Below, piece by piece: positions 1 through 64,000 of a stretch of DNA of 64,000 nt. The translations under genes and the position numbers were made by a program. The notes under the pieces are model-generated. The model saw nothing but the letters and a program-made list of their open reading frames with translations. It was not told where the DNA came from and searched no databases. Positions within the stretch are counted from its first letter, which is position 1. Each line of letters opens with the position of its first letter. This DNA comes from Haliea alexandrii (lineage in GTDB: Bacteria > Pseudomonadota > Gammaproteobacteria > Pseudomonadales > Halieaceae), in assembly GCF_003719295.1 (NCBI RefSeq), contig NZ_RFLW01000004.1:62001-126000 (forward strand), in the 5' to 3' direction.

Positions 1-524
1 CGTTCAAGCGTGAGCCGCTCCTCGCCACCGGTCGCACTGACCAGCGTGGCGCCAGTGCCGTCCATGGATTCCAGAGTCCAGCCCTGCAGCGACTCACCCA
101 CCGCCAGACGCTGTTGCTTGCCATCGGCGCGCACAATGATACCGCCTACATCCCCAACGCCAAATATGCCCAGCAGACGCACCCCCTTGAGTTGAGATGC
201 CTTTTCCTCAGGCGCCTCCGCAACCGGTGCGGCGCTGTTGTCCACGGGCCTGCGACCTGCCCAGAACAGCGGTCGGTCGCGCAGTTCCGCGCTGTCGCCG
301 GTATCCAGCAGTCGCCCTGTTATACGGTCGGCCACCGTCAGGGAAGCATCGGTTGGCTCGATGGGCTCCGGGGACGGCGGCAGCAGAATGCCCAACAAAA
401 ACCAGGCAAGCTGCAGCAGCAACACCAGCGCCAGCACCAGCACCGCCAGTTCTACCCGGCGCTCTGTCCGCTGCGGCTCATGCTGCACGCGGAAGTGCTC
501 CAGTAACGCACCAACGCGCCTCAC
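1..524 (-). CDS. GspC/XpsN-like type II secretion inner-membrane protein (partial, cut by window edge)
   Basis: The frame is open from a GTG at 524-522 to the window edge, about 174 codons with no stop. The GTG overlaps the gspM stop in the form GTGA, which implies translational coupling. It encodes a short cytoplasmic N-terminus, one membrane helix at about residues 25-48, then a periplasmic domain containing RPLFW and LKGVRLLGIFG followed by a VGESLQGW-type segment. That pattern is typical of the GspC homology region, which links the inner-membrane platform to the outer-membrane secretin GspD. Position after gspM rather than at the head of the operon matches the Xanthomonas arrangement, where XpsN does the job of GspC and xpsD follows. 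I expect gspD just beyond the edge. The C-terminal part is unseen. Confidence 0.8.
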   Translation of the reverse strand, partial: MRRVGALLEHFRVQHEPQRTERRVELAVLVLALVLLLQLAWFLLGILLPPSPEPIEPTDASLTVADRITGRLLDTGDSAELRDRPLFWAGRRPVDNSAAPVAEAPEEKASQLKGVRLLGIFGVGDVGGIIVRADGKQQRLAVGESLQGWTLESMDGTGATLVSATGGEERLTLE

Positions 525-1087
525 GAGCGCACCTTCAACGCCAACACCTGCACTGTTGTGGTGATCGTTTGTTCTTCGGCTTCACTAGCGCGAGCCCGGC
601 TGCGGTTGGGCCAGACCTCGATAGACTCCAGCAGTAACAGCGGCAAATAGGCATTGAGGTCCGCCAGCGCAGTATCCAGCGCGGGCAAACCACCGGATGC
701 TGTCAGCTTGACGGCTATATGGTCGAACCCGTCCTTCTCCCGCACCGGCAGTATCTGGCTATTGCTCACAGACAGGCCTGCTGCACCCAATATCTCGCGT
801 ACGTTCTTTTGCAAATTCGCCGACACGGTACCCGCGTCATCGGTGGCCGGATAGACCAGGTCAAGCACGTCGGAACCCACCACCCGCGCCGCATCGCGCA
901 CCTGCTCTTCACGGTTCAGAAGCCCCTGTAAACGCGCGATACGGGGTTCCAAGCGCTCTATCTGCAATTGATAGCCGCTGCGCATGCCGAAGAGGCTGAT
1001 TGCCAGGTACAACAGCAGCAAAGCGGGCAGCGCCAGTGTACCCAGCACCATAACGGCGTAACGCGGGTTGTTGCGGAACCAGTTCAC
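521..1087 (-). CDS. gspM: Type II secretion system protein GspM
   Basis: Protein of 188 residues with a short cytoplasmic N-terminus, one membrane helix at about residues 12-33 and a periplasmic region that starts with a probable coiled coil (LEPRIARLQGLLNREEQ) and ends in a ferredoxin-like fold. This looks like the GspMb subtype. GspM binds GspL and helps couple the GspE ATPase to pseudopilus assembly in the inner membrane. The start overlaps the end of gspL by four bases, and the stop overlaps the start of the GspC-like gene. Function is assigned from topology plus operon position, since GspM proteins are poorly conserved. Confidence 0.85.
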   Translation of the reverse strand: MNWFRNNPRYAVMVLGTLALPALLLLYLAISLFGMRSGYQLQIERLEPRIARLQGLLNREEQVRDAARVVGSDVLDLVYPATDDAGTVSANLQKNVREILGAAGLSVSNSQILPVREKDGFDHIAVKLTASGGLPALDTALADLNAYLPLLLLESIEVWPNRSRARASEAEEQTITTTVQVLALKVRS

Positions 1088-2094
1088 GGCCCACCCTCAC
1101 GCAAACGCACGTTGACATTGAACTGCTCTACCCCACTGCTACCCACTGCCGTGATGCCCTGGTCCGCGACCTCTTCGTAGGCCTCTTCCCGCGTCAGGCT
1201 CTGCACCACGCCAGCGGCATCTTCGGCACGGCCCCGCAAGCGCAGGTCGCGGCCACGCTGGGTGTATTGCAGAATATAGGCCTCATCTCCCAACAGGGCG
1301 GTCAGCCGCGCCAGCTCACGGTGGGGGTCCGGATACTCACGCAACACGTCATTCACGGCGAGAATGGTCTGATTGGCTACAGACAGCGACTGGCGCTGCC
1401 GCGTCACCTCGGCCGCCTCGCTCTCCACCCGCGCCGCGAGCGCCTCGTACTGCTGCAACCTGACATACTTGCCACCCGCCGCCAGCGCCAGAATCAGCAG
1501 CACCAACAGCAAGGCACCACCCAGTAGCAGCGCGATACGCAGCAGGCGACGCTGATAACGCGCCAGGCGTGCACCCTCAGCAAACCCGCGCAACACAATG
1601 GGCCGCGCGCCGGCAAGAGCCCAGACCTCACGTTCATCAATGGCATGCACGTCGTGGTGCTGGCCCAGGTGTCGCATGACGGCACTGCGGGAAGCAATCG
1701 CCAGCTCTACCTGCAGCCCCTTGTCACCGCGCTCACTGAGGGACCAGCCGGCCGCCGTATCCGTCGCCGGAAACGGGCTGTTGGCCATAATCTCCAAGCG
1801 CATGACCGATTCCAATTCATCCTCGGCGGCCAGCGGCAGGTGCAGGGTCTTGAACAACACCAGGGAATCCGGCAACACGATGGCAGCGCAGGTCGGCTCG
1901 CCCGCGGCAACCAGGGCACCGGCGTGAAACTTGCCCTGCACGCCGCCACCTTCCACGTGCACCACTTCATCAAGGCGCGCACGCACGGGGGAGCGGTCAC
2001 CCCAGAGACATTCTGCCCAGGCAACCTGCCAGTGGTGGCCTATACGGCGCATATCGTAGCCGAAGAGGTGCCATTGTCGGGATTGATCGAGCAT
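1084..2094 (-). CDS. gspL: Type II secretion system protein GspL
   Basis: Protein of 336 residues. The N-terminal part (about 1-180) is the cytoplasmic actin-like domain that contacts GspE. A single hydrophobic helix lies at about residues 186-208, followed by a periplasmic coiled segment and a PilN-like domain at the C-terminus. GspL anchors the ATPase to the membrane platform with GspM. It lies five bases after gspK and overlaps gspM by four bases, inside an uninterrupted gspE-to-gspC-like operon. Confidence 0.88.
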   Translation of the reverse strand: MLDQSRQWHLFGYDMRRIGHHWQVAWAECLWGDRSPVRARLDEVVHVEGGGVQGKFHAGALVAAGEPTCAAIVLPDSLVLFKTLHLPLAAEDELESVMRLEIMANSPFPATDTAAGWSLSERGDKGLQVELAIASRSAVMRHLGQHHDVHAIDEREVWALAGARPIVLRGFAEGARLARYQRRLLRIALLLGGALLLVLLILALAAGGKYVRLQQYEALAARVESEAAEVTRQRQSLSVANQTILAVNDVLREYPDPHRELARLTALLGDEAYILQYTQRGRDLRLRGRAEDAAGVVQSLTREEAYEEVADQGITAVGSSGVEQFNVNVRLREGGP

Positions 2095-2099
2095 AGCGC

Positions 2100-2855
2100 C
2101 TAGCGTGCCCCAGCTGTTGTTGTTCTGTCGTCAAGCACTCGCGGCGCCTCGGTTCGTGTTATTTGCCAAGGGAACCCGCTCGCACCCGAACCGCCCTGCA
2201 ATGTTATCCAGCGCCTGCGTAGCCAGCGCCGACCATCATAATCCATCACGGCGTCGAGGCGGTACGCGGCCTCATCATCCATCCGCAGAACGTGGCGCAG
2301 GCCATCCAGCAGGACCCGGTCAAATCCGGGCAACTGCAGCCAGTCCTCTACCGTTTTCGGCCGGAACCCGACGCCAACGCCGATCGCCCGGCCACCGCGC
2401 AACTGTACCACAGCGGCCGCGAGGCGTCGGGCATCTTCCCGCTGCAGGCGACCCGCCTCGCTAAAGACCATCGCCAGCTGCTCCGGATCGGCGCTGTGCA
2501 GGTCCAGCAAGCGTGAAACCGGCGTCATGCGCACCTGCACCGGCTGCTCTCCGAGCATGAACTGCGCCTCCAGTGCCGGCTCCAGGCCGTCTTCCCCCGG
2601 CCCTGCTTGTGCCTCGCGCAACAACGCCTGCCGGGAAAGCAGCAAACTGATTGCGCCGTCCCCCGCTGCCATCACCTTCGCTCGCGCAATATGGGTTTGT
2701 GCCATGCGCACATCCACGCGCGCTTCGGACACAATGCCCATCACCAGCACAGACATGGCCGCCACAAACCAGACCACCATGGCCAGCGCAACACCACCCT
2801 GACTCCTCGCATGACGTATCAGTGAGGGGGAATATTCCGACGCCGTGCCACGCAT
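2100..2855 (-). CDS. gspK: Type II secretion minor pseudopilin GspK
   Basis: I start the gene at the ATG at 2855-2853, which shares a base with the gspJ stop (TGATG), giving 251 residues. The longer open frame upstream lies inside gspJ and is not needed. The N-terminus has basic residues, then QGGVALAMVVWFVAAM, a prepilin-peptidase site followed by a hydrophobic helix. As usual in GspK, there is no glutamate at position +5 of the mature protein. The large C-terminal domain is typical of this tip pseudopilin, which caps the pseudopilus together with GspI and GspJ. Confidence 0.9.
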   Translation of the reverse strand: MRGTASEYSPSLIRHARSQGGVALAMVVWFVAAMSVLVMGIVSEARVDVRMAQTHIARAKVMAAGDGAISLLLSRQALLREAQAGPGEDGLEPALEAQFMLGEQPVQVRMTPVSRLLDLHSADPEQLAMVFSEAGRLQREDARRLAAAVVQLRGGRAIGVGVGFRPKTVEDWLQLPGFDRVLLDGLRHVLRMDDEAAYRLDAVMDYDGRRWLRRRWITLQGGSGASGFPWQITRTEAPRVLDDRTTTAGAR

Positions 2856-3454
2856 CAGCGCGGTACCGCCATAATCAGCTCCGGCCAGAAGCGCTCCGCC
2901 GCACGTAGACGCAGGCGCAACGCCACTGGCACACCGCCGTTCTGCCACTCCGGCACCCAGTCTGCCCGCGGGGCGGGCCTATAGGCCACCTCGAACAGAT
3001 CCACCTGTCTGACCAGTATGCGGGAGGCCGCCTGCGACCAGTCTATCGTCCTCGAGTCGCCATTGGACGCCTGCCAGCGCATCACCAGCGCACTGTCTTC
3101 GCGGCTGAAACGCAGCACATACTCGCCACCGAAGTTCTCACCGAAAAGGATATTCGCCTTGAACATCAAAACGCCGTCCGAGCCGGCGAAATAGGCGGCA
3201 TCCCGCGCGCCGCCCCCGAGCGTCAAGCCTTCGCCGCCATCTGCACCCAGAGCGGCACTGTCCACCAGGTCACGCAGCAGACTGCTGACGGTACGCACTT
3301 CATCCACGCGCCCCATCATGCGGTCCAGCGACTGCTGTGTATTGGCAAAGGTACGCAGTGCGCTGATGGTCGCCAGCATGATCAGCGAGAGCACGGACAG
3401 CGCCACCACCACCTCAACCAGAGTAAAACCGCTCTGCTGGCGCCCCGCGCTCAT
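2855..3454 (-). CDS. gspJ: Type II secretion minor pseudopilin GspJ
   Basis: Protein of 199 residues starting with a short basic leader and the type IV prepilin motif GFTLVEVVVAL, which is cleaved and N-methylated by the prepilin peptidase GspO/PilD. The globular C-terminal part fits GspJ, a component of the pseudopilus tip complex. It overlaps gspI by four bases and gspK by one base. No prepilin peptidase gene is visible in the window, so that enzyme must be encoded elsewhere. Confidence 0.9.
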   Translation of the reverse strand: MSAGRQQSGFTLVEVVVALSVLSLIMLATISALRTFANTQQSLDRMMGRVDEVRTVSSLLRDLVDSAALGADGGEGLTLGGGARDAAYFAGSDGVLMFKANILFGENFGGEYVLRFSREDSALVMRWQASNGDSRTIDWSQAASRILVRQVDLFEVAYRPAPRADWVPEWQNGGVPVALRLRLRAAERFWPELIMAVPR

Positions 3455-3840
3455 TCGCGCGCCACCCCGGCGGCGACAGAGTTCAGTACCACCTCACGTG
3501 CCTTGCGCCCGTCACTCCAGCGCACCACAACTTCGATATCCTGCACCGAACCCGGCGGCAGGCTGCCGCTGCCCGCTTGCGCCGGCCGCGCCTGCACCCG
3601 CCACAGAAAACCGCCCGCGGTTTCACCCTGCACGCTGAGCCCGCCTGCGGGCACCCGCGCATGCTCCGCGACCAGGGAGCGGGCCAGTTCAACGCCGTAG
3701 GCATATTTTTCTGCGGAACGTACGTTGCGCGTGGCGCCACTAGTGGCCTGGTACAGCGCCCCCAGAGAGAGGCCGAGGATGGCCAGCGCAACCAGCATTT
3801 CCAGCAGCGAAAAACCCCGTGCCGACCTAGCGCGCCGCAT
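3451..3840 (-). CDS. gspI: Type II secretion minor pseudopilin GspI
   Basis: Protein of 129 residues with leader MRRARSARG and the prepilin motif GFSLLEMLVALAILG, the usual signature and length for GspI. GspI nucleates the tip complex with GspJ and GspK. Its start lies inside the last codons of gspH (14-base overlap), and its stop overlaps gspJ by four bases, so translation of this stretch is probably coupled. Confidence 0.9.
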   Translation of the reverse strand: MRRARSARGFSLLEMLVALAILGLSLGALYQATSGATRNVRSAEKYAYGVELARSLVAEHARVPAGGLSVQGETAGGFLWRVQARPAQAGSGSLPPGSVQDIEVVVRWSDGRKAREVVLNSVAAGVARE

Positions 3841-4288
3841 AGGTTTCCTGCGTCACCGAACCGAGCAACCAGTCCACCGTGATACTCACACCCGCGCCGC
3901 CTGCCGAGGTAATGTCGACACCGCCGCCACTGGCACCACCCTCGGGATAGAAACGTATGACGCCCACGCCGCCACGATTCAGCTCACTGGCCGAGTGTAC
4001 CGTCATTGCTACACTGTCCGGCAGAACGTTGACGGTGTCGGCAAATCGCACACTGCGCTCCCGGGGGTCGACTTCAACGGCCTGTGCCCGGCCGCTGTGC
4101 AGCGCTTCATAGCGCGCACTGGCGAACAGCGTGACGACATCCCGCACCGCCTGACGGTAGCGAATATTTTCATACATTCGCAGGGTGGACGGCACGGCAA
4201 GGGCCATGACCAGCCCCGCGATGGCCAGTGCCGCCATCAGTTCCAGTAACGAGAACCCGGCGGTATGGTGCCTGCGGCCGCCCGCCAT
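3827..4288 (-). CDS. gspH: Type II secretion minor pseudopilin GspH
   Basis: I place the start at the ATG at 4288-4286, seven bases after the gspG stop, giving 153 residues. An alternative in-frame ATG at 4312 would run into gspG, and the longest open frame (from 4432) would overlap it by over 130 bases, which is unlikely. The leader is followed by the motif GFSLLELMAALAIAG and a hydrophobic helix, then a beta-rich C-terminus, as expected of GspH, which joins the tip complex to the GspG shaft. Confidence 0.87.
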   Translation of the reverse strand: MAGGRRHHTAGFSLLELMAALAIAGLVMALAVPSTLRMYENIRYRQAVRDVVTLFASARYEALHSGRAQAVEVDPRERSVRFADTVNVLPDSVAMTVHSASELNRGGVGVIRFYPEGGASGGGVDITSAGGAGVSITVDWLLGSVTQETYAAR

Positions 4289-4295
4289 GGCGGCG

Positions 4296-4730
4296 CTACC
4301 AGTTACCCACATCCTGGTCTTCGCCCTCACCACCCGGCGTGCCATTCTGGCCGTAGCTGAAGATATCCACCTCACCGTGCTCCCCCGGCGCCTTGTACTG
4401 ATACTCGCGTTTCCACGGGTCCAGCGGCACATCGGATTTCAGGTAGGGGCCATTCCAGCCGGCGGCGCTGGCCGGCTTGCTCACCAGTGCATCCAGCCCT
4501 TCGCTGGTGGAGGGAAAACGCCCCACATCCAGCTTGTACATTTCCAGCGACTGCTCGAGATCCTTGATCTGGATAGCGGCTGTCTTGGTCTTGGCACCGC
4601 CCAACTGGTTCAGAACCTGCGGCCCCACAAGGCTCATCAACAGGCCCAGAATCGCCAGTACGACGAGCAGTTCCATGAGCGTAAAACCGGCTGAAGTGCG
4701 CCGCGCAGTGCGGCCGCGTCCTGAGATCAT
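4296..4730 (-). CDS. gspG: Type II secretion major pseudopilin GspG
   Basis: Protein of 144 residues with prepilin motif GFTLMELLVVLAILGLL and the conserved GspG body: GRFPSTSEGLDAL, WNGPYLK and a C-terminal loop with acidic residues (DIFSYGQNGTPGGEGED) that binds calcium in GspG structures. It is the main subunit of the pseudopilus shaft. It lies 55 bases after gspF, the largest gap in the operon, which may hold an expression or processing signal for this highly made subunit. I see no clear promoter there. Confidence 0.95.
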   Translation of the reverse strand: MISGRGRTARRTSAGFTLMELLVVLAILGLLMSLVGPQVLNQLGGAKTKTAAIQIKDLEQSLEMYKLDVGRFPSTSEGLDALVSKPASAAGWNGPYLKSDVPLDPWKREYQYKAPGEHGEVDIFSYGQNGTPGGEGEDQDVGNW

Positions 4731-4785
4731 GCGTTTTTCCTCGTTACAGATAAATAATCAGCAAAGCCGTAGCCACACGCGCCCA

Positions 4786-5988
4786 TTACAGCGCGAGGTC
4801 ATTCACGGACAGAATGCCCAACAAAATTGAGATAATGATGACAGCAATAATGGCGCCCATACCCAGGATAAGCACTGGCTCAAGCAGGGTCAGCCCGCGT
4901 TTTACACCCGCCTGGACATGGCCGTCAAACACGCGCGCGAGCTCCAGCATCATCGCATCAAGACGGCCGGACTCCTCACCCACACGCGTCATCTGAATGA
5001 CCATGGGCGTGAACAGCCCCGTTTCCTCCAGCGCCACCGACATGCGCTTGCCCGACTTCACCGCGGGTGGCAGCACCTGCAGCGCCGCCTTGATCACCCG
5101 GTTGTCGACAGTATCAATGGCGATCGATATTGCCTTGAGCAGGGAAACACCGTTGCCCAGCAAGGTGCCTACCGTGCGTGCAAACTTGGACACTTCAAAC
5201 TCGAAGAGTATCCCACCCACCAGCGGTAATTTCAGCAAGCGGGCATCCTTGCTCGCCTGCCCGGCCTCGGTGGACAGCCAGTTGCGTATCGCCCAGCCCG
5301 TTCCCACGCTGACGAGCAGCAATAGCCAGCCATAGCTGGCGATAAAGTCCGCCGCCCCGACCACCATCGCCGTGAGGGGCGGCAGGGCTTCGCCCATATC
5401 TTCGAACAGGGTTTCAAACTGCGGCACCACGAAGCCGAGCATGAGAATAATCGACAGCACGGCAACCACCAGCAGAATAGCCGGGTAAATCAATGCCGAT
5501 ACCACATTGTCGCGGTTGGCCTTGGCGCTCTGCAGATATTCCACAAGCCGGTCCAGCACAGCGGAGAGCTGCCCGCTGGCCTCCCCCGAGCGCACCATGT
5601 TGATGTAGAAGTTGCCGAATACTGGCTGATAGGGCTGCAGCGCCTGGCTCAGCGCCTTACCCGCCTTGACGTCCCGCAACAGGTCCTGCAGCAGCGCTTC
5701 CAGCGCAGGCTCCGACGCCATATCGATAAGCACTTTCAGCGCCCGGTCCAGCGGTAAGCCGGCGCGCAGCAGCACCGCGAGCTCGCTGGTGGTGGATAAC
5801 ACGTCCTCGCGCTTCACCGGCTTGCCGCCCGTGCTGCGGTTCACCTTCGCCGCGCCCGGCTCCAGCGCCAGCAAGGTCAGGCCCTGAGAGCGCAACAAAC
5901 GCGAGGCAACCTCCAGCCCCTCGGCCTCCAGCGTGCCATCCAGCGGCTTGCCATCGCGGCCTATGGCCCTGTAGGTAAAATGCGCCAT
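4786..5988 (-). CDS. gspF: Type II secretion inner-membrane platform protein GspF
   Basis: I start at the ATG at 5988 (MAHFTYRAIG), which gives 400 residues, the normal GspF length. The longer frame up to 6030 would overlap gspE. The N-terminal FTYRAIGRDGKPLDG motif and two repeated cytoplasmic GspF domains (about 70-190 and 270-390) alternate with three membrane helices near residues 170-190, 220-240 and 370-390. GspF is the polytopic core of the assembly platform on which GspE acts. It sits 25 bases after gspE. Confidence 0.93.
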   Translation of the reverse strand: MAHFTYRAIGRDGKPLDGTLEAEGLEVASRLLRSQGLTLLALEPGAAKVNRSTGGKPVKREDVLSTTSELAVLLRAGLPLDRALKVLIDMASEPALEALLQDLLRDVKAGKALSQALQPYQPVFGNFYINMVRSGEASGQLSAVLDRLVEYLQSAKANRDNVVSALIYPAILLVVAVLSIILMLGFVVPQFETLFEDMGEALPPLTAMVVGAADFIASYGWLLLLVSVGTGWAIRNWLSTEAGQASKDARLLKLPLVGGILFEFEVSKFARTVGTLLGNGVSLLKAISIAIDTVDNRVIKAALQVLPPAVKSGKRMSVALEETGLFTPMVIQMTRVGEESGRLDAMMLELARVFDGHVQAGVKRGLTLLEPVLILGMGAIIAVIIISILLGILSVNDLAL

Positions 5989-6013
5989 GCCTAACCCCGC
6001 CTCTGGCAACCGC

Positions 6014-7735
6014 TCAAGCGGCGTCCGCACCGGCCTCGGATGCCCCGGATTCGCTCTGGTCCTGGGTCACGCGCATGACCTCCTCCAGGGACGTTTCGCC
6101 GCGCACCACTTTGCGCAGCCCGTCTTCGTAGAGCGTAATCATGCCCTGCTGACGTGCGGCGGCATGCAGTAACGTGGCATCGGCACCACTCATGATCACG
6201 CGGTGAATGGCCTCATCAAGGCAGAACAGTTCGTGAATCGCCGTGCGCCCGGCATAGCCTGTCTGCAGGCAGTGCTCGCAGCCCCTGGCCTGATACACCG
6301 TAGGCTGCGCCGTGCGAATGAAGGGCGCGAGCCCGTAACGCTGCACCGCATCACTGGTCAACTCCACCGGGGACTTGCAGTGCTTGCACAGCGTACGCAC
6401 CAGGCGCTGCGCCAACACCCCGTTGACCGCCGAGGTAATGAGGTAGCGCTCCACCCCCATATCCTCCAGGCGGGTAATGGCGCCAGCTGCCGTGTTGGTG
6501 TGCAGCGTGGAAAGCACCAGGTGCCCGGTGAGTGCCGACTGCACACCGATCTGCGCGGTTTCCGTATCGCGCATCTCACCGATCATGATGATGTCGGGGT
6601 CCTGTCGCAGGATGGCGCGCAGGGCGCGGGCAAAGTTCAACTCGATTTGTGCCTGCACCTGAATCTGGTTCACGCCTTGGAGCTGATATTCCACCGGATC
6701 TTCCACCGTGATGATCTTCAGGCGCTCGGAGTCCAGGGAAGCCAGTGAGGCGTAGAGGGTTGTCGTCTTGCCGGAGCCGGTGGGGCCGGTTACCAGCAAT
6801 ACGCCGTGAGGACTATCGAGTAACTTGCGGTAACGCGTCAGGGTATCGTCGCTGAAGCCCATATCACTGAGGCTCAAGCGGATGTTGCCGCGGTCCAGCA
6901 CCCGCATGACGATGCTCTCGCCATGCACCGTGGGAATGGTGGAAACGCGCAGGTCGAGCTCATGCCCCTTTACACGGATCATGATGCGACCGTCCTGGGG
7001 CAGCCGCCGCTCGGCAATGTTCATCTGGGCCAACAACTTGATGCGCGAGGCGATGGCCTGACCGAGGCCGGCTGTCGGCGTATCCGAATGCTCCTGTAGC
7101 ACGCCGTCAACCCGATAGCGCAACTGCAGGCCATCCTCAAAGGGTTCGATATGGATGTCAGAGGCACCCATGTCCACGGCGCGGTGAATGAGCTGGTTGA
7201 CCAGGCGAATAACCGGCGCCTCGCTGGCGAGGTCGCGCAGGTGCTCAATGAAGTCATCATCCGACTGGCCGGCGAATTGATCACCAAGCGTGCCGTCGTC
7301 GTCACCTTCCTCGCTCTCCTGCAAACGCAGCTGCTGGGCCCGCGCGATGTCGCTTTCCAGGCCGAGCACAATGGTGACCGGACGATCCAGCGCCATGGAC
7401 AGGGCCTTGGCGAGGAACGGATCCTGGGGTATTGCCGCCGCAAAACACACGCCGTTGTCATCAGCCGCGACCGGCACCACCAGGTTATTGACCAGGAATT
7501 CCTGGGCCACGCCGTCAACCGTCACCGGCTCCTGCGGGTATTCCGAGGCTGGGTGCAGCGGAATTTCGAGCTGTTCGCTCAGCGCCAGCGCCACATCCTG
7601 CTCAGAGACCAGCCCCAGCTTAACCAGCACCTGGCCGAAGCGATCGCCCATTTCGCTCTGGGCCAACAGGGTACGCTCGACATCGCGCTCCGATATCTTG
7701 CCCTGCTGGACCAGCAGCTCACCAATCCTGATCAT
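6014..7735 (-). CDS. gspE: Type II secretion ATPase GspE
   Basis: Protein of 573 residues, first gene of the secretion operon. The N-terminal MshEN-type domain (about 1-140) holds GELLVQQGKISERDV, and a short acidic linker follows. The RecA-like ATPase carries Walker A GPTGSGKTTT at about 317-326, the Asp box EDPVEYQL, a Walker B region DPDIIMIGEMRD and a histidine box STLHTNTA. A zinc-binding element with paired CxxC motifs (CKHC and CEHC) follows. It supplies energy for pseudopilus growth. The 93 bases between its start and the upstream thiolase gene must hold its promoter or read-through sequence. Confidence 0.95.
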   Translation of the reverse strand: MIRIGELLVQQGKISERDVERTLLAQSEMGDRFGQVLVKLGLVSEQDVALALSEQLEIPLHPASEYPQEPVTVDGVAQEFLVNNLVVPVAADDNGVCFAAAIPQDPFLAKALSMALDRPVTIVLGLESDIARAQQLRLQESEEGDDDGTLGDQFAGQSDDDFIEHLRDLASEAPVIRLVNQLIHRAVDMGASDIHIEPFEDGLQLRYRVDGVLQEHSDTPTAGLGQAIASRIKLLAQMNIAERRLPQDGRIMIRVKGHELDLRVSTIPTVHGESIVMRVLDRGNIRLSLSDMGFSDDTLTRYRKLLDSPHGVLLVTGPTGSGKTTTLYASLASLDSERLKIITVEDPVEYQLQGVNQIQVQAQIELNFARALRAILRQDPDIIMIGEMRDTETAQIGVQSALTGHLVLSTLHTNTAAGAITRLEDMGVERYLITSAVNGVLAQRLVRTLCKHCKSPVELTSDAVQRYGLAPFIRTAQPTVYQARGCEHCLQTGYAGRTAIHELFCLDEAIHRVIMSGADATLLHAAARQQGMITLYEDGLRKVVRGETSLEEVMRVTQDQSESGASEAGADAA

Positions 7736-7764
7736 GCTCCACCGCCACTTGCCTTCATGAGTAA

Positions 7765-7787
7765 CAGACGGCTGAGACCGCCGTCTG
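7765..7787 (-). terminator. Hairpin after the thiolase gene
   Basis: A perfect 8-base inverted repeat, CAGACGGC and GCCGTCTG with a 7-base loop, lies about 42 bases after the thiolase stop and 30 bases before gspE. On the minus strand it is followed by TTACTC, so there is no real U-tract. It may work as a weak terminator or an mRNA 3' end between the two transcription units. Confidence 0.45.
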
Positions 7788-7828
7788 CTTCCATCGAGCG
7801 CTGGATTGTAGCACAGGCCCGGCGCCGA

Positions 7829-9031
7829 TCAGGCGACCTCAAACAGCCCGGCTGCGCCCATGCCACCGCCGATACACATGGTGATCACCACGTATTTCAC
7901 ACCGCGACGTTTCCCTTCGATCAGGGCATGGCCGACCATGCGGGCACCGCTCATGCCAAAGGGGTGACCAATGGAAATGGCGCCACCGTTGACATTGAGC
8001 CGGTCGTTATCGATGCCGAGCTTGTCGCGGCAATACAGCACCTGACAGGCGAAAGCCTCGTTCAATTCCCAGAGGCCAATATCATCCATCTTCAGGCCGT
8101 GACGCTGCAGCAGCTTGGGAATGGCGAACACCGGGCCGATGCCCATTTCGTCCGGGCCGCAGCCGGCCACCGCCAGGCCGCGATAGATACCCAGTGGCTG
8201 CAGCCCCTGCTTCGCCGCCAGCGCACCGTCCATCAACACACAGGCTGAGGCGCCATCCGACAGTTGCGAGGCATTGCCCGCCGTGATGAAGCGGCCTTCT
8301 TTCACAAATTGGCCATCCTTGAAAACCGGCTCCAGCCCCTGAAGGCTTTCCAGCGTCGTGGAGGGGCGGTTACCTTCATCTTTCTCCAAAGTGACCGCCT
8401 CGTAGGTGGTCTCCTTGGTTTCTTTATTGAAGACCGCCTTGGTGGAGGCCATCGGCACGATTTCCGCATCGAACAAGCCGGCCTCCTGCGCCGCTGCGGT
8501 ACGCATCTGGCTTTGGAACGAGTACTCGTCCTGCGCCTCGCGAGAAACGCCATAGCGCTCAGAGACGATCTCAGCAGTCTCGATCATCTGGATATACGCC
8601 TGGGGCGAAACCTCCAGCACGGTTTTCGACACGTTGCGGTAGCTGTTCTTGTGCTTGTTCTGCACCAGCGAGATGGACTCCAGCCCACCCGCCACGGCAA
8701 CATCGTACTCGTTGCACATGATGGCCTTGGCGGCTGTGGCTATGGTCATCAACCCGGAGGAACACTGCCGGTCCATGGTCATGCCCGCTGTCGTATCCGG
8801 CAGACCGCCGGCAACACCGCAGAGCCGGCCCAGGTTGTAGGCCTGTGTGCCCTGCTGTGCCGCCGCACCCATGAGGCAGTCATCCACCAAAGCGGGATCA
8901 ATGCCGGCGCGCGCAACCGCCGCGCGTACGACGTGGCCGCCCAGTGCGGGGGCTTCGGTGTCATTGAAAGCGCCGCGGAAGGCTTTGCCGATCGGGGTTC
9001 TGGCGGTGCTGACGATAACTGCGTCTCTCAT
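7829..9031 (-). CDS. Acetyl-CoA acyltransferase (thiolase)
   Basis: Protein of 400 residues with the complete thiolase catalytic set: nucleophile Cys90 in MDRQCSSG, His356 in GHPFGMSG and Cys386 in [12 protein letters not shown], plus the NEAFA motif. It should cleave 3-ketoacyl-CoA to acetyl-CoA (degradative) or run in reverse (biosynthetic); substrate chain length cannot be read from the sequence. The ATG at 9031 has a strong ribosome binding site, AAAGGAG, six bases upstream. It stands alone, separated from the steroid operon upstream by 500 bases of repeats, so it may serve general beta-oxidation or acetoacetyl-CoA metabolism. Confidence 0.9.
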
Positions 9032-9100
9032 GGTTAACTCCTTTGATTCGGTTGTTAGTGCTGGGTTGTTGTTTTGGGTTTGGGGATTGTACTGCTACTG

Positions 9101-9232
9101 GGGGGGTGTGCCTCAATCCGGAGTGGCTGCGGTGACAAAACGCTTCGTGAACCCGTTCGTGGGGGGGGGTGCCTCAATCCGGAGCGGCTACGGGGTTGCC
9201 CCTGACAAAACACGCCGTGAACCCATCCATGA
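9101..9232. repeat. Degenerate direct repeat with G-runs
   Basis: Two head-to-tail units of about 60-70 bases. Each begins with a G-run (seven and nine G), then GTGCCTCAATCCGGAG and GGCT, then TGACAAAAC, then CGTGAACCC. The second unit contains an extra segment GGGGTTGCCCC that is missing from the first. The right arm of the inverted repeat at 9264-9294 can pair with either unit. There is no coding potential. It looks like partial duplication or decay of the neighbouring palindromic element. Confidence 0.7.
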
Positions 9233-9294
9233 GGGCTTCGCGCTCGCATCCATGCGAGCGAGAGTTTTGTCAGGGGCAACCCCGCATCCACTCC
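9181..9294. repeat. Large palindromic element A (nested inverted repeats)
   Basis: Outer arms 9192-9211 and 9264-9283 are a perfect 20-base inverted repeat; extended to 9181-9211 and 9264-9294 they pair over 31 bases with three mismatches. Inside lies a second perfect hairpin, CGCTCGCAT-CC-ATGCGAGCG at 9241-9260. The core at 9213-9260 has the same length and layout as the core of element B (9409-9456, opposite strand), so the two are copies of one repeat family. It lies downstream of the steroid operon and upstream of the thiolase gene. Confidence 0.8.
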
Positions 9295-9374
9295 TCGCTC
9301 ACGGAAGTGTTCAGGGTGAGCACGCACGAATAAACTCAAAGCAATACCACACTAACGAACTGGCAAAATCGGTA

Positions 9375-9488
9375 GGAGGCTGCGGGCGGGCGCGCCGGGC
9401 GGGACCGTAGCAAACATGGATGTTTGCTTCGAGCCTACAGGGACGTATTCACGGCGAGTCCCGGCCGGCGCGCCCGCTCACAGCCTCC
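9375..9488. repeat. Large palindromic element B (nested inverted repeats)
   Basis: Outer arms 9375-9405 and 9458-9488 pair over 31 bases with three mismatches and are very GC-rich. The inner hairpin GCAAACAT-GG-ATGTTTGC at 9410-9427 is perfect. Read on the minus strand, the core follows the same plan as element A: CGCCGTGAA, a TCC-TG segment, GGCT and a hairpin closed by CATCCATG. The outer arms differ in sequence from element A. It begins about 50 bases past the ipdF stop, so it may fold at the 3' end of the steroid operon mRNA. Confidence 0.8.
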
Positions 9489-9538
9489 GGCACGCCCCGC
9501 CATAAACAGGCAGCACGCCACACCCACACCCGCCCCCA

Positions 9539-10330
9539 TCAAGCCCGCTGACTGGAGCAGGAAACAATCTCCCCGGTCATATACCCCGAATAATCCGAGG
9601 CCAGGAACATCATCACATTCGCCACCTCCCACACCTCGGCGGCACGCCCAAAAGCCTCCTTCGCCGCCAGTTCTTCCAGTAACTCCATCGGCGTGGTCTT
9701 CTTCAGGAACTCGTGAAAGGCAATGGAAGGCGACACAGCATTGATGCGCACACCGTGATCCGCCGCCTCGAGCGCGGCACAGCGCGTCAGCGCCATCACA
9801 CCCGCCTTGGCCGCCGCATAGTGGCACTGTTCCTTCTGCGCGCGCCAGCCCAGCACGGAGGCGTTGTTGACGATGACGCCTGCGCCGCGCGGCTGCATCT
9901 TGCGCAGCATGGCTCGAGTCATGCGCATGGTGCCGGTGAGGGTAATATCCAGCACGCGGTTCCATTCGTCGTCGGGCATATCGACAAGCAGGCGCGTACC
10001 CCCCAGTCCGGCGTTATTGATCAACACGTCTACGCCGTCCATGGTCGCCTCCGCGTAATCCACCAGGGCCTGCACATCGCTCTCATCGGTCACATTGGCC
10101 AATTTGCCGTACACCGCCTCAAGGCCGGTGTCCGCTTTCAGCTGCTCGACCGCCTTGGCCAGCCGACCCTCGTGGATGTCGCTGATCATAACGGCCCGGG
10201 CGCCCTCCTCGGCCGCCCGGGTGGCGGCCGCGAAACCGATGCCGGCACCGGCCGCGGCGGTAATCAGAACGGACTTGCCCGCCAGCAGGTTGTGCCCGGC
10301 GACGTAGGGTGGTGGTTCTTTCAATGCCAT
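9539..10330 (-). CDS. ipdF: IpdF-like short-chain dehydrogenase of steroid ring C/D (HIP) degradation
   Basis: SDR of 263 residues. The NAD-binding motif is the unusual TAAAGAGIG (about 24-32), followed by NNAG at 105-108 and the catalytic set Ser158, Tyr171 and Lys175. The stretches NNASVLGWRAQ, HYAAAKAGVMALTRC and VRINAVSPSIA and the C-terminal SSQRA ending match my recollection of mycobacterial IpdF (Rv3559c), which oxidises the 5-hydroxy group of the HIP-CoA intermediate. It is the last gene of the 14-gene operon, 26 bases after a FadE30-like gene, the same pairing as in Mycobacterium. Orthology is inferred, not tested. Confidence 0.82.
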   Translation of the reverse strand: MALKEPPPYVAGHNLLAGKSVLITAAAGAGIGFAAATRAAEEGARAVMISDIHEGRLAKAVEQLKADTGLEAVYGKLANVTDESDVQALVDYAEATMDGVDVLINNAGLGGTRLLVDMPDDEWNRVLDITLTGTMRMTRAMLRKMQPRGAGVIVNNASVLGWRAQKEQCHYAAAKAGVMALTRCAALEAADHGVRINAVSPSIAFHEFLKKTTPMELLEELAAKEAFGRAAEVWEVANVMMFLASDYSGYMTGEIVSCSSQRA

Positions 10331-10356
10331 GCTGTGTTTCTCCTGTAGCCCGCGCG

Positions 10357-11547
10357 CTAGCCGCGGGGTTCGCGGGGCATGCCGAGTGCGCGCTCGGCGA
10401 TGATGTTGCGCTGGATCTGGTTGGTGCCGCCGTAAATGGTGTCGGCGCGCGTGAACAGGTACATGGACTGCAGCCGGCTCAGACCGTAGGGCGCCTCGGG
10501 AACAATCTCGCTTTCTGCGCCCAGCACATCCATGGCCAGCTTGCCCAGGTTGCGGTGCCAGCTGGACCAGTACAGTTTGTAGATCATGGCCTCTTTCTGC
10601 AGGCTGCCGTCGTCACCGCCGCCGGAGAGCATGCGCATGCTGTTGAAGCGCATGATGCGCAGCCCGATGTGAGCCTCGGCAATCCGCTGGCGCAATGCCG
10701 GGTCACATGCAGCGCCGTTGGCTTTGGCAACACGCACGATCTCGTCCAACTCGTTCTGGAACAGCATCTGTTGGCCCAGGGTAGAGACGCCGCGCTCGAA
10801 GCCCAACAGCCCCATGGCGACTTTCCAACCCTCGCCTGGCGCACCGACGATGTCATCGGCATCGCACACCGCATCATCGAAGAACACTTCGTTGAACTCA
10901 CTGGTGCCGGTAAGCTGCTCGATCGGGCGCACAGTTACACCAGGCTGGTCCATAGCGACGAGGAAGAAGCCCAGCCCTTTGTGCGCACTGGAGTCGGGGT
11001 CAGTGCGGGCAATCACGAACACGTACTGAGATTCGTGCGCCAGCGACGTCCACACTTTCTGCCCGCTGATCTGCCACTGCCCAGTGCCTTCATCGAAACG
11101 GGCACGGGTTTTGACGTTGGCGAGGTCGGAGCCTGCCGAGGGCTCGGAGTAACCCTGGCACCAGAATTCGCGGCCTGCACGAATACCCGGGAGGTAGTGC
11201 TCGCGCTGTGCCGCATTGCCGAAAGCGATCAGCGTGGGGCCCATCAGGGTTTCGCCGATGTGCCCCATGCGGCCGGGGCCGCCGGCGCGTGCGTATTCTT
11301 CGTTGAAAATAACCTGCTGTTCAACACTCGCCGCGCGGCCGCCGTATTGCTTGGGCCAGCCAATGCAGGTCCAGCCGCCTTCGGCCAGTTTCTGCTCCCA
11401 GGCTTTGCGCTCCTCGACGAAGGAATGCTCATCCCCCGGGCCACCGCGAAAGCGGATGGGCTCGAATTCGCCACAGAGGTTGTCTGCCAGCCAGTTGGCG
11501 ACTTCTTCGCGGAACAGTTCGTCTTCCGGACTGAAACTCAGTTTCAT
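10357..11547 (-). CDS. fadE30: FadE30-like acyl-CoA dehydrogenase
   Basis: Protein of 396 residues with all acyl-CoA dehydrogenase domains: helical N-terminus (about 1-120), beta domain with FAD/substrate segment WCQGYSEPSAGSDLA, and helical C-terminus. The usual catalytic YEGT motif reads YGGT (Gly373), so the base must lie elsewhere or in a partner subunit. In Mycobacterium, FadE30 sits beside ipdF and introduces a double bond into the propionyl side chain of 5-OH-HIP-CoA; the same neighbour is found here. Its start overlaps the previous acyl-CoA dehydrogenase by four bases, which favours joint assembly. Confidence 0.75.
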   Translation of the reverse strand: MKLSFSPEDELFREEVANWLADNLCGEFEPIRFRGGPGDEHSFVEERKAWEQKLAEGGWTCIGWPKQYGGRAASVEQQVIFNEEYARAGGPGRMGHIGETLMGPTLIAFGNAAQREHYLPGIRAGREFWCQGYSEPSAGSDLANVKTRARFDEGTGQWQISGQKVWTSLAHESQYVFVIARTDPDSSAHKGLGFFLVAMDQPGVTVRPIEQLTGTSEFNEVFFDDAVCDADDIVGAPGEGWKVAMGLLGFERGVSTLGQQMLFQNELDEIVRVAKANGAACDPALRQRIAEAHIGLRIMRFNSMRMLSGGGDDGSLQKEAMIYKLYWSSWHRNLGKLAMDVLGAESEIVPEAPYGLSRLQSMYLFTRADTIYGGTNQIQRNIIAERALGMPREPRG

Positions 11548-12710
11548 GCCTCACCTCCATCCAGCAGCTGTTGCGCAAGCCGCTCCCGGTGCCAGGCCGT
11601 ATCGCCCAGCAGGGTTTCAGCCGATTTGGCGCGTTTGAAATACAGTTGTATGTCGTATTCCGAGGTAATACCCACGCCACCGTGCAATTGAATGCCGCAG
11701 CCCGTATTGAAAAACGCCGCTTCGGAACAGTAGGCTTTGGCGATGCTCGCCGCTTCCGCGAGCCCGCTGCCCAGCGGGCCGCCCGCCAGCGCCTCATCGG
11801 CGATGCAGGCCGCGTAATAAGCTGCCGAGCGCGCCGCCTCCACCTTGAGCATCATGTCGGCGGCCTTGTGCTTGATCGCCTGATAGGACGCAATGGTGCG
11901 GCCGAACTGCACGCGCTCGGTGGTGTAGGCCACGGAGCTGTCCAGCGCCTGCTGCGCCACCCCGACCTGCTCGGCCGCCAGCGCGATGGCGGCGAGGTCC
12001 AGCGTTTTTGCCAGGGCCGGCCAGGCCTGCCCGGCCTCGCCCATGCAGGCGCTGCGCTCAACCTGCACGTTCTCCAACACGATGCGAGCCTGCTTGCGGG
12101 TCTGGTCCATGGTGGGCAACCACTCCCGGCTGATGCCCGCGGTGCTTGCGGGCAAAACGAACAGGCTGACGCCCTCGGTCCCCACACTGCCCGGTGCGCG
12201 GGCGGCTAGCACCAGAATGTCCGCGGTATGGCCATCGAGTACGTAGCGATACTCCCCGTCGAGCACGAAACCGTCGCCTTCGCTGCGACAGGTTGCCTGA
12301 ATGGCCGCCGCATCAGGCCGGCTGCCAGGCGCCATGAAGGCCAGCGTGGCGGTTTTACCGGCGGCAATATCACCCAGATACGCCGTTTGCTGCGCCTCGT
12401 TGCCCGCCACCAGCAACGCGTTGACGGCAAAGCCGACTGTCGAGAGGAACGGTGCGCAGAGCAGGGTACGACCCATTTGCTCCTGCATGGCCGCCAGCTC
12501 GACAAAGCCCAGGCCCAGGCCACCAAACGCCTCGGGGATATGCAGCGCGGGCCACATCAACTCTTCGCTGATCTGCTGCCAGAGCGCATCGCTGTAGCCA
12601 CGCTCCGTTGCCATCGCCTCGCGCACGGCGGCCGCGGTGGACACCTCGGCCAAAAATGCCTCGGCGGTGTCGCGGATCATTTGCTGTTCTTCGGTAAAAC
12701 GAAATTCCAT
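11544..12710 (-). CDS. Acyl-CoA dehydrogenase, probable partner of the FadE30-like subunit
   Basis: I start at the ATG at 12710 (MEFRFTEEQQM), giving 388 residues; the longer frame to 12959 lies inside the upstream SDR. It has the acyl-CoA dehydrogenase fold, with IQLHGGVGITSEYDIQLY near the C-terminus, typical of the smaller or more divergent subunits of steroid-type dehydrogenases. The middle domain is divergent (FMAPGSRPDA where a WALTEP-type motif is usual). The four-base overlap with the next dehydrogenase gene suggests a heteromeric alpha2beta2 enzyme as known for mycobacterial FadE pairs. Exact substrate is unknown; HIP pathway membership follows from the operon. Confidence 0.72.
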   Translation of the reverse strand: MEFRFTEEQQMIRDTAEAFLAEVSTAAAVREAMATERGYSDALWQQISEELMWPALHIPEAFGGLGLGFVELAAMQEQMGRTLLCAPFLSTVGFAVNALLVAGNEAQQTAYLGDIAAGKTATLAFMAPGSRPDAAAIQATCRSEGDGFVLDGEYRYVLDGHTADILVLAARAPGSVGTEGVSLFVLPASTAGISREWLPTMDQTRKQARIVLENVQVERSACMGEAGQAWPALAKTLDLAAIALAAEQVGVAQQALDSSVAYTTERVQFGRTIASYQAIKHKAADMMLKVEAARSAAYYAACIADEALAGGPLGSGLAEAASIAKAYCSEAAFFNTGCGIQLHGGVGITSEYDIQLYFKRAKSAETLLGDTAWHRERLAQQLLDGGEA

Positions 12711-12720
12711 GCGCCCTGCC

Positions 12721-13608
12721 TCAGGTGCCGTAGACTTTTTGCGCCGGCACTTCGCGCGCCAGCAACTGCTGCACTGCACCGGCCACTTCCGCCGGCTGCC
12801 AGCGATCGCCCTTGTCCACCGGCTCGGTGGTACGCCAGCCATCGGCGATGGATATCCGCCCTCCCTCAGCCTCGAATACACGACCTGTGACCGCTGCTGA
12901 CTCGGCGGAGACCAGGTAAGCAAACAGCGAGGAGACGTTCTCCGGTGCCCAGTAGTCAAAACTGCCGTCCTCGGGCTTGGCCATGCGCTGCGCCATTTCT
13001 TCCACGGCGGTGGTCATGCCAGTACGCGCGGCGGGCGCCACGGCATTGGCCGTCACGCCGTAGCGTGCCAGCTCGGCCGCCTGGTTCAAGGTAAGGGCTG
13101 CGATGCCGGCCTTGGCGGCGGCGTAGTTCGATTGGCCAATGGAGCCCTGCAGTCCTGCACCGGAGGTCGTGTTGATGATGCGTGCATCCACCGCCACACC
13201 TTCCTTGGACTGGCCGCGCCAGTAGTGCACCGCGTGGGAGCTGATACAGAAATGCCCTTTGAGGTGCACCGCCATGATGGTGTCCCACTCCGCTTCCGTC
13301 ATGGAGGCGAACATGCGGTCACGGTTAACGCCGGCATTATTGATGACCGCGTGCAGGTCGCCGAAGGCATCTATGGCCTGCTTGACCGCGTTCAGGCTGT
13401 CGTCGTAATGGGTGATGTCCGAGGTGTTCACCACGGCTTCACCGCCGGCCTTACGGATGTCGTCCACCACCGCCTGCGCCGCCACTTCGTTGATATCGTT
13501 GACAATGACTCTGGCGCCCTCACTGGCAAGCACCCGTGCGTGCGCTGCCCCCAGGCCGCCACCTGCACCGGTGATGATTACCACGCGCCCTTCACATATT
13601 CCGCTCAT
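12721..13608 (-). CDS. Short-chain dehydrogenase of the HIP operon (Rv3548c-like)
   Basis: I start at the ATG at 13608 (MSGICEGRVVIITGAG), one base from the thiolase stop, giving 295 residues, longer than a typical SDR. The TGAGGGLG nucleotide motif lies at 13-20, NNAG at 90-93, and catalytic Ser149, Tyr162 and Lys166 are present. The long C-terminal tail (DKGDRW, ending KVYGT) resembles my memory of Rv3548c, an SDR of the mycobacterial KstR2 regulon. It probably oxidises a hydroxyacyl-CoA intermediate made by ring D or C opening. Exact step not assignable. Confidence 0.7.
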   Translation of the reverse strand: MSGICEGRVVIITGAGGGLGAAHARVLASEGARVIVNDINEVAAQAVVDDIRKAGGEAVVNTSDITHYDDSLNAVKQAIDAFGDLHAVINNAGVNRDRMFASMTEAEWDTIMAVHLKGHFCISSHAVHYWRGQSKEGVAVDARIINTTSGAGLQGSIGQSNYAAAKAGIAALTLNQAAELARYGVTANAVAPAARTGMTTAVEEMAQRMAKPEDGSFDYWAPENVSSLFAYLVSAESAAVTGRVFEAEGGRISIADGWRTTEPVDKGDRWQPAEVAGAVQQLLAREVPAQKVYGT

Positions 13609-13609
13609 A

Positions 13610-14758
13610 TCACAACCTCTCGATAATGGTGACGTTCGCCTGACCACCGCCTTCGCACATGGTTTGCAGGCCGTAGCGACCACCGCTGCGCTCCAGTTCG
13701 TGCAGCAGGGTGGTCATCAATTTCGTGCCGGTAGCACCCAGTGGGTGTCCCAGGGCAATCGCGCCGCCGTTGACATTGGTCTTGGCCGGGTCGTAGTCGG
13801 TATCTTTCAGCCAGGCCATCGCCACCGAGGCGAAAGCTTCGTTGATTTCCACCAGGTCGATATCCGCCAGCCGCATACCGGCGCGCTTCAGTGCGTACTC
13901 GGTCGCAGGAATGGGTGCCGTCAACATCCAGATGGGGTCCGCCGCGCGCACGCTCATGTGCGCGATGCGTGCCCGCGGTGTGAGGTTGTAGCGCTTGAGA
14001 GCCGCCTCCGAGACAATCAACATGGCTGACGAGGCATCACAGGTCTGGCTGGACACAGCCGCCGTGATGGTGCCGCCCTCCTGCAATGGCTGCAGTTCCG
14101 CCATTTTCTCCATGGTGGTCTGGCGCGGTGTCTCGTCCATCTCCACACCGGCGAGGGGCGCGATCTCCCGGGCGAAGCGCCCTTCACTGATCGCCTGTAG
14201 CGCTCGCGTATGGGACTGCAGCGCAAAGGCCTCCATGTCGCTGCGGCTGAACCCCCATTTGTCTGCGATCATCTGCGCAGAATTGAACTGCGACACCGGC
14301 ACCGTGCCATAGCGCGCCACCCAGCCTTCGCTACCGGAAAAGGGGTCGGAGAAACCCAGAGGCTCGGCGGCCAGCATGGCCGAGGAAATGGGGATCTGCG
14401 TCATGGTCTGCACGCCGCCGGCAATCACCACATCGTTGACCCCGGCCATGATCGCCTGGGCAGCAAAATGCACCGCCTGCTGTGACGAGCCGCACTGACG
14501 GTCTATGGTGGTGCCGGGCACGGCCTCATCCAGCCCCGCCGCCAACCAGCAAGTGCGGGCAATGTCGCCCGCCAGCGGGCCGATGGTGTCCACGCAACCG
14601 AACATCACGTCATCGTAGTCGGCATCCGGAATGCCGTTGCGCTCCACAAGGGTCTTCAATACGTGGGCACCCAGGTCTGCGCCGTGCACGCCGGCGAGCC
14701 CTCCCTTGCGGCGGCCCGTGGGGCTGCGCACTGCATCAACAATATAGGCATCCGCCAT
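13610..14758 (-). CDS. fadA6: FadA6-like thiolase of ring C/D degradation
   Basis: Thiolase of 382 residues: nucleophile Cys89 in IDRQCGSSQQA, His338 in GHPLGATG, Cys368 in TMCEGGGQANVT and NEAFA. The DRQCGSSQQA segment, the QIPISSAM segment and the C-terminal CEGGG ending with TIIERL agree with FadA6 (Rv3556c) as I remember it. FadA6 performs thiolysis of a beta-keto CoA intermediate late in HIP breakdown. It differs clearly from the stand-alone thiolase at 7829-9031, so the cell has a dedicated steroid thiolase. Neighbouring genes are 1 and 21 bases away. Confidence 0.8.
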   Translation of the reverse strand: MADAYIVDAVRSPTGRRKGGLAGVHGADLGAHVLKTLVERNGIPDADYDDVMFGCVDTIGPLAGDIARTCWLAAGLDEAVPGTTIDRQCGSSQQAVHFAAQAIMAGVNDVVIAGGVQTMTQIPISSAMLAAEPLGFSDPFSGSEGWVARYGTVPVSQFNSAQMIADKWGFSRSDMEAFALQSHTRALQAISEGRFAREIAPLAGVEMDETPRQTTMEKMAELQPLQEGGTITAAVSSQTCDASSAMLIVSEAALKRYNLTPRARIAHMSVRAADPIWMLTAPIPATEYALKRAGMRLADIDLVEINEAFASVAMAWLKDTDYDPAKTNVNGGAIALGHPLGATGTKLMTTLLHELERSGGRYGLQTMCEGGGQANVTIIERL

Positions 14759-14779
14759 GATCTGTGTCCTCGTCTGTAT

Positions 14780-15826
14780 TTATTGGAAGGTGGCGCCGGC
14801 GCCCAGCGCCGCGCCGTCCGCAAATATCACCGCCGCCACTTGCTGCTTGTGCCAGCCGGCATCGCCCCAGGTGTTGGCCAGGGCCCACGCCTTCTTCATG
14901 AAGATGTGCAGGTCCACCTCCCAGGTGTAGCCCATGGCGCCATGTACCTGAATACTGTTCTTGGCCGCCAGATTGGCCGCTTCGCACGCCATCAGCTTGG
15001 CCTGCGCCACCGCCAGGGCAGCACCTGCGGCGTCTTCGGCCACGGCATACGCCGCGCGGTGGACCGGCGCCTTGGCGTATTCCAGCCGCACGGCCACATT
15101 GGCCATGTGGTGCTTCACGGCCTGGAATGAACCGATAGCCTTGCCGAATTGTTTGCGCTCGGCGGTGTACTGTACCGACAGATCTATCATGCGCTGCGCC
15201 AGGCCCAGTGCCTGGGCCGCACATCCCAGCGCACCGCGATTCAGGCTGGCCGAGCGCAGCGCGCTGGCCCGCTCGCCATCGGCGATCGGCGCGGCTCCCG
15301 CTGGCACCGTCACCGTATACAGGCGGCGGCCGGGGTCGATACTCTCGCTGCGCTCGCAACTGAACTGCCCCTGCTCCAGCGCAAACCACTGTCCCTCGCG
15401 CTCGAGCAACAGGAGGTCGGCGACATGCGCGTCTTCCACCATCAGGTTCTGTTCGACCGCAGCAATGATGCGCGCCTCACCCGTTGCAGCCAGGGGCAAC
15501 CAGCGCGCCGCCAGTTCACCGCCGATGTCCTGCAACAGGGGCACGGCGACCAGCGCGTGATTGACCAGGGGTTCGGCAAGCGCCACATAGCCGCATTCCT
15601 GGGCCAGCAATACAAAGTCCACGGCGTCCATGCCGAGGCCACCGTGCTCTTCGGGCACCGTGATCCCGGTGAGGCCGAGTTCGGCGAACTGCTGCCAGAG
15701 TGCAGGGTCGCGGCCCGTGTCTGTTTCCCAACCGGCGCGCAGCCGCTCGGGGGAGATTTCGTTGACCAGAAAGCCGCGGACGGAATCCTGAAACAGCAAT
15801 TGGTCTTCGCTGAAAGTGAAATCCAT
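14780..15826 (-). CDS. Acyl-CoA dehydrogenase, small subunit type (FadE32/33-like)
   Basis: Start at the ATG at 15826 (MDFTFSEDQLL), two bases after the stop of the upstream dehydrogenase; 348 residues, shorter than standard acyl-CoA dehydrogenases. The frame continues upstream to 16117, but only inside the neighbour. It retains the N-terminal helical domain and a C-terminal domain with NSIQVHGAMGYTWEVDLH, while the middle beta domain is reduced. Size and pairing with the 387-residue subunit match the mycobacterial FadE31 with FadE32 or FadE33 arrangement, thought to oxidise ring-opened intermediates. Which step is catalysed cannot be told from sequence. Confidence 0.72.
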   Translation of the reverse strand: MDFTFSEDQLLFQDSVRGFLVNEISPERLRAGWETDTGRDPALWQQFAELGLTGITVPEEHGGLGMDAVDFVLLAQECGYVALAEPLVNHALVAVPLLQDIGGELAARWLPLAATGEARIIAAVEQNLMVEDAHVADLLLLEREGQWFALEQGQFSCERSESIDPGRRLYTVTVPAGAAPIADGERASALRSASLNRGALGCAAQALGLAQRMIDLSVQYTAERKQFGKAIGSFQAVKHHMANVAVRLEYAKAPVHRAAYAVAEDAAGAALAVAQAKLMACEAANLAAKNSIQVHGAMGYTWEVDLHIFMKKAWALANTWGDAGWHKQQVAAVIFADGAALGAGATFQ

Positions 15827-15828
15827 GA

Positions 15829-16992
15829 TTACCTCGGCATCCCGAGCATACGCTCGGCAATAATGTTGCGTTGAATCTCGTTGGTCCCGGCGTAGATGGG
15901 CCCTGACTGCGAGAACAGCCAACCGTCCAGCCAGGTGCCAACACCCTCCGCAGCCGGCGCATGCGGCAGCAGTTCGGCGCGCGCGCCGAGAATGCTCATG
16001 GCGGTAGCGTGCATGTTCTGATCCAGCTCTGACCAGAAAATCTTGTTGGTGGAGGACTCCGCGCCGATCTTGCCGCCCTGACTCAGGCGACAGGCGGTTT
16101 GGTAGGTGCTCAGGCAATAACTCTCGGCATCCAGGTAGGCGCGCATGACCGCGTCGCGGATCTGTGGGTCGTGACTGGCGCTCGCTTCATTGGCGCGGTA
16201 CAGCTCCACCAGGCGACGCGCGGTTTCCTGGAAGCGCGCCGGTGAGCGCAGCATCAGCCCGCGTTCGAAGCCGGCGGTGGCCATGGCCACCGCCCAGCCG
16301 GCACCGTCGTCACCCAGGCGATTGCTGACATCCACCTCCACATTGTCGAAGAAGATTTCGGCAAAGCCCGGCAGACCATCCAGTTGCGGAATGGGGCGCA
16401 CGGTAATACCCGGGGTATTCAGGGGCACCAGGATGAAGGTCAGCCCGCGATGGCGTTCCGAGTCCGGGTCGGTACGGAACATGCCGAACAACCAGTCAGC
16501 CCACACGGCGCGCGTCGACCAGGTTTTCTGGCCGTTGATAATGTACTTGTCGCCCTGAAGCTGTGCCGTGGAGCGAATGGCCGCCATGTCGGAACCGGCG
16601 CCGGGTTCAGACCAGCCCTGTGCCCAGACGTCACGCCCTTCCGCCATGGCCGGCAGAAAGCGGGCTTTCTGCTCTTCGGTGCCGTACTCCATCAAGGTGG
16701 GACCGAGCAGAAAAATACCGTTCTGGTTCACCCGCAGCGGCGCCTTGGCGCGGTAGTACTCTTCCTCGAATATCAGCCACTCAATGAGGTCACAACCACG
16801 CCCGCCCAGTGCTTCCGGCCAGGTGACCATCCCCCAGCGACCCTGGTTCAGGGTGGCTTCCCACTCGCGGTGCTGCTGAAAGCCTTCCTCGGTGTCGAAG
16901 GTCTGCAGCGTTTGCGCGGGCACATTGGCTTGCAGCCAGGAGCGAATCTCGGCGCGAAAGGCCTGTTGCTGTTCAGTAAATGCCAGTTGCAT
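15829..16992 (-). CDS. Acyl-CoA dehydrogenase, large subunit type (FadE31-like)
   Basis: Protein of 387 residues with the full acyl-CoA dehydrogenase architecture: the beta-domain motif WAQGWSEPGAGSDMA (FAD and substrate contacts) and a C-terminal YAGTNEIQRNIIAERMLG. The residue that is the catalytic glutamate in YEGT enzymes is Ala368. It is followed at two bases by a 348-residue small dehydrogenase, so the two likely form one heteromeric enzyme. A 15-base gap separates it from the enoyl-CoA hydratase gene upstream. Assignment to HIP degradation is from context and from similarity to FadE31. Confidence 0.72.
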   Translation of the reverse strand: MQLAFTEQQQAFRAEIRSWLQANVPAQTLQTFDTEEGFQQHREWEATLNQGRWGMVTWPEALGGRGCDLIEWLIFEEEYYRAKAPLRVNQNGIFLLGPTLMEYGTEEQKARFLPAMAEGRDVWAQGWSEPGAGSDMAAIRSTAQLQGDKYIINGQKTWSTRAVWADWLFGMFRTDPDSERHRGLTFILVPLNTPGITVRPIPQLDGLPGFAEIFFDNVEVDVSNRLGDDGAGWAVAMATAGFERGLMLRSPARFQETARRLVELYRANEASASHDPQIRDAVMRAYLDAESYCLSTYQTACRLSQGGKIGAESSTNKIFWSELDQNMHATAMSILGARAELLPHAPAAEGVGTWLDGWLFSQSGPIYAGTNEIQRNIIAERMLGMPR

Positions 16993-17007
16993 GTGTTAGT
17001 CCTGCGT

Positions 17008-17760
17008 TCAGAATTTGGCGTCGCGTTTTTCGATAAAGGCATCACGGGACTCCTGGGAGTCGCCCACGGTGTAGGCCTCCAGCGTGAATCCCTGTTCCCA
17101 GCGGTATTTGTCTTCGAGGTTGCCGTCTTCGATACCGGTGAGGGCCTCCTTGGCCAGCTTGACCATGGCCGGGGATTTGCTGGCGATACTGGCGGCAATC
17201 GCGCGCGCCGTGGGCAACAACTCCTCGCGGCTGACAACCTTCTCGATGGCGCCCAGCCGGTAGGCTTCCTGCGCATCGATGAATTCACCGGTGAAGTACA
17301 TGTAGCGCACTTTCTGCACCGGGAACATGCGCTGCAGATGCGCACCGCCGCCCATGGCGCCGCGGTCGATTTCGGGCACACCAAAGCGCGCGCAGTCAGA
17401 TGCGACCAGAATGTCGGCGGCGCCCGCCATGCCGATACCGCCCCCGAGCACAAAGCCGTGCAGGGCGATGATGACCGGCTTGGGGTTGCGGTGGATGGCA
17501 CGGAAGGTTTCGTAGTTGCCCTTGTTCACATCGACAATCCGCGTTGATTCGGCGGCGAGTTCCTTGATGTCTACGCCGGCGCAGAAGCCACGGCCCTCGG
17601 CGGCGATCAAAATGACCCGCACGGCGTCGTCGCGGCCCAGCGCGTCGATTTCATCGGCGATGGCAAACCAGCCGGCGCTGTCGAAAGCGTTTACGGGCGG
17701 CTTGTCGAGGATCATCTCGGCGATGCCGTCCTCGATGGTGGTGCGAAAGGGTTTACTCAT
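17008..17760 (-). CDS. echA20: EchA20-like enoyl-CoA hydratase family hydrolase
   Basis: Crotonase-fold protein of 250 residues. The two oxyanion-hole segments are GRGFCAGVDIKEL (56-68) and GFVLGGGIGMAG (102-113), and an acidic residue lies at Glu130 in FGVPEIDRGAMGG. In Mycobacterium, EchA20 (about the same size) opens ring D of the bicyclic CoA ester by hydrolysis rather than hydrating a double bond. Here the gene sits next to ipdC, ipdB and ipdA just as in the mycobacterial locus, which supports the same role. A general enoyl-CoA hydratase remains the alternative. Confidence 0.78.
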   Translation of the reverse strand: MSKPFRTTIEDGIAEMILDKPPVNAFDSAGWFAIADEIDALGRDDAVRVILIAAEGRGFCAGVDIKELAAESTRIVDVNKGNYETFRAIHRNPKPVIIALHGFVLGGGIGMAGAADILVASDCARFGVPEIDRGAMGGGAHLQRMFPVQKVRYMYFTGEFIDAQEAYRLGAIEKVVSREELLPTARAIAASIASKSPAMVKLAKEALTGIEDGNLEDKYRWEQGFTLEAYTVGDSQESRDAFIEKRDAKF

Positions 17761-17787
17761 GGTTGTTCTACCTGTCGGTGCAGTGAA

Positions 17788-18861
17788 TTACGGGTTGACG
17801 GCGGCACGCGCGGCGAGGGCCTGCAAGCGGCTTTCGGCTTCCTCAACGATGGACTGGATCAGCTCCTCGCAGGTGAGCAGGGTGTCGATCACCCCGGCCA
17901 CCTGGCCGCTGGGCAACACCCCGCGCGCCGGCTGCCCATCGACCATGGCCTTCTGGATGATCATCGGGGCATTAGCAGACATGATCGCCTGCGCGGCGGT
18001 CATGTCGTCACTGCGGCTCATGGCAATGGCGGACTTGAGCAGGCCGACCACACTGGCGCCGGTGTACTTGCGAAAGGCCAGGCCGTTGCGCATGGCAATG
18101 ATCAGCTTGCGCAGCTTGGAAGCACGCTCCAGCTCCGTCAGCAGTTCGTTCATGATCATGCGCTGCGGCATACCGTCCATGGCGCGCGAAACAATGATGT
18201 CCGCCGGATTCTTGCAATCCAGGTAGCGCTGTTTGGTAGCGTCCGGCACCGGCGACTCCCGGGTCAGCAGGAAACGCGTGCCCATGGCGACCCCGTCGGC
18301 GCCCCAGGCAAGCGCGGCAACCAGCCCGCGACCGTCCTTGAACCCCCCTGCCGCGACTACCGGCACCTGGGTGCCCACTGCATCCACCACCTGCGGTATC
18401 AGCAGCGTGGTCGGCACCGCACCGGTGTGGCCTCCACCCTCGCCACCCTGCACCGTGACTGCGTCAGCCCCCAGCTCCACCGCTTTCACGGCATGTTTGG
18501 GCAAACCCACCGTCGGCATGCAGATCACGCCAGCATCCTTCAGCTTGCGAATCATCTCCGGGCCCGGTGAGCGAGAATAGCTCACCGCACGCACACCGTG
18601 GCGGATTACCATGTCGATGATGTCTGCCGCATTGGGCTGGTACATGTGAAAGTTGACGCCGAAGGGGCGATCAGTCAGCGCTTTAACCTGCAGGATGTCG
18701 CGCTCCATCTCCTCGGGCGGGATGGTTGCGCCGGCGAGAAAACCGAAGCCGCCGGCGTTGCAGCTGCCGGCGACCAGCCGCGGATCCGCCACCCAGCCCA
18801 TCGCGGTTTGCACGATGGGGTAGCGGCAGCCGAGCAGTTCTGTCAGTCGTGTTGTCAGCAT
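17788..18861 (-). CDS. ipdC: IpdC-like flavoprotein (nitronate monooxygenase fold)
   Basis: FMN-type TIM barrel of 357 residues: N-terminal LGCRYPIVQTAMGWV, the phosphate-binding segments GGEGGGHTG and VVAAGGFKDGRG, and ALAWGADGVAMGTRFL. Such proteins are usually annotated as nitronate monooxygenase or 2-nitropropane dioxygenase. In HIP pathways IpdC (Rv3553, similar length) is instead an oxidoreductase acting on the bicyclic CoA ester before ring opening. Placement between the EchA20-like and IpdAB genes favours IpdC. Flavin binding is inferred from the fold. Confidence 0.8.
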   Translation of the reverse strand: MLTTRLTELLGCRYPIVQTAMGWVADPRLVAGSCNAGGFGFLAGATIPPEEMERDILQVKALTDRPFGVNFHMYQPNAADIIDMVIRHGVRAVSYSRSPGPEMIRKLKDAGVICMPTVGLPKHAVKAVELGADAVTVQGGEGGGHTGAVPTTLLIPQVVDAVGTQVPVVAAGGFKDGRGLVAALAWGADGVAMGTRFLLTRESPVPDATKQRYLDCKNPADIIVSRAMDGMPQRMIMNELLTELERASKLRKLIIAMRNGLAFRKYTGASVVGLLKSAIAMSRSDDMTAAQAIMSANAPMIIQKAMVDGQPARGVLPSGQVAGVIDTLLTCEELIQSIVEEAESRLQALAARAAVNP

Positions 18862-18869
18862 AGTGAGCC

Positions 18870-19673
18870 TCAGGCCCGGATACCGGGCGGGTTGTCGGCA
18901 ATTTGCGCGGCGCGCTGGTTGTGCGGGTCAAGGCCGGCAATGATCGCCAGTTGTTCGTCAGTCGGCGCTGGCGTGGTCGGCACATCCGCCGGCACCGCAA
19001 TCGGGTAACCGGTGTTGTCCTGCACTTCCTCCAGCGTAACCCCCGGGTGCAGGGAGAGCAGGCGAATCTGATGCTCCGGGCCACCAAAATCCATCACACA
19101 CAGGTTGGTCACGACACGGCGGATATCGACATCGTCCAGCGAACGACCGCGCGGCAACCGGGCGGGGTTATAACCGATGGAGGAGACAAAATCACACTCG
19201 CCGTCCATGAAGATCCGGGTGTTGTGGCCGGGCACGAAGAAGCTGTTGGCGTGGCAAATCGAGTTGCCGGGGAAACCGCGTGCGCCGAGCATCATCACTT
19301 TGGGCTGCTGGTAGGTGCCCCCCAGCGCCGAGGTGTTGGTCTGGCCAAAGCGGTCGATCTGGGTGGGGCCCAGCATCGCGTGACGCTTGCCGCTCCACAC
19401 ATTGTCGAAGATACGCGAAAAGCCCATCCAGGTTTCGTTGGCCTGCTGAAAATCAGCGGGGCGCTTGCCAATGGGGTTGGGCTCGCTGAGCAGGAAGGCC
19501 TCCGAATCCGTCATCATCAGGTCCGGGTTGAAGGTTTTCATGGCGAGGCTGGCGGCCAGTCGCGGTATGACCCCAATGCCGGTTGCCAGTACTTCACCGT
19601 CGTGACGAAAGGCCTCGGCGGCGGCAACAATGCACAGCTCGGCGAGGGTGTAGTCGGTTGCTACAGTTGACAT
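18870..19673 (-). CDS. ipdB: IpdB-like subunit of the ring C hydrolase (CoA-transferase fold)
   Basis: Protein of 267 residues in the class I CoA-transferase beta-subunit family, with N-terminal DYTLAELCIVAAAEAF, PNPIGKRPADF and a LGGTYQQPKVMMLG segment. IpdAB proteins look like CoA transferases, but the mycobacterial pair hydrolyses the last carbocycle (ring C) of the steroid nucleus. The gene lies 21 bases after ipdA and 8 bases before ipdC. True CoA transfer cannot be excluded by eye. Confidence 0.8.
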   Translation of the reverse strand: MSTVATDYTLAELCIVAAAEAFRHDGEVLATGIGVIPRLAASLAMKTFNPDLMMTDSEAFLLSEPNPIGKRPADFQQANETWMGFSRIFDNVWSGKRHAMLGPTQIDRFGQTNTSALGGTYQQPKVMMLGARGFPGNSICHANSFFVPGHNTRIFMDGECDFVSSIGYNPARLPRGRSLDDVDIRRVVTNLCVMDFGGPEHQIRLLSLHPGVTLEEVQDNTGYPIAVPADVPTTPAPTDEQLAIIAGLDPHNQRAAQIADNPPGIRA

Positions 19674-19694
19674 GCAGTAATCTCCCTGGGCGTA

Positions 19695-20567
19695 TCAGTA
19701 GGTGGGCAACGCAATGGCGCGGATGGCGTCGAGCCCACCCACATTGCGCTGGTATTCGGCCTCGTCGGCCCCCAGGTATTTCTCCAGGTAACCCGCAATG
19801 CCACCGTCTTTGGCCGAGGCGTTGTAGGCCTTGAAATGCGCTACATCAAAGCCGTACAGCGGGTTGCAGGACGTCGGGTGGGCGCCGCCAGGAATTTCCA
19901 CGATGGCACTGGTCGCAGCGCGCTCCCAGAACACCTCCCGCGCCCGCGCCGGATCGGCAAAAAACGACGTATCAACCAGTTCATCACAGGATACGATGGT
20001 GTTTTTCGCCGCGCGCGCAAACCAGTCGTCAAGGTAGTGGTCAGGACCCGCGATCTGGCACACACCACGAAAATCCGCGCGGTCCACGTGAATCAGGGAC
20101 ACATCGAGGTTCAGTGCCGGCATGGCCACCCACTCCTTGTCGTCGTAGGGGCTGTCGATCAGTTTGATATCCGGATTCTGGTTGATGACATCGGTACCCA
20201 GGCCGACCGCGGTGGGGATGAAAGGCAGCCCCCAGGCAGCGGCTCGCAGGCCCAGCAACATCATCCCTTCATCGACTTCCATAACCTCGATGGCACCGCT
20301 CTGCCGCGCCTGGCGGAAGTAAGGTTCCAACGGAATGAAATCCAGTGAAACAAACGCAAACACCAGTTTCTTGACCTTGCCCGCGGCACAGAGCATGCCC
20401 ACATCAGCACCGCCATAAGCGACCACCGTGAGGTCTTTCACATCCGAGCGGAGGATTTCGCGCACCAGTGCCATTGGCTTGCGCCGCGGGCCCCAGCCAC
20501 CAATCCCCACGGTCATTCCGTCTTCGATTTGTGCCACCGCATCGCGGGCACTGAGCCGTTTATCCAT
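19695..20567 (-). CDS. ipdA: IpdA-like subunit of the ring C hydrolase (CoA-transferase fold)
   Basis: Protein of 290 residues in the CoA-transferase alpha-subunit family: the glycine-rich start GMTVGIGGWGPRRKPMALV, a central EVMEVDEGMMLLGLRAAA segment (95-112) and SLIHVDRAD. The mycobacterial IpdA catalytic residue is a glutamate near position 105; Glu97 or Glu100 here is the likely equivalent, but I cannot align it with certainty. With IpdB it should open ring C of the steroid-derived CoA ester. It is the first enzyme gene after the two Lrp-type regulators, 11 bases downstream. Confidence 0.8.
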   Translation of the reverse strand: MDKRLSARDAVAQIEDGMTVGIGGWGPRRKPMALVREILRSDVKDLTVVAYGGADVGMLCAAGKVKKLVFAFVSLDFIPLEPYFRQARQSGAIEVMEVDEGMMLLGLRAAAWGLPFIPTAVGLGTDVINQNPDIKLIDSPYDDKEWVAMPALNLDVSLIHVDRADFRGVCQIAGPDHYLDDWFARAAKNTIVSCDELVDTSFFADPARAREVFWERAATSAIVEIPGGAHPTSCNPLYGFDVAHFKAYNASAKDGGIAGYLEKYLGADEAEYQRNVGGLDAIRAIALPTY

Positions 20568-20578
20568 GTTGTATTCCT

Positions 20579-21046
20579 TCAGCTGACGATCCGCGCCATG
20601 CGGTAATCGTGTTTGACAAAATTGACACCGAGCGTGCTTTCCGTACGCCGTACACCCGGTATGCTGCTGATGCGCTGGTGCACGAACTCGGCGAGATGTT
20701 CGTTACTGCGCACCATGGTGATGGCCAACAAATCGGAGCGGCCGAGCATCTCGCCGACAAACCCGAGCTCGCCAATGGCAGAAAGTGCCCGCGCTACTGC
20801 CTGCACCTGATGACTGCGCTCCACCTCAATCCAGATGTAGGCCAGTGCACCGTTGCGAAAGCGATCGATATTGGTGACCGCCGTAATGCGAATCTGGCGC
20901 TCCTCCTCCATACGCTTGACCCGCGCCCGCACGGTGCCTTCGGTCACCCCGAGGTCAGTCGCAATCTGCCGGTTGCTGATACGCGCATCCTCCGACAGCC
21001 GTGCCACTATCTGCCGGTCGATGTCGTCCAGACGGCGGCGCGTCAT
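20579..21046 (-). CDS. Lrp/AsnC family transcriptional regulator (second of a tandem pair)
   Basis: Protein of 155 residues: N-terminal winged helix-turn-helix (LDDIDRQIVARLSEDARISNRQIATDLGVTE in outline, residues about 6-37, then VRARVKRMEEERQI), linker, and C-terminal RAM domain, the oligomerising and ligand-binding part. Its start overlaps the stop of the first Lrp-like gene by four bases. Both lie inside the HIP operon between the FadD3-like ligase and ipdA, so they are the obvious candidates to sense a steroid-CoA or its breakdown product. Ligand and operator are unknown. Confidence 0.85.
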   Translation of the reverse strand: MTRRRLDDIDRQIVARLSEDARISNRQIATDLGVTEGTVRARVKRMEEERQIRITAVTNIDRFRNGALAYIWIEVERSHQVQAVARALSAIGELGFVGEMLGRSDLLAITMVRSNEHLAEFVHQRISSIPGVRRTESTLGVNFVKHDYRMARIVS

Positions 21047-21549
21047 GCGCTGGCACCCCGGTCGAACGGCACCCAGTCGGGCTGGTTTTTCAGCACATTG
21101 ACCGCCAGCGCCGGGGTAAGACGACGCACACCCGGCATGGCGGCAATGCGCTCATGCAACAGGCGGTGCAGCGCCACCTGGTCTTCCGCCACCATCAGTA
21201 TTTCAATGTCCTGGGCACCCACCACCACATTGACCGAAAACACTTCGGGCACAGCCGCCAGCTCGCGTGCCACCTCCTCCGGTGAGCGGCTCTCCACCTG
21301 CACGCCAATCGCCAGCAACATGCCAAAACCGGCGGCCTCGATGTCGGTGACTGCCACCACACGCATGGTTCTGGATTCCTCCAGCCGCCGCACCCGCGAA
21401 CGCACCGTCGCCTCGGTGAGGCCGAGCTCGCGTGCGATGGAGCGAAAGGGCAACCGGCCGTCCGCGCGCAGCAGGGCGATGATGGCGTGGTCCGTTTCGT
21501 CCAGCTCTATCTGCGAGACGCGCTCCACCCGTTGTTCCTGCCCGGCCAC
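21043..21549 (-). CDS. Lrp/AsnC family transcriptional regulator (first of a tandem pair)
   Basis: Protein of 168 residues: winged helix-turn-helix at about 15-65 (ELDETDHAIIALLRADG, then LTEATVRSRVRRLEE) and a RAM domain. It is seven bases after the ligase gene and overlaps the next Lrp-like gene by four bases. The two proteins differ throughout, so this is an old pair, perhaps a hetero-oligomer, not a recent duplicate. The known regulator of the homologous mycobacterial genes is the TetR-type KstR2, which is absent here. Confidence 0.85.
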   Translation of the reverse strand: MAGQEQRVERVSQIELDETDHAIIALLRADGRLPFRSIARELGLTEATVRSRVRRLEESRTMRVVAVTDIEAAGFGMLLAIGVQVESRSPEEVARELAAVPEVFSVNVVVGAQDIEILMVAEDQVALHRLLHERIAAMPGVRRLTPALAVNVLKNQPDWVPFDRGASA

Positions 21550-21556
21550 GTCCGCG

Positions 21557-23152
21557 CTAGCCCCGTTCCGCCGCCATACGCTGGCGCAACTCGTTCTTCA
21601 GTACTTTGCCACCGGCATTCATGGGCAGCTCCGGCACCAGGCGCACCACACGCGGCACTTTGTAATTCGCCATATGCTCGCGCGACCAGGCGATAACGGC
21701 CGCCTCGTCCAGCTGCGCACCGGCGGCCGGCACAATCCACGCGCAGGCAACTTCGCCCATGCGCTCATCTGGAACGCCTATTACCGCTGCCCGGGTCACA
21801 CCGGGCATGCTGTGCAGGCTGTTCTCGATTTCCGCAGGGTAGCAATTGAAGCCCCCCACAATGAACATATCCTTGATGCGGTCGGTGATGCGCACGTAGC
21901 CGTCCTCATCCATCACGCCAACATCCCCGGTTTTCAGCCAGCCATCCGCGGTAATCGTGCGTGCGGTCTCCTCGGGGTTGTCGAGGTAGCACTGCATGAC
22001 GTTGTAGCCGCGGCACCAGATTTCGCCTTCAGTACCGGCCGCAACAGTGGCGCCATTGGCGTCGACACATTTCATCTCCACGCCCGCCATCGCACGCCCG
22101 GAGCTGTGTGAAATGCGCTCTGCGCTGTCTTCGGGACGACAGATGGAAATCACGCCACAGGACTCGGTCAGCCCATAGGCGGTCACCACTACCTGGAAAC
22201 CCAGCTCGCTGCGCATCTTCTCGATCAACGACACCGGCACGGGCGCCGCCCCGGTTACCGCCAGGCGCAGACTGGACAGATCGTATTCCCCACGCTGCGG
22301 GTGGCTCAGCAGCGACTGGTAAATGGTCGGTGGACCGGGGATGACCGAGACGCGGTCACGGTGGATCTGGCTGAGGACCGCATCGAGATCGAACTGCTTG
22401 ACCGGCAGCATTCTGGCACCGCAAATGGTGGCTGCGAGCCAACCCGCCTTGTACCCGAAGGAATGAAAAAACGGGTTTATAATCAGATAGTTATCGTCAC
22501 TGCTCAGGCCGACTGTCGCACTCCAGGTGGAGAAGGCGCGAATATTCTGCCCATGGCTGGTGACCACGCCCTTGGGCTGCCCGGTGGTGCCCGACGTAAA
22601 CAGGATATCCAGGGTGTCATCCGGGGTCAGCTGGCTGGCGCGCGCCTCGACGGCCGCAGGATCCACAGCGTCGCCGCGGGCGAGGAATTCCGACCATGCC
22701 TGTGTGCCAGCGCTCTCGCCATCAAACAATACCGTCCCCTGCAGGTCAGGCAAATCCTCGTGCGCCACCATGGCTGGATAGCACATGCCAAGGAACTCAC
22801 CTACCGTGAACAGCCAGCGCGCACCGCTGCGGCGGAGGATAAAACCGGCTTCGGCGCCCTTCAAGCGGGTATTCAGGGGCACCAGCACGCCACCTATGGT
22901 CTGCGCGCCCATGGCCGCGACTATCCACTGCCACATGTTTGGCGCCCAGATGGCGATCCGTTCTCCATGCGCAAGCCCAGCTGCCAGAAACGCCGCAGCG
23001 GCTCGCAGGCGCGCCGCATCGAGCTCGGCGTAAGTAAGGGAAACGGGGCCGTCACTGATTGCCACCCGCTCGGGCAGCGCCCTCGCGGTAGCCGCGACAA
23101 CCTGCGGTAGTGTGCGCTGATCTGACTCGGGAGTGGGCATGGCAAAAGGCAC
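21557..23152 (-). CDS. fadD3: FadD3-like AMP-forming acyl-CoA ligase (HIP-CoA ligase)
   Basis: Protein of 531 residues with adenylate-forming enzyme motifs: FTSGTTGQPKGV, AYGLTESCG, WLKTGDVGVMDEDGY, the IKDMFIVGGFNCYPAEIE hinge and the C-terminal lysine in GGKVLKNEL. In the first position of a HIP operon it should activate the steroid-derived bicyclic propanoate (HIP) with ATP and CoA, as FadD3 does. The frame opens with GTG at 23152; an ATG four codons on (23140) is equally possible, and neither has a clear ribosome binding site. A plausible promoter lies 22 bases upstream. Confidence 0.78.
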   Translation of the reverse strand: MPFAMPTPESDQRTLPQVVAATARALPERVAISDGPVSLTYAELDAARLRAAAAFLAAGLAHGERIAIWAPNMWQWIVAAMGAQTIGGVLVPLNTRLKGAEAGFILRRSGARWLFTVGEFLGMCYPAMVAHEDLPDLQGTVLFDGESAGTQAWSEFLARGDAVDPAAVEARASQLTPDDTLDILFTSGTTGQPKGVVTSHGQNIRAFSTWSATVGLSSDDNYLIINPFFHSFGYKAGWLAATICGARMLPVKQFDLDAVLSQIHRDRVSVIPGPPTIYQSLLSHPQRGEYDLSSLRLAVTGAAPVPVSLIEKMRSELGFQVVVTAYGLTESCGVISICRPEDSAERISHSSGRAMAGVEMKCVDANGATVAAGTEGEIWCRGYNVMQCYLDNPEETARTITADGWLKTGDVGVMDEDGYVRITDRIKDMFIVGGFNCYPAEIENSLHSMPGVTRAAVIGVPDERMGEVACAWIVPAAGAQLDEAAVIAWSREHMANYKVPRVVRLVPELPMNAGGKVLKNELRQRMAAERG

Positions 23153-23173
23153 AAACAGTGAACCGGGGCCACA

Positions 23174-23202
23174 ATACTAGTCAGCGTTTCGCGGTTTTAC
23201 AA
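23174..23202 (-). promoter_or_regulatory. Candidate promoter of the HIP operon
   Basis: On the minus strand a -35-like TTGTAA (23202-23197) and a -10-like TAGTAT (23179-23174) are separated by exactly 17 bases; each matches the sigma-70 consensus at four of six positions. The predicted start is about 15 bases before the GTG of the ligase gene. An AT-rich stretch with AATT-ACG-AATT lies just upstream of the -35 (about 23203-23220) and could be bound by the Lrp/AsnC pair. Eye-based prediction only. Confidence 0.4.
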
Positions 23203-23247
23203 CCGGAATTCGTAATTATTTGCCCAGCAAACTACGCATAGTGAAGC

Positions 23248-23277
23248 GGCACTCCACGCCACAAGGCGCGGAGTGCC
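23248..23277 (-). terminator. Hairpin after the acyl-CoA ligase gene
   Basis: GGCACTCC and GGAGTGCC form a perfect 8-base stem, extended inside by CGCC/GGCG after one mismatch, with an ACAA loop. It begins about nine bases after the stop of the ligase at 23286-24917 and separates that unit from the HIP operon. No U-tract follows, so termination strength is uncertain. Confidence 0.5.
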
Positions 23278-23285
23278 AGGGCTTG

Positions 23286-24917
23286 CTACTGATCGGGGAA
23301 GCTGTAGTCCTTGAACTGCTCGCGCAGTGAGACCTTGTGGATCTTGCCCGTGGCCCCGTGCGGCAACTCGTCGACAAACTCCACCGCATCGGGCTTCCAC
23401 CAGGTCGCCACCTTGCCTTCAAACCAGCCCAGCATGTCATCAGCAGCCAAGTCTTGTCCGTCTCCCTTGCGCACCACAATCAACAACGGCCGCTCACTCC
23501 ACTTCGGGTGGTAATGACCAATAACCGCGGCCTCCGCCACCTTGGGGTGACTCATCGCCACATTCTCCAGCTCGATTGAGGAGATCCACTCGCCACCTGA
23601 CTTGATAACGTCCTTGGTGCGGTCGGTGATCGCCATGTAACCCTCGGGATCGATGGTCGCCACATCGCCCGTTTCGAACCAGCCGGCCTCTTCGTGGGCA
23701 CCGTCGGCGTCGCGCTTGAAGTAGCCCGAGCAGATCCAGGGGCCGCGTACCTTCAACGCCCCGAAGGCCTTTCCATCCCAAGGCAGCTCCTGGCCCTCTT
23801 CATCGACTATTTTCATTTCCACGCCAAAGATGGCGCGCCCGGCCTTCAGGCGCAGCCGGGAAAAATCTTCCTCACTGAAGCGCTCACGCTGGGTATCACT
23901 GGCATTGATCGTGCCGAGCGGGCTCATTTCGGTCATCCCCCAACCCACGCGCGCAACGACACCGTAGGCATCAAATTGCTCCGCAATCGCCAGGGGACAT
24001 GCGGCACCACCCACGACAACCCGCTTGAGGGATTCCACCTGCTTCTCGGTGGCCTTGAGGTGTGCGAGCAGCGCCAGCCAGACCGTGGGCACACCCGCGG
24101 ACATGGTCACCTGCTCCTCATTGATGAGGTTGGCCAGCGTTTCTCCGTCACCCATCTTGTTGCCGGGGAACACCAGCTTGGAACCGGCCATCGGGCAGGA
24201 GTAGGGGTTGCCCCAGGCATTGACGTGAAACATGGGCACAATCGGCAACACCACATCGCTCGCCGACAGGCCCATGGCGTCCGGCATCATGGTGGCGTAG
24301 GCGTGCAGCATGGTAGAGCGGTGCGAATAGAGAACCCCTTTCGGGTTGCCTGTCGTACCCGAGGTGTAGCACAGGGCGCAGGCATCGCGTTCGTCCAGCT
24401 CCGGCCATTCAAAGTCGCTGCTCACACCCTCGATGAGGGTTTCGTAGCACATCGCATTGGGCAGGGTCGTCTCCGGCATGTGTTGCGCACTGGTGAGCAC
24501 AATCCAGCCTTCAACACCCGGGCACTGGGGCGCCAGCTTTTCGGCCAAGGGTACGAAGTCGGGATCGAGGAATACGTAGCGGTCTTCTGCATGGTTGATG
24601 ATGTAGACCAGCTGCTCCGGGAACAGCCGCGGATTGATCGTATGACAGACGTAGCCACTGCAGGCCGAGGCGTAGTACGTCTCGAGGTGGCGATAATCGT
24701 TCCATGCCAGTGTGCCGATGCGGTCTCCCCGCTGCAGGCCCCAGGGGCTGATGGCGTTGGCGAGCTGACGGGAGCGCTCGAACGCTTCGCGATAGGTATA
24801 GCGGTGTCGCGGGTTGTCGCGGGTAACTGAAACAATCTCCTGATCCCCATTAACCCGCTCCGCGTGCTGGATGATCGAGGTGATCAGCAGCGGCATGTCC
24901 ATCATCAAACCGTGCAT
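23286..24917 (-). CDS. AMP-forming acyl-CoA ligase (medium/long-chain fatty acid type)
   Basis: Protein of 543 residues with YTSGTTGNPKGV, WGMTEMSPLG, WFETGDVATIDPEGY, the IKSGGEWISSIELE hinge and the C-terminal catalytic lysine in GATGKIHK. It belongs to the large fatty-acyl-CoA synthetase group that contains many medium-chain ligases. The ATG at 24917 has a good ribosome binding site, AAGGAGAAC. It is a separate unit upstream of the HIP operon, bounded by a hairpin, so a role in activating steroid side chains or ordinary fatty acids is possible but unproven. Confidence 0.85.
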   Translation of the reverse strand: MHGLMMDMPLLITSIIQHAERVNGDQEIVSVTRDNPRHRYTYREAFERSRQLANAISPWGLQRGDRIGTLAWNDYRHLETYYASACSGYVCHTINPRLFPEQLVYIINHAEDRYVFLDPDFVPLAEKLAPQCPGVEGWIVLTSAQHMPETTLPNAMCYETLIEGVSSDFEWPELDERDACALCYTSGTTGNPKGVLYSHRSTMLHAYATMMPDAMGLSASDVVLPIVPMFHVNAWGNPYSCPMAGSKLVFPGNKMGDGETLANLINEEQVTMSAGVPTVWLALLAHLKATEKQVESLKRVVVGGAACPLAIAEQFDAYGVVARVGWGMTEMSPLGTINASDTQRERFSEEDFSRLRLKAGRAIFGVEMKIVDEEGQELPWDGKAFGALKVRGPWICSGYFKRDADGAHEEAGWFETGDVATIDPEGYMAITDRTKDVIKSGGEWISSIELENVAMSHPKVAEAAVIGHYHPKWSERPLLIVVRKGDGQDLAADDMLGWFEGKVATWWKPDAVEFVDELPHGATGKIHKVSLREQFKDYSFPDQ

Positions 24918-24959
24918 CCGGATGTTCTCCTTTTATTGATTGAATCGAGGCCATTGCCC

Positions 24960-24975
24960 GAAGTGTAATCACTTC
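24960..24975. promoter_or_regulatory. Palindromic operator candidate, GAAGTG-TAAT-CACTTC
   Basis: A perfect 6-4-6 inverted repeat lies 43-58 bases before the acyl-CoA ligase start and 135 bases before crbS. The format resembles operators of TetR-type fatty acid regulators such as PsrA, but the sequence is not the PsrA consensus. The rest of the 192-base divergent gap shows a TTATAG-like -10 near 25069 for crbS and nothing else distinct. Confidence 0.4.
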
Positions 24976-25109
24976 TGACGAGGATAGCACCGCTTGGCGG
25001 AGGCAAGCGTCAAAAACGGGCAGGCGTGCGCCAGAAGGCGCCACCTGCCATCGATAACGCGGCAATGTTATAGTCGCCGCAAACACCAATAACAGGCGCT
25101 GGCGACCGC

Positions 25110-28100
25110 ATGCCCACCCCCGCAACCCTGCTTGGGCTCGCCCTGGCCTATGTCTGCGTTCTCTTTGCCGTGGCCTGGAAGGCAGACCGCAATGCGGCCG
25201 CCCCGCCCGTATCCGGCGCACGCCCGGCCCGCAGCGGGCTCATCTACGCGTTGTCACTCACCGTGTACTGCAGTTCATGGACCTTCTACGGTGCCGTGGG
25301 CAGCGACGCCCAGTCCGCCTGGAGCCATGCGCCCATCTACCTCGGCCCCATACTGGTGTTCCTGTTTGGCTGGGGTCTGGTGCGCCGGCTCATTCGGCTG
25401 GGGGAGCGGCACAGAGTAACCTCCATCGCCGACTACATCGGTGCGCGCTACGGCAAACGGCAGTCGCTGGCAGTGCTGGTTACCCTGGTCGCGGCAGCCA
25501 CCGTGTTGCCCTATGTCGCACTGCAGTTCAAGGCGCTGGCGCAGGCCTGGAGTGTCATCGCCGGGCCCGCCGCAGGCGCAGCGCAGGCCGGCTCGGACAC
25601 GGCACTCTTCACCGCCATCGTGCTCGCGGTGTTCACGCTGTTATTCGGCACGCGCCGCCTGGACGGCCGCGAGCGGCATCGCGGGGTCATGGCCGCCATT
25701 GCCCTGGAGTCGGTGGTCAAACTGCTTGCCTTTGCGCTAATTGCCGCGCTCGCCGGCCTGCAGCTGCTGCAAGGTGCAGAGCAGCCGTCGCTGCCCACAT
25801 CAGCGGCACGACGCGAATTCAGCCTGAGCGCCGACTTCATTGCACAAACCCTCATCAGTGGCCTCGCCATTCTATGCCTGCCGCGACAGTTTCACGTTAC
25901 CGTGGTCGAGGCCCAGGCCGGGACAGACACACGAATCGCGCGCTGGCTGCTGCCACTCTATCTCGGCCTGTTCATGCTGCTGGTCCTGCCCATCAGCCTT
26001 GCCGGTGCGCGCCTGTTTGGTGGCGCTGGCAACGCCAGCCCCGACACCTGGGTGCAGTCGATACCACTGGCGCTGGGTTCCGGCTGGGCCAGCACCGCTG
26101 CGTTTATTGGCGGCATCTCCGCGGCAACGGGCATGGTGATTGTCGCCACAGTAAGCCTGGCTATCATGATCACCAACGAGGTGATCGCGCCGCTGCTGGT
26201 GCGTCTGCAACGCAATTCCCCCGCTGCCATACTGCACCTCGGCGACCGGCTGCGCCGCACCAGGCAGCTGACTATTCTGGGCATCATGCTGATTGCCTGG
26301 ATTGTGGCCAGGGAGGTCATGAGCCTGCCCTGGCTGGCACAGATCGGCTTCCTGTCATTTCTCGCAGCGGCACAACTGGCGCCGGCACTGCTGGCGGGAC
26401 TCTACTGGCGGCGCGCCCATGGTGTGGCCATTACCACCGGGTTGATTGCCGGCCTGCTGCTATGGCTCTACTGTGGCGTGCTGCCGGCATTGCTGCCACC
26501 CGAACACAGCCTGTTGCTCGCGGGCCCTTGGGAACTTGCCAGCCTGCGTCCAGACGCGCTGTTCGGCCTGTCCTTCAATGCGCCGCTGGCGTACGCAACC
26601 GTCTGGAGCCTGACCATCAACAGCCTGTGCGTCACAGGGCTGTCTCTGTTATTGCCGCAGTCCGCTGTTGATGCGCGCCAGGCGGAGCTGTTTCTGGGTA
26701 GCACCTCTGATCACCCGGACCCGCGCGGCAGCGATTTCAGCCTCAGCCTGATTCGCGGCGGACAGCTGCAAGGGCTGCTCATACCCTTCCTGGAAGCCGA
26801 CAAGCTGCACCGTCTTTGGCAGGGATTCGAGGATCGCTACCAGCAGCGGATATTGCCGGGGGATCGCACCCCCCAGTTTGCCGTGAATGAGGCGGAAGCC
26901 GTTATCGCCAGCGTGATCGGCAGCACCTCGGCACACAAAGCCCTGTCGCAACTGGAGAACAGCCAGCAGCTGGGCTACGCAGACCTTGCCGGCATGGTCA
27001 GCGGCGCCAACCGCCTCAACACCTTCAACCGGGAGCTGCTGCAAACCACCGTTGAGAGCATGATTCAGGGCATTTCCGTGGTGGATAGCCAATTGCGCCT
27101 GGTGGCCTGGAATCAGACGTATCAGCGCATGTTCGACTACCCGGAGCGCTTGCTGTATGTCGGCTGTCCTATTGAGCGAATCTATCGCTACAACGCCGAA
27201 CGCGGCATTCTGCAAGCCGACGACGACACCCCGATCGAACAGCAGATAGCGCGACGCCTGCAATGGCTGCGCGATGGCAGCACCTACCGACTGGAACGCA
27301 CCCTGCCGGATGGCAAGGTTATCGACATTCGCGGCAACCCCATGCCCAATGGCGGGTTTGTCAGCACCTATATTGACATCACTGACTACCGGGCGATGCT
27401 GGCTGAACTGGAGGACACCAAAACCGAACTGGAACTCAAGCTCGCCTCCGGATCGGAATCCCTCAGTCGCAGCAACGCGCTGTTGCGTCAGGAAAACCGG
27501 CTACGCGCGCAGGTGGAATCGAGGCTGCGCGATGCTCACCTGAGCAAGACCCGCTTCATGTCGGCCACCAGTCACGACCTGCTGCAGCCGATCAATGCAG
27601 CACGGCTCTTTGCCGCGGGGCTTGCCAGCCGGCTTGACGGGGACAGCGAAACAAGCGACACCCTGCAGCAAATAGACCGCTCCCTGCACCGGGCAGAACA
27701 GCTGATTGCCGAACTGCGCGAAATTGCGCGCCTCGACTCCGGCGCGCAAACACCGCGTCTGCGTGACTTCCCGGTGCAGCCGCTGCTGCAAACACTGGCC
27801 GATGAATTTGCGCCTCGCGGCGCTGAACGCGGCCTGCAGCTGACGGTGGTTGCCAGCAGTTGCTGGCTGCATTCAGATGCAACCCTGCTCGAACGGATCC
27901 TGCAGAACCTGCTGTCCAACGCGGTGCGGTACACACAACAGGGGAAGATTCTGCTCGGTTTGCGACGCCGCGGCGACAGTGCCGAACTACAGGTCTGGGA
28001 CACCGGGCCCGGTATTGCCGAGGCGGACCAGGTGAGGGCATTTGCCGAGTTCGAGCGTCTCGGGGACCGCGGTCGCGACGACAACGACGGGCTGGGCCTT

Positions 28101-28619
28101 GGCCTGGCGATCGTGCAACGCTACGCAGACCTGTTGCAGCACCCCTTGCGGCTCGCGTCGACGCCCGGCAGGGGCACCCTCTTCTCGCTGATCGTCCCCC
28201 TGGGGAGCCAGCAGGCACCCATGCGGCACCGGCAACAGGCGCTGGGCGACCTGCAGGGCGCGACCATTCTGTGCATGGACAATGAGCCCCTGTTGCTCGA
28301 AGGCATGGCGGAGCTACTGCGCGGTGGTGGTGCACGGGTACTCACCTGCAACAACGCAGCCGGACTGCAAGCCCACTTCGCCGCCGGCGAGTGTCCGGAT
28401 ATCCTGCTGGTCGACTACCACCTGGACAACGGGGAGAACGGCATAGCGGCTTTGGCAACCCTGACTGCCCAGCACCCCCTGCCCCCCGCCATCGTTGTTT
28501 CAGCGGATGACGCCATCGCCGTTCGCGACAGCGTGTTGCAGGCCGGCCATCGCTTTCTTCCCAAGCCCGTCAACCCACAACGCCTGCTGGCGCTGATACT
28601 GGCGTTACTGGAGCGCTGA
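25110..28619 (+). CDS. crbS: CrbS/MxtR-type hybrid histidine kinase with sodium:solute symporter domain
   Basis: Protein of 1169 residues. The N-terminal half (about 1-530) is a multi-helix SSS (SLC5-like) transporter domain, followed by a linker, a PAS domain (about 640-760), a coiled coil, and a HisKA/HATPase kinase with phospho-acceptor His822 in SHDLLQP, NLLSNAVRY, DTGPGI and GLGLGLAIV. A C-terminal receiver has phospho-acceptor Asp1102 in LLVDYHL. In Vibrio and Pseudomonas such kinases (CrbS, MxtR) pair with a LuxR-type regulator to control acs, the acetate switch. Here the regulator, a symporter and acs all lie nearby. The SSS domain may transport or sense acetate. Confidence 0.9.
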   Translation: MPTPATLLGLALAYVCVLFAVAWKADRNAAAPPVSGARPARSGLIYALSLTVYCSSWTFYGAVGSDAQSAWSHAPIYLGPILVFLFGWGLVRRLIRLGERHRVTSIADYIGARYGKRQSLAVLVTLVAAATVLPYVALQFKALAQAWSVIAGPAAGAAQAGSDTALFTAIVLAVFTLLFGTRRLDGRERHRGVMAAIALESVVKLLAFALIAALAGLQLLQGAEQPSLPTSAARREFSLSADFIAQTLISGLAILCLPRQFHVTVVEAQAGTDTRIARWLLPLYLGLFMLLVLPISLAGARLFGGAGNASPDTWVQSIPLALGSGWASTAAFIGGISAATGMVIVATVSLAIMITNEVIAPLLVRLQRNSPAAILHLGDRLRRTRQLTILGIMLIAWIVAREVMSLPWLAQIGFLSFLAAAQLAPALLAGLYWRRAHGVAITTGLIAGLLLWLYCGVLPALLPPEHSLLLAGPWELASLRPDALFGLSFNAPLAYATVWSLTINSLCVTGLSLLLPQSAVDARQAELFLGSTSDHPDPRGSDFSLSLIRGGQLQGLLIPFLEADKLHRLWQGFEDRYQQRILPGDRTPQFAVNEAEAVIASVIGSTSAHKALSQLENSQQLGYADLAGMVSGANRLNTFNRELLQTTVESMIQGISVVDSQLRLVAWNQTYQRMFDYPERLLYVGCPIERIYRYNAERGILQADDDTPIEQQIARRLQWLRDGSTYRLERTLPDGKVIDIRGNPMPNGGFVSTYIDITDYRAMLAELEDTKTELELKLASGSESLSRSNALLRQENRLRAQVESRLRDAHLSKTRFMSATSHDLLQPINAARLFAAGLASRLDGDSETSDTLQQIDRSLHRAEQLIAELREIARLDSGAQTPRLRDFPVQPLLQTLADEFAPRGAERGLQLTVVASSCWLHSDATLLERILQNLLSNAVRYTQQGKILLGLRRRGDSAELQVWDTGPGIAEADQVRAFAEFERLGDRGRDDNDGLGLGLAIVQRYADLLQHPLRLASTPGRGTLFSLIVPLGSQQAPMRHRQQALGDLQGATILCMDNEPLLLEGMAELLRGGGARVLTCNNAAGLQAHFAAGECPDILLVDYHLDNGENGIAALATLTAQHPLPPAIVVSADDAIAVRDSVLQAGHRFLPKPVNPQRLLALILALLER

Positions 28620-28632
28620 AGGCGAGCCGCGC

Positions 28633-29289
28633 TCAAACGTCCTCCGCGGGCTCCACCGCGAGGCTGGCAAGCGCCAGCACGGCCTGTGTTCTGGAGTGCA
28701 CCCCGAGCTTGCGGAATATCTCCGTCATGTGTGCCTTGACAGTGGCCTCCTTGACCTCAAGGTGACCGGCAATCTGCTTGTTCAGAAGGCCCTCTACAAG
28801 CATGGAGGCCACCCGAAACTGCTGCGGCGTGAGGCTGGACAAGGTCTCGGCAACATCAAGCGCCTGCAGCCGCGCGCCCCTGTTCCCCAGCGACAGGCCC
28901 GGGTGCAAACCGCGCGCACCCGCCATCACCGCTTCCATGCAGCGCTGCATTTCCTCCAGCCCCGCCGATTTGGATAGAAACGCCGCAGCGCCGTGATCAA
29001 GAGCCCGGCGCACGGTATCTGGCTGGGCATTCGCTGACACCATCACCACCGGCACAGCGGGCAGTTGCCCCGTAAACCAGCAGAGCGCGGAGAATCCGAG
29101 CGCGCCCGGCATATGCAAATCGAGCAGCAGGAGCTCAATGCCCTGGTCACTCTGCGCTGCCTGTTGCAGCTCGGCGACATTGCCCGCCAGCACCAGCCGG
29201 TGTTGCGGAAATGCACCTGCCACCACCGTCTCCAGGGCGGAGCGAAACAATGGGTGGTCGTCGGCGATAAGAATACTGCGTCGAGACAC
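28633..29289 (-). CDS. crbR: CrbR/ErdR-type LuxR-family response regulator
   Basis: Protein of 218 residues: receiver domain with the acidic pocket (ADDH), phospho-acceptor Asp57 in LLLLDLHMP, switch Ser in VSANAQ and Lys in LSKSA, then a LuxR-type helix-turn-helix (NKQIAGHLEVKEATVKAHM). The start is a GTG at 29289 with AGGAGG four bases upstream. It converges on crbS with only 13 bases between the stops. As the partner of CrbS it should activate acetate uptake and acs. A copy of the shared 16-bp palindrome lies 28-43 bases upstream of its start, so it may control itself. Confidence 0.9.
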   Translation of the reverse strand: MSRRSILIADDHPLFRSALETVVAGAFPQHRLVLAGNVAELQQAAQSDQGIELLLLDLHMPGALGFSALCWFTGQLPAVPVVMVSANAQPDTVRRALDHGAAAFLSKSAGLEEMQRCMEAVMAGARGLHPGLSLGNRGARLQALDVAETLSSLTPQQFRVASMLVEGLLNKQIAGHLEVKEATVKAHMTEIFRKLGVHSRTQAVLALASLAVEPAEDV

Positions 29290-29316
29290 AGGGCCTCCTG
29301 TTTTTGTTATTCAGTA

Positions 29317-29332
29317 TTAGACCTTGGTCGAG
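29317..29332. promoter_or_regulatory. Shared palindrome, copy 1 (crbR/porin intergenic), candidate CrbR site
   Basis: TTAGACCTTGGTCGAG, an imperfect palindrome with GACC/GGTC arms around a two-base centre. Its reverse complement is identical, base for base, to the copy before acs at 37895-37910. It lies between the divergent crbR and porin genes. Binding by CrbR is inference from distribution. Confidence 0.6.
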
Positions 29333-29345
29333 AATGCCTCGCGGC

Positions 29346-29371
29346 TTTGACCAAAGTCCAATGGGCTATAG
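29346..29371 (+). promoter_or_regulatory. Shared palindrome, copy 2, and -10-like element of the porin promoter
   Basis: TTTGACCAAAGTCCAA at 29346-29361 is a slightly degenerate copy of the motif. It is followed after four bases by CTATAG (29366-29371), which is also seen at the symporter promoter. The two motif copies in this gap are centred 29 bases apart, close to three helical turns, allowing cooperative binding on one face of the DNA. Confidence 0.55.
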
Positions 29372-29431
29372 CAGAAGCCAAGAGTACAACATGCATCACG
29401 CAGAGAATAATAGCTAAAGGACACCCACACC

Positions 29432-30754
29432 ATGCCCATGCGCAAACTGCTTGCCACCGTGCTTGCCACATCACTCGCCCTGTTGCCACTCAATGCGGCA
29501 GCGGAAGATCTCGCCGCGCGCATCGCGCAGCTGGAGCAACAAATTGCGGAGTTGAAAGCCCTGGTCACCGACGAGCAGGCCGTTGGCGCGGCAACACGCG
29601 CAGACGTCGAGGCGACTCGGCCCACACGCAAAGGCACCCGTTTCGGCTACGGCGGCTACATACAGCTGGACGCGATCACTTCACGCTACAGCGAGGGCAA
29701 ACCGAGCAACGACCTGGTGGACGACTTTCTTGTGTCCTCGCTGATTCCGGTGGAACCCGAGTCCGGCAATGGTGATCCGGCCTCCAGCACCAAACTACAT
29801 GCCCAGTCGTCGAGATTCTTCTTCACCACGCAGACAGCAACGGAGCAGGGCAGCATTGACACGCGCATCGAGCTGGACTTCATGCTCAGCCCGGGTGGAG
29901 ACGAACGGATATCAAATTCCTGGAACCCGCGTCTACGCCACGCCTATATCAATTGGGATATGGGATCCGGGCGCTCCCTGCTGGCGGGCCAGAGCTGGTC
30001 AACGTTCTTCAACGTGGGCGCGCTCCCGGACCTGCTGGATTTTGTTGGCCCGGTGAGCACCATTTTTGTCCGCCAGCCACAAATTCGCTGGACCGAGGGC
30101 AAACTGCAATTCGCGCTGGAAAACCCGGCGACCCGCATCGATGAGCTCGGCGAGACCGGCGTCAACCGGCGCCTGGACAATGCTGAAACACTCCCAGACA
30201 TGATCGCGCGCTACAACAGCTCGCAGGGTGACCTCAACTGGACCCTTGCCGCCATGGGCAGGCAGTTGGGTTATGAAAGCCGGTTGAGCAGCGGCGAAAA
30301 ACTGGCCAGTGACGAGACCTGGGGCTATGGGCTCAGCATCGCCGGCAAATGGCAACTGAATAGCGGTGACTTGCGCTTCATGCTGAACCAGGGTTCCGCA
30401 CTGGGCCGCTACATGGGCCTGAACACCTTCGATGACGGCTATATCGACAGCAATGGTGACATCGACACCATCGCACAGTGGGGCGCTATGCTCGCCTATC
30501 AGCACAGCTGGAGCGCGCAGTGGCGCAGCACCTTCGCCCTCTCCGCGTCCGCCGCCGACAACCCGTCCATCAGCGAGTACGCCACCGCCGGTCAGCTGGC
30601 GAAACGTTACGAGTCGGTACACGCCAACCTGAATTGGCTGCCGCATCCAGGCCTGCAGCTGGGTGGTGAGCTGATCTACGCGCGCAAGGAACTGGAGGAC
30701 GGCCGCTCGGGTGACCTGAGCCGCCTGCAGTTCGCCATGAAGTACGCCTTTTGA
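29432..30754 (+). CDS. DcaP-like trimeric outer-membrane porin
   Basis: Protein of 440 residues with a cleavable signal peptide (cut near AAAED, about residue 24), a short coiled coil (LAARIAQLEQQIAELKALV) as in DcaP-type porins, then a beta-barrel domain opening with RFGYGGYIQLDA and ending in phenylalanine (KYAF), the outer-membrane sorting signal. DcaP-type porins pass small anionic solutes such as dicarboxylates. Location beside crbR and an acetate-type symporter suggests uptake of acetate or related carboxylates across the outer membrane. AAAGGA precedes the first ATG. Confidence 0.83.
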   Translation: MPMRKLLATVLATSLALLPLNAAAEDLAARIAQLEQQIAELKALVTDEQAVGAATRADVEATRPTRKGTRFGYGGYIQLDAITSRYSEGKPSNDLVDDFLVSSLIPVEPESGNGDPASSTKLHAQSSRFFFTTQTATEQGSIDTRIELDFMLSPGGDERISNSWNPRLRHAYINWDMGSGRSLLAGQSWSTFFNVGALPDLLDFVGPVSTIFVRQPQIRWTEGKLQFALENPATRIDELGETGVNRRLDNAETLPDMIARYNSSQGDLNWTLAAMGRQLGYESRLSSGEKLASDETWGYGLSIAGKWQLNSGDLRFMLNQGSALGRYMGLNTFDDGYIDSNGDIDTIAQWGAMLAYQHSWSAQWRSTFALSASAADNPSISEYATAGQLAKRYESVHANLNWLPHPGLQLGGELIYARKELEDGRSGDLSRLQFAMKYAF

Positions 30755-30761
30755 TGTCCCT

Positions 30762-30806
30762 TTCGACCAAGGTCCAACAGCGATGCAGAGAGCCCTGGTG
30801 CTATAG
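30762..30806 (+). promoter_or_regulatory. Symporter operon promoter with shared palindrome, copy 3
   Basis: TTCGACCAAGGTCCAA at 30762-30777 starts eight bases after the porin stop. A -10-like CTATAG follows at 30801-30806. The motif centre lies about 31 bases before the -10, the same distance as in the acs promoter, which fits an activator contacting RNA polymerase. Confidence 0.55.
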
Positions 30807-30848
30807 TCGGGCTGACTGCGACGATAACAACAGTAACGGAGAGTCCCC

Positions 30849-31115
30849 ATGTCACGTTTAACCGAGGCCCAGGCGCTGGCCTATTGGCGCCGCAATCTTG
30901 CCCTGATGTTCAAACTGCTGGTGGTCTGGTTCGTGGTCAGTTTCGGCTGCGGCATTCTGCTTGTCGATGTGCTCAACCAGATACAGATCGGTGGCTACAA
31001 ACTCGGTTTCTGGTTCGCGCAGCAGGGTTCCATCTACGTGTTTGTGGTGTTGATTTTCTACTACACACGGCAGATGGCCAAGCTCGACCGCGAATTCAAC
31101 GTAGAAGAAGACTAG
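30849..31115 (+). CDS. DUF4212 small membrane subunit of a sodium:solute symporter
   Basis: Protein of 88 residues with two hydrophobic helices (about 20-42 and 55-77), preceded by the conserved YWRRNLALM and containing GFWFAQQGSIYVFV. This is the DUF4212 family, regularly encoded directly before VC2705-type symporters and likely an accessory subunit. It lies ten bases before the symporter gene. ACGGAGAG precedes the ATG as a ribosome binding site. Confidence 0.9.
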   Translation: MSRLTEAQALAYWRRNLALMFKLLVVWFVVSFGCGILLVDVLNQIQIGGYKLGFWFAQQGSIYVFVVLIFYYTRQMAKLDREFNVEED

Positions 31116-31125
31116 GGGCCGCCTC

Positions 31126-32856
31126 ATGGAACTGCAAACATTGACTTATCTCGTGGTCGGCGCCAGCTTCGCGCTGTACATCGGCATTGCCATCTGGTCT
31201 CGCGCCGGCTCCACCAAGGACTTTTACGTTGCCGGCGGCGGCGTGCACCCTGTTGCGAACGGCATGGCGACCGCCGCGGACTGGATGTCCGCGGCCTCAT
31301 TTATCTCCATGGCCGGCATGATTGCCTTCATGGGCTACGGTGGCTCGGTATTCCTGATGGGCTGGACGGGTGGCTTCGTTATCCTGGCCATGTTCCTCGC
31401 CCCCTACCTGCGCAAGTACGGCAAATTCACCGTACCGGAGTTCATCGGCGACCGCTTTTACTCCAAGGCCGCTCGCGCGGTCGCCGTGGTCTGCCTGATT
31501 ATCTGCTCGGTAACCTACGTCATCGGGCAAATGAAAGGCATCGGCGTTGCCTTCTCGCGCTTCCTGGAAGTCGACTACGGTACCGGTTTGCTGGTGGGTA
31601 TGTGCATCGTGTTTTTCTACGCGGTACTCGGTGGCATGAAAGGCATCACCTATACCCAGATTGCGCAATATTGCGTGCTGATCATGGCCTATACCATTCC
31701 GGCGATATTCATCAGTTTGAATCTGACCGGCAACCCGTTCCCGCAGCTGGGACTGGGCAGCACACTGACCGGCACGGACACCTACCTGCTGGACAAGCTG
31801 GACCAGATGGTCATGGAGCTGGGTTTCAATCAATACACCACCGAATACCGCCTGAGCGGTCTCAATATGTTTGCCTACACGGCCTCGCTGATGATCGGCA
31901 CCGCGGGGCTGCCCCACGTCATCATCCGTTTTTTCACCGTACCCAAGGTGCGCGATGCGCGCAGCTCCGCCGGCTGGGCACTGCTCTTCATTGCCATTCT
32001 CTACACCACGGCACCCGCGGTGGCCGGCATGGCACGCCTGAACCTCATGCAAACCATCGAACCCACGCCCGGCGAATACCTCGAGTACGACAAGCGGCCG
32101 GACTGGTTCCGCAACTGGGAAACCACGGGACTGCTGGCATTCGAGGACAAGAACGGCGACGGCCGTATCCAATACAGTGCCGATACAACGACCAATGAGA
32201 TGGTGACCGTGGACAACGACATCATGGTACTGGCCAACCCTGAAATCGCACAGCTACCCAACTGGGTAATCGCCCTGGTCGCGGCGGGCGGACTGGCGGC
32301 GGCACTATCCACCGCTGCGGGCCTGCTGTTGGCCATTGCCTCAGCTATCTCCCACGACTTGCTCAAGGGCATGATCGCTCCGGGCATTTCCGAACGCGCC
32401 GAACTGCGCGCGAGCCGGGTCGCCATGGCGGCGGCCATCGTGGGAGCCGGTTATCTCGGCTTCAATCCGCCGGGGTTCGCGGCCGGCACGGTAGCACTCG
32501 CCTTCGGCCTGGCAGCGTCCTCCATCTTCCCCGCCTTGATGATGGGTATCTTTTCCAAGCGCACCACCAAGGAGGGCGCGATTGCGGGCATGGTCGCGGG
32601 GATTGGCGTCACCCTGTTCTACGTGTTCCAGCACAAGGGTATTATGTTTATAGCTTCAACGGCATTTCTCGGCGATATGCCGGCCAACTGGTTCCTCGGC
32701 ATTGAGCCAAACGCCTTTGGCGCCGTGGGCGCCGTGGTGAACTTCGCCGTGGCCATGCTGGTGAGCCGGGTGACAAGCGCACCGCCGGCGTCGGTGCAGG
32801 AGCTGGTGGAACACATCCGGGTTCCGGCAGGCGCCAGCGCCGCCCAGGACCACTGA
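31126..32856 (+). CDS. Sodium:solute symporter, acetate-type (VC2705 subfamily)
   Basis: Protein of 576 residues with about 13 hydrophobic helices of the SSS family. N-terminal DFYVAGGGVHPVANGMATAA and helix-2 region SAASFISMAGMIAF match symporters of the ActP group, and a long loop (about 300-370) separates the halves as in the VC2705 subfamily. Substrate is most likely acetate or another short monocarboxylate, judged from its neighbours crbS, crbR and acs. Together with the DUF4212 protein it would bring the carboxylate through the inner membrane with sodium. Confidence 0.88.
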   Translation: MELQTLTYLVVGASFALYIGIAIWSRAGSTKDFYVAGGGVHPVANGMATAADWMSAASFISMAGMIAFMGYGGSVFLMGWTGGFVILAMFLAPYLRKYGKFTVPEFIGDRFYSKAARAVAVVCLIICSVTYVIGQMKGIGVAFSRFLEVDYGTGLLVGMCIVFFYAVLGGMKGITYTQIAQYCVLIMAYTIPAIFISLNLTGNPFPQLGLGSTLTGTDTYLLDKLDQMVMELGFNQYTTEYRLSGLNMFAYTASLMIGTAGLPHVIIRFFTVPKVRDARSSAGWALLFIAILYTTAPAVAGMARLNLMQTIEPTPGEYLEYDKRPDWFRNWETTGLLAFEDKNGDGRIQYSADTTTNEMVTVDNDIMVLANPEIAQLPNWVIALVAAGGLAAALSTAAGLLLAIASAISHDLLKGMIAPGISERAELRASRVAMAAAIVGAGYLGFNPPGFAAGTVALAFGLAASSIFPALMMGIFSKRTTKEGAIAGMVAGIGVTLFYVFQHKGIMFIASTAFLGDMPANWFLGIEPNAFGAVGAVVNFAVAMLVSRVTSAPPASVQELVEHIRVPAGASAAQDH

Positions 32857-32875
32857 CGCACAGGGAAGCAAACTG

Positions 32876-33340
32876 ATGTTCAGTAACCGTCATGTCATCA
32901 TCGCACTTCTGGTGGCACCGCTGCTCTCCATCGGCGCGTGGTTTGCCGTTGGCCAGCTGGTGGGCGAGCAGCCACAGCAGGCCGAGGCGGGGAGCGACTA
33001 CCCCTTGCTGGCCAAGAGCAACTGCCGCTACGACAGCGGCCGTTGCGAACTCGCCAACGGCGACCTTGAGCTGGAAATCGACGTGCAGGCGCTGGCGTCC
33101 GGTTGGCAGCTGCGCCTGCTGGCCTCACATGCGCTCGAAGGTGCAGTCATGGCAATCGAAGGGGGCGCTCCGCAGCCCATGCACAGCAGCGACGGCAGTC
33201 CGCAGCAGTGGGTGCTGACACTTCCGGTGCTGCCGGCAGAGGGTGCCCGTTTACAGCTGGTCGCCGCTGCGGGCGGCAGCCGCTACTATGCTGACACCGG
33301 GTCCGACTTCCTGCAGCGCTACCGCAGCCTGCAGCCCTGA
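32876..33340 (+). CDS. Unknown protein with one N-terminal membrane anchor
   Basis: Protein of 154 residues I do not recognise. One hydrophobic helix lies at about 8-28; the remainder is predicted periplasmic, with Cys50 and Cys57 in NCRYDSGRCEL, spaced for a possible disulfide, and an immunoglobulin-like run of beta strands (LELEIDVQAL, WQLRLLA, QWVLTLPVLP). It sits 19 bases after the symporter gene and two bases before the DUF294 gene, so it belongs to the acetate operon. It could be an accessory or copper-type chaperone-like protein, but nothing proves that. Confidence 0.7.
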   Translation: MFSNRHVIIALLVAPLLSIGAWFAVGQLVGEQPQQAEAGSDYPLLAKSNCRYDSGRCELANGDLELEIDVQALASGWQLRLLASHALEGAVMAIEGGAPQPMHSSDGSPQQWVLTLPVLPAEGARLQLVAAAGGSRYYADTGSDFLQRYRSLQP

Positions 33341-33342
33341 AC

Positions 33343-35220
33343 ATGGTGGACGCGGATAACACGCCAGCAGTGCCGCAGCCACCCGTTGAGCTCACCCCCG
33401 TGGCTGACTTCCTCGCCACAACGCTACCTTTCGACACTCTGGCATCCAGCGAACTGGCCCGCCTGCTGCCGACGCTGGCAATCAGCTACCACACCCGAGG
33501 CGAGTGCTTTACCGCCGGCTCGGAACCCTGTGGCTTGCGCATCCTTCGCAGCGGCGCCGTGGACCTGCGCGATGCGGAAAACACGCTGCTCGATCGCCTG
33601 GGCGAGGGCGAGAGCTTTCATATCGACGGACTCAATGCCGAACGCGGCCAGGTGCAAGCCCGGGTCATTGAGGATGCACTGATCTACTTCCTGCCCGACA
33701 CCGCCTATCAGGCACTGCGACAGGCACACCGCAACATCGACCGCCATTTCAGCAGCCAGCGCAACCGCCGGCTGCGACGGGCAGCGCGCTATCAACCGGC
33801 GGCCAACGCCCTGCTGCAAAGTATCCGCGACACCATGAGTACGAACTTGCTCACGGTGCGCAGCAGCGACACCCTGCAGGCTGTCGCCGAGGCCATGACA
33901 CAACGGCGCGTGTCCTCCGCTCTGGTGCTCAGGGGCACACAGCTAGAGGGCATCATCACCGATCGCGATCTACGCGCCCGCGCGCTTACCGCGGCGCTTC
34001 CTGCCGACACCGCCATCGCCAACATCATGACGACCAACCCCGAAGCCATTGAGGCAGACTGCAGCCTGTTCGACGCCACCCTGCTCATGACCCGCCGCGG
34101 CTACCACCACCTGCCAGTCACCGAGGCTGGGGAGCTCTGCGGCATGCTCACCACCTCCGATCTGATTCTCGCGCGCCAGAATGATCCCGTGTATCTGGTA
34201 CAGCATATTTCGCGGCAGGACAGCCCCGAGGGCATAAAGACCTTGCTGGAGGGCATGCCCGGACTGGTGGTGCAGTGGAGCCAGTCCGGCATGCATGCAC
34301 ATCAGGTAAGCCGGGTACTGACGGCCATCTCGGATGCCGTCACCGTGCGCCTCATACAGCTGGCGGAAACCGAGCTGGGGCCTGCACCTGCGGCCTGGTG
34401 CTGGGTGGGCTTCGGCTCGCAGGCGCGCGCCGAGCAGCTGTTCGGGGCCGATCAGGACAACGGCATGATCCTCTCAGACGAGGCGCGCGATGCTGACGCG
34501 GGCTGGTTTTCAAGCCTTGCACAGCGGGTCTGTGATGGCCTGCAGCTCTGTGGTTATCCGTACTGCCGGGGCGGGGTCATGGCCACCACGGACAGCTGGC
34601 GGCAACCGCTGCAGCGCTGGCAGGACACTGTGCGCAATTGGACCGCAACGCCGTCTCCTGCGGCAGTGATGCGAGTGAGCATCTTCTTTGACCTGCGCGC
34701 GATCTACGGCGACGAACGTTTGTGCGCACAGCTGCAGCGGGTGATGTTGCAGGAGGCCTCGCGCAATTCGATCTTCCTCGCAGCACTCGCCGCCAACGCG
34801 CTGGAAAGCCGCCCACCGCTCGGCATGTTCAGACGCTTCGTGGTCGAGCGCAACGGTGAGCACCGCGATGCTGTGGACCTGAAAAAACGCGGGGTGCTAC
34901 CGATCACAGAGATCGTGCGCTTGCACGCACTGGCGAATGGGATAGCGGCGGTCAACACGGAAGAGCGCCTGCAGGCGCTGACGCGTGAGAAGAAACTGAC
35001 TATGGGTGACGGTCGCAACCTGGCCGACGCCCTGCACTGCGTGCAACAGCAGCGTTTGCAACATCAGTGCCAGCAGATTCTGGCAGGCGAGCCACCGGAC
35101 AATTTCCTCAAGCCCCACGGACTGCCTACGCTGGCGCGGGAGCAATTGCGCGATGCGTTCACCCTGATCGACGAGTCGCAGGCCGCCGTGCGCCAGACCT
35201 ATCGAGCAGGGATGAATTGA
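33343..35220 (+). CDS. Cyclic-nucleotide-binding/CBS/DUF294 nucleotidyltransferase-like protein
   Basis: Protein of 625 residues: an N-terminal cNMP-binding-like domain (about 20-130), two CBS domains (about 160-290; MSTNLLTVRSSDTL and IMTTNPEAIEADCSL), then a DUF294 nucleotidyltransferase-like domain containing GFGSQARAEQLFGADQDNG, with the GS and DxD residues of the polymerase-beta type fold, and a DUF294 C-terminal domain. The CBS pair probably senses adenine nucleotides. This family recurs beside CrbS/CrbR and acetate symporters, but its biochemical role is unknown; protein nucleotidylylation is a possibility, as in GlnD-like enzymes. Its stop overlaps the next start. Confidence 0.85.
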   Translation: MVDADNTPAVPQPPVELTPVADFLATTLPFDTLASSELARLLPTLAISYHTRGECFTAGSEPCGLRILRSGAVDLRDAENTLLDRLGEGESFHIDGLNAERGQVQARVIEDALIYFLPDTAYQALRQAHRNIDRHFSSQRNRRLRRAARYQPAANALLQSIRDTMSTNLLTVRSSDTLQAVAEAMTQRRVSSALVLRGTQLEGIITDRDLRARALTAALPADTAIANIMTTNPEAIEADCSLFDATLLMTRRGYHHLPVTEAGELCGMLTTSDLILARQNDPVYLVQHISRQDSPEGIKTLLEGMPGLVVQWSQSGMHAHQVSRVLTAISDAVTVRLIQLAETELGPAPAAWCWVGFGSQARAEQLFGADQDNGMILSDEARDADAGWFSSLAQRVCDGLQLCGYPYCRGGVMATTDSWRQPLQRWQDTVRNWTATPSPAAVMRVSIFFDLRAIYGDERLCAQLQRVMLQEASRNSIFLAALAANALESRPPLGMFRRFVVERNGEHRDAVDLKKRGVLPITEIVRLHALANGIAAVNTEERLQALTREKKLTMGDGRNLADALHCVQQQRLQHQCQQILAGEPPDNFLKPHGLPTLAREQLRDAFTLIDESQAAVRQTYRAGMN

Positions 35221-35885
35221 TGTGGCTGGCTCTGCGCCGCGCGCGCTGCAAAAGGCGCGCGGCTGGAACACCGCTGGCAGCCTGCTGGAGTCACGCTTTA
35301 CCCAGAGGGGGCGCCATCTGCGCCGAGGTGCCTTTTCTGGTCTGCGACGGAGAGATGTCCTCTCTGGACCCGGCCACAGGTGCCCTGCTCAGCCTCGGCT
35401 GGGTCACCATTGAGGAGGGCGCCATCCAGCTGGGCAGCGCCCGGCACTACCTGATTAGCGGCGCGCAGGCAGTTGGACAAAGTGCCACTATTCATCATAT
35501 CCACGACCGGGAGCTGGCGCAGGGGCTGCCCGCAGCGGAGGTGATGACGGCATTCCTGCAGGAAGCGGCCGGTAAGGTGCTGGTGTTTCACCACGCCGTA
35601 CTGGATATCGCCTTCCTCAACCGGTGTTGTGAGCAGCTGTATGGCGCGCCCCTGCTGCTGCCCACCCTCGACACGTTGCGCCTGGAACAGCGACAGCGTG
35701 AGCGCCGGGGCCAGGCCTGCGCACCCGGCGCACTCACGCTAGCCAGCTGTCGAGAACGCTACGGTTTGCCCGCACATGCGGCACACAACGCACTGCTGGA
35801 CGCCATCGCCACCGGCGAGCTGCTCCTGGCACAGATTGCACACCGCGGTAAACACACGGACGTGCGCCTGCGCGACCTGCGCTAG
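35220..35885 (+). CDS. DnaQ-like 3'-5' exonuclease domain protein
   Basis: I start at the ATG at 35220 that shares a base with the DUF294 stop (TGATG), giving 221 residues; the longer frame from 35067 lies inside that gene. The DEDD-type exonuclease signature is visible: DGEMSSLDPATG (Exo I, Asp-x-Glu), HHAVLDIAFLN (Exo II) and HAAHNALLDAIATGELLL (Exo III, DEDDh form with His). Such proteins are annotated as DNA polymerase III epsilon-like, and this type regularly accompanies DUF294 proteins in acetate-switch loci. It is unlikely to be the replicative proofreading subunit. Confidence 0.85.
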   Translation: MWLALRRARCKRRAAGTPLAACWSHALPRGGAICAEVPFLVCDGEMSSLDPATGALLSLGWVTIEEGAIQLGSARHYLISGAQAVGQSATIHHIHDRELAQGLPAAEVMTAFLQEAAGKVLVFHHAVLDIAFLNRCCEQLYGAPLLLPTLDTLRLEQRQRERRGQACAPGALTLASCRERYGLPAHAAHNALLDAIATGELLLAQIAHRGKHTDVRLRDLR

Positions 35886-35894
35886 CAGCCCCCG

Positions 35895-37835
35895 TCAGCT
35901 GACCGGGTGCGCGCGATTCGCCACCAGGTGATCAACCACCGAGGGATCGGCCAGGGTGCTGGTATCACCGAGATTGGCCACTTCGTTTTCGGCAATCTTG
36001 CGCAGAATACGCCGCATGATCTTGCCGGAGCGCGTCTTGGGCAAACCTGGCGCCCACTGGATGACATCGGGCTTGGCAATCGCCCCGATTTCACTGGCAC
36101 ACAATTGCACCAGTTCCTTGCGCAGCGTCTCACTGGGTTCAACGCCGTCCATGGGTGTAACAAAGCAGTAAATGCCCTGCCCCTTGATATCGTGCGGGTA
36201 GCCAACCACAGCCGCCTCCGCGATATCCTCATGCAGGACCAGTGCGCTCTCCACCTCGGCGGTTCCCATGCGGTGGCCAGACACATTGAGCACATCGTCC
36301 ACGCGACCGGTAATCCAGTAGTAGCCGTCCGCATCCCGCGTGGCGCCATCACCGGTGAAGTAGTAACCGGGATAGTTGCTGAAGTAGGTGTCCACCATGC
36401 GCTGGTGATCGCCGTAGATCGTGCGGATCTGGCTCGGCCAGGATGCCTTGATGACCAGGTACCCGGCGCCGGCGCCTTCAATTTCGCTGCCGTCCTCGTT
36501 GAGTAGCGCAAGCTGCACGCCGAAAAACGGCATGCTCGCAGAGCCGGGCTTCAGGTCCGTGGCGCCGGGCAGGGGCGTAATCATCTGCGCGCCGGTTTCC
36601 GTTTGCCACCAGGTATCGACGATGGGGCAGCGGGAGTCACCCACCACGCGGTAATACCACTCCCACGCTTCCGGGTTGATCGGCTCACCCACCGAGCCCA
36701 GCAGCCGGAGGCTCGCCCGGGAACTGCGTTTCACCGGCGCATCGCCATGGGCATGCAGGGAGCGGATCGCGGTCGGTGCCGTGTAGAAGGTATTGACCTG
36801 GTGTTTGTCGATCACCTCCCAACACCGCCCCGAATCGGGCCAGGTGGGCACACCTTCAAACATCAGGGTGGTGGCGCCATTGGCCAACGGGCCGTAGAGA
36901 ATATAGGTGTGACCGGTGACCCAGCCAACGTCCGCAGTGCACCAGAACACCTCGCCTTCGCGGTAGTCGAAGGTGTATTTGAAGGTCATTGCCGCCTGCA
37001 GCAGGTAACCGCCGGTGGTGTGCAACACCCCTTTGGGCTTGCCGGTTGAGCCCGATGTATACAGGATGAACAGCGGGTCCTCCGCGTCCATGCTCTCCGG
37101 TTCGCAGGCACTTGCCGCCGCCGCAGTGGCATCAACGTAACAGACGTCCCTGCCCTCCTGCCACGCTATGTCCGCGCCGGTGACCCGCGCGACGATGCAG
37201 GTGTGCACGTTGGGACAGGACTCCAGAGCGGCATCCACATTGCTTTTCAGAGCGATCGTCTTGCCGCCCCGACGGCCCTCGTCGGCGGTGATGACCGTCT
37301 GGCAGTCGGCATCCTGTATACGGTCGACAATGGCGGTCGGTGAAAAACCACCAAACACCACCGAGTGGACAGCGCCAATTCGCGTACAGGCCAGCATGGC
37401 ATAGGCCGCCTCGGGCACCATGGGCATGTAGATGCACACCCGGTCGCCTTTGCCGACGCCGCGTGCGCGCAGTACATTGGCTAACTTGCAGACCTGCTCG
37501 TGCAGTTCACGATAGGTGATGTGCTGGCTTTGCGTCGGGTCATCGCCCTCCCAGAGCAGGGCTGTCTGATCGGCGCGGGTGGCCAGGTGACGGTCAATGC
37601 AATTGACGCTCACGTTCAGGCGCCCGCCGGTGAACCAGCTGGCGCGCCCTTCGTGAAAGTCGTAATCGACTACCGTCTGCCAGGGCTGGTCCCACTGCAG
37701 GAACTCGGTGGCCTGCTCGCCCCAGAAACCCGCCGGGTCTTCCACCGAGCGCTGGTACATCTGGCGATAACGCTCGGGCGTAATGTGCGCATCGCGGAAA
37801 TTGTCGGGAATTTTATGCAGGGGAAAATTGGACAT
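35895..37835 (-). CDS. acs: Acetyl-CoA synthetase
   Basis: Protein of 646 residues, the normal Acs length. Motifs: [15 protein letters not shown] (phosphate-binding loop), [18 protein letters not shown], and the C-terminal SGKIMRR, whose lysine is the residue acetylated to switch the enzyme off. It converts acetate, ATP and CoA to acetyl-CoA. It converges on the exonuclease gene with nine bases between stops. Its promoter carries the same 16-bp palindrome as crbR and the symporter operon, consistent with CrbR control. Confidence 0.97.
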
Positions 37836-37866
37836 GTTATTGCTTCCGCCGGTGACTTTGCACCCG

Positions 37867-37910
37867 ATAATACTGCGTTAACGGGGCGGCGCAACTCGAC
37901 CAAGGTCTAA
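37867..37910 (-). promoter_or_regulatory. acs promoter with shared palindrome, copy 4
   Basis: On the minus strand TTAGACCTTGGTCGAG (37910-37895) is followed by a -10-like TATTAT (37872-37867). The motif centre lies about 31 bases before the -10, as at the symporter promoter. The acs start codon is 32 bases further down. The motif ends ten bases from the MBL hydrolase stop. Confidence 0.6.
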
Positions 37911-37920
37911 GCCCGAAGGT

Positions 37921-38754
37921 TCAGCCCAGCCAGGTCCAGCGTTCCGCCGGAGCATCGCTGCGCGCACGTCCTTCCGAAGCCAGTTTGATCAGGTGAGCCG
38001 ACAGGGAGAGCTTCGCCCACTCATGACGGGCAGCGTCAACATCGTCGTACACCACTTTGACCAGCGCATCGAGATCGCCCTCGCCGAGTGCGGACAGGCC
38101 TGCAATGACTTTGCGCTCCCGCGCCAGGCGATGCTCCACCAGGCCAGCAACTTCCTGCACAGGGGTGTGAATGAGCTCACCGTGGCCCGGGGCAATGCTT
38201 TGCAGTGGGTAGTCCAGCAACAGTCGCAGCGACTCGATATACGCCTTCATGTCGCCACCGGGAGGCACGATCACCACAGTAGAGCCGTTCATGATGTGGT
38301 CACCGGCAAACAGCATGCCGTCGTCTTCCAGCAGGAAGCAGTAGTGATTGCTGACATGCCCCGGCGTATGCAGCGCTCGCAGAGTAAACTCGGGGGCTTG
38401 CAGCACCCAGTTGTGGTCAAGCAGTGTTGTGGGCGCGAAAGTATCGTCCTGAAAGCGGTCGTCCGCCGGTAGCGCGCCAATCACCTCGGCGCCGGTGGCA
38501 GCGGCTACCGCCTGCCAGGCAGGTGAGTGATCGGGATGGGTGTGCGTGCAGATGATCCAGCGTATGCGGCCCTCACCCGCCGCGACAATCGCCTCGATAT
38601 GTTCTGGAATGGCCGGGCCGGGGTCCACCACCGCCACCTGCTCGCTGCCGAGCAGATAGGTGTTGGTGCCGGGGCCGGTCATCATGCCCGGATTCGGCGC
38701 CACCAGACGGCGCACGCGATCATTGAGGCGAAAAGGCACTCCGTGTTCGAACAT
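37921..38754 (-). CDS. MBL-fold metallohydrolase
   Basis: Protein of 277 residues with the metallo-beta-lactamase metal site THTHPDHS (His71, His73, Asp75, His76), a third histidine in HTPGHVSNH, Asp in FAGDHIM and a final His in PGHGELI. The N-terminal GMMTGPGTNTYLLG and the C-terminal winged-helix-like tail are those of LACTB2/glyoxalase II-like hydrolases. The substrate is not known; a thioester or phosphodiester is usual. It follows fabV by three bases, so the two are co-transcribed. Confidence 0.85.
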   Translation of the reverse strand: MFEHGVPFRLNDRVRRLVAPNPGMMTGPGTNTYLLGSEQVAVVDPGPAIPEHIEAIVAAGEGRIRWIICTHTHPDHSPAWQAVAAATGAEVIGALPADDRFQDDTFAPTTLLDHNWVLQAPEFTLRALHTPGHVSNHYCFLLEDDGMLFAGDHIMNGSTVVIVPPGGDMKAYIESLRLLLDYPLQSIAPGHGELIHTPVQEVAGLVEHRLARERKVIAGLSALGEGDLDALVKVVYDDVDAARHEWAKLSLSAHLIKLASEGRARSDAPAERWTWLG

Positions 38755-38757
38755 CGC

Positions 38758-39948
38758 CTACACCATATTCCGGATGGGGACGAGCGGGTTCACGTCTGCG
38801 TCGTAATCCACCCCGTCCACCTCGAAACCAAACAACTGCAAAAACTCGCGCCGATACCCCTGGAAGTCCGACAGCTCGTGCAGATTGTCGGTATCGATCT
38901 GCTGCCAGAGTGCGGCGACTTCCGACTGCACGGCGGGGTCGAGCTCCTTGCCATCGGCACGCAGGCGACCCATGTCATCCAGCGCAGGTGAGGGATTGTA
39001 GAGCGCGTTGCGGAACAGGCCATCGACCTGCTCGATACAGCCCTCGTGTATACCCCGTGCTTTCATCACCTTGAACAGAATGGCCAGGTATATTGGCATT
39101 GCCGGAATAGCCGCGCTGGCCTGGGTCACCACGGCTTTTAACACGGAGACGCGCGCATCCCCGCCGTGAGCGGAGAGACGCTCACGAATGCCTTCCACGC
39201 GTCGATCCAAATCCTGTTTCGCCGCGCCAATGGTGCCGTGCCAGTAAATGTCCCAGGTCATCTTCTCGCCGATGTAGGTGTAAGCGGTGGTCTTTGCGCC
39301 GGCCGCGAGCACGCCCGCGGCGTCCAGCGCCTCCATCCACATCTGCCAGTCTTCCCCGCCCATCACCGCCACGGTGTTGTCGATTTCCTCCTGCGTCGCA
39401 GGTTCAAGGTGGAAGTCCTGCACCTCTTGCTTGTCGGTGTTCACGCCCTTCTGCACGGTGGGCTTGCCGATGGGCTTCAGGGTGGAGTTGTGCACCACCC
39501 CGGTGACCGGGTGCTGCCGGCGCGGGGAAGCCAGGCTGTAGACGACCAGATCAACCTGACCCATATCCTCACGGATGGTGGCAATGGCCTTCTGCTTGAC
39601 CTCATCACTGAAGGCATCACCGTTGATGCTCTTCGCGTACAGGCCCTCGGCCTCAGCGGCGGCATGAAACGCAGCGCTGTTGTACCAGCCGGCGGTACCC
39701 GGTTTACTCTCGGTGCCCTCTTTCTCAAAGAAAATGCCCAGCGTTGCGGCACCGGCACCAAATGCAGCGGTGATGCGGGAGGCCAGTCCATAACCGGTCG
39801 AGGCACCAATCACCAGAACACGCTTGGGGCCATTGGCCAGCGGGCCTTGTTGCTGCACATAGTCAATCTGGTTGCGGACGTTGGTGGCGCAGCCTGCCGG
39901 GTGAGTCGTGGTGCAGAGGAAACCGCGCACGCGGGGCTTTATGATCAT
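38758..39948 (-). CDS. fabV: Enoyl-[acyl-carrier-protein] reductase FabV
   Basis: Protein of 396 residues, N-terminus [20 protein letters not shown] as in all FabV. The NADH-binding motif [15 protein letters not shown] lies at 44-58, and the active site has the FabV-specific Tyr235-(8)-Lys244 spacing in [10 protein letters not shown]. It reduces trans-2-enoyl-ACP (or CoA) in fatty acid synthesis and is naturally insensitive to triclosan. No FabI is visible in the window, so I cannot say whether it is the only enoyl reductase. The gap upstream has no strong ribosome binding site. Confidence 0.95.
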
Positions 39949-40044
39949 GATCGGTTGTTTCCCTGATTCTGTTCAGTCGAATGCGCCCCTGCGGACGCAG
40001 CCGCGAGTGTATCACAGGCCTCACCACCTCAAAGACGCGTTCGC

Positions 40045-40077
40045 CTGTCACAGACCGGTCACCGAACTGTTACCTCA
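40045..40077 (+). promoter_or_regulatory. Pho-box-like triple 11-bp repeat
   Basis: Three head-to-tail 11-base units: CTGTCACAGAC, CGGTCACCGAA and CTGTTACCTCA. The PhoB consensus is a tandem 11-base repeat beginning CTGTCAT, so the match is good at the seven-base cores, which keep the exact 11-base period. It ends 73 bases before the lipoprotein start at 40150. PhoB binding is inferred; I see no clear -10. Confidence 0.6.
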
Positions 40078-40149
40078 GTGCCATCACCGCGTCACAAAGT
40101 CCTCGCACCATGCAGTGATACTTCACTGGCGAACCAAACGGAGAACCCC

Positions 40150-41997
40150 ATGCGTCGACTCAACCCCTGGCTACTGGCCACTTGCCTGACGTTGCCTGCC
40201 CTGCTGGCCGGCTGCGATGGCGACGATGGCCGCGACGGACTCGATGGCGCTGACGGGAGCCCGGGGGAGCAGGGAGCGCCGGGGGAAAACGCCACCAACA
40301 GCCGCATCGCACTGAATTTTCTGGGCCGCTACGAAACCGGAGAGTTCGATGAGAGCGCCGCGGAAATTGTCGATTATGACCCGGCAACACGCCAGGCCTT
40401 CGTGGTTAACGCGCAATCCGGCAGGGTGGACATCCTCGACATCAGCGCACCCGATATGCCCGTGCTGGCAGGCACGCTGAACGTGGCGGCCGATATCGCC
40501 AGCGCCGTGCCCGCGCTGGCTGGCGCGGAAGCGCTGGGCGCTGCCAATAGTGTCGCGGTTGCCGGAAATCTGCTGGCCGTGGCCGTTGAAGCCGACACCA
40601 AACAGGACAACGGCTACGTCGCCCTGTACCAGACAGACGGCACATTCCTTTCCGCCACCGAAGCCGGCGCGCTCCCCGACATGCTGGCGTTCACCCCGGA
40701 CGGCAACACGCTGCTGGTCGCCAACGAAGGCGAGCCCAATGGAGACTACAGTGTCGACCCTGAAGGCAGCATCACGCTGATCGATCTCACTGGCGGGGCT
40801 GGCAATCCCGTGAGCCGTACGCTGCGCTTCACCGACTTCAATACCGGTGGCAGCAAGACATTGGGGGCCGATGTACGCATTTCCGCCAAGAGCGCGAGCA
40901 TTGCACAGGATATCGAACCGGAATTCATCACCGTATCAGCGGACGGCAGCACGGCCTGGGTCGCCCTGCAGGAAAACAATGCACTGGCGGTGGTCGACGT
41001 GGCAGCAGGCGAAATCAGCGCAGTCATCGGCCTGGGCTACAAGGATCATGGCCTGACCGGCAATGGCCTCGACGCCAGCAACCGGGACGGTGGCACCAAC
41101 ATCCGCGCGTGGCCACTGCGCGGAACCTACATGCCGGACAGCCTGAAGAGCTATACGGTCAATGGCACCACGTATGTGGTCAGTGCCAACGAGGGGGATG
41201 GCCGTGAATATCTGACCGACGCGGCCAGCGAGGCCGAGTGCAGCGCACAGGGCGGTTTCGACTACGATGACGGCGACTGCTTTCACTATCTCGACGAGAT
41301 ACGCGTCGGCGACATTCTGGATACCGGCGCGACCATCGAACTGGCAAACCTGGAGCGCTTTGCACCGGACCTCGACACACTGACCGACAACGCCAACCTC
41401 GGTCGTATCAAGGTTATTACCAACCTCGGCGTACGTGACTGTCCCACCGGCAGCCTGGAGGCGAGCGGACAGCCCACCGCAGGCTGCGTGTATGAGCAAC
41501 TCTACAGCTTCGGCGCGCGCTCCTTCAGCATCTGGGACAGCCGCAACGGCGCACGGGTATTCGACAGCGGTGCCGACTTCGAACTTATCACCGCGCAGCG
41601 CCTGACTGAGGGTTTCAACGCCAGCAACGACGACAATGCCAGTGATGATCGCTCCGACGACAAAGGCCCGGAGCCAGAAGCCTTGGAGATCGCCCGCATC
41701 GACGGCAAGTTCTATGCGTTTGTCGGACTCGAGCGTGTGGGTGGCATCATGGTCTACGACATCAGCAACCCGGAGAGCGCGGAGTTTGTGCAATACATCA
41801 ACACGCGAGACTTCAGCCAAGACATAGACAGCCTGGTCGATGGCGGCAACTTCTCTGCGGTGGGTGACCTGGGCCCCGAATCCATTCGTTTCGTGCCGGC
41901 CGAGCAAAGCCCGAATGGCGAGGCGCTGTTGATTGTCGGTAACGAGGTGAGCGGCACGACTGCCCTGTTTGCAGTCAGCCTGGTGAGCGGGGAGTGA
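40150..41997 (+). CDS. Choice-of-anchor I family lipoprotein, possibly a phosphatase-type protein
   Basis: Start at the ATG at 40150, giving 615 residues; the frame is open further up, but this start yields a proper lipoprotein signal with lipobox LLAGC (Cys22). A short collagen-like Gly-x-x stretch ([16 protein letters not shown]) follows. The rest is a beta-propeller-like domain with [58 protein letters not shown] and [15 protein letters not shown], the hallmark of choice-of-anchor I proteins, some of which are annotated as alkaline phosphatase. A Pho-box-like element upstream supports a phosphate-scavenging role. Catalysis is not proven. Confidence 0.8.
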
Positions 41998-43759
41998 CCG
42001 CCCCGCGCCGGCTGATCCAGACGGTCTGATAAGGTTCCAGCTGCAGTAACTGATCGAGGTCGGGGCAGGGTTGTCCGCTGATCAGGTCTTCCCAATCTGC
42101 TTCCTCGACCAGGTTCAGGTCGAGGAGGTTCAGCGGATGCGGTTCATCGGTGATATTGCTGACGCAGAATATCTGTTGCTCGGGCTCCCGGCTCTGGCGT
42201 GAGAAACCGAAGAAGGCAGTGCCGAGTTGCAAGGTGAACTGCGCCGCATTGGGATGAAACGCGGGCTGCTCACCACGCAAGCGCAATAGAGCCTCCAATG
42301 CCAGCATCACCTGTCGGTGCGGGCTGGCGGCGTTGCCCAGCTCTGACTCCAGCTGCGCCCATTGCCACTGGTGGCGATTGATGGCCCGGTTGTGGCCGGT
42401 GTTTTCCATCCGCTGATAGTCATTGCGCGTGCCCAGCAGGCTGTGAATGTACACACCGGGAATACCCTCCAGCGCGAACATGATGGCGTGGGCGCACACG
42501 AAGCGGGCAAACCCCATTGTGTCTACCCCACGCACTGTGCCCTGCAGGGCATCAAACAACGCGATATTCACTTCGTAGGGGTGCTGTTCACCGCCTTCCA
42601 GGGCACGCCAAGACACCTGTCCGCCGAAGCCCTGCAGCGTCTTGAGCAATGCCGCCAGCTCCTCATCGCTGAGCAACCCCTCCGCCGGCCGCAGGCCTAT
42701 GCCATCGTGCGAGGCAACGAAATTGAAAAACGTCGTGCCACTGCGAGCAGGGGGCATCGCCATCAGCCACTGCCGGAGATAGGTGCAATCCCCGGTCAGC
42801 AATGTATTGATCAACAGGGGCGGCAGGGAAAAATTGTAGACACAGTGCGCCTCGTTGGCATTACCGAAATAGGAGAGGTTCTCCAGGTTCGGAATATTGG
42901 TTTCCGTGATCAGTATGGCATCCGGGCGGGCGTGCTCTATCAGCGTCCGCAACAGGCGCACGACTTCGTGGGTCTGCTCCAGGTTCAGACAGGTGGTTCC
43001 CGGGATTTTCCACAGGAAGGCAATGGCATCCAGGCGGAAAATGCGCACCCCCTGATCCAGATACAGCCGCACAATGCGCACGAACTGCAACAGCACCTCG
43101 GGGTTGCGAAAATCGAGGTCAACCTGGTCATGGCTGAAGGTACACCAGACATACCGGGGCCCGCGCGCTGTCTCTACGGCGCGCAGTAGCGGCGACGTGC
43201 GCGGCCTCACCACGGCGGAAAGGTCCTCCGCCGGGTCCGCGGTGAAGAAATAGTCGCGCCCCGGCGACTCATCGCGCAGGAAGTTTTCAAACCAGGGACT
43301 GCGGCTGGAACAGTGGTTGATCACCAGGTCGGCCATCAGGTCATAGGCGGACGCAATCGCGCCGATATCGTCCCAGTCCCCCAGTGCTTCGTTGACACTC
43401 GAGTAGTCCAGTACAGCGAAGCCGTCGTCTGAGGTCCAGGGGTAGAACGGCAGGATATGTACACCGCTGATCACGCCGTTGGCGTGTGCGTCGAGAAACC
43501 GTTTCAGCGTGTGCAGTGGCTTCTCATCCGGTGCCAGCAGGCTATCGCCATAGGTGATCAGCAGAGCATCACGTTCAGTCCACACATTCCTGGCAGGTGC
43601 CGGGCTCACGACCTCGCCCTCCAGACGCATGGCCTGCAGCAGCTGCAACGCCAATCCTGCCACTTGCGCACAGGCCTCGGTGTCGGCGTAGATGACCTCG
43701 AGGTGCTGCTCTACGCGCGCCTCCAGCCATTCCCTGTCGCTTTGGGTCGATGACGTCAC
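41975..43759 (-). CDS. GH13 sugar phosphorylase, probably glucosylglycerate phosphorylase
   Basis: The start is a GTG at 43759 overlapping the gpgS stop (GTGA), giving 594 residues. The GH13 catalytic set is present: nucleophile Asp244 in [10 protein letters not shown], acid/base Glu286 in LITETNIP and Asp352 in FVASHDGIG. It belongs to the sucrose-phosphorylase-like subfamily (GH13_18), which includes glucosylglycerate phosphorylases such as E. coli YcjM. Neighbouring gpgS, phosphatase and glycerate kinase genes favour phosphorolysis of glucosylglycerate to glucose 1-phosphate and glycerate over sucrose. Its end overlaps the convergent lipoprotein gene by 23 bases. Confidence 0.82.
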
Positions 43760-44988
43760 GCTATTGTTCCGCCATAATCCTGCATATCGGCGTCCACCGC
43801 CTCCTGCAAACGGTCGAGGATATCGGGGACGGCGCTGATAACCCGGTTCCACCCCGGTATGAATGGACGCTCCATCGGGTACTCCAGAAATGCCTCTCCG
43901 GCTTTCATGATATTTTCCGCGAACAGCTCTACCGCCATTTCCTCCCCGTGAATATCGAGCTTCAGGCCGTTCATCACTGCATCGTTGTGATAGGTTTCCA
44001 CAAAATCCAGGGCAATACGGTAGTAGGTCGCCTTGAGCGAGCGAAATGTCTCGCTGTTGAAAGTAACCCCACGTGTGGCGAGCTTGCGAAACAAGGCTTT
44101 GGCGATGTCGATCGACATACGTGAGAGACCGCGGGTGGCGTCATCGCGCGACATCTCTTGATGCTTGTGGTCGTACACATCCGCGATATCCACCTGACAC
44201 AGCCGGTTGTTGGCATAGTTGCGATACACCTCGGAGAGCACACCAATTTCCAGACCCCAGTCGCTGGGAATGCGGATGTCCGTGAGCACATCGCGGCGGA
44301 ACGAGAATTCACCCGCCAAGGGGTAGCGGAAGCTGTCCATGTAGTCCAGGTACTCCATGTCGCCCACGGTCTTCTTCAGCGCGCGCAGCAGCGGCGTCAC
44401 CAGCAGGCGACTTACCCGCCCGTTGATCTTGCCACCGGCGACGCGTGCGTAGTAGCCCTTGCAGAACTCGTAGTTGAACTGGGGGTTTGACACCGGATAT
44501 ATGAGACGGGCCAGCAAACTACGCTCGTAGGTAAGGATGTCGCAGTCATGCAATGCCACCGATTCCGCGCGACCAGAGGCCAGGGTGTAGCCCATGCAAT
44601 ACCACACGTTGCGCCCTTTGCCCGCTTCGCGGGGCGCCAGATCCCTCGCCTCGAGTTCTGCATCGAGAGCGCGCAACCGCGGCCCGTCGTTCCACAACAC
44701 CCGATGACGCTGGGGCAGCGTGGAGAAAAAACCCAGGGCACTGCGATACTGCGCTTCGTCCGCCTGGTCCAGTCCAATGACAATCTCCGCAAGGTAAGGC
44801 ACCTGCGCGAGCTCCTTGACGATATGCGGCAACGCCGCCCCCTCCAGCTCTGAATACAGTGAAGGCAGGATAAGCCCGAGCGGACGTGTGCGTGAGAATA
44901 CCAGCAGCTCGGCCTCCAGCTCCTCCACCGAGCGGTGTGCCAGATTGTGCAGTGTTGTGATGATGCCGTTCTGGTAGAAATCGCCCAT
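43756..44988 (-). CDS. gpgS: Glucosyl-3-phosphoglycerate synthase
   Basis: Glycosyltransferase of 410 residues, GT81 type. The nucleotide-sugar and metal site is Asp148-Cys-Asp150 in [10 protein letters not shown]; further marks are [38 protein letters not shown] and [15 protein letters not shown]. It joins glucose from an NDP-glucose to 3-phosphoglycerate, the first step of glucosylglycerate synthesis. It lies five bases after the HAD phosphatase gene and overlaps the phosphorylase start by four bases. Mannose as donor cannot be fully excluded, but the protein is of the bacterial GpgS type. Confidence 0.88.
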
Positions 44989-44993
44989 GACGA

Positions 44994-45836
44994 TCAGTCT
45001 CCTTCAGTGATTTGGTAATCCCGCAGCCAGGCGAGCACACCCTCAGACCAGCCTGCCGGGCCCAGAGCGGCACTGCGCCGCAATCCAGAACGGCGTGCCA
45101 GCGACGGAAAATCATGTGTCGGGGAGCGCACCAGCAAGGCACTCTCGGCAACTTCCAGCATCGGTACATCGTTGCCACTGTCACCGATGGCAAGGTCGTG
45201 TACCGTCTGACCCGGCGCCTCGCGCTGGTAGGCTGCGCGCAGATAGCGCAGCGCCAGCCCCTTGTCGCATTGGCCCGCCACGGTCAGGAACCGCCCACCC
45301 TGCTGCACGCGAGCGCCAGCCGCTTGCAGCGCGGCCACGAACGCATCGCGCCGCGCCCGGGCACCCAGCCACTGCACAGGCTCACTGAATTCGCGGCAGG
45401 CCGCCAGTGCTGCACCGGCGGCATCCAGCCCGGTCGCCGCCTGGATTCCATCCACACCCAGATCGTCGAACCCTGCGAATTCGCCCGGGAAATCCATTTT
45501 CAGTGCGGCCAGCGTGGCCAGCCACCGCGAGCGTGGCGGCGCAAAACGCACTTCCTGCCCCGCACTACAAGGCACGGCATTCTCCAGGGGCGCGCTAAAC
45601 GTCCCGGCGGGCACCACCACGGCAGCGCCGTTTTCCACAATCATCGGGTAATGCGCCACCCCCAGCGCCTGTTGAAGCGGCGCCATCTCGGCCCGAGTCT
45701 TGCTGCTGGCCAAGATCAGGGGAATGCCAGCGCTCTGCAAACGCTGCAGGGCATCGGCGGCCGCAGCCCAGCCATAACTGAAGTGGTCCAGCAAGGAGCC
45801 ATCGAGATCGGAAAATACCAGCAGCTGCGCGCTCAT
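44994..45836 (-). CDS. HAD-type glucosyl/mannosyl-3-phosphoglycerate phosphatase
   Basis: HAD phosphatase of 280 residues in the Cof/MPGP group: motif I FSDLDGSLLD (nucleophile Asp10, acid Asp12), motif II LILASSKTRAEM with VENGAAVVVP, and motif IV LAIGDSGNDVPML. MPGP-family enzymes remove the phosphate from mannosyl- or glucosyl-3-phosphoglycerate, which fits the gpgS gene five bases downstream. The product would be glucosylglycerate. Its start overlaps the glycerate kinase stop by four bases. Confidence 0.88.
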   Translation of the reverse strand: MSAQLLVFSDLDGSLLDHFSYGWAAAADALQRLQSAGIPLILASSKTRAEMAPLQQALGVAHYPMIVENGAAVVVPAGTFSAPLENAVPCSAGQEVRFAPPRSRWLATLAALKMDFPGEFAGFDDLGVDGIQAATGLDAAGAALAACREFSEPVQWLGARARRDAFVAALQAAGARVQQGGRFLTVAGQCDKGLALRYLRAAYQREAPGQTVHDLAIGDSGNDVPMLEVAESALLVRSPTHDFPSLARRSGLRRSAALGPAGWSEGVLAWLRDYQITEGD

Positions 45837-46762
45837 ACCGGCACCCGTGGTCCGGCCCAGGACTCGATGGCGCGGTCACTGCCCAGATTCCACACCACAT
45901 CCATATGCGCCGGTAGCGTGGCGAGACAATGCCGGGTGAGTCGCTCGTAGTGCTGGACAAACCGCGCCAACGCAACGTCATCCATCAGGGCATTACCGGC
46001 GGCCGGGCCGCCGTGTGTGCGAGCCCGCAGGCGCTGCTCCTGCTCCGTGCGCCAGCGCAGCACTTCGGCGAAGGAAGGCGCCCGCAGCATCAACCAGAGG
46101 TCACACTGGGCATGCAGCGCCGCATAGGGACCGGCGAGCTGACGGTTAACGTATTCCCGCCACACACCGTGGTTGTCCTCCTGCTGTTCGAGCGGGTTGC
46201 AGGGGCGAGACAGAGCGCCGGGGGGCTCCGGAACAGCGCCCAGGCACCAGCCTTCCAGCAGGATAATATCCAGCGGCGCCGCCACCCGGGGCCACGCGGC
46301 CGCCGCCTGCCGGTCATCCACCGCCTTGTCGAACCGGGGCACCGCCACCTCGCCAGCCGTCCTCAGTGCCTTCAGGGTAGCCTGCAGCAGGGCGATATCG
46401 TGTGTACCGGGTACGCCGCGGGTGGCAAAAAGCGGGTGCACGGCTGCCGCGAGCTCGCCACGTTCGGTACGGGTCAGATAGAAATCGTCCAGCGACATCG
46501 ACAGTGCGGACAGCCCGGCCTCATGCACCAACCAGTCGCAAAGATACGCCACCAGGGTACTCTTGCCCGCCCCCTGCGCACCATTAATACCCACCAGCAG
46601 TGTTGCGCCTGCACCACTACGGTGCAAAGAGAGAATCGTTTCGGCTACCGGATCAAACCAGCGCTGCGCCTGATCGAGGTACGCGGCGGGGAGGCTTTCG
46701 CTGTTGAGGAAAGCGGTGCGCCAGCCCTGCGCGCCCGTTTCCCCCGTGTTGCCTGCCAACAC
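45833..46762 (-). CDS. Glycerate kinase (P-loop, D-glycerate 3-kinase type)
   Basis: P-loop kinase of 309 residues, start GTG at 46762 with GGGGAG as ribosome binding site. Walker A is GINGAQGAGKST (about 58-69); SMSLDDFYLTR and LLEGWCLGA follow, as in GLYK-type D-glycerate 3-kinases. It would phosphorylate the glycerate released by the phosphorylase to 3-phosphoglycerate, the acceptor used by GpgS. It is the first gene of the four-gene glucosylglycerate operon. Confidence 0.87.
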   Translation of the reverse strand: MLAGNTGETGAQGWRTAFLNSESLPAAYLDQAQRWFDPVAETILSLHRSGAGATLLVGINGAQGAGKSTLVAYLCDWLVHEAGLSALSMSLDDFYLTRTERGELAAAVHPLFATRGVPGTHDIALLQATLKALRTAGEVAVPRFDKAVDDRQAAAAWPRVAAPLDIILLEGWCLGAVPEPPGALSRPCNPLEQQEDNHGVWREYVNRQLAGPYAALHAQCDLWLMLRAPSFAEVLRWRTEQEQRLRARTHGGPAAGNALMDDVALARFVQHYERLTRHCLATLPAHMDVVWNLGSDRAIESWAGPRVPV

Positions 46763-46835
46763 TCCGTCTCCCCTTGCATCGGTATCCCTGTCATTGAGGA
46801 TCTAAGCAGGGTCCGTGCCAATTTTCCCACCGGGC

Positions 46836-48554
46836 TCAGAACAGAAGCCGGCGGATATCCCCCAGCAGGGTAACGAGTTGCGTGCAGAAACGCCCTGCGT
46901 CGCCGCCATTGATCACCCTGTGGTCGTAGGAAAGCGACAGCGGCAGCAACGTTCGCGGCTGAAATGCCTCCCCGTCCCACACCGGTTTCACGGCGGCGCG
47001 GGAAACCCCGAGAATGCCCACTTCCGGCGTGTTCACGATGGGCGAGAAACCATTGCCACCGATATTGCCGAGACTGGAAATGGTAAAACAACCGCCCTGC
47101 ATTTCGGCCGGCTTGAGCTTGCGCTCACGCGCCTTCTCGGCCAGTTCCACCACTTCGTCAGCGAGTTCCCACAGCGACTTGCGGTCAACATCGCGAATCA
47201 CCGGCACCATCAGACCCACCGGCGTATCCACCGCCATACCGATGTGCACGTACTGCTTGTACACCAGGTTCTCACCGTCCGCGGTGACTGAGGCATTGAA
47301 CTTCGGGTTGTCGCGCAGGGCATGAGCACATGCCTTGAGCAGGAACGGCATGGGTGTCAGCCGGGTACCGCGCTGCTCCGCCTCCGCCTTCATGCTCTTG
47401 CGGAAGGTTTCGAGCTCAGTGATGTCAGCGTCATCAAACTGGGTGACGTGGGGCACATTGAGCCAGCTGCGCTGCATGTTGGCTGCGGTGAGTTTGTCGA
47501 GCTTGGTGCGGGGTACTGTTTCAACGTCGCCAAAGGCGCTGAAGTCCACTTCCGGTACGGCCGGTATACCGCTGCCTGTGGCAGCCGCTGGCGCCTTGCC
47601 GCTCAAGGCACGCTGGACGAAGCCCTGCACATCTTCTTTCAGGACGCGCTCGCGCGGGCCAGAGCCCGCCACTTTTGCCAGGTCAACGCCAAGTTCGCGC
47701 GCCAGCTTGCGCACTGCCGGGCCTGCGTACACCAGGCTGTCATCACTGGTCGCAGCGGCGGGCGCTGGCTCGGCTTTGCCAGCGGCGGCCTCCGCGCGCG
47801 CCTGTGGCGCCGGCTCGCGTTGTGCAGTGGGCTCAGTTTTGCTTGCCTGCGGTTTCTCCGCCGCGGCTTCTGCTCCGGCAGCGGGCTCGTCCGCTGCGGC
47901 TTCGACTGTACTTTCCAGCAACACCAGCGGGTCGCCTTCGCGTACCGCAGCGCCTTCCTTCACCAGCATGCGCACGACTTTGCCGGCTTGCGGCGAAGGC
48001 ACTTCCATTGACGCCTTGTCCGACTCCAGCACGACCAGCGAATCACCTTCCGCGACTTCATCGCCGGGTTTCACACTGAGCTCAATGACGTCGACCGCCT
48101 CGTCGGTGCCGATATCCGGCACTGACACGGTGATTTCCCGAGCTTCGGCATTCTCTGTGGATTGCGTTTCCGCGGATGACCCGTCTGCCGCGTCCGTCTG
48201 TTCGTCTTCTGCAGTGGACGCTTCCGCGGCGGACTCTTTCGCAGGCTTTGCGGTGGGTTCGGCGGGCGCAACATCTTCTTTATCGCCCCCTGCATCGCCA
48301 TCACCGACCGCGCCGTCAGCCGTTTCCACAACCACTATCGGGTGCCCCTCGGACAACTCGTCACCCACGTTCACCAGCACCTGCAAGATCTTGCCGGCGA
48401 GTGTTGCCGGAATCTCCATGGATGCCTTGTCGGACTCGAGCACCAGCAGCCCCTGCTCCAACTCGATCTCATCCCCGGGAGCGACCAGCAGCTCGATCAC
48501 TTCCGCCCCTTCCGCTCCGCCGATGTCCGGCACTGTTATCTGTTGCTTAGCCAT
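46836..48554 (-). CDS. aceF: Pyruvate dehydrogenase E2, dihydrolipoamide acetyltransferase
   Basis: Protein of 572 residues with two lipoyl domains, their lysines at Lys43 (ESDKASMEIP) and Lys180 (ESDKASMEVP), joined by Ala/Glu/Pro-rich flexible linkers. A peripheral subunit-binding domain (AGPAVRKLARELGVDL, about 275-310) follows, then the catalytic acyltransferase domain ending with SYDHRVINGGDAGRF. It transfers acetyl groups from lipoamide to CoA. It lies 20 bases after aceE. The E3 gene (lpd) is not in the window. Confidence 0.95.
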   Translation of the reverse strand: MAKQQITVPDIGGAEGAEVIELLVAPGDEIELEQGLLVLESDKASMEIPATLAGKILQVLVNVGDELSEGHPIVVVETADGAVGDGDAGGDKEDVAPAEPTAKPAKESAAEASTAEDEQTDAADGSSAETQSTENAEAREITVSVPDIGTDEAVDVIELSVKPGDEVAEGDSLVVLESDKASMEVPSPQAGKVVRMLVKEGAAVREGDPLVLLESTVEAAADEPAAGAEAAAEKPQASKTEPTAQREPAPQARAEAAAGKAEPAPAAATSDDSLVYAGPAVRKLARELGVDLAKVAGSGPRERVLKEDVQGFVQRALSGKAPAAATGSGIPAVPEVDFSAFGDVETVPRTKLDKLTAANMQRSWLNVPHVTQFDDADITELETFRKSMKAEAEQRGTRLTPMPFLLKACAHALRDNPKFNASVTADGENLVYKQYVHIGMAVDTPVGLMVPVIRDVDRKSLWELADEVVELAEKARERKLKPAEMQGGCFTISSLGNIGGNGFSPIVNTPEVGILGVSRAAVKPVWDGEAFQPRTLLPLSLSYDHRVINGGDAGRFCTQLVTLLGDIRRLLF

Positions 48555-48574
48555 GCGCCTCGTTTCCTGTGCCG

Positions 48575-51226
48575 TTAAAGGGTGGTGGGGTCGATTTTGT
48601 CTGGGGATATACCCAGGGCCTGCATGGCCTCGACCACAACGGCGGGCTTCAACGCGCCCTCATCTACCAGTGCCCTGAGGGCGGCAAGCACCACAAACTC
48701 CCGACTTACTTCAAAGAAACGGCGCAGGCGCTCGCGCGTATCGCTGCGGCCATAACCGTCAGTACCCAATACCGAATAACGCCTTGGGATAAACTGCCGC
48801 AGCTGTTCTGCATGTGCCTTCATATAATCCGTTGCGACCACAACAGGGCCATCGTGGCCCTCCAGCTGCTCGGTAAGATAGGGCACGCGCGGCTCATCTT
48901 CCGGGTGCAGCAGGTTCCAGCGCGCCACACGTTTGCCTTCGCGCTGCAGTTCATTGATGCTGGTCAGGCTCCAGATGTCAGCAGCCACGCCATAATCCTG
49001 CTCCAGCATCACCGCCGCGGCTTCCACTTCACGCAGGATGGTGCCGGCGCCCATGAGCTGCACCCGCGGGCCCTTCTTGCGCGTGGAACGGCGCAGGGAA
49101 TACAGGCCGCGCACGATCCCTTCCTCTACCCCCTGCGGCATTTCAGGTTGCTGGTAGTTCTCGTTCATGGTGGTGATGTAGTAAAACTTGTTCTCCCCCT
49201 CCTGATACATACGGCGCAAACCATCCTGAATGATGATGGCCAGCTCGTAGGCATAGGCGGGGTCATAGCTCACACAATTCGGAATGGTGCTGGCCAGCAG
49301 GTGACTGTGGCCGTCCTGGTGTTGCAAGCCTTCGCCGTTGAGCGTAGTGCGCCCCGCGGTGGCGCCGATCAGGAAACCACGGGCCTGGCTGTCGCCGGCG
49401 GCCCAGGCCAGGTCACCAATGCGCTGGAAACCGAACATGGAATAAAAAATGTAGAAAGGTACCATCGGGTAGCCACTGGTGCTGTAAGACGTGGCCGCCG
49501 CAATCCAGGCGGAGAACGCACCCGCTTCGTTGATGCCTTCCTCGAGGATCTGCCCTTTCTGGTCCTCCTTGTAGAACATGATCTGCCCGGCATCCTGCGG
49601 CGTGTAACGCTGGCCGACCGAGGAATAAATGCCCAGCTGCCGGAACATGCCTTCCATGCCGAAGGTGCGCGCTTCATCCGGCACGATGGGCACCACCCGA
49701 TCACCGATATGCTTGTCCTTGGCCAGTGTGGAAAGCAGCCGGACAAACGCCATCGTCGTGGATATTTCGCGCTTGCCACTGCCTTTGAGTTGATTGTCAA
49801 ACACCGAAAGCTCGGGCGTTTGCAGCAGGTCGAGTTCTTTGCGCCGCGCCGGGATCAACCCGCCCAGCTCTTCACGCCGTTGCTTCATGTAACGCATTTC
49901 CGGGCTGTCGGGCGCGGGCCGGTAATACGGCACGTCCTTCAGCTCGGCATCGGAAATAGGGATGCCAAACCGGTCGCGGAAGGCTTTCAGGCTATCCAGA
50001 TCGAGCTTCTTCAGCGAGTGCGTTTCGTTGTTGGCCTCGCCGGATTCGCCCGTACCATAGCCCTTCACGGTCATGGCCAGGATAACTGTGGGGCGTTCGC
50101 TCTGTGCCACCGCGTGGGCATACGCCGCGTAGAGCTTGTAAGGGTCGTGGCCGCCGCGGTTGAGGTACATGATGTCGTCGTCCGACAGGTCCTCTACCAG
50201 CTTCAGGGTTTCCGGATACTTGCCAAAGAAATGCTCACGGGTATAGGCGCCGCCGTTGTATTTGTAGTTCTGCAACTCGCCGTCGCAGACTTCGTCCATG
50301 CGCTGCTGCAGCAGGCCGCTATCGTCGTTTTCGAGCAAGGGGTCCCACTTGCGGCCCCAGATGACCTTGAGGACATCCCAATCGGCGCCGCGGAATACCC
50401 CCTCGAGCTCCTGGATGATCTTGCCGTTGCCGCGCACCGGACCATCCAGACGCTGCAGGTTGCAGTTGACGACGAAGATGAGATTGCCCAGGCGTTCGCG
50501 CCCCGCCATGGATATGGCGCCGAGCGACTCAGGCTCATCGCATTCGCCGTCGCCAAGAAAACACCAGACGTTGCGGTCGCCATGATCGAGCAGGCCCCGG
50601 CTCTGCTGGTATTTCATGACGTGGGCCTGATAAATGGCCTGGATAGGGCCAAGACCCATGGACACCGTAGGGAATTGCCAGTAATCCGGCATCAGCCAGG
50701 GGTGCGGATAGGAGGACAGGCCATTGCCATCCACCTCACGCCGGAAGTTGTCCAGTTGCTCCTCGGTGAGCCGCCCTTCCAGGTAGGAGCGCGCATACAT
50801 GCCCGGCGCACTGTGCCCCTGGTAGAACACCAGATCACCGGGGTGCCCGCTCTCGTTGCCGCGGAAGAAGTAGTTGAAGCCCACATCGTACAGCGTGGCG
50901 CTGGAAGAGAATGATGAGATGTGGCCGCCCAGGCCTTCGTCATTGTCGTTCGCCCGCATCACCATCGCCAGGGCATTCCAGCGCACCAGCGAACGAATGC
51001 GGCGCTCCATGAACAGGTCCCCCGGCATCAGCTTCTCGTCGCGGGGGGCGATGGTATTGCGAAACGGCGTGGTGATCGCCGTGGGCAAGCGTACACCGGT
51101 TTCAGTGGCATGCTTGGCAAGCTCAATGAGTAGCTCAGCAGCGCGCTCTGGCCCGCTGTAGCGACTCACCGCGTCGAGCGCGTCCATCCATTCCCGTGTT
51201 TCGATCGGGTCCTTGTCTTCGGTCAT
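48575..51226 (-). CDS. aceE: Pyruvate dehydrogenase E1, homodimeric type
   Basis: Protein of 883 residues, the size of homodimeric E1p. The thiamine diphosphate and magnesium site reads GDGECDEPESLGAIS then NCNLQRLDGPVRGNG, nearly as in E. coli AceE. It also has the SFSSSATLYDVGFNYFF region and the C-terminal transketolase-like domains. It decarboxylates pyruvate and passes acetyl to AceF. AGGAG lies ten bases before the ATG. The promoter region carries a palindrome between the -35 and -10 positions. Confidence 0.96.
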   Translation of the reverse strand: MTEDKDPIETREWMDALDAVSRYSGPERAAELLIELAKHATETGVRLPTAITTPFRNTIAPRDEKLMPGDLFMERRIRSLVRWNALAMVMRANDNDEGLGGHISSFSSSATLYDVGFNYFFRGNESGHPGDLVFYQGHSAPGMYARSYLEGRLTEEQLDNFRREVDGNGLSSYPHPWLMPDYWQFPTVSMGLGPIQAIYQAHVMKYQQSRGLLDHGDRNVWCFLGDGECDEPESLGAISMAGRERLGNLIFVVNCNLQRLDGPVRGNGKIIQELEGVFRGADWDVLKVIWGRKWDPLLENDDSGLLQQRMDEVCDGELQNYKYNGGAYTREHFFGKYPETLKLVEDLSDDDIMYLNRGGHDPYKLYAAYAHAVAQSERPTVILAMTVKGYGTGESGEANNETHSLKKLDLDSLKAFRDRFGIPISDAELKDVPYYRPAPDSPEMRYMKQRREELGGLIPARRKELDLLQTPELSVFDNQLKGSGKREISTTMAFVRLLSTLAKDKHIGDRVVPIVPDEARTFGMEGMFRQLGIYSSVGQRYTPQDAGQIMFYKEDQKGQILEEGINEAGAFSAWIAAATSYSTSGYPMVPFYIFYSMFGFQRIGDLAWAAGDSQARGFLIGATAGRTTLNGEGLQHQDGHSHLLASTIPNCVSYDPAYAYELAIIIQDGLRRMYQEGENKFYYITTMNENYQQPEMPQGVEEGIVRGLYSLRRSTRKKGPRVQLMGAGTILREVEAAAVMLEQDYGVAADIWSLTSINELQREGKRVARWNLLHPEDEPRVPYLTEQLEGHDGPVVVATDYMKAHAEQLRQFIPRRYSVLGTDGYGRSDTRERLRRFFEVSREFVVLAALRALVDEGALKPAVVVEAMQALGISPDKIDPTTL

Positions 51227-51269
51227 GCGGCTTTAACTCCTGAAACGGGGTGACATGTGAGTGCGCGCT

Positions 51270-51291
51270 TTTATAGGTTCCAAATAAGAAC
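51270..51291 (-). promoter_or_regulatory. aceE -10 element with GTTC-N7-GAAC operator candidate (copy 1)
   Basis: On the minus strand TATAAA (51275-51270) is a good -10 about 43 bases before the aceE start. GTTC-CAAATAA-GAAC (51277-51291) lies immediately upstream, in the promoter spacer, where a bound protein would block RNA polymerase. It is not the E. coli PdhR box. A second copy lies at 51418-51436. Confidence 0.45.
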
Positions 51292-51417
51292 TGCTTATGC
51301 CGTCACATCACTCACACCAGTATAGCCGTTTATGCCAGAAAATGCCCGCCTTTGCACGGACGTGCCGTGCTAACGGTACGGCACCGCGCACCACCCGGAA
51401 CCATTCTGCCAACTACA

Positions 51418-51436
51418 TAGTTCCTTTTTAGAACTA
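51418..51436. promoter_or_regulatory. TAGTTC-N7-GAACTA palindrome (operator candidate, copy 2)
   Basis: A perfect 6-7-6 inverted repeat with the same GTTC-N7-GAAC core and spacing as copy 1, 141 bases further upstream of aceE. The rest of the 254-base gap (51227-51480) contains no open frame I would support. Confidence 0.45.
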
Positions 51437-51480
51437 AATAGGGCCTGTTTTCGGCGGGCGCGGCGCTCAGACCGCTCCGC

Positions 51481-54339
51481 CTACTGGATGGTGTAAACCC
51501 CAAGCCGGGCCTTCACCGCAGCTGCTGACGCCACCGGGGCACCATGGCCCTCCGGCACGCTGGCGGCCTTGCCCGGCGCCACCAGCAGTAAAGACCGCGG
51601 CTCCGCCATGAATACGCGCTGAAAGTACAGGCGCCAGTCCTCCAGTGTGATCGACTGCACCGCATCCGCAAGCTGCTGACGGCCGTCGAACGCAAACTCG
51701 CGCTTGGCGATAGACTGCCAATAAAACTCCGCACGCTCCCAGAGATTCTTCTCGGGGCGCAGGATCTCACCAACCAGCGACTCTCGATAACGCAGGAACT
51801 GCTGCTCATCCAGGCTACCCTCCACACTGCGTAGGTAGGCTTCCATCGAGGCCATAACTGCCGGCGCCGGGGTACTCGGGGACTGCACCAGCATCATGAG
51901 TCCGGGCACATCGAGCTGGGGCCAGGCGAAGGCGCTGACCACGTAGCCGAGCTGTTGTTCGGTGCGCAGTTGCTGATAGAAGCCGGTCTTGATGATGTGC
52001 GCGGTCAATGCGGTTGCGGCGCGATCACCCCATGCATTACTGGCGCCTTGCAGATACCACCCCACCACTGCGTCATCGTGGGGTACATCGACAACATATT
52101 TCAGGGCTTCACCTGAGGTCAGGCGTGTGACTTGCAGCGGTGGCAACGCGGGTGGCTCGCCCGCCGCCAGCAGCAGGCCCACGCGCTCCGCAACCGCCTC
52201 GACCTTGCCTGCCGTGTAATTGCCGTAAAGCAGGGTTTCCGCCGTCGCGCCGCCCCAGAACCCCTGCACCCAGGTATCCAAAGTGGCCAGATCCATGCCA
52301 AGCAAGGCATCAATCAGCGGTTGCTCGCCCCATTCACCGTGCAATAACGCCTCACGGGCATCGTCCATCACCTGGCTGCTGGGTCGCTTGGCCACCGCGT
52401 TGCGCAGGTTGCGCACCATATCAGCGCGGATGTTGTTGAACCGCTGCTCACTGAAGCTGGCGTCATCGATCGCTGCCAGCAAGCGGTCCAGCAGGCGCTG
52501 CTGCTTGTCGTCGTAACCGCTGATGCGCAGACTGATCCCCTGGGCATGCTTGTAGATGTCAAAGTCCAGGCCAGCCAGAAGCGCTGGATAGGTGAATTCG
52601 TTGACCGCGTCCTTCAACAAGGCGGTATACAACAGCGCCGCGGCGGCCTGCTGCGGTGTTGCGCCCACCTCGGATGAGCGGAAGTTGATATAGAGCGCCC
52701 CGCGCGGTACCCCGAATTCGGTGTCCTGCCCGAACCACACGGTCTGCCTTGCGCTCTCGAAAGCGCGTTGCGGCGCCTGCGCTACCGGCTCGTCAACCAC
52801 CAGGCTGACATCCTCTGCGATAAATTCGTTGGGCGCAGGCAGTGCCATCGCGATATCAGGCGCGGGCGCGGTCCAGCGCGCCAGCCGCTCGGCGCTAACC
52901 GGCTGTACACTGTAGGGCACTTCATAATAGGGGCTCTCCCGGTCCACGGTGGCGGAGGCATGGCTGAGGGTGACCAGTGCATTCTCCGGTACCAGCGCTG
53001 CCTGCAGCTCGCTGATCAGTTCAGGTGAGTACTCACTCATCACGCTGCCACCGCGCAGGATATCCACAGGCGCATAGTCATGCATGCTGCTGGCCAGGGC
53101 GCTGACATAGCTGACCGGATTGGCCTGCTCGCGAAAGCGGAACTGCAACTCCGCGAGGCGCGCTTGCTCTTCATACAACCACTGCTGTGGCCCGTTTTCA
53201 CGCAGCAGTTCCAGGTAGCTGAACAGAAGTTGCAGAACCCGGTCCTGCTGCGCAAGCCCCTCCTCGGTGAGGCCAATGCTGATGCTGAACAGAGCGCCGC
53301 CCCGCCAGCCCAGGCCAGAGCCCGCGGCGAGGGTTTCGGCAAGCCCTTCTGCCTTGAGCTGCGATAACAGGCTGCCCTTGCCCTCGTGCCCCACCAGGTT
53401 GCCCAGATAGGCCAGCGGGTTGCTGCGATATGCAGCCCGGTAATCCGCCACCGGGAATGAAACCTCCAGCTGGCGCAGGGTCGCCTGGGGCTGCACCTGC
53501 AGCAGCATCGGCAGGCTTTGGGGCGCAAACAGCGGGGCTGCAATCTCCGCGACTTCCGTATCGCGGTTGGGAACCGCACTGAACAACGGTGTGACAAGGG
53601 CCTGAAGCGCGTCCAGCGGCTCAGCGCCAAACACCACCAGGCGCATCTTGTTCGCCGAATAGTGTTGCTCGTAAAAACGCAGCAGATCTTCGCGAATCGG
53701 TTGTTCCGGTGTATCCGCCAGTGTTTGCAGGCTGCCGACCGTAAAGGCGCTGAAGGGGTGCGCCGGGTTCATGACATCCTGCAGCACATCCAGCCCGCGG
53801 CGTGAGTCACTGCGCAGGCCCATCTGGTATTCGGCCTCCACCGCATTCATCTCGCGCTCGACGTAGACGGCGTCAAACCGCGGGGCCACAAAGAACTGGG
53901 CAAACCGGTCCAGAGCACCCGGCAGGTACCCCGCCTGGATGTCGAAGAAGTAATTGGTGTGCTCAAAACTGGTGTAAGCATTGTGACTGCCGCCATGCTG
54001 GGCGATGAACTGCTGGTAATCACCCGCTTCCGGGAACTTGTCGGTACCCAGGAACAGCATGTGCTCGAGAAAATGTGCCAGGCCCTCGCGACCGGGTGGG
54101 TTGTCTCCACTGCCTACCAGCACATCCAGCGACGCGGCGGCCTTGGGCGCTTCCGGATCGGAAATGAGCAACACTTCGAGCTGGTTGGGCAGGGTGAGGT
54201 AACGGTACGCGTAGTCGTCATTGGGGCTCTTGACCGGCTGCGGCTGCCCAGCAGGCAGGCTGGCACAGGCGGCCAGCAACGCGAGCACAGAAAAGAGGGC
54301 CAGTGCGCTGCGCCACTGTCCAAACCGGAATGCTTGCAT
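51481..54339 (-). CDS. M16-family zinc peptidase, lipoprotein (pitrilysin/insulinase type)
   Basis: Protein of 952 residues with a lipoprotein signal (LLAAC, Cys25), then the inverted zinc motif HFLEH (His89, Glu92, His93) in GLAHFLEHMLFLG and the downstream glutamate in NAVEAEYQMG. Four M16 domains follow, the second half being the inactive partner, as in protease III and insulysin (which are also about 950 residues). It probably degrades small peptides in the periplasm while anchored to a membrane. Co-transcribed with the permease gene three bases upstream. Confidence 0.9.
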   Translation of the reverse strand: MQAFRFGQWRSALALFSVLALLAACASLPAGQPQPVKSPNDDYAYRYLTLPNQLEVLLISDPEAPKAAASLDVLVGSGDNPPGREGLAHFLEHMLFLGTDKFPEAGDYQQFIAQHGGSHNAYTSFEHTNYFFDIQAGYLPGALDRFAQFFVAPRFDAVYVEREMNAVEAEYQMGLRSDSRRGLDVLQDVMNPAHPFSAFTVGSLQTLADTPEQPIREDLLRFYEQHYSANKMRLVVFGAEPLDALQALVTPLFSAVPNRDTEVAEIAAPLFAPQSLPMLLQVQPQATLRQLEVSFPVADYRAAYRSNPLAYLGNLVGHEGKGSLLSQLKAEGLAETLAAGSGLGWRGGALFSISIGLTEEGLAQQDRVLQLLFSYLELLRENGPQQWLYEEQARLAELQFRFREQANPVSYVSALASSMHDYAPVDILRGGSVMSEYSPELISELQAALVPENALVTLSHASATVDRESPYYEVPYSVQPVSAERLARWTAPAPDIAMALPAPNEFIAEDVSLVVDEPVAQAPQRAFESARQTVWFGQDTEFGVPRGALYINFRSSEVGATPQQAAAALLYTALLKDAVNEFTYPALLAGLDFDIYKHAQGISLRISGYDDKQQRLLDRLLAAIDDASFSEQRFNNIRADMVRNLRNAVAKRPSSQVMDDAREALLHGEWGEQPLIDALLGMDLATLDTWVQGFWGGATAETLLYGNYTAGKVEAVAERVGLLLAAGEPPALPPLQVTRLTSGEALKYVVDVPHDDAVVGWYLQGASNAWGDRAATALTAHIIKTGFYQQLRTEQQLGYVVSAFAWPQLDVPGLMMLVQSPSTPAPAVMASMEAYLRSVEGSLDEQQFLRYRESLVGEILRPEKNLWERAEFYWQSIAKREFAFDGRQQLADAVQSITLEDWRLYFQRVFMAEPRSLLLVAPGKAASVPEGHGAPVASAAAVKARLGVYTIQ

Positions 54340-54342
54340 GAC

Positions 54343-55419
54343 TTACTCCAGACTGCGTTGATTATCACCCTGTGCGGGTGTTGGCCAGGCGTTGATCACC
54401 GCCTTGATCAGGGTTGCCAGGGGAATGGCAAAAAACACACCCCAGAGCCCCCAGATGCCACCGAAAAACAGCACCGCCAGGATGATGGCGACCGGGTGCA
54501 AATTGACTGCCTCGGAGAACAGCAAAGGCACCAGCACATTACCGTCCAGCCCCTGGATGATGAAATAGACCGCTATCAGCCAATAAAATTCATTGGTGAA
54601 GCCCCACTGGAAGAAACCCACCAGCAAGACGGGCAGTGTCACCAGGGCTGCCCCCAGATAGGGAATGATCACCGACAGGCCCACGCACAGGGCAAGCAGC
54701 GCGGCGTAGTTGAGGTTCAGGAACGTGAAGCTGACATAGCTGACCGAGCCCACGATGAGGATCTCCAGCACCTTGCCCCGCGCATAATTCGCCACCTGCG
54801 TGTCCATTTCCGACCAGATACGGCGCAACAGGGGCCGCTCCGTGGGCAGGAAGGTCGCCAGCCAGGCGAGAATCTGCCGCCGATCCTTGAGAAAGAAAAA
54901 CACCAGAATCGGAATCAGGATCATGTAGACCAACAGCGTGAGGATACTGGGAATGGTCGCGAGCGAACGGGTAACCACCTGCTGCCCCAGGCCGCCGAGC
55001 TCCGCCTGTGCCAGCGCGACCATCTGGTTGATCTGCTGCTGGCTGACCACATCCGGGTAGCGGCCGGGCAACAGAACGAGTAGCTCACGGCCCTGCTCGA
55101 GCATGCGCGGCATTTCCGCCGCCAGCGCCACCAGCTGGCGCCACACCAGCGGCAGCAGCCCCAGGGTAACGCCAAAGAAGATACCCACAAAGAGCGTGTA
55201 GGCAACGCTCACGCCGACCCAACCCGGCAGGCCGCGCCGCTCCAGCCGCCCCGCAAGGCCCTGCATGAGGTAGGCGAGGACGATTGAAGCCACCACCGGC
55301 GCCAGAATGTCGCCGATGGTGGCCAGCAAGACCACCGCCAGCAGCAACAGTACCAGCAACAGCACCGATTCTTCCTCGAAAAGGTAGCGCTTGTACCACT
55401 TGTTGAAGATATCCAGCAT
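54343..55419 (-). CDS. AI-2E family (PerM-like) transporter
   Basis: Integral membrane protein of 358 residues with about eight hydrophobic helices: an N-terminal pair (about 18-55), one near 75, and a C-terminal bundle with SYVSFTFLNLNYAALLALCVGL, then PYLGAALVTLP and GNVLVPLLFSEAVNLHPVAI, the AI-2E family signature. Members export signalling molecules or ions; the substrate here is unknown. It lies 18 bases after the TusA-like gene and three bases before the M16 peptidase gene. Confidence 0.88.
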   Translation of the reverse strand: MLDIFNKWYKRYLFEEESVLLLVLLLLAVVLLATIGDILAPVVASIVLAYLMQGLAGRLERRGLPGWVGVSVAYTLFVGIFFGVTLGLLPLVWRQLVALAAEMPRMLEQGRELLVLLPGRYPDVVSQQQINQMVALAQAELGGLGQQVVTRSLATIPSILTLLVYMILIPILVFFFLKDRRQILAWLATFLPTERPLLRRIWSEMDTQVANYARGKVLEILIVGSVSYVSFTFLNLNYAALLALCVGLSVIIPYLGAALVTLPVLLVGFFQWGFTNEFYWLIAVYFIIQGLDGNVLVPLLFSEAVNLHPVAIILAVLFFGGIWGLWGVFFAIPLATLIKAVINAWPTPAQGDNQRSLE

Positions 55420-55437
55420 GCAGCAGTTTCCCGTCGC

Positions 55438-55677
55438 CTAACGCTTTTTCAGAAGATAGGCGTAAACGCCATCACATTCGTCAGCTTCCAATAACAGGTG
55501 ACCGGATTGCTCGGCAAACACGCGAAAGTCTCGCTGGGAACCCCGGTCGGTGGCCAGCACACGTAAACAGGCGCCGGATGGCAAGCCGTTCAGGGCCCTT
55601 TTTGCCAGCAAAAGGGGCATGGGGCAATCCAGGCCCTGTGCGTCAACCTCCTCCGCTGCTTCGTCTACCGCCCGCAT
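55438..55677 (-). CDS. TusA/SirA-like sulfur carrier protein
   Basis: Protein of 79 residues with the TusA signature LDCPMPLLLAKRAL, whose Cys18 is the sulfur-carrying residue in the family. The beta-alpha-beta fold is short and complete. Members relay persulfide sulfur to tRNA thiolation or molybdenum cofactor synthesis. Its neighbours give no hint to the acceptor. It is divergent from bepA across a 194-base gap. Confidence 0.87.
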   Translation of the reverse strand: MRAVDEAAEEVDAQGLDCPMPLLLAKRALNGLPSGACLRVLATDRGSQRDFRVFAEQSGHLLLEADECDGVYAYLLKKR

Positions 55678-55710
55678 CGCTCAACCACCTCGCCAATTCG
55701 CCGCGCAGTA

Positions 55711-55727
55711 TATCGGTTCATCCGATA
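55711..55727. promoter_or_regulatory. Small palindrome in the tusA-like/bepA divergent gap
   Basis: TATCGG-TTCAT-CCGATA is a perfect 6-5-6 inverted repeat 33 bases before the TusA-like start. A TACAAT -10-like element for bepA is at 55810-55815. The palindrome could be an operator or chance. Confidence 0.3.
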
Positions 55728-55871
55728 CACCCCAACAGCGCTGAACTTTTCCAGCAAACCGTCATCACAAGGACTGCGACCGTGCTGGGCCGCTCGCGCG
55801 CCCTTAACGTACAATACAGTGATTGCCGTCGACCCGCGCGGCCTGGATCAAACGTGGTATGTGTTGAGCGT

Positions 55872-57332
55872 ATGCTGCTCCGATTTTTCAGACCCAAGTA
55901 CCTGAGCGCTGCGCTGCTGGTGGCGCTGCTACCGATGGCGCACGTTCAGGCTGTGGAGGGGCTCAAGCTACCGAATCTGGGCGAGTCCAGCACCAGCCTG
56001 TTTTCCGCGGAGTACGAATACCAACTCGGTAGAACCTGGCTGAAGATCTTTCGCAGTCAGGCGTCCACCATGGACGACCCTCTGCTCTTCGATTACCTGG
56101 AGGACCTGATTTACCGTCTGGTGATACACAGCCAGCTGGAGGATCGACGCATTGACCTCGTGCTGGTCGACAACCCCACCATCAACGCCTTTGCGGTACC
56201 GGGCGGCGTCATCGGCGTGCACAACGGCCTGCTGATGTACGCCCAGACAGAAGACGAACTGGCCTCGGTACTGGCCCACGAAATTGCCCACCTGAGCCAG
56301 CGCCACTTTTCACGGCGGGTTGAATTTCAGCGCAACCAGCAACCCCTGAACCTGGCCGCCATGCTGGCGGGTTTCGTACTGCTCGCCACAGCCGGCGGTG
56401 ACGCCGGGATGGCCGCGCTATCGGCAGCACAGGCAGCGGCGCAGGACTCCGCACTGCGTTATAGCCGCAGCAACGAAGCGGAAGCGGATCGCGTGGGCAT
56501 GCAGACGCTGGTGGCCGCTGGGCTGGACCCCCATGCAACCCCCGCGATGTTCGAGCGCATGCTGCAGGCATCGCGTTACACCAGCGGCAACCGCATACCG
56601 GAATTCCTGCGCACTCACCCGTTGTCGGAAAACCGCATTGCCGATACGCGCAACCGGGCGCGGCAATACACCAGCCCGGTCCGGGAAGACGATCTGCAGT
56701 ACCAGTTGATGCGGGCCAGGGTGACCAACCACCTCGCCGCGACGCCAGAAGCCGCCATTCAGCAGTTCCGCGGCGAGCTGGACGGCAATACACGATCACG
56801 CGAGGCATCTACCTACGGTCTGGTGTTGGCGCTCACGGATGCCGGTCGGGTCGATCAGGCCGCGCTTGAGCTGGACAGCATCTGGTCTGGCGATGCCGAC
56901 CGTCTCGAGTACAAACTCGCCAATGCGGAAATACTGATGACGCGCGGGGAGCCTGGCAAGGCAGCGGCGCTGTTGGAGCGCGAGCTGAAGCTATCACCCG
57001 GTAGTCACCCGCTGGCCATGGCCTATGCCCGTGCGTTGATGCGCGACAGGAAACCGCACATTTCGGAAGCCGTGCTGCTGGAGCAGAGCAAGGTGCGCCC
57101 GGAGGACCCGGCGCTATGGTACCTGCTGGCTGAGGTGCAGGGACTGTCCGGAAACATCGTCGGCCTGCACCAGTCGCGCGCCGAGTACTTCATTCTCAAT
57201 GGTAATCTGGGCGAAGCGGAAAAACAGTTGAGCTATGCCCTGAAACTGGTCGGATCGAACCACGTGGCCGCGGCGAGAATCAACGAGCGCCTGGTTGACA
57301 TCGACACCCTGCGCGAGCGCATGGACATCTGA
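55872..57332 (+). CDS. bepA: Periplasmic M48 metalloprotease BepA
   Basis: Start at the ATG at 55872 (MLLRFFRPKYL), giving 486 residues with a signal peptide cleaved near HVQA; the open frame to 55578 upstream crosses the TusA-like gene. The zinc site is His136-Glu137-x-x-His140 in LAHEIAHLSQRHF with a downstream Glu in NEAEADRVGM, and four or more TPR repeats fill the C-terminal half. BepA (YfgC) helps assemble or degrade the outer-membrane protein LptD and BAM clients. It abuts nadA tail to tail with no base between. Confidence 0.92.
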   Translation: MLLRFFRPKYLSAALLVALLPMAHVQAVEGLKLPNLGESSTSLFSAEYEYQLGRTWLKIFRSQASTMDDPLLFDYLEDLIYRLVIHSQLEDRRIDLVLVDNPTINAFAVPGGVIGVHNGLLMYAQTEDELASVLAHEIAHLSQRHFSRRVEFQRNQQPLNLAAMLAGFVLLATAGGDAGMAALSAAQAAAQDSALRYSRSNEAEADRVGMQTLVAAGLDPHATPAMFERMLQASRYTSGNRIPEFLRTHPLSENRIADTRNRARQYTSPVREDDLQYQLMRARVTNHLAATPEAAIQQFRGELDGNTRSREASTYGLVLALTDAGRVDQAALELDSIWSGDADRLEYKLANAEILMTRGEPGKAAALLERELKLSPGSHPLAMAYARALMRDRKPHISEAVLLEQSKVRPEDPALWYLLAEVQGLSGNIVGLHQSRAEYFILNGNLGEAEKQLSYALKLVGSNHVAAARINERLVDIDTLRERMDI

Positions 57333-58406
57333 TCAGGCGTTGCCGATGACGCCCTTGTTGAGATTGGCAGCAAAATCCAACATACGCCGCAGCGGCACCA
57401 TCGCCTGCCGGCCAACCGCCGGGTCAACAAACACTTCATTGTCGTCGCGCTCGAACACCTGGTCCAGCGCCTGCAACTCGTTCATCGCCATCCACGGACA
57501 GTTGGCGCAGCTGCGGCACGTTGCGCCATTGCCGGCAGTGGGCGCGATGATGAACTCCTTGCCCGGAGCCTGCTGCTGCAGTTTGTAGAAAATGCCCTGA
57601 TCCGTCGCCACAATGAAGCGTGGATTGGGGAGCTCCTGTGCCGCGCGGATAATCTGCGTTGTGGAGCCCACGCGGTCGGCCAACTCCAGTACCGCTGCCG
57701 GCGACTCCGGGTGCACCAGCACCGCGGCATCCGGGTAAACACGCTTGAGATCCGCTATGCCACGGGCCTTGAATTCCTCATGCACAATACAGGCGCCATC
57801 CCACATGAGAATGTCGGCCCCCGTCTGGCTGCGCACATAGTCGCCCAGGTGACGGTCCGGGGCCCAGATGATTTTCTTGCCCTGTGCAGCGAGGTGCTCG
57901 GCAACATCCAGCGCAATGCTCGACGTCACCACCCAATCCGCGCGCGCCTTTACGGCGGCAGATGTATTGGCATATACCACGACTTCGCGGTCCGGATGCG
58001 CATCACAGAACGCGGAGAATTCCTCAATCGGGCAGCCCAGATCCAGAGAGCAGGTCGCCTCGAGGGTGGGCATGAGCACACGCTTGTCCGGGGTGAGAAT
58101 CTTCGCCGTTTCCCCCATGAATCTTACACCCGCGACAATAAGCGTGGTGGCCGGGTGATCGTGACCGAAGCGCGCCATTTCGAGGGAGTCTGATACACAG
58201 CCCCCGGTAGCCTCGGCAAGCGCCTGGATCGCGGGCGCCGTATAATAATGCGCAACGATGACCGCGTTCTCCGCCTGCAAGCGTCGGCCAATGCGGTCAC
58301 ACAGCTCGCGCTCACGCGCAGGACTCATCTCACTGCGCTCAGCGTTGTCCAGGTGGACCTGAACCTGTTTGCGAATAGATTCCAGCTTGTCGGAAGCAAT
58401 GCTCAT
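57333..58406 (-). CDS. nadA: Quinolinate synthase NadA
   Basis: Start at the ATG at 58406, giving 357 residues, the usual length; the longer frame to 58481 adds 25 unlikely residues. Motifs: [37 protein letters not shown] (Cys119, cluster ligand), GACIVHEEF (second ligand) and [10 protein letters not shown] (third), which together hold the 4Fe-4S cluster. It makes quinolinate from iminoaspartate and dihydroxyacetone phosphate for NAD synthesis. Stops of nadA and bepA are adjacent. Confidence 0.96.
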
Positions 58407-58657
58407 GCTCGGCCTGTCGTGCGCAAGGGCGGGCGATTCTAGCACAATTTGCGCCTGTGTCGCCGAGCCCCAGACAGCCAACCTCGTCGCTCATGCGTGG
58501 AAAATACCGTGAAAGCGCCGGCATTTGGGAAAAATTACTAGAATTTCTCTCACATACTACGTATAACCTCATGTTATATATAGAATAACGAGCAACATTA
58601 ACGTGCTGTTGAGGGCCCCGGGCTCTCTCACAGTGCACAGTAAAGCGCGGGGAACCT
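58407..58657. promoter_or_regulatory. AT-rich divergent gap between nadA and a GGDEF-EAL gene
   Basis: 251 bases without a gene. The middle (about 58525-58600) is notably AT-rich for this genome and holds a TATATAG stretch near 58575 that could serve as a -10. A GC-rich imperfect inverted repeat (GAGGGCCC with GGGCTCTC) sits near 58610-58627 in the leader of the plus-strand gene. No open frame is convincing. Confidence 0.35.
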
Positions 58658-60367
58658 GTGGATCTGCGAACGATTCTGGCGATTTCGGCCAATAAAACAG
58701 ATCATCTGATCCTGGCGGATTGCCTGGATCGTGCCGAGCCCCGGCGCTTCAGGCTCAACAGCAACACCGCTCTCGAACGCCCACTCGACACGCTGATGGA
58801 CCCGGCGATCGATGCCGTTATCCTGGCCGCCGGGCCGGAAACCGATTACCTGCTGCGCCTGGCGCAGAAACACGTGCCATCGCTGCCCATCATCCTCCTG
58901 CGTGACAACATACCCGACAGCGAGCAACTGCGACAGTTGCGCGATAGTGGCGCGCAGGACTACCTCGTTCGCGGGCAACTGCAGGATCCGATGTTGCACC
59001 GCCTGCTCGACTACAGCATCGAACTGAAGCAGGCACGCACCACCATCAGCGAACTGTCCAGCCGCGACGCACTGACCGGAACACTGAACCGCGCGGGCTT
59101 TCGCGCGCACCTCGAACGTGCCATGCAGCGTTCGCAGCGCTACCGCTTCAAAACCGCCCTGCTTTATCTCAACGTCGACCAGTTCACCAACATCAACGAC
59201 CACTACGGTGAACAGAACGGTGATGCCGTGATCCAGGCACTCAGCCAGCGCATGCTGAGCAAATTGCGCAGCAGTGACAGCATTGCGCGGCTGGGGGGCG
59301 ACGAGTTTGCGGTTGTACTGGAAGACGTGGGTGCGCCCGCTGACATGGCCCGTATCGCCGACAAGATGCTGCAGGCGATTGCGGCCCCGTACTATCTGGA
59401 AGGCCAACACGTCGCCATCGACGCCAGCATCGGGGGCGCACTTTTCGCGGACGACGCTGCCAACATGAGTGAACTGATGGATCACGCGCGCAGCGCCATG
59501 CTGCAGGCCAAGGCTATCCCCGGCTGCCGCTTCGTGGCCTACAGCGACCATCTGCAGTTTGATATGCAGGGCAGCAGCACACTGGCAGCCGAACTGCGGG
59601 TTGCGGCCCGACACAACCAATTCGAACTGCACTATCAGCCCCGGATGGATCTCGAGCGCGGACGTCTCGCCGGGCTGGAAGCGCTACTGCGCTGGAACCA
59701 CCCCCAGCGCGGCCTTATTTGCCCGGGCGAGTTTATCGCCGAGTGCGAAGACATGGGCCTGATGAAAACCATTGGTTATCAGGTCATTCAGCATGCTTGC
59801 TGTGCGCTCAACTGGCTGGGCGACCAGCGCATGGATGACGTGGTAGTGGCGGTCAACATTTCCTTCTCGCAGATTCAGGACGACCGTTTCATCGCTGCGG
59901 TCAAAGATACCTTGCAGCGCACAGGCGCAAACCCCGCGCGCCTGGAATTCGAACTCACAGAAACCACCATTCTCAAGGACCCGGCCGCCATCAAGGCGAG
60001 CATGCACGAACTGATGCAGCTGGGCATCCGCTTTTCCCTGGATGACTTTGGCACCGGCTTCTCGCAGCTTACGCACCTCACTGAGCTGCCTATTTCAGCC
60101 ATCAAAGTGGATGCGGCGTTCGTGCGCGACCTGCCGCACAATGTGCAACAGGCGGCAGTTTGTAGCCTCATCATCGAAATGGCGCGCCGGTTGGACATCG
60201 AGGTAATCGCCGAGGGCGTTGAGAATCACGAACAGGTCACTTTCCTGCGCAGCCAAAATTGCGAGCAGGTTCAGGGTTTCTACTACAGCAAGGCCATTCC
60301 ACTACAGCAGCTGCCGCGCTTCGTGCAGGAACAGCGTTTCAAACAGCGGGAGCGCATCTCATCCTGA
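58658..60367 (+). CDS. GGDEF-EAL c-di-GMP enzyme with divergent receiver-like N-terminus
   Basis: Start is a GTG at 58658; 569 residues. The first 125 residues resemble a receiver fold without the usual phospho-acceptor. The GGDEF domain has an intact GGDEF (213-217) preceded by RSSD, an RxxD inhibition site at the correct five-residue distance. The EAL domain has EAL at 341-343, LTET, DDFGTGFS, AEGVEN and QGFYYSKAI. Both catalytic signatures look complete, so it may make or break c-di-GMP, or one half may be regulatory. It is followed by a second GGDEF-EAL gene. Confidence 0.9.
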   Translation: MDLRTILAISANKTDHLILADCLDRAEPRRFRLNSNTALERPLDTLMDPAIDAVILAAGPETDYLLRLAQKHVPSLPIILLRDNIPDSEQLRQLRDSGAQDYLVRGQLQDPMLHRLLDYSIELKQARTTISELSSRDALTGTLNRAGFRAHLERAMQRSQRYRFKTALLYLNVDQFTNINDHYGEQNGDAVIQALSQRMLSKLRSSDSIARLGGDEFAVVLEDVGAPADMARIADKMLQAIAAPYYLEGQHVAIDASIGGALFADDAANMSELMDHARSAMLQAKAIPGCRFVAYSDHLQFDMQGSSTLAAELRVAARHNQFELHYQPRMDLERGRLAGLEALLRWNHPQRGLICPGEFIAECEDMGLMKTIGYQVIQHACCALNWLGDQRMDDVVVAVNISFSQIQDDRFIAAVKDTLQRTGANPARLEFELTETTILKDPAAIKASMHELMQLGIRFSLDDFGTGFSQLTHLTELPISAIKVDAAFVRDLPHNVQQAAVCSLIIEMARRLDIEVIAEGVENHEQVTFLRSQNCEQVQGFYYSKAIPLQQLPRFVQEQRFKQRERISS

Positions 60368-60445
60368 CATTTTGTAACACACCCCACGATAGGCAGAACT
60401 TCTGGGCTGCCTGCGTGAAAGAGACCTATGCGGTAACGACATGGG

Positions 60446-62296
60446 ATGATAGCCTTGTTCGCTCTTCCGGTTGCCGCGCATAACGTACTGATGCAAAACC
60501 CCAGCTCGCATACGATACGCGCAAAAATTCTGGTCTGCGACGACGACCAGATCGTGCGGTTACTGACACGGCAGTGCCTGGAAGCGGAAGATATGGTTGT
60601 TGTCGAGGCGAGCAGCGGCCCGGAAGCACTGGAAATGTTTGCCCGGGAACGACCAGACCTCGTGTTCCTTGATGTTGAAATGCCGGGCATGAGCGGGCTT
60701 GAAGTGTGCAAGCTCATTCGCGAGATGCCGCAGGGCGAATCCATACCCATCATGATCGTCACCGGCTCCGACGATCGCGAATCCATTGATCTAGGCTTTG
60801 ACGCCGGTGCCACTCAATACAAAACCAAACCGGTCAACTGGTCGCTACTGGGACGGGACGTGCAGTACATGTTGCGCGCCAGCCAGGCGTTCAACTCCCT
60901 GCGTCGACAAGAAGACCGGCTGCGCTACCTGGCCTACTACGACCCACTGACGAACCTGCCAAACAGGCGCAATTTCAATGAACAACTGGTGCGCATTCTG
61001 AAGCGCAGCCAGCGCCGTAATTCCTTTGCGGCCCTGCTCTTCATCGACCTGGATAATTTCAAGCGCATCAACGACTCGATCGGCCACGGGCGAGGCGACC
61101 GACTGCTGGTAGAAATCGCCAAGCGCCTGACGCTGGAATTGCGCCAGGACGACGCTATCAACTTTTTCAGCGACGATGATGACGACGATGACAACAGCGG
61201 TGATGGCAGTGCGGAAATCGCGCGCCTGGGCGGTGACGAGTTCACAGTCGTATTGTCAGATGTGCCCGACACACAACACGTAGAGGGGATTGCAAGGCGG
61301 ATTCTTGAAAGCCTCTCGCAACCCATCGCACTGCAATCACATAACCCGGTTGTTACCCCCAGCATCGGAATCGCCATTTATCCAACGGATGGCGAAGACC
61401 CTGACAGCCTCATTCGCAACGCGGACACCGCCATGTACGTGGCAAAGGCCGCGGGGCGGGCCTGCTACCGCTTCTACAACGAAGAAATGAATGCCAAGGC
61501 CGTTGAACAACTCAAAATGGAAGAAGAGTTGCGCCACGGCATGCAGTCAGGCGAGCTGGAGCTGCGCTATCAGCCACAGGTAGAGGTTGCTACCGGCAAC
61601 GTGGTGAGCCTGGAATCACTGGTACGCTGGAAGCATCCAATACGCGGCATGGTATCACCTGCGGAATTCATCCCGGTCGCCGAGCGTACCGGGCAGATCA
61701 TTGAGCTCGGTGAATGGGTAATGACCCAGGTCGCCAAGGACTGCCAGTACTGGGACAGCCTCGGCTTGCCGTCTTTCCGCGTGAGTGTGAACATCTCCCC
61801 CTTGCAGTTCAACCAGAGTGGCCTATCGGGCTTCGTGCGCGGTTTCCTCGAAAACTCCAAGATGCTGCCGCATCGCCTGGAACTGGAGCTTACCGAGGGC
61901 GCCATCATGACCGATGCGGAAACGAACATCGTCAAACTGAAGGAACTCAAGGCCATTGGCCTCGACCTGGCAGTGGACGACTTTGGTACCGGCTATTCAT
62001 CCCTGAGTTACCTCAAGCGTTTTCCAATTGACACGCTGAAAATCGATCAGAGCTTCATTGCCGATCTTGGCAGCCCGGACGGTGCCGCGATCATCGATGC
62101 GATTCTCGCCCTGTCGCGCACTCTCAACCTGCGCGTGATTGCAGAGGGCATCGAAACCGCCGAACAGATGCGCTACCTGGTAGAGAAGAAGTGTGACCTG
62201 CTGCAGGGATATTACTTTTCCATCCCTGTGTACCCAGAGGAAGTGCCCAACCTGCTGCGACACAACTTTTCCGAGCAACTCGCCTCGGGCCAGTAG
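60446..62296 (+). CDS. Receiver-GGDEF-EAL response regulator with an Asp7 insertion
   Basis: Counted from the ATG at 60446 the protein has 616 residues; an ATG at 60491 (MQNPSSHTIRAK) would also work, giving 601, and neither has a clear ribosome binding site. The receiver has the acidic pocket CDDD and phospho-acceptor Asp76 in LVFLDVEMPG. The GGDEF domain keeps GGDEF at 262-266, but just before it carries an insertion with seven consecutive aspartates (243-249) followed by NSGDGS, and the RxxD inhibition site is missing. The EAL motif reads ESL (390-392) with ELTEG, DDFGTGYSS and AEGIE present. Probably an active phosphodiesterase. Confidence 0.9.
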   Translation: MIALFALPVAAHNVLMQNPSSHTIRAKILVCDDDQIVRLLTRQCLEAEDMVVVEASSGPEALEMFARERPDLVFLDVEMPGMSGLEVCKLIREMPQGESIPIMIVTGSDDRESIDLGFDAGATQYKTKPVNWSLLGRDVQYMLRASQAFNSLRRQEDRLRYLAYYDPLTNLPNRRNFNEQLVRILKRSQRRNSFAALLFIDLDNFKRINDSIGHGRGDRLLVEIAKRLTLELRQDDAINFFSDDDDDDDNSGDGSAEIARLGGDEFTVVLSDVPDTQHVEGIARRILESLSQPIALQSHNPVVTPSIGIAIYPTDGEDPDSLIRNADTAMYVAKAAGRACYRFYNEEMNAKAVEQLKMEEELRHGMQSGELELRYQPQVEVATGNVVSLESLVRWKHPIRGMVSPAEFIPVAERTGQIIELGEWVMTQVAKDCQYWDSLGLPSFRVSVNISPLQFNQSGLSGFVRGFLENSKMLPHRLELELTEGAIMTDAETNIVKLKELKAIGLDLAVDDFGTGYSSLSYLKRFPIDTLKIDQSFIADLGSPDGAAIIDAILALSRTLNLRVIAEGIETAEQMRYLVEKKCDLLQGYYFSIPVYPEEVPNLLRHNFSEQLASGQ

Positions 62297-62321
62297 ATTG
62301 GCAAATCGCAAACCAACTCGT

Positions 62322-64000
62322 ATGAATTTCAGGGCACTGTGGCTGACTGCCGTTCTGTGCCTCCCGCTACTGTCACGCGCTGCAGCACCCGATAACGAAC
62401 CTCTGTTGATAATGCTGCAGGGCAATTCGGTGCAGGAGCTGCGCGAACTGGTGGAACGTGCAGGGGGGAGCGTGACGCACGACCTGCCAATCATCAACGC
62501 CTTGGGCGCCTCCGTGACGACGCAACAACTCGAGCAGATTCGCAGCTCCCCCGTGCTCTCACGTCTGATTGACGACCTGTCGATGGATATGTCCGAGCCC
62601 TTGCCGCCGCCTGACGCCACGGCATGTGCGCTGGGCGGCGCGCTCGAGGCTCACCTTGGGAGCAATACGCTGAAATGGGCAGTCCATAACCTCGGCGAAG
62701 CAACCGACCGCCTGAAAAGCGTGAAGCTCTCCTGGCCAGCCGGTCTTGGCCCCGAACTGCATGCACAGCTGGGAGAGGCCACACTCGAGCTTTCTCCGGC
62801 CACGCTCGATGGCGAGGATCGCTGGCAGACAACCACTGACTTGGCGGAAGCAGAGGCGGGCCCGCAGCCGGGCACGCGCACACAATTCAGCATCACCTTT
62901 CCCGCCCATGTTTCTGACTTGCACGACCAGTGGCAGCAAAGCGATTTCCAGATAACATTGCAATTCGGCACAAGCTGCACATTGAAGCTCATTCCCGGCT
63001 ACGCCGATTACCTATCCGACACATATTACCCGCGCGTTTCAGGCGCCGCAGACCTCCATCGACATGGTATTACGGGGCGCGGTGTTACGGTAGCGGTGCT
63101 CGACTCCGGCCTGTGGGAACACCCTGCTCTGGCCACCGACACCGAAGGTGAGCCCCGCATCATTGGCCGCTATGACGCCATAAACAACAGAGCCAGCGTA
63201 CCGGTGCCCGACGCCAGTGGACACGGCACACACATGAGCAGCGTTATCGCAAACAGTGAGCGAGTACTCACACAGGGGCAACCGGATGGCAGCTACAAGG
63301 GCATTGCACCGGACGCGCAGCTGGTTGCGATTAAGGCCTTCGACGAAGAAGGGCAAGGTGACTTCCTGGATATCGTCCGCGGCATACAGTGGGTCGTCGA
63401 GCACCGCGAGCAGCTCAATATTCGAGTGCTGAACCTGTCATTTGCCGCCCGCCCCCGCTGGCCCTACTTCCTCGACCCGATCAATCAGGCACTCATGCAA
63501 GCCTGGGCAGCGGGCATTAGCGTCATCGCGGCCGCGGGGAACGAGGGCCCAGAACCGATGACTATCGGCTCGCCCGGAAATTTGCCCTACATTATCACTG
63601 TAGGTGCCTACACCGATTCCTGGACCGTGGATGACCGGAATGATGACTATATCCCCGGGTTCTCGTCACGTGGCCCAACGCCCAGCGGACACATCAAGCC
63701 AGACCTGGTGGCCCCTGGAGGCCATATCGCCGGCCTCGCAAGCCCAGATAGCACGCTCACGCGCAAACACCCCAACTACATGATCAGCAGCGGAGAACTG
63801 GTCATGACCGGCACCTCGCAGGCCAGCGCACTCGTCTCAGGTATTGCCGCGCTACTCCTGCAACTGGAACCGGAGCTGACACCCGATGACATCAAATGCA
63901 AATTGATGAGCAGCGCAGAACCCGCAATTCACAAAAACGGGCGCCTCTATTACAGCCCGTTCCTGCAGGGCAGCGGAGCGGTCAGCGCGACCCGGGCTAT
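62322..64000 (+). CDS. Secreted S8 (subtilisin-like) serine protease, 3' end missing
   Basis: The frame runs from the ATG at 62322 to the window edge (559 codons, no stop). A signal peptide ends near SRAAA (residue 22). Residues about 25-240 form a non-catalytic N-terminal region. The peptidase domain follows, with the complete triad: Asp261 in VAVLDSGLW, His301 in SGHGTHMSSV and Ser499 in MTGTSQASA, plus oxyanion Asn407 in AAGNEG. It should be exported and degrade proteins outside the cytoplasm, possibly through the type II secretion system at the other end of the window. It starts 25 bases after the c-di-GMP gene. Confidence 0.9.
   Translation, partial: MNFRALWLTAVLCLPLLSRAAAPDNEPLLIMLQGNSVQELRELVERAGGSVTHDLPIINALGASVTTQQLEQIRSSPVLSRLIDDLSMDMSEPLPPPDATACALGGALEAHLGSNTLKWAVHNLGEATDRLKSVKLSWPAGLGPELHAQLGEATLELSPATLDGEDRWQTTTDLAEAEAGPQPGTRTQFSITFPAHVSDLHDQWQQSDFQITLQFGTSCTLKLIPGYADYLSDTYYPRVSGAADLHRHGITGRGVTVAVLDSGLWEHPALATDTEGEPRIIGRYDAINNRASVPVPDASGHGTHMSSVIANSERVLTQGQPDGSYKGIAPDAQLVAIKAFDEEGQGDFLDIVRGIQWVVEHREQLNIRVLNLSFAARPRWPYFLDPINQALMQAWAAGISVIAAAGNEGPEPMTIGSPGNLPYIITVGAYTDSWTVDDRNDDYIPGFSSRGPTPSGHIKPDLVAPGGHIAGLASPDSTLTRKHPNYMISSGELVMTGTSQASALVSGIAALLLQLEPELTPDDIKCKLMSSAEPAIHKNGRLYYSPFLQGSGAVSATRA

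Follow-up and report, generated by a model that had tools for sequence, protein, structure and literature searches.

A tandem Lrp/AsnC gene pair and a conserved inverted repeat in a predicted steroid C/D-ring degradation operon of Haliea alexandrii

We propose that a 14-gene locus is probably the HIP (steroid C/D-ring) degradation operon of this Haliea species and that the tandem Lrp/AsnC regulators encoded within it, LrpB and LrpA, control its expression. The enzyme operon itself is of an already known type, and the regulator pair and the DNA site that accompanies it represent the little-noticed part. Named here for HIP degradation are a candidate regulator pair, a likely DNA site, a promoter geometry and a two-operon regulon; the pair and the site would allow steroid degraders to be picked out of metagenomes, and the pair would offer a candidate sensor part. 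In the accessible text of PMC6895838, TesR-like genes are reported only from Comamonas testosteroni, and no regulator was found near the N. tardaugens cluster.

Operon layout and gene assignments

The window, which is the whole stretch of DNA that was analysed, comprises 64,000 nucleotides, and the NCBIfam scan covered the 14 operon proteins and eight further proteins encoded in it. ORF calls with refined starts (gene 3 at 12710, gene 4 at 13608, gene 6 at 15826) place 14 ORFs on the minus strand, running from 23152 to 9539 as one operon in which some genes overlap and the largest intergenic gap is 27 nt (17760/17788). This agrees with an earlier note on this DNA, which had described a 14-gene single-strand operon at 9539-23152 with gaps of at most 27 bases and several overlaps. 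The fadD3 gene starts at either ATG 23140 or GTG 23152. Twelve of the 14 genes are assigned to HIP breakdown and had been named as such in the note, while the two that it missed (20579-21046 and 21043-21549) are the overlapping Lrp/AsnC genes. The note also describes the window as free of ring-A/B and side-chain genes, a statement checked here for the 14 operon proteins and the eight others scanned. The genes, and a thiolase gene downstream of them, are as follows.

21557..23140, minus strand: fadD3, HIP-CoA ligase (NF005801 equivalog, 724 bits, cut-off 657; alternative GTG start at 23152)
21043..21549, minus strand: lrpB, predicted Lrp/AsnC regulator (HTH_AsnC and AsnC ligand-binding domains over cut-off; LrpB tree group)
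20579..21046, minus strand: lrpA, predicted Lrp/AsnC regulator with a 4-nt overlap with lrpB (Pfam; LrpA clade 97/94)
19695..20567, minus strand: ipdA (scdL1), COCHEA-CoA hydrolase alpha (6co6_A, 235.6 bits vs 99.3 for the next family)
18870..19673, minus strand: ipdB (scdL2), COCHEA-CoA hydrolase beta (6co6_B, 203.1 bits vs 58.2)
17788..18861, minus strand: ipdC (scdK), FMN enoyl-CoA reductase family, FabK/nitronate-monooxygenase-like (NMO Pfam, 249.9 bits; 55% identity to a gene in the equivalent pNL2 cluster)
17008..17760, minus strand: echA20 (scdY), ring-D hydrolase (NF005925, 377 bits, cut-off 260)
15829..16992, minus strand: acyl-CoA dehydrogenase, scdM1-type (best PDB match 4x28_A, 180 bits; second match Tcur3483 of 6wy9/6wy8, 168 bits; gene order)
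14780..15826, minus strand: acyl-CoA dehydrogenase, scdM2-type (best NCBIfam IpdE2, 150 bits, below the cut-off of 450; gene order)
13610..14758, minus strand: fadA6 (scdF), thiolase (NF005865, 696 bits, cut-off 591)
12721..13608, minus strand: SDR oxidoreductase, scdE-type (NF005861, 414 bits, cut-off 373)
11544..12710, minus strand: acyl-CoA dehydrogenase, scdC1-type (Pfam; gene order)
10357..11547, minus strand: acyl-CoA dehydrogenase, scdC2-type (Pfam; gene order)
9539..10330, minus strand: ipdF (scdG), 5-OH HIC-CoA dehydrogenase (NF005880, 440 bits, cut-off 336)
7829..9031, minus strand: thiolase, likely a pathway member with its own transcript (507-nt gap to ipdF)

We take NF005925, NF005865 and NF005880 to be models of the EchA20, FadA6 and IpdF-type SDR families, respectively; the models' own titles are generic. 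A tRNA-Ala call at 14267-14341 lies inside fadA6 and was taken as false. The thiolase at 7829-9031, overlooked in the earlier note, shares 68% identity with a thiolase of the pNL2 cluster and 65% with one of the Burkholderia cluster, and a similar thiolase is also part of HIP clusters elsewhere.

The lrpB-lrpA pair and its conserved DNA site

Both Lrp proteins contain HTH_AsnC and AsnC ligand-binding domains that score over cut-off (HTH_AsnC 58 bits), and in LrpA the HTH belongs to the best-conserved regions. The survey of LrpA took the best 80 loci of 296 relatives, most of them related, syntenic Halieaceae. LrpB adjoins LrpA in 79 of these 80 loci, and ipdA or ipdB lies within 10 kb in 68; as a background, 398 genomes sampled from the phylum include eight with IpdB, this one among them. 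The other 12 loci have no ipdA or ipdB within 10 kb at the thresholds used, some being short contigs and some lying near other steroid-cluster genes; in Zhongshania, fadD3-lrpBA is apart from ipdAB in five of six loci. Natural LrpB-LrpA fusions occur in 7 of the 79 pairs, and the AlphaFold model of one has a pLDDT of 80.2 and a pTM of 0.73. In the phylogenetic tree the LrpA clade has support of 97/94 and the LrpB grouping is weak (74/92). The genome also encodes, next to a TonB receptor, a paralogue in which two Lrp proteins are fused.

Upstream of fadD3 are two further features.

23209..23238, minus strand: inverted repeat TGCGTAG-N16-TTACGAA, the proposed LrpB-LrpA operator (N16 conservation, perfect genomic site)
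23174..23202, minus strand: putative sigma-70-like promoter TTGTAA - 17 nt - TAGTAT, 6 nt after the operator (phasing among relatives)

The repeat has the consensus T[T/G]CGTA[A/G]-N16-[C/T]TACG[A/C]A. Of 66 regions upstream of fadD3, 62 contain it with at most one mismatch, and 65 do so when other spacings are allowed. Counting the best match with up to one mismatch at spacings of 15-17, it is present in 61 of the 66 regions vs 1 of 1320 letter shuffles. The phasing of the promoter relative to the repeat is fixed, with TT at +6 and TA...T at +29 each in 54 of the 62 N16 rows; a generic promoter scan upstream of fadD3 gave nothing above shuffles and left TTGTAA/TAGTAT unflagged. Two palindromes upstream of fadD3, TTTGC-TGG-GCAAA and CGGTT-GTAA-AACCG, were rejected as operators, being found in only two and four of the 66 regions, respectively.

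The Haliea genome contains exactly two perfect sites, neither of them at the hsa locus described below. One precedes fadD3, and the other precedes an operon for the methylmalonyl-CoA pathway that encodes a carboxylase, an epimerase, a mutase and MeaB. With one mismatch allowed there is no excess in this genome (four sites vs six for a backward control). Across 120 genomes of the family there are 67 perfect sites vs 14 for the backward pattern, and 47 of the 67 are upstream of lrpA. A perfect site and LrpA are found together in 50 of these genomes, LrpA only in 8, the site only in 3 and neither in 59, counts that ignore shared ancestry. Thirteen perfect sites lie between pccB-like and pabB-like genes, namely the one in this genome and 12 of 18 further sites that were fetched, the other six being located elsewhere. 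A set of 17 loci with the pair or the cluster, most of them from Alphaproteobacteria or unclassified, gave 19 matches at N16, and each of the other spacings between 6 and 30 gave no more than two; several of the alphaproteobacterial sites have one mismatch. The site was not found in 30 kb of ES2-1 p1, which has the Lrp pair, nor in four loci where the pair is also present (L167, L171, L172 and L178).

Proposed regulation and known systems

We propose LrpB-LrpA as the proteobacterial counterpart of KstR2, and as to its DNA binding, oligomeric state, ligand and sign of regulation we infer the following. The two proteins most likely work as a heteromer, which would bind the N16 repeat about 57 bp upstream of the predicted transcription start, a position that makes activation likelier than simple repression. 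The likely signal is a CoA thioester or other HIP intermediate. The methylmalonyl-CoA operon would consume the propionyl-CoA formed by ring breakdown and, since the same site precedes it, ring breakdown and propionyl-CoA disposal would be switched together. Such site sharing would fit with the transcriptomics of N. tardaugens, in which, according to the accessible part of PMC7793797, a methylmalonyl pathway cluster is induced during growth on estradiol. The full proposal, for which we judge the chances to be somewhat better than even, is that LrpB-LrpA is an obligate heteromeric activator sensing a HIP-derived CoA thioester, the counterpart of KstR2, with one split operator common to Alpha- and Gammaproteobacteria that joins steroid-ring degradation to propionyl-CoA disposal via methylmalonyl-CoA.

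Alternatively, the Lrp genes could have no part in controlling what is an ordinary HIP operon, and the conserved site would be that of a different regulator, such as a TetR or IclR protein encoded elsewhere. Both lrpBA and the site could merely travel with the operon, and TetR genes do flank some sphingomonad clusters, for example on ES2-1 p3. We consider this unlikely, however. Eleven ipd loci with no pair in the stretch examined do not have the site; two of them are plasmids much like each other, three end at contig boundaries, and some may have a pair elsewhere in the genome. In four loci (L173, L174, L176 and L177) the site precedes lrpB itself, and in genomes with the pair it also occurs at another promoter, unlinked to the first.

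It is far less probable still that the pair is an enzyme of the siroheme/haem decarboxylase type rather than a regulator. AhbAB and NirDL are also tandem or fused proteins with an Lrp-like fold, the top Foldseek matches of the fusion model are NirDL structures (4czc and 4ch7) that span both halves, and LrpB has a 26.9-bit match to AhbB. That match is, however, far below the family cut-off of 125, the NirDL-like HTH scores just below cut-off while the canonical HTH is retained and well conserved, and the pair comes with a conserved DNA site.

The mycobacterial KstR2 regulon, whose full list of acyl-CoA dehydrogenases we take as general background, was the comparison drawn in the earlier note. 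It stands for the enzymes and fails for the rest of the set: there is no KstR2-type TetR gene among the 14 operon genes, two Lrp/AsnC genes are present, and ScdN and ScdD are missing. In the accessible text of PMC5380842, the Mycobacterium/Rhodococcus regulon likewise comprises FadD3, IpdA/B/C/F, EchA20, FadA6, dehydrogenases and SDRs, but it is governed by the TetR repressor KstR2, whereas the Haliea operon has two tandem Lrp/AsnC genes, and its conserved site is another one. KstR1 and KstR2 homologues are absent from bile-acid-degrading Proteobacteria according to the part of a review that was available (PMC8399759). The C. testosteroni tesB-tesR (scd) cluster, as given in the accessible part of PMC13101464, has the same order scdL1L2-K-Y-M1M2-F-E-C1C2-G, but the Haliea operon lacks tesB, scdN, scdD and tesR and has fadD3 and lrpBA at its head.

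The sphingomonad clusters (N. aromaticivorans pNL2, Novosphingobium P6W and S. herbicidovorans) have the same enzyme families, and the plasmids that carry them also have a tandem Lrp pair. The N16 repeat marks steroid promoters there as well: allowing up to one mismatch, it is found at the promoter that lies between hsaA and the tesB-ipdAB side. Unlike in Haliea, the pair is outside the operon, about 9 to 18 kb from ipdB, and tesB and scdN are in the cluster, with scdD seen in pNL2. The bile-acid cluster of Sphingobium Chol11 also has two contiguous Lrp/AsnC genes, a likeness drawn from their description; in the accessible text of PMC12882949 that pair is discussed in terms of amino acid metabolism and no site is given. 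In the literature searched, as far as its accessible text extends, this was the only mention of a tandem Lrp pair in a steroid cluster, and an Lrp/AsnC operator was nowhere reported for steroid degradation.

The steroid reading and ring-A/B candidates

The earlier note had assigned the operon to degradation of the steroid C/D-rings, and comparison of the sequences supports that reading through the IpdA and IpdB scores, the FadD3 equivalog and the Comamonas gene order. IpdA and IpdB score 236 and 203 bits against the solved IpdAB (6co6) and 99 and 58 bits against glutaconate CoA-transferase; by these scores they are closer to the characterised COCHEA-CoA hydrolase than to other CoA-transferases. 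The gene order corresponds to that of the pNL2 and Burkholderia clusters, with scdN, scdD and tesB outside the operon, and it is identical, as far as the stretch extends, in those 17 of 24 fetched relatives that have the Lrp pair in the operon, so the arrangement is not due to chance. The other seven relatives keep most of the enzyme genes in a varied layout (FadD3 moved, ScdN present or contigs cut). Of the two missing genes, an ScdD-like gene is found at C1:1575286 (66% identity), and no clear ScdN orthologue was found in the genome (best match 34%). Judging by homology to characterised enzymes, FadD3 would activate HIP, IpdC, IpdF and EchA20 would open ring D, IpdAB would open ring C, and the dehydrogenases, SDRs and FadA6 would carry out beta-oxidation.

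Such an enzyme set is ordinary for Halieaceae, which have already been predicted and isolated as steroid degraders, and growth of the Halieaceae isolate BC51 on cholesterol is described in the accessible text of PMC5790920. That the operon serves some other alicyclic CoA ester, as might be read from three of the four acyl-CoA dehydrogenases matching pimeloyl-CoA dehydrogenase models best (all far below cut-off), is hardly credible given the clear identity of IpdA, IpdB and FadD3, the scd gene order, that isolate and the ring-A/B candidates in the same genome.

These candidates, several of them below equivalog cut-offs, are at distant loci, as expected from the proposal in the earlier note that the locus is physically separate from the upper-pathway genes, and their presence removes an objection to a steroid pathway which that note had itself raised, the absence of any such genes. 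HsaA/D/E/G/F-type proteins are encoded at C1:1748559-1753256, where the HsaG and HsaF types are over generic cut-offs, HsaA and HsaE reach 350 of 450 and 400.5 of 408.8 bits, respectively, and the HsaD type is weak, reaching 173 of the 462 bits that a biphenyl model requires. HsaC-like genes are located at C5:251005 (258 of 450 bits) and C6:59414 (203 of 450 bits), and seven KshA_C proteins are over cut-off. A motif scan of the fetched loci gave no KstD-like FAD proteins; a FAD-binding protein near the scdD-like gene (locus L084) is a KstD candidate only.

The HIP operon and its neighbors

The enzymes of this locus represent the ordinary HIP pathway, and what is new is a candidate regulator for it, proposed from sequence, in bacteria for which we found none described in the literature, together with a predicted link of the HIP operon to propionyl-CoA disposal. 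The relevant features of the window are as follows.

7829-9031: thiolase gene
9032-9538: 507-nt gap after ipdF, separating the thiolase gene from the operon
9539-23152, minus strand: HIP operon
14267-14341, minus strand: ARAGORN tRNA-Ala call
23209-23238, minus strand: putative operator before fadD3
23286-24917, minus strand: gene upstream of the operon

The earlier note described a compact, one-strand operon of 14 genes, and this is what we find: 14 ORFs read from 23152 to 9539, some of them overlapping and none separated by more than 27 nt. Its gene names are likewise backed by family models and solved structures. FadD3 is above the equivalog cut-off in the family model search, operon proteins also pass the cut-offs of the EchA20-type, FadA6-type and two SDR-type models, and IpdA and IpdB match the solved IpdAB with scores more than double those for any other CoA-transferase. 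The model numbers are those that we take to correspond to the mycobacterial names EchA20, FadA6 and the SDR types. The enzyme gene order, scdL1L2-K-Y-M1M2-F-E-C1C2-G, is that given for Comamonas testosteroni in the cited passages of PMC13101464, but the window operon differs from that cluster in lacking scdN and scdD and in having fadD3 and two Lrp/AsnC genes, lrpB and lrpA, at its front. A ScdD-like gene (66% identity) is located elsewhere in the genome (contig C1:1575286), where no clear ScdN orthologue turned up (best 34%).

The thiolase is 68% and 65% identical to the cluster thiolases of pNL2 and Burkholderia, respectively, and the gap, which contains GC-rich repeated and inverted segments and a plus-strand terminator-like hairpin, may set its transcript apart. 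The tRNA-Ala call, which sits inside fadA6 on the same strand, is most likely a false positive. The upstream gene exceeds the 3-(methylthio)propionyl-CoA ligase cut-off (834 versus 822 bits), which suggests that DMSP breakdown products are used.

The LrpB-LrpA pair

In a phylogenetic tree the LrpA sequences form a single clade (support 97/94) and those of LrpB cluster together with weaker support (74/92). A scan of the LrpA alignment against an 84,980-species collection gave 296 relatives, and among the best 80 of these LrpB adjoins LrpA in 79, the sole exception (L165) being on a 3.8-kb contig. Overlap of the two genes is common, and in 7 of the 79 pairs they are fused into one ORF. The AlphaFold model of one fusion (pLDDT 80.2, pTM 0.73) has as its best structural match, spanning both halves, NirDL, itself a fused Lrp-like pair, and we infer that LrpB and LrpA form a heteromer. 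The genome also encodes a naturally fused double-Lrp paralogue (L098 9190-10131; C8:48189-49130) downstream of a TonB-dependent receptor gene; its N half groups with LrpB and its C half with LrpA, on long branches.

IpdA or IpdB lies within 10 kb of LrpA in 68 of the best 80 loci. By the thresholds used the other 12 have neither, and these include a short contig (L146) where part of IpdA is visible in a second search and four Zhongshania loci with fadD3-lrpBA only, while most others adjoin hsa-type, KstD-like, KSI or other sphingomonad steroid-cluster genes. The Zhongshania loci L150, L152, L153 and L155 have fadD3-lrpB-lrpA without ipdAB inside the fetched flank; in L170, also Zhongshania, the order is intact. 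L164, titled a Klebsiella pneumoniae MAG, has the operon and is probably a mislabelled bin.

IpdB is present in 8 of 398 sampled genomes of the phylum and in 26 of the 38 genomes of the organism's own group (own counted in both), one of the 26 being a weak match. In the 24 relatives with a strong IpdB match, whose loci were fetched, lrpB and lrpA lie between fadD3 and ipdA in 17 and are absent there in seven, three of them on cut contigs. Plasmid searches with both Lrp proteins placed sphingomonad tandem pairs at the top: the 21 best LrpA matches are all sphingomonad, and 19 of the 21 are on plasmids, three of which were examined in detail, that also encode an IpdB of at least 54% identity. 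The Vibrio alfacsensis plasmids pVa1 and pYa108 (L044, L045) carry a tesB-ipdAB-scdN-ipdC-echA20-... HIP cluster with an IpdB 75% identical to that of the window; in the passages cited here, a 2016 survey of 186 Vibrio genomes reports no steroid genes (PMC4810484).

A predicted operator and regulon

We propose that LrpB-LrpA would bind T[T/G]CGTA[A/G]-N16-[C/T]TACG[A/C]A. With up to one mismatch this site is found in 62 of 66 fadD3 upstream regions (300 bases 5' of fadD3 in the own genome and in the 65 of the best 80 loci having them), many of them from close relatives and hence not independent. At any spacing of 8-23 there is a match in 65 of the 66, the best spacing being N16 in 60, N23 in 4 and N17 in 1, and 1 of 1320 letter-shuffled regions matched at spacings 15-17. 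At least one N23 case (L150) has an overlapping one-mismatch N16 site. Among Zhongshania, the spacing is the longer N23 in L150, L153 and L155, and L152 gives no match. Across the 62 N16 rows CGTA and TACG vary little or not at all, and a TTG...TANNAT-like promoter follows at a constant distance, with TT at +6 and TA...T at +29 each seen in 54 of the 62. The repeat is centered near -57 of the predicted start, a placement that suggests an activator. In one genome (G444) the region upstream of lrpA has two near-identical perfect copies, at C126:8483 and 9454, which lie 971 bp from each other.

Two sites in the own genome match perfectly, that before fadD3 and C5:695595-695624. The latter precedes divergent pabB and genes encoding an mmdA-like beta subunit of acyl-CoA carboxylase (below cut-off), a protein resembling biotin carboxylase, and methylmalonyl-CoA epimerase, mutase and MeaB (all three over cut-off). 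Binding at this shared site would tie the HIP operon to the methylmalonyl-CoA pathway operon. According to the cited passages, propionyl-CoA is a product of HIP degradation in a pathway proposed there (PMC5380842) and estradiol induces a methylmalonyl pathway cluster in N. tardaugens (PMC7793797). Allowing one mismatch adds two places, a total of 4 that is not above the backward-pattern control (6).

Perfect sites occur in 53 of 120 family genomes, 67 in all, versus 14 for the backward pattern. Forty-seven of the 67 are 2.1-3.3 kb upstream of lrpA; of the remaining 20 we read the own site and 18 others, all but that of G482. Thirteen of these 19 have a pccB-like gene on one side and a pabB-like gene on the other, in the own genome, in each of the seven other Haliea and in five other genera, and six are elsewhere. 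LrpA and the site co-occur in 50 genomes, with LrpA only in 8, site only in 3 and neither in 59 (Fisher 1.8e-21, phylogeny not corrected for); the backward pattern is not associated with LrpA in the same genomes (7, 51, 7 and 55).

To look at another class of bacteria we searched 421,540 bases in 17 loci, most of them alphaproteobacterial or unclassified and two of them, on pNL2, sharing 5 kb; the loci were picked for holding the pair or the same replicon's steroid cluster. With up to one mismatch (many sites have one), the motif has 19 matches at N16, against 0-2 at each other spacing from 6 to 30. Among these sites are those in the divergent promoter that separates tesB-ipdAB from hsaA in P6W, S. 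herbicidovorans, PP1Y, KACC 22771 and TomTYG65, that in the promoter between hsaA and the SDR-tesB-ipdAB genes of pNL2, and those ahead of lrpB in L173, L174, L176 and L177. No site occurs in eleven ipd loci whose stretch lacks the pair, which are seven relatives, Burkholderia, ES2-1 p3 and two Vibrio plasmids of close similarity. Counting against the pair-site link, ES2-1 p1 has the pair with no site within 30 kb, and L167, L171, L172 and L178 have the pair and no site.

Ring-A/B candidates in the genome

The window (C7:62001-126000) comes from a genome of 12 contigs and 3.96 Mb. The LrpA encoded in it shares 99% identity with the one from Haliea salexigens DSM 19537, which points to a Haliea species. 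The earlier note held the operon to be physically separate from upper-pathway genes, and ring-A/B candidates do indeed sit at loci unlinked to it. The search for ksh and hsa genes elsewhere, which that note advised, gave seven KshA_C proteins, two HsaC-like dioxygenases and an hsaA-D-E-G-F-type cluster (C1:1748559-1753256). HsaA and HsaC do not reach the strict equivalog cut-offs, and the score of the HsaD-type protein is weak. The scdD-like gene lies beside genes for a FAD-binding dehydrogenase, a lipid-transfer-type thiolase and an MlaE-type permease in a region (L084, C1:1566000-1585999) that is possibly a second steroid cluster. Steroid degradation was predicted earlier for the OM60 clade (PMC4810484) and cholesterol growth is recorded for a Halieaceae isolate (PMC5790920), as stated in the passages cited. 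Assembly BC5_1 (L138), which by its name is probably the cholesterol-grown isolate BC51, has the operon with the lrpB-lrpA pair.
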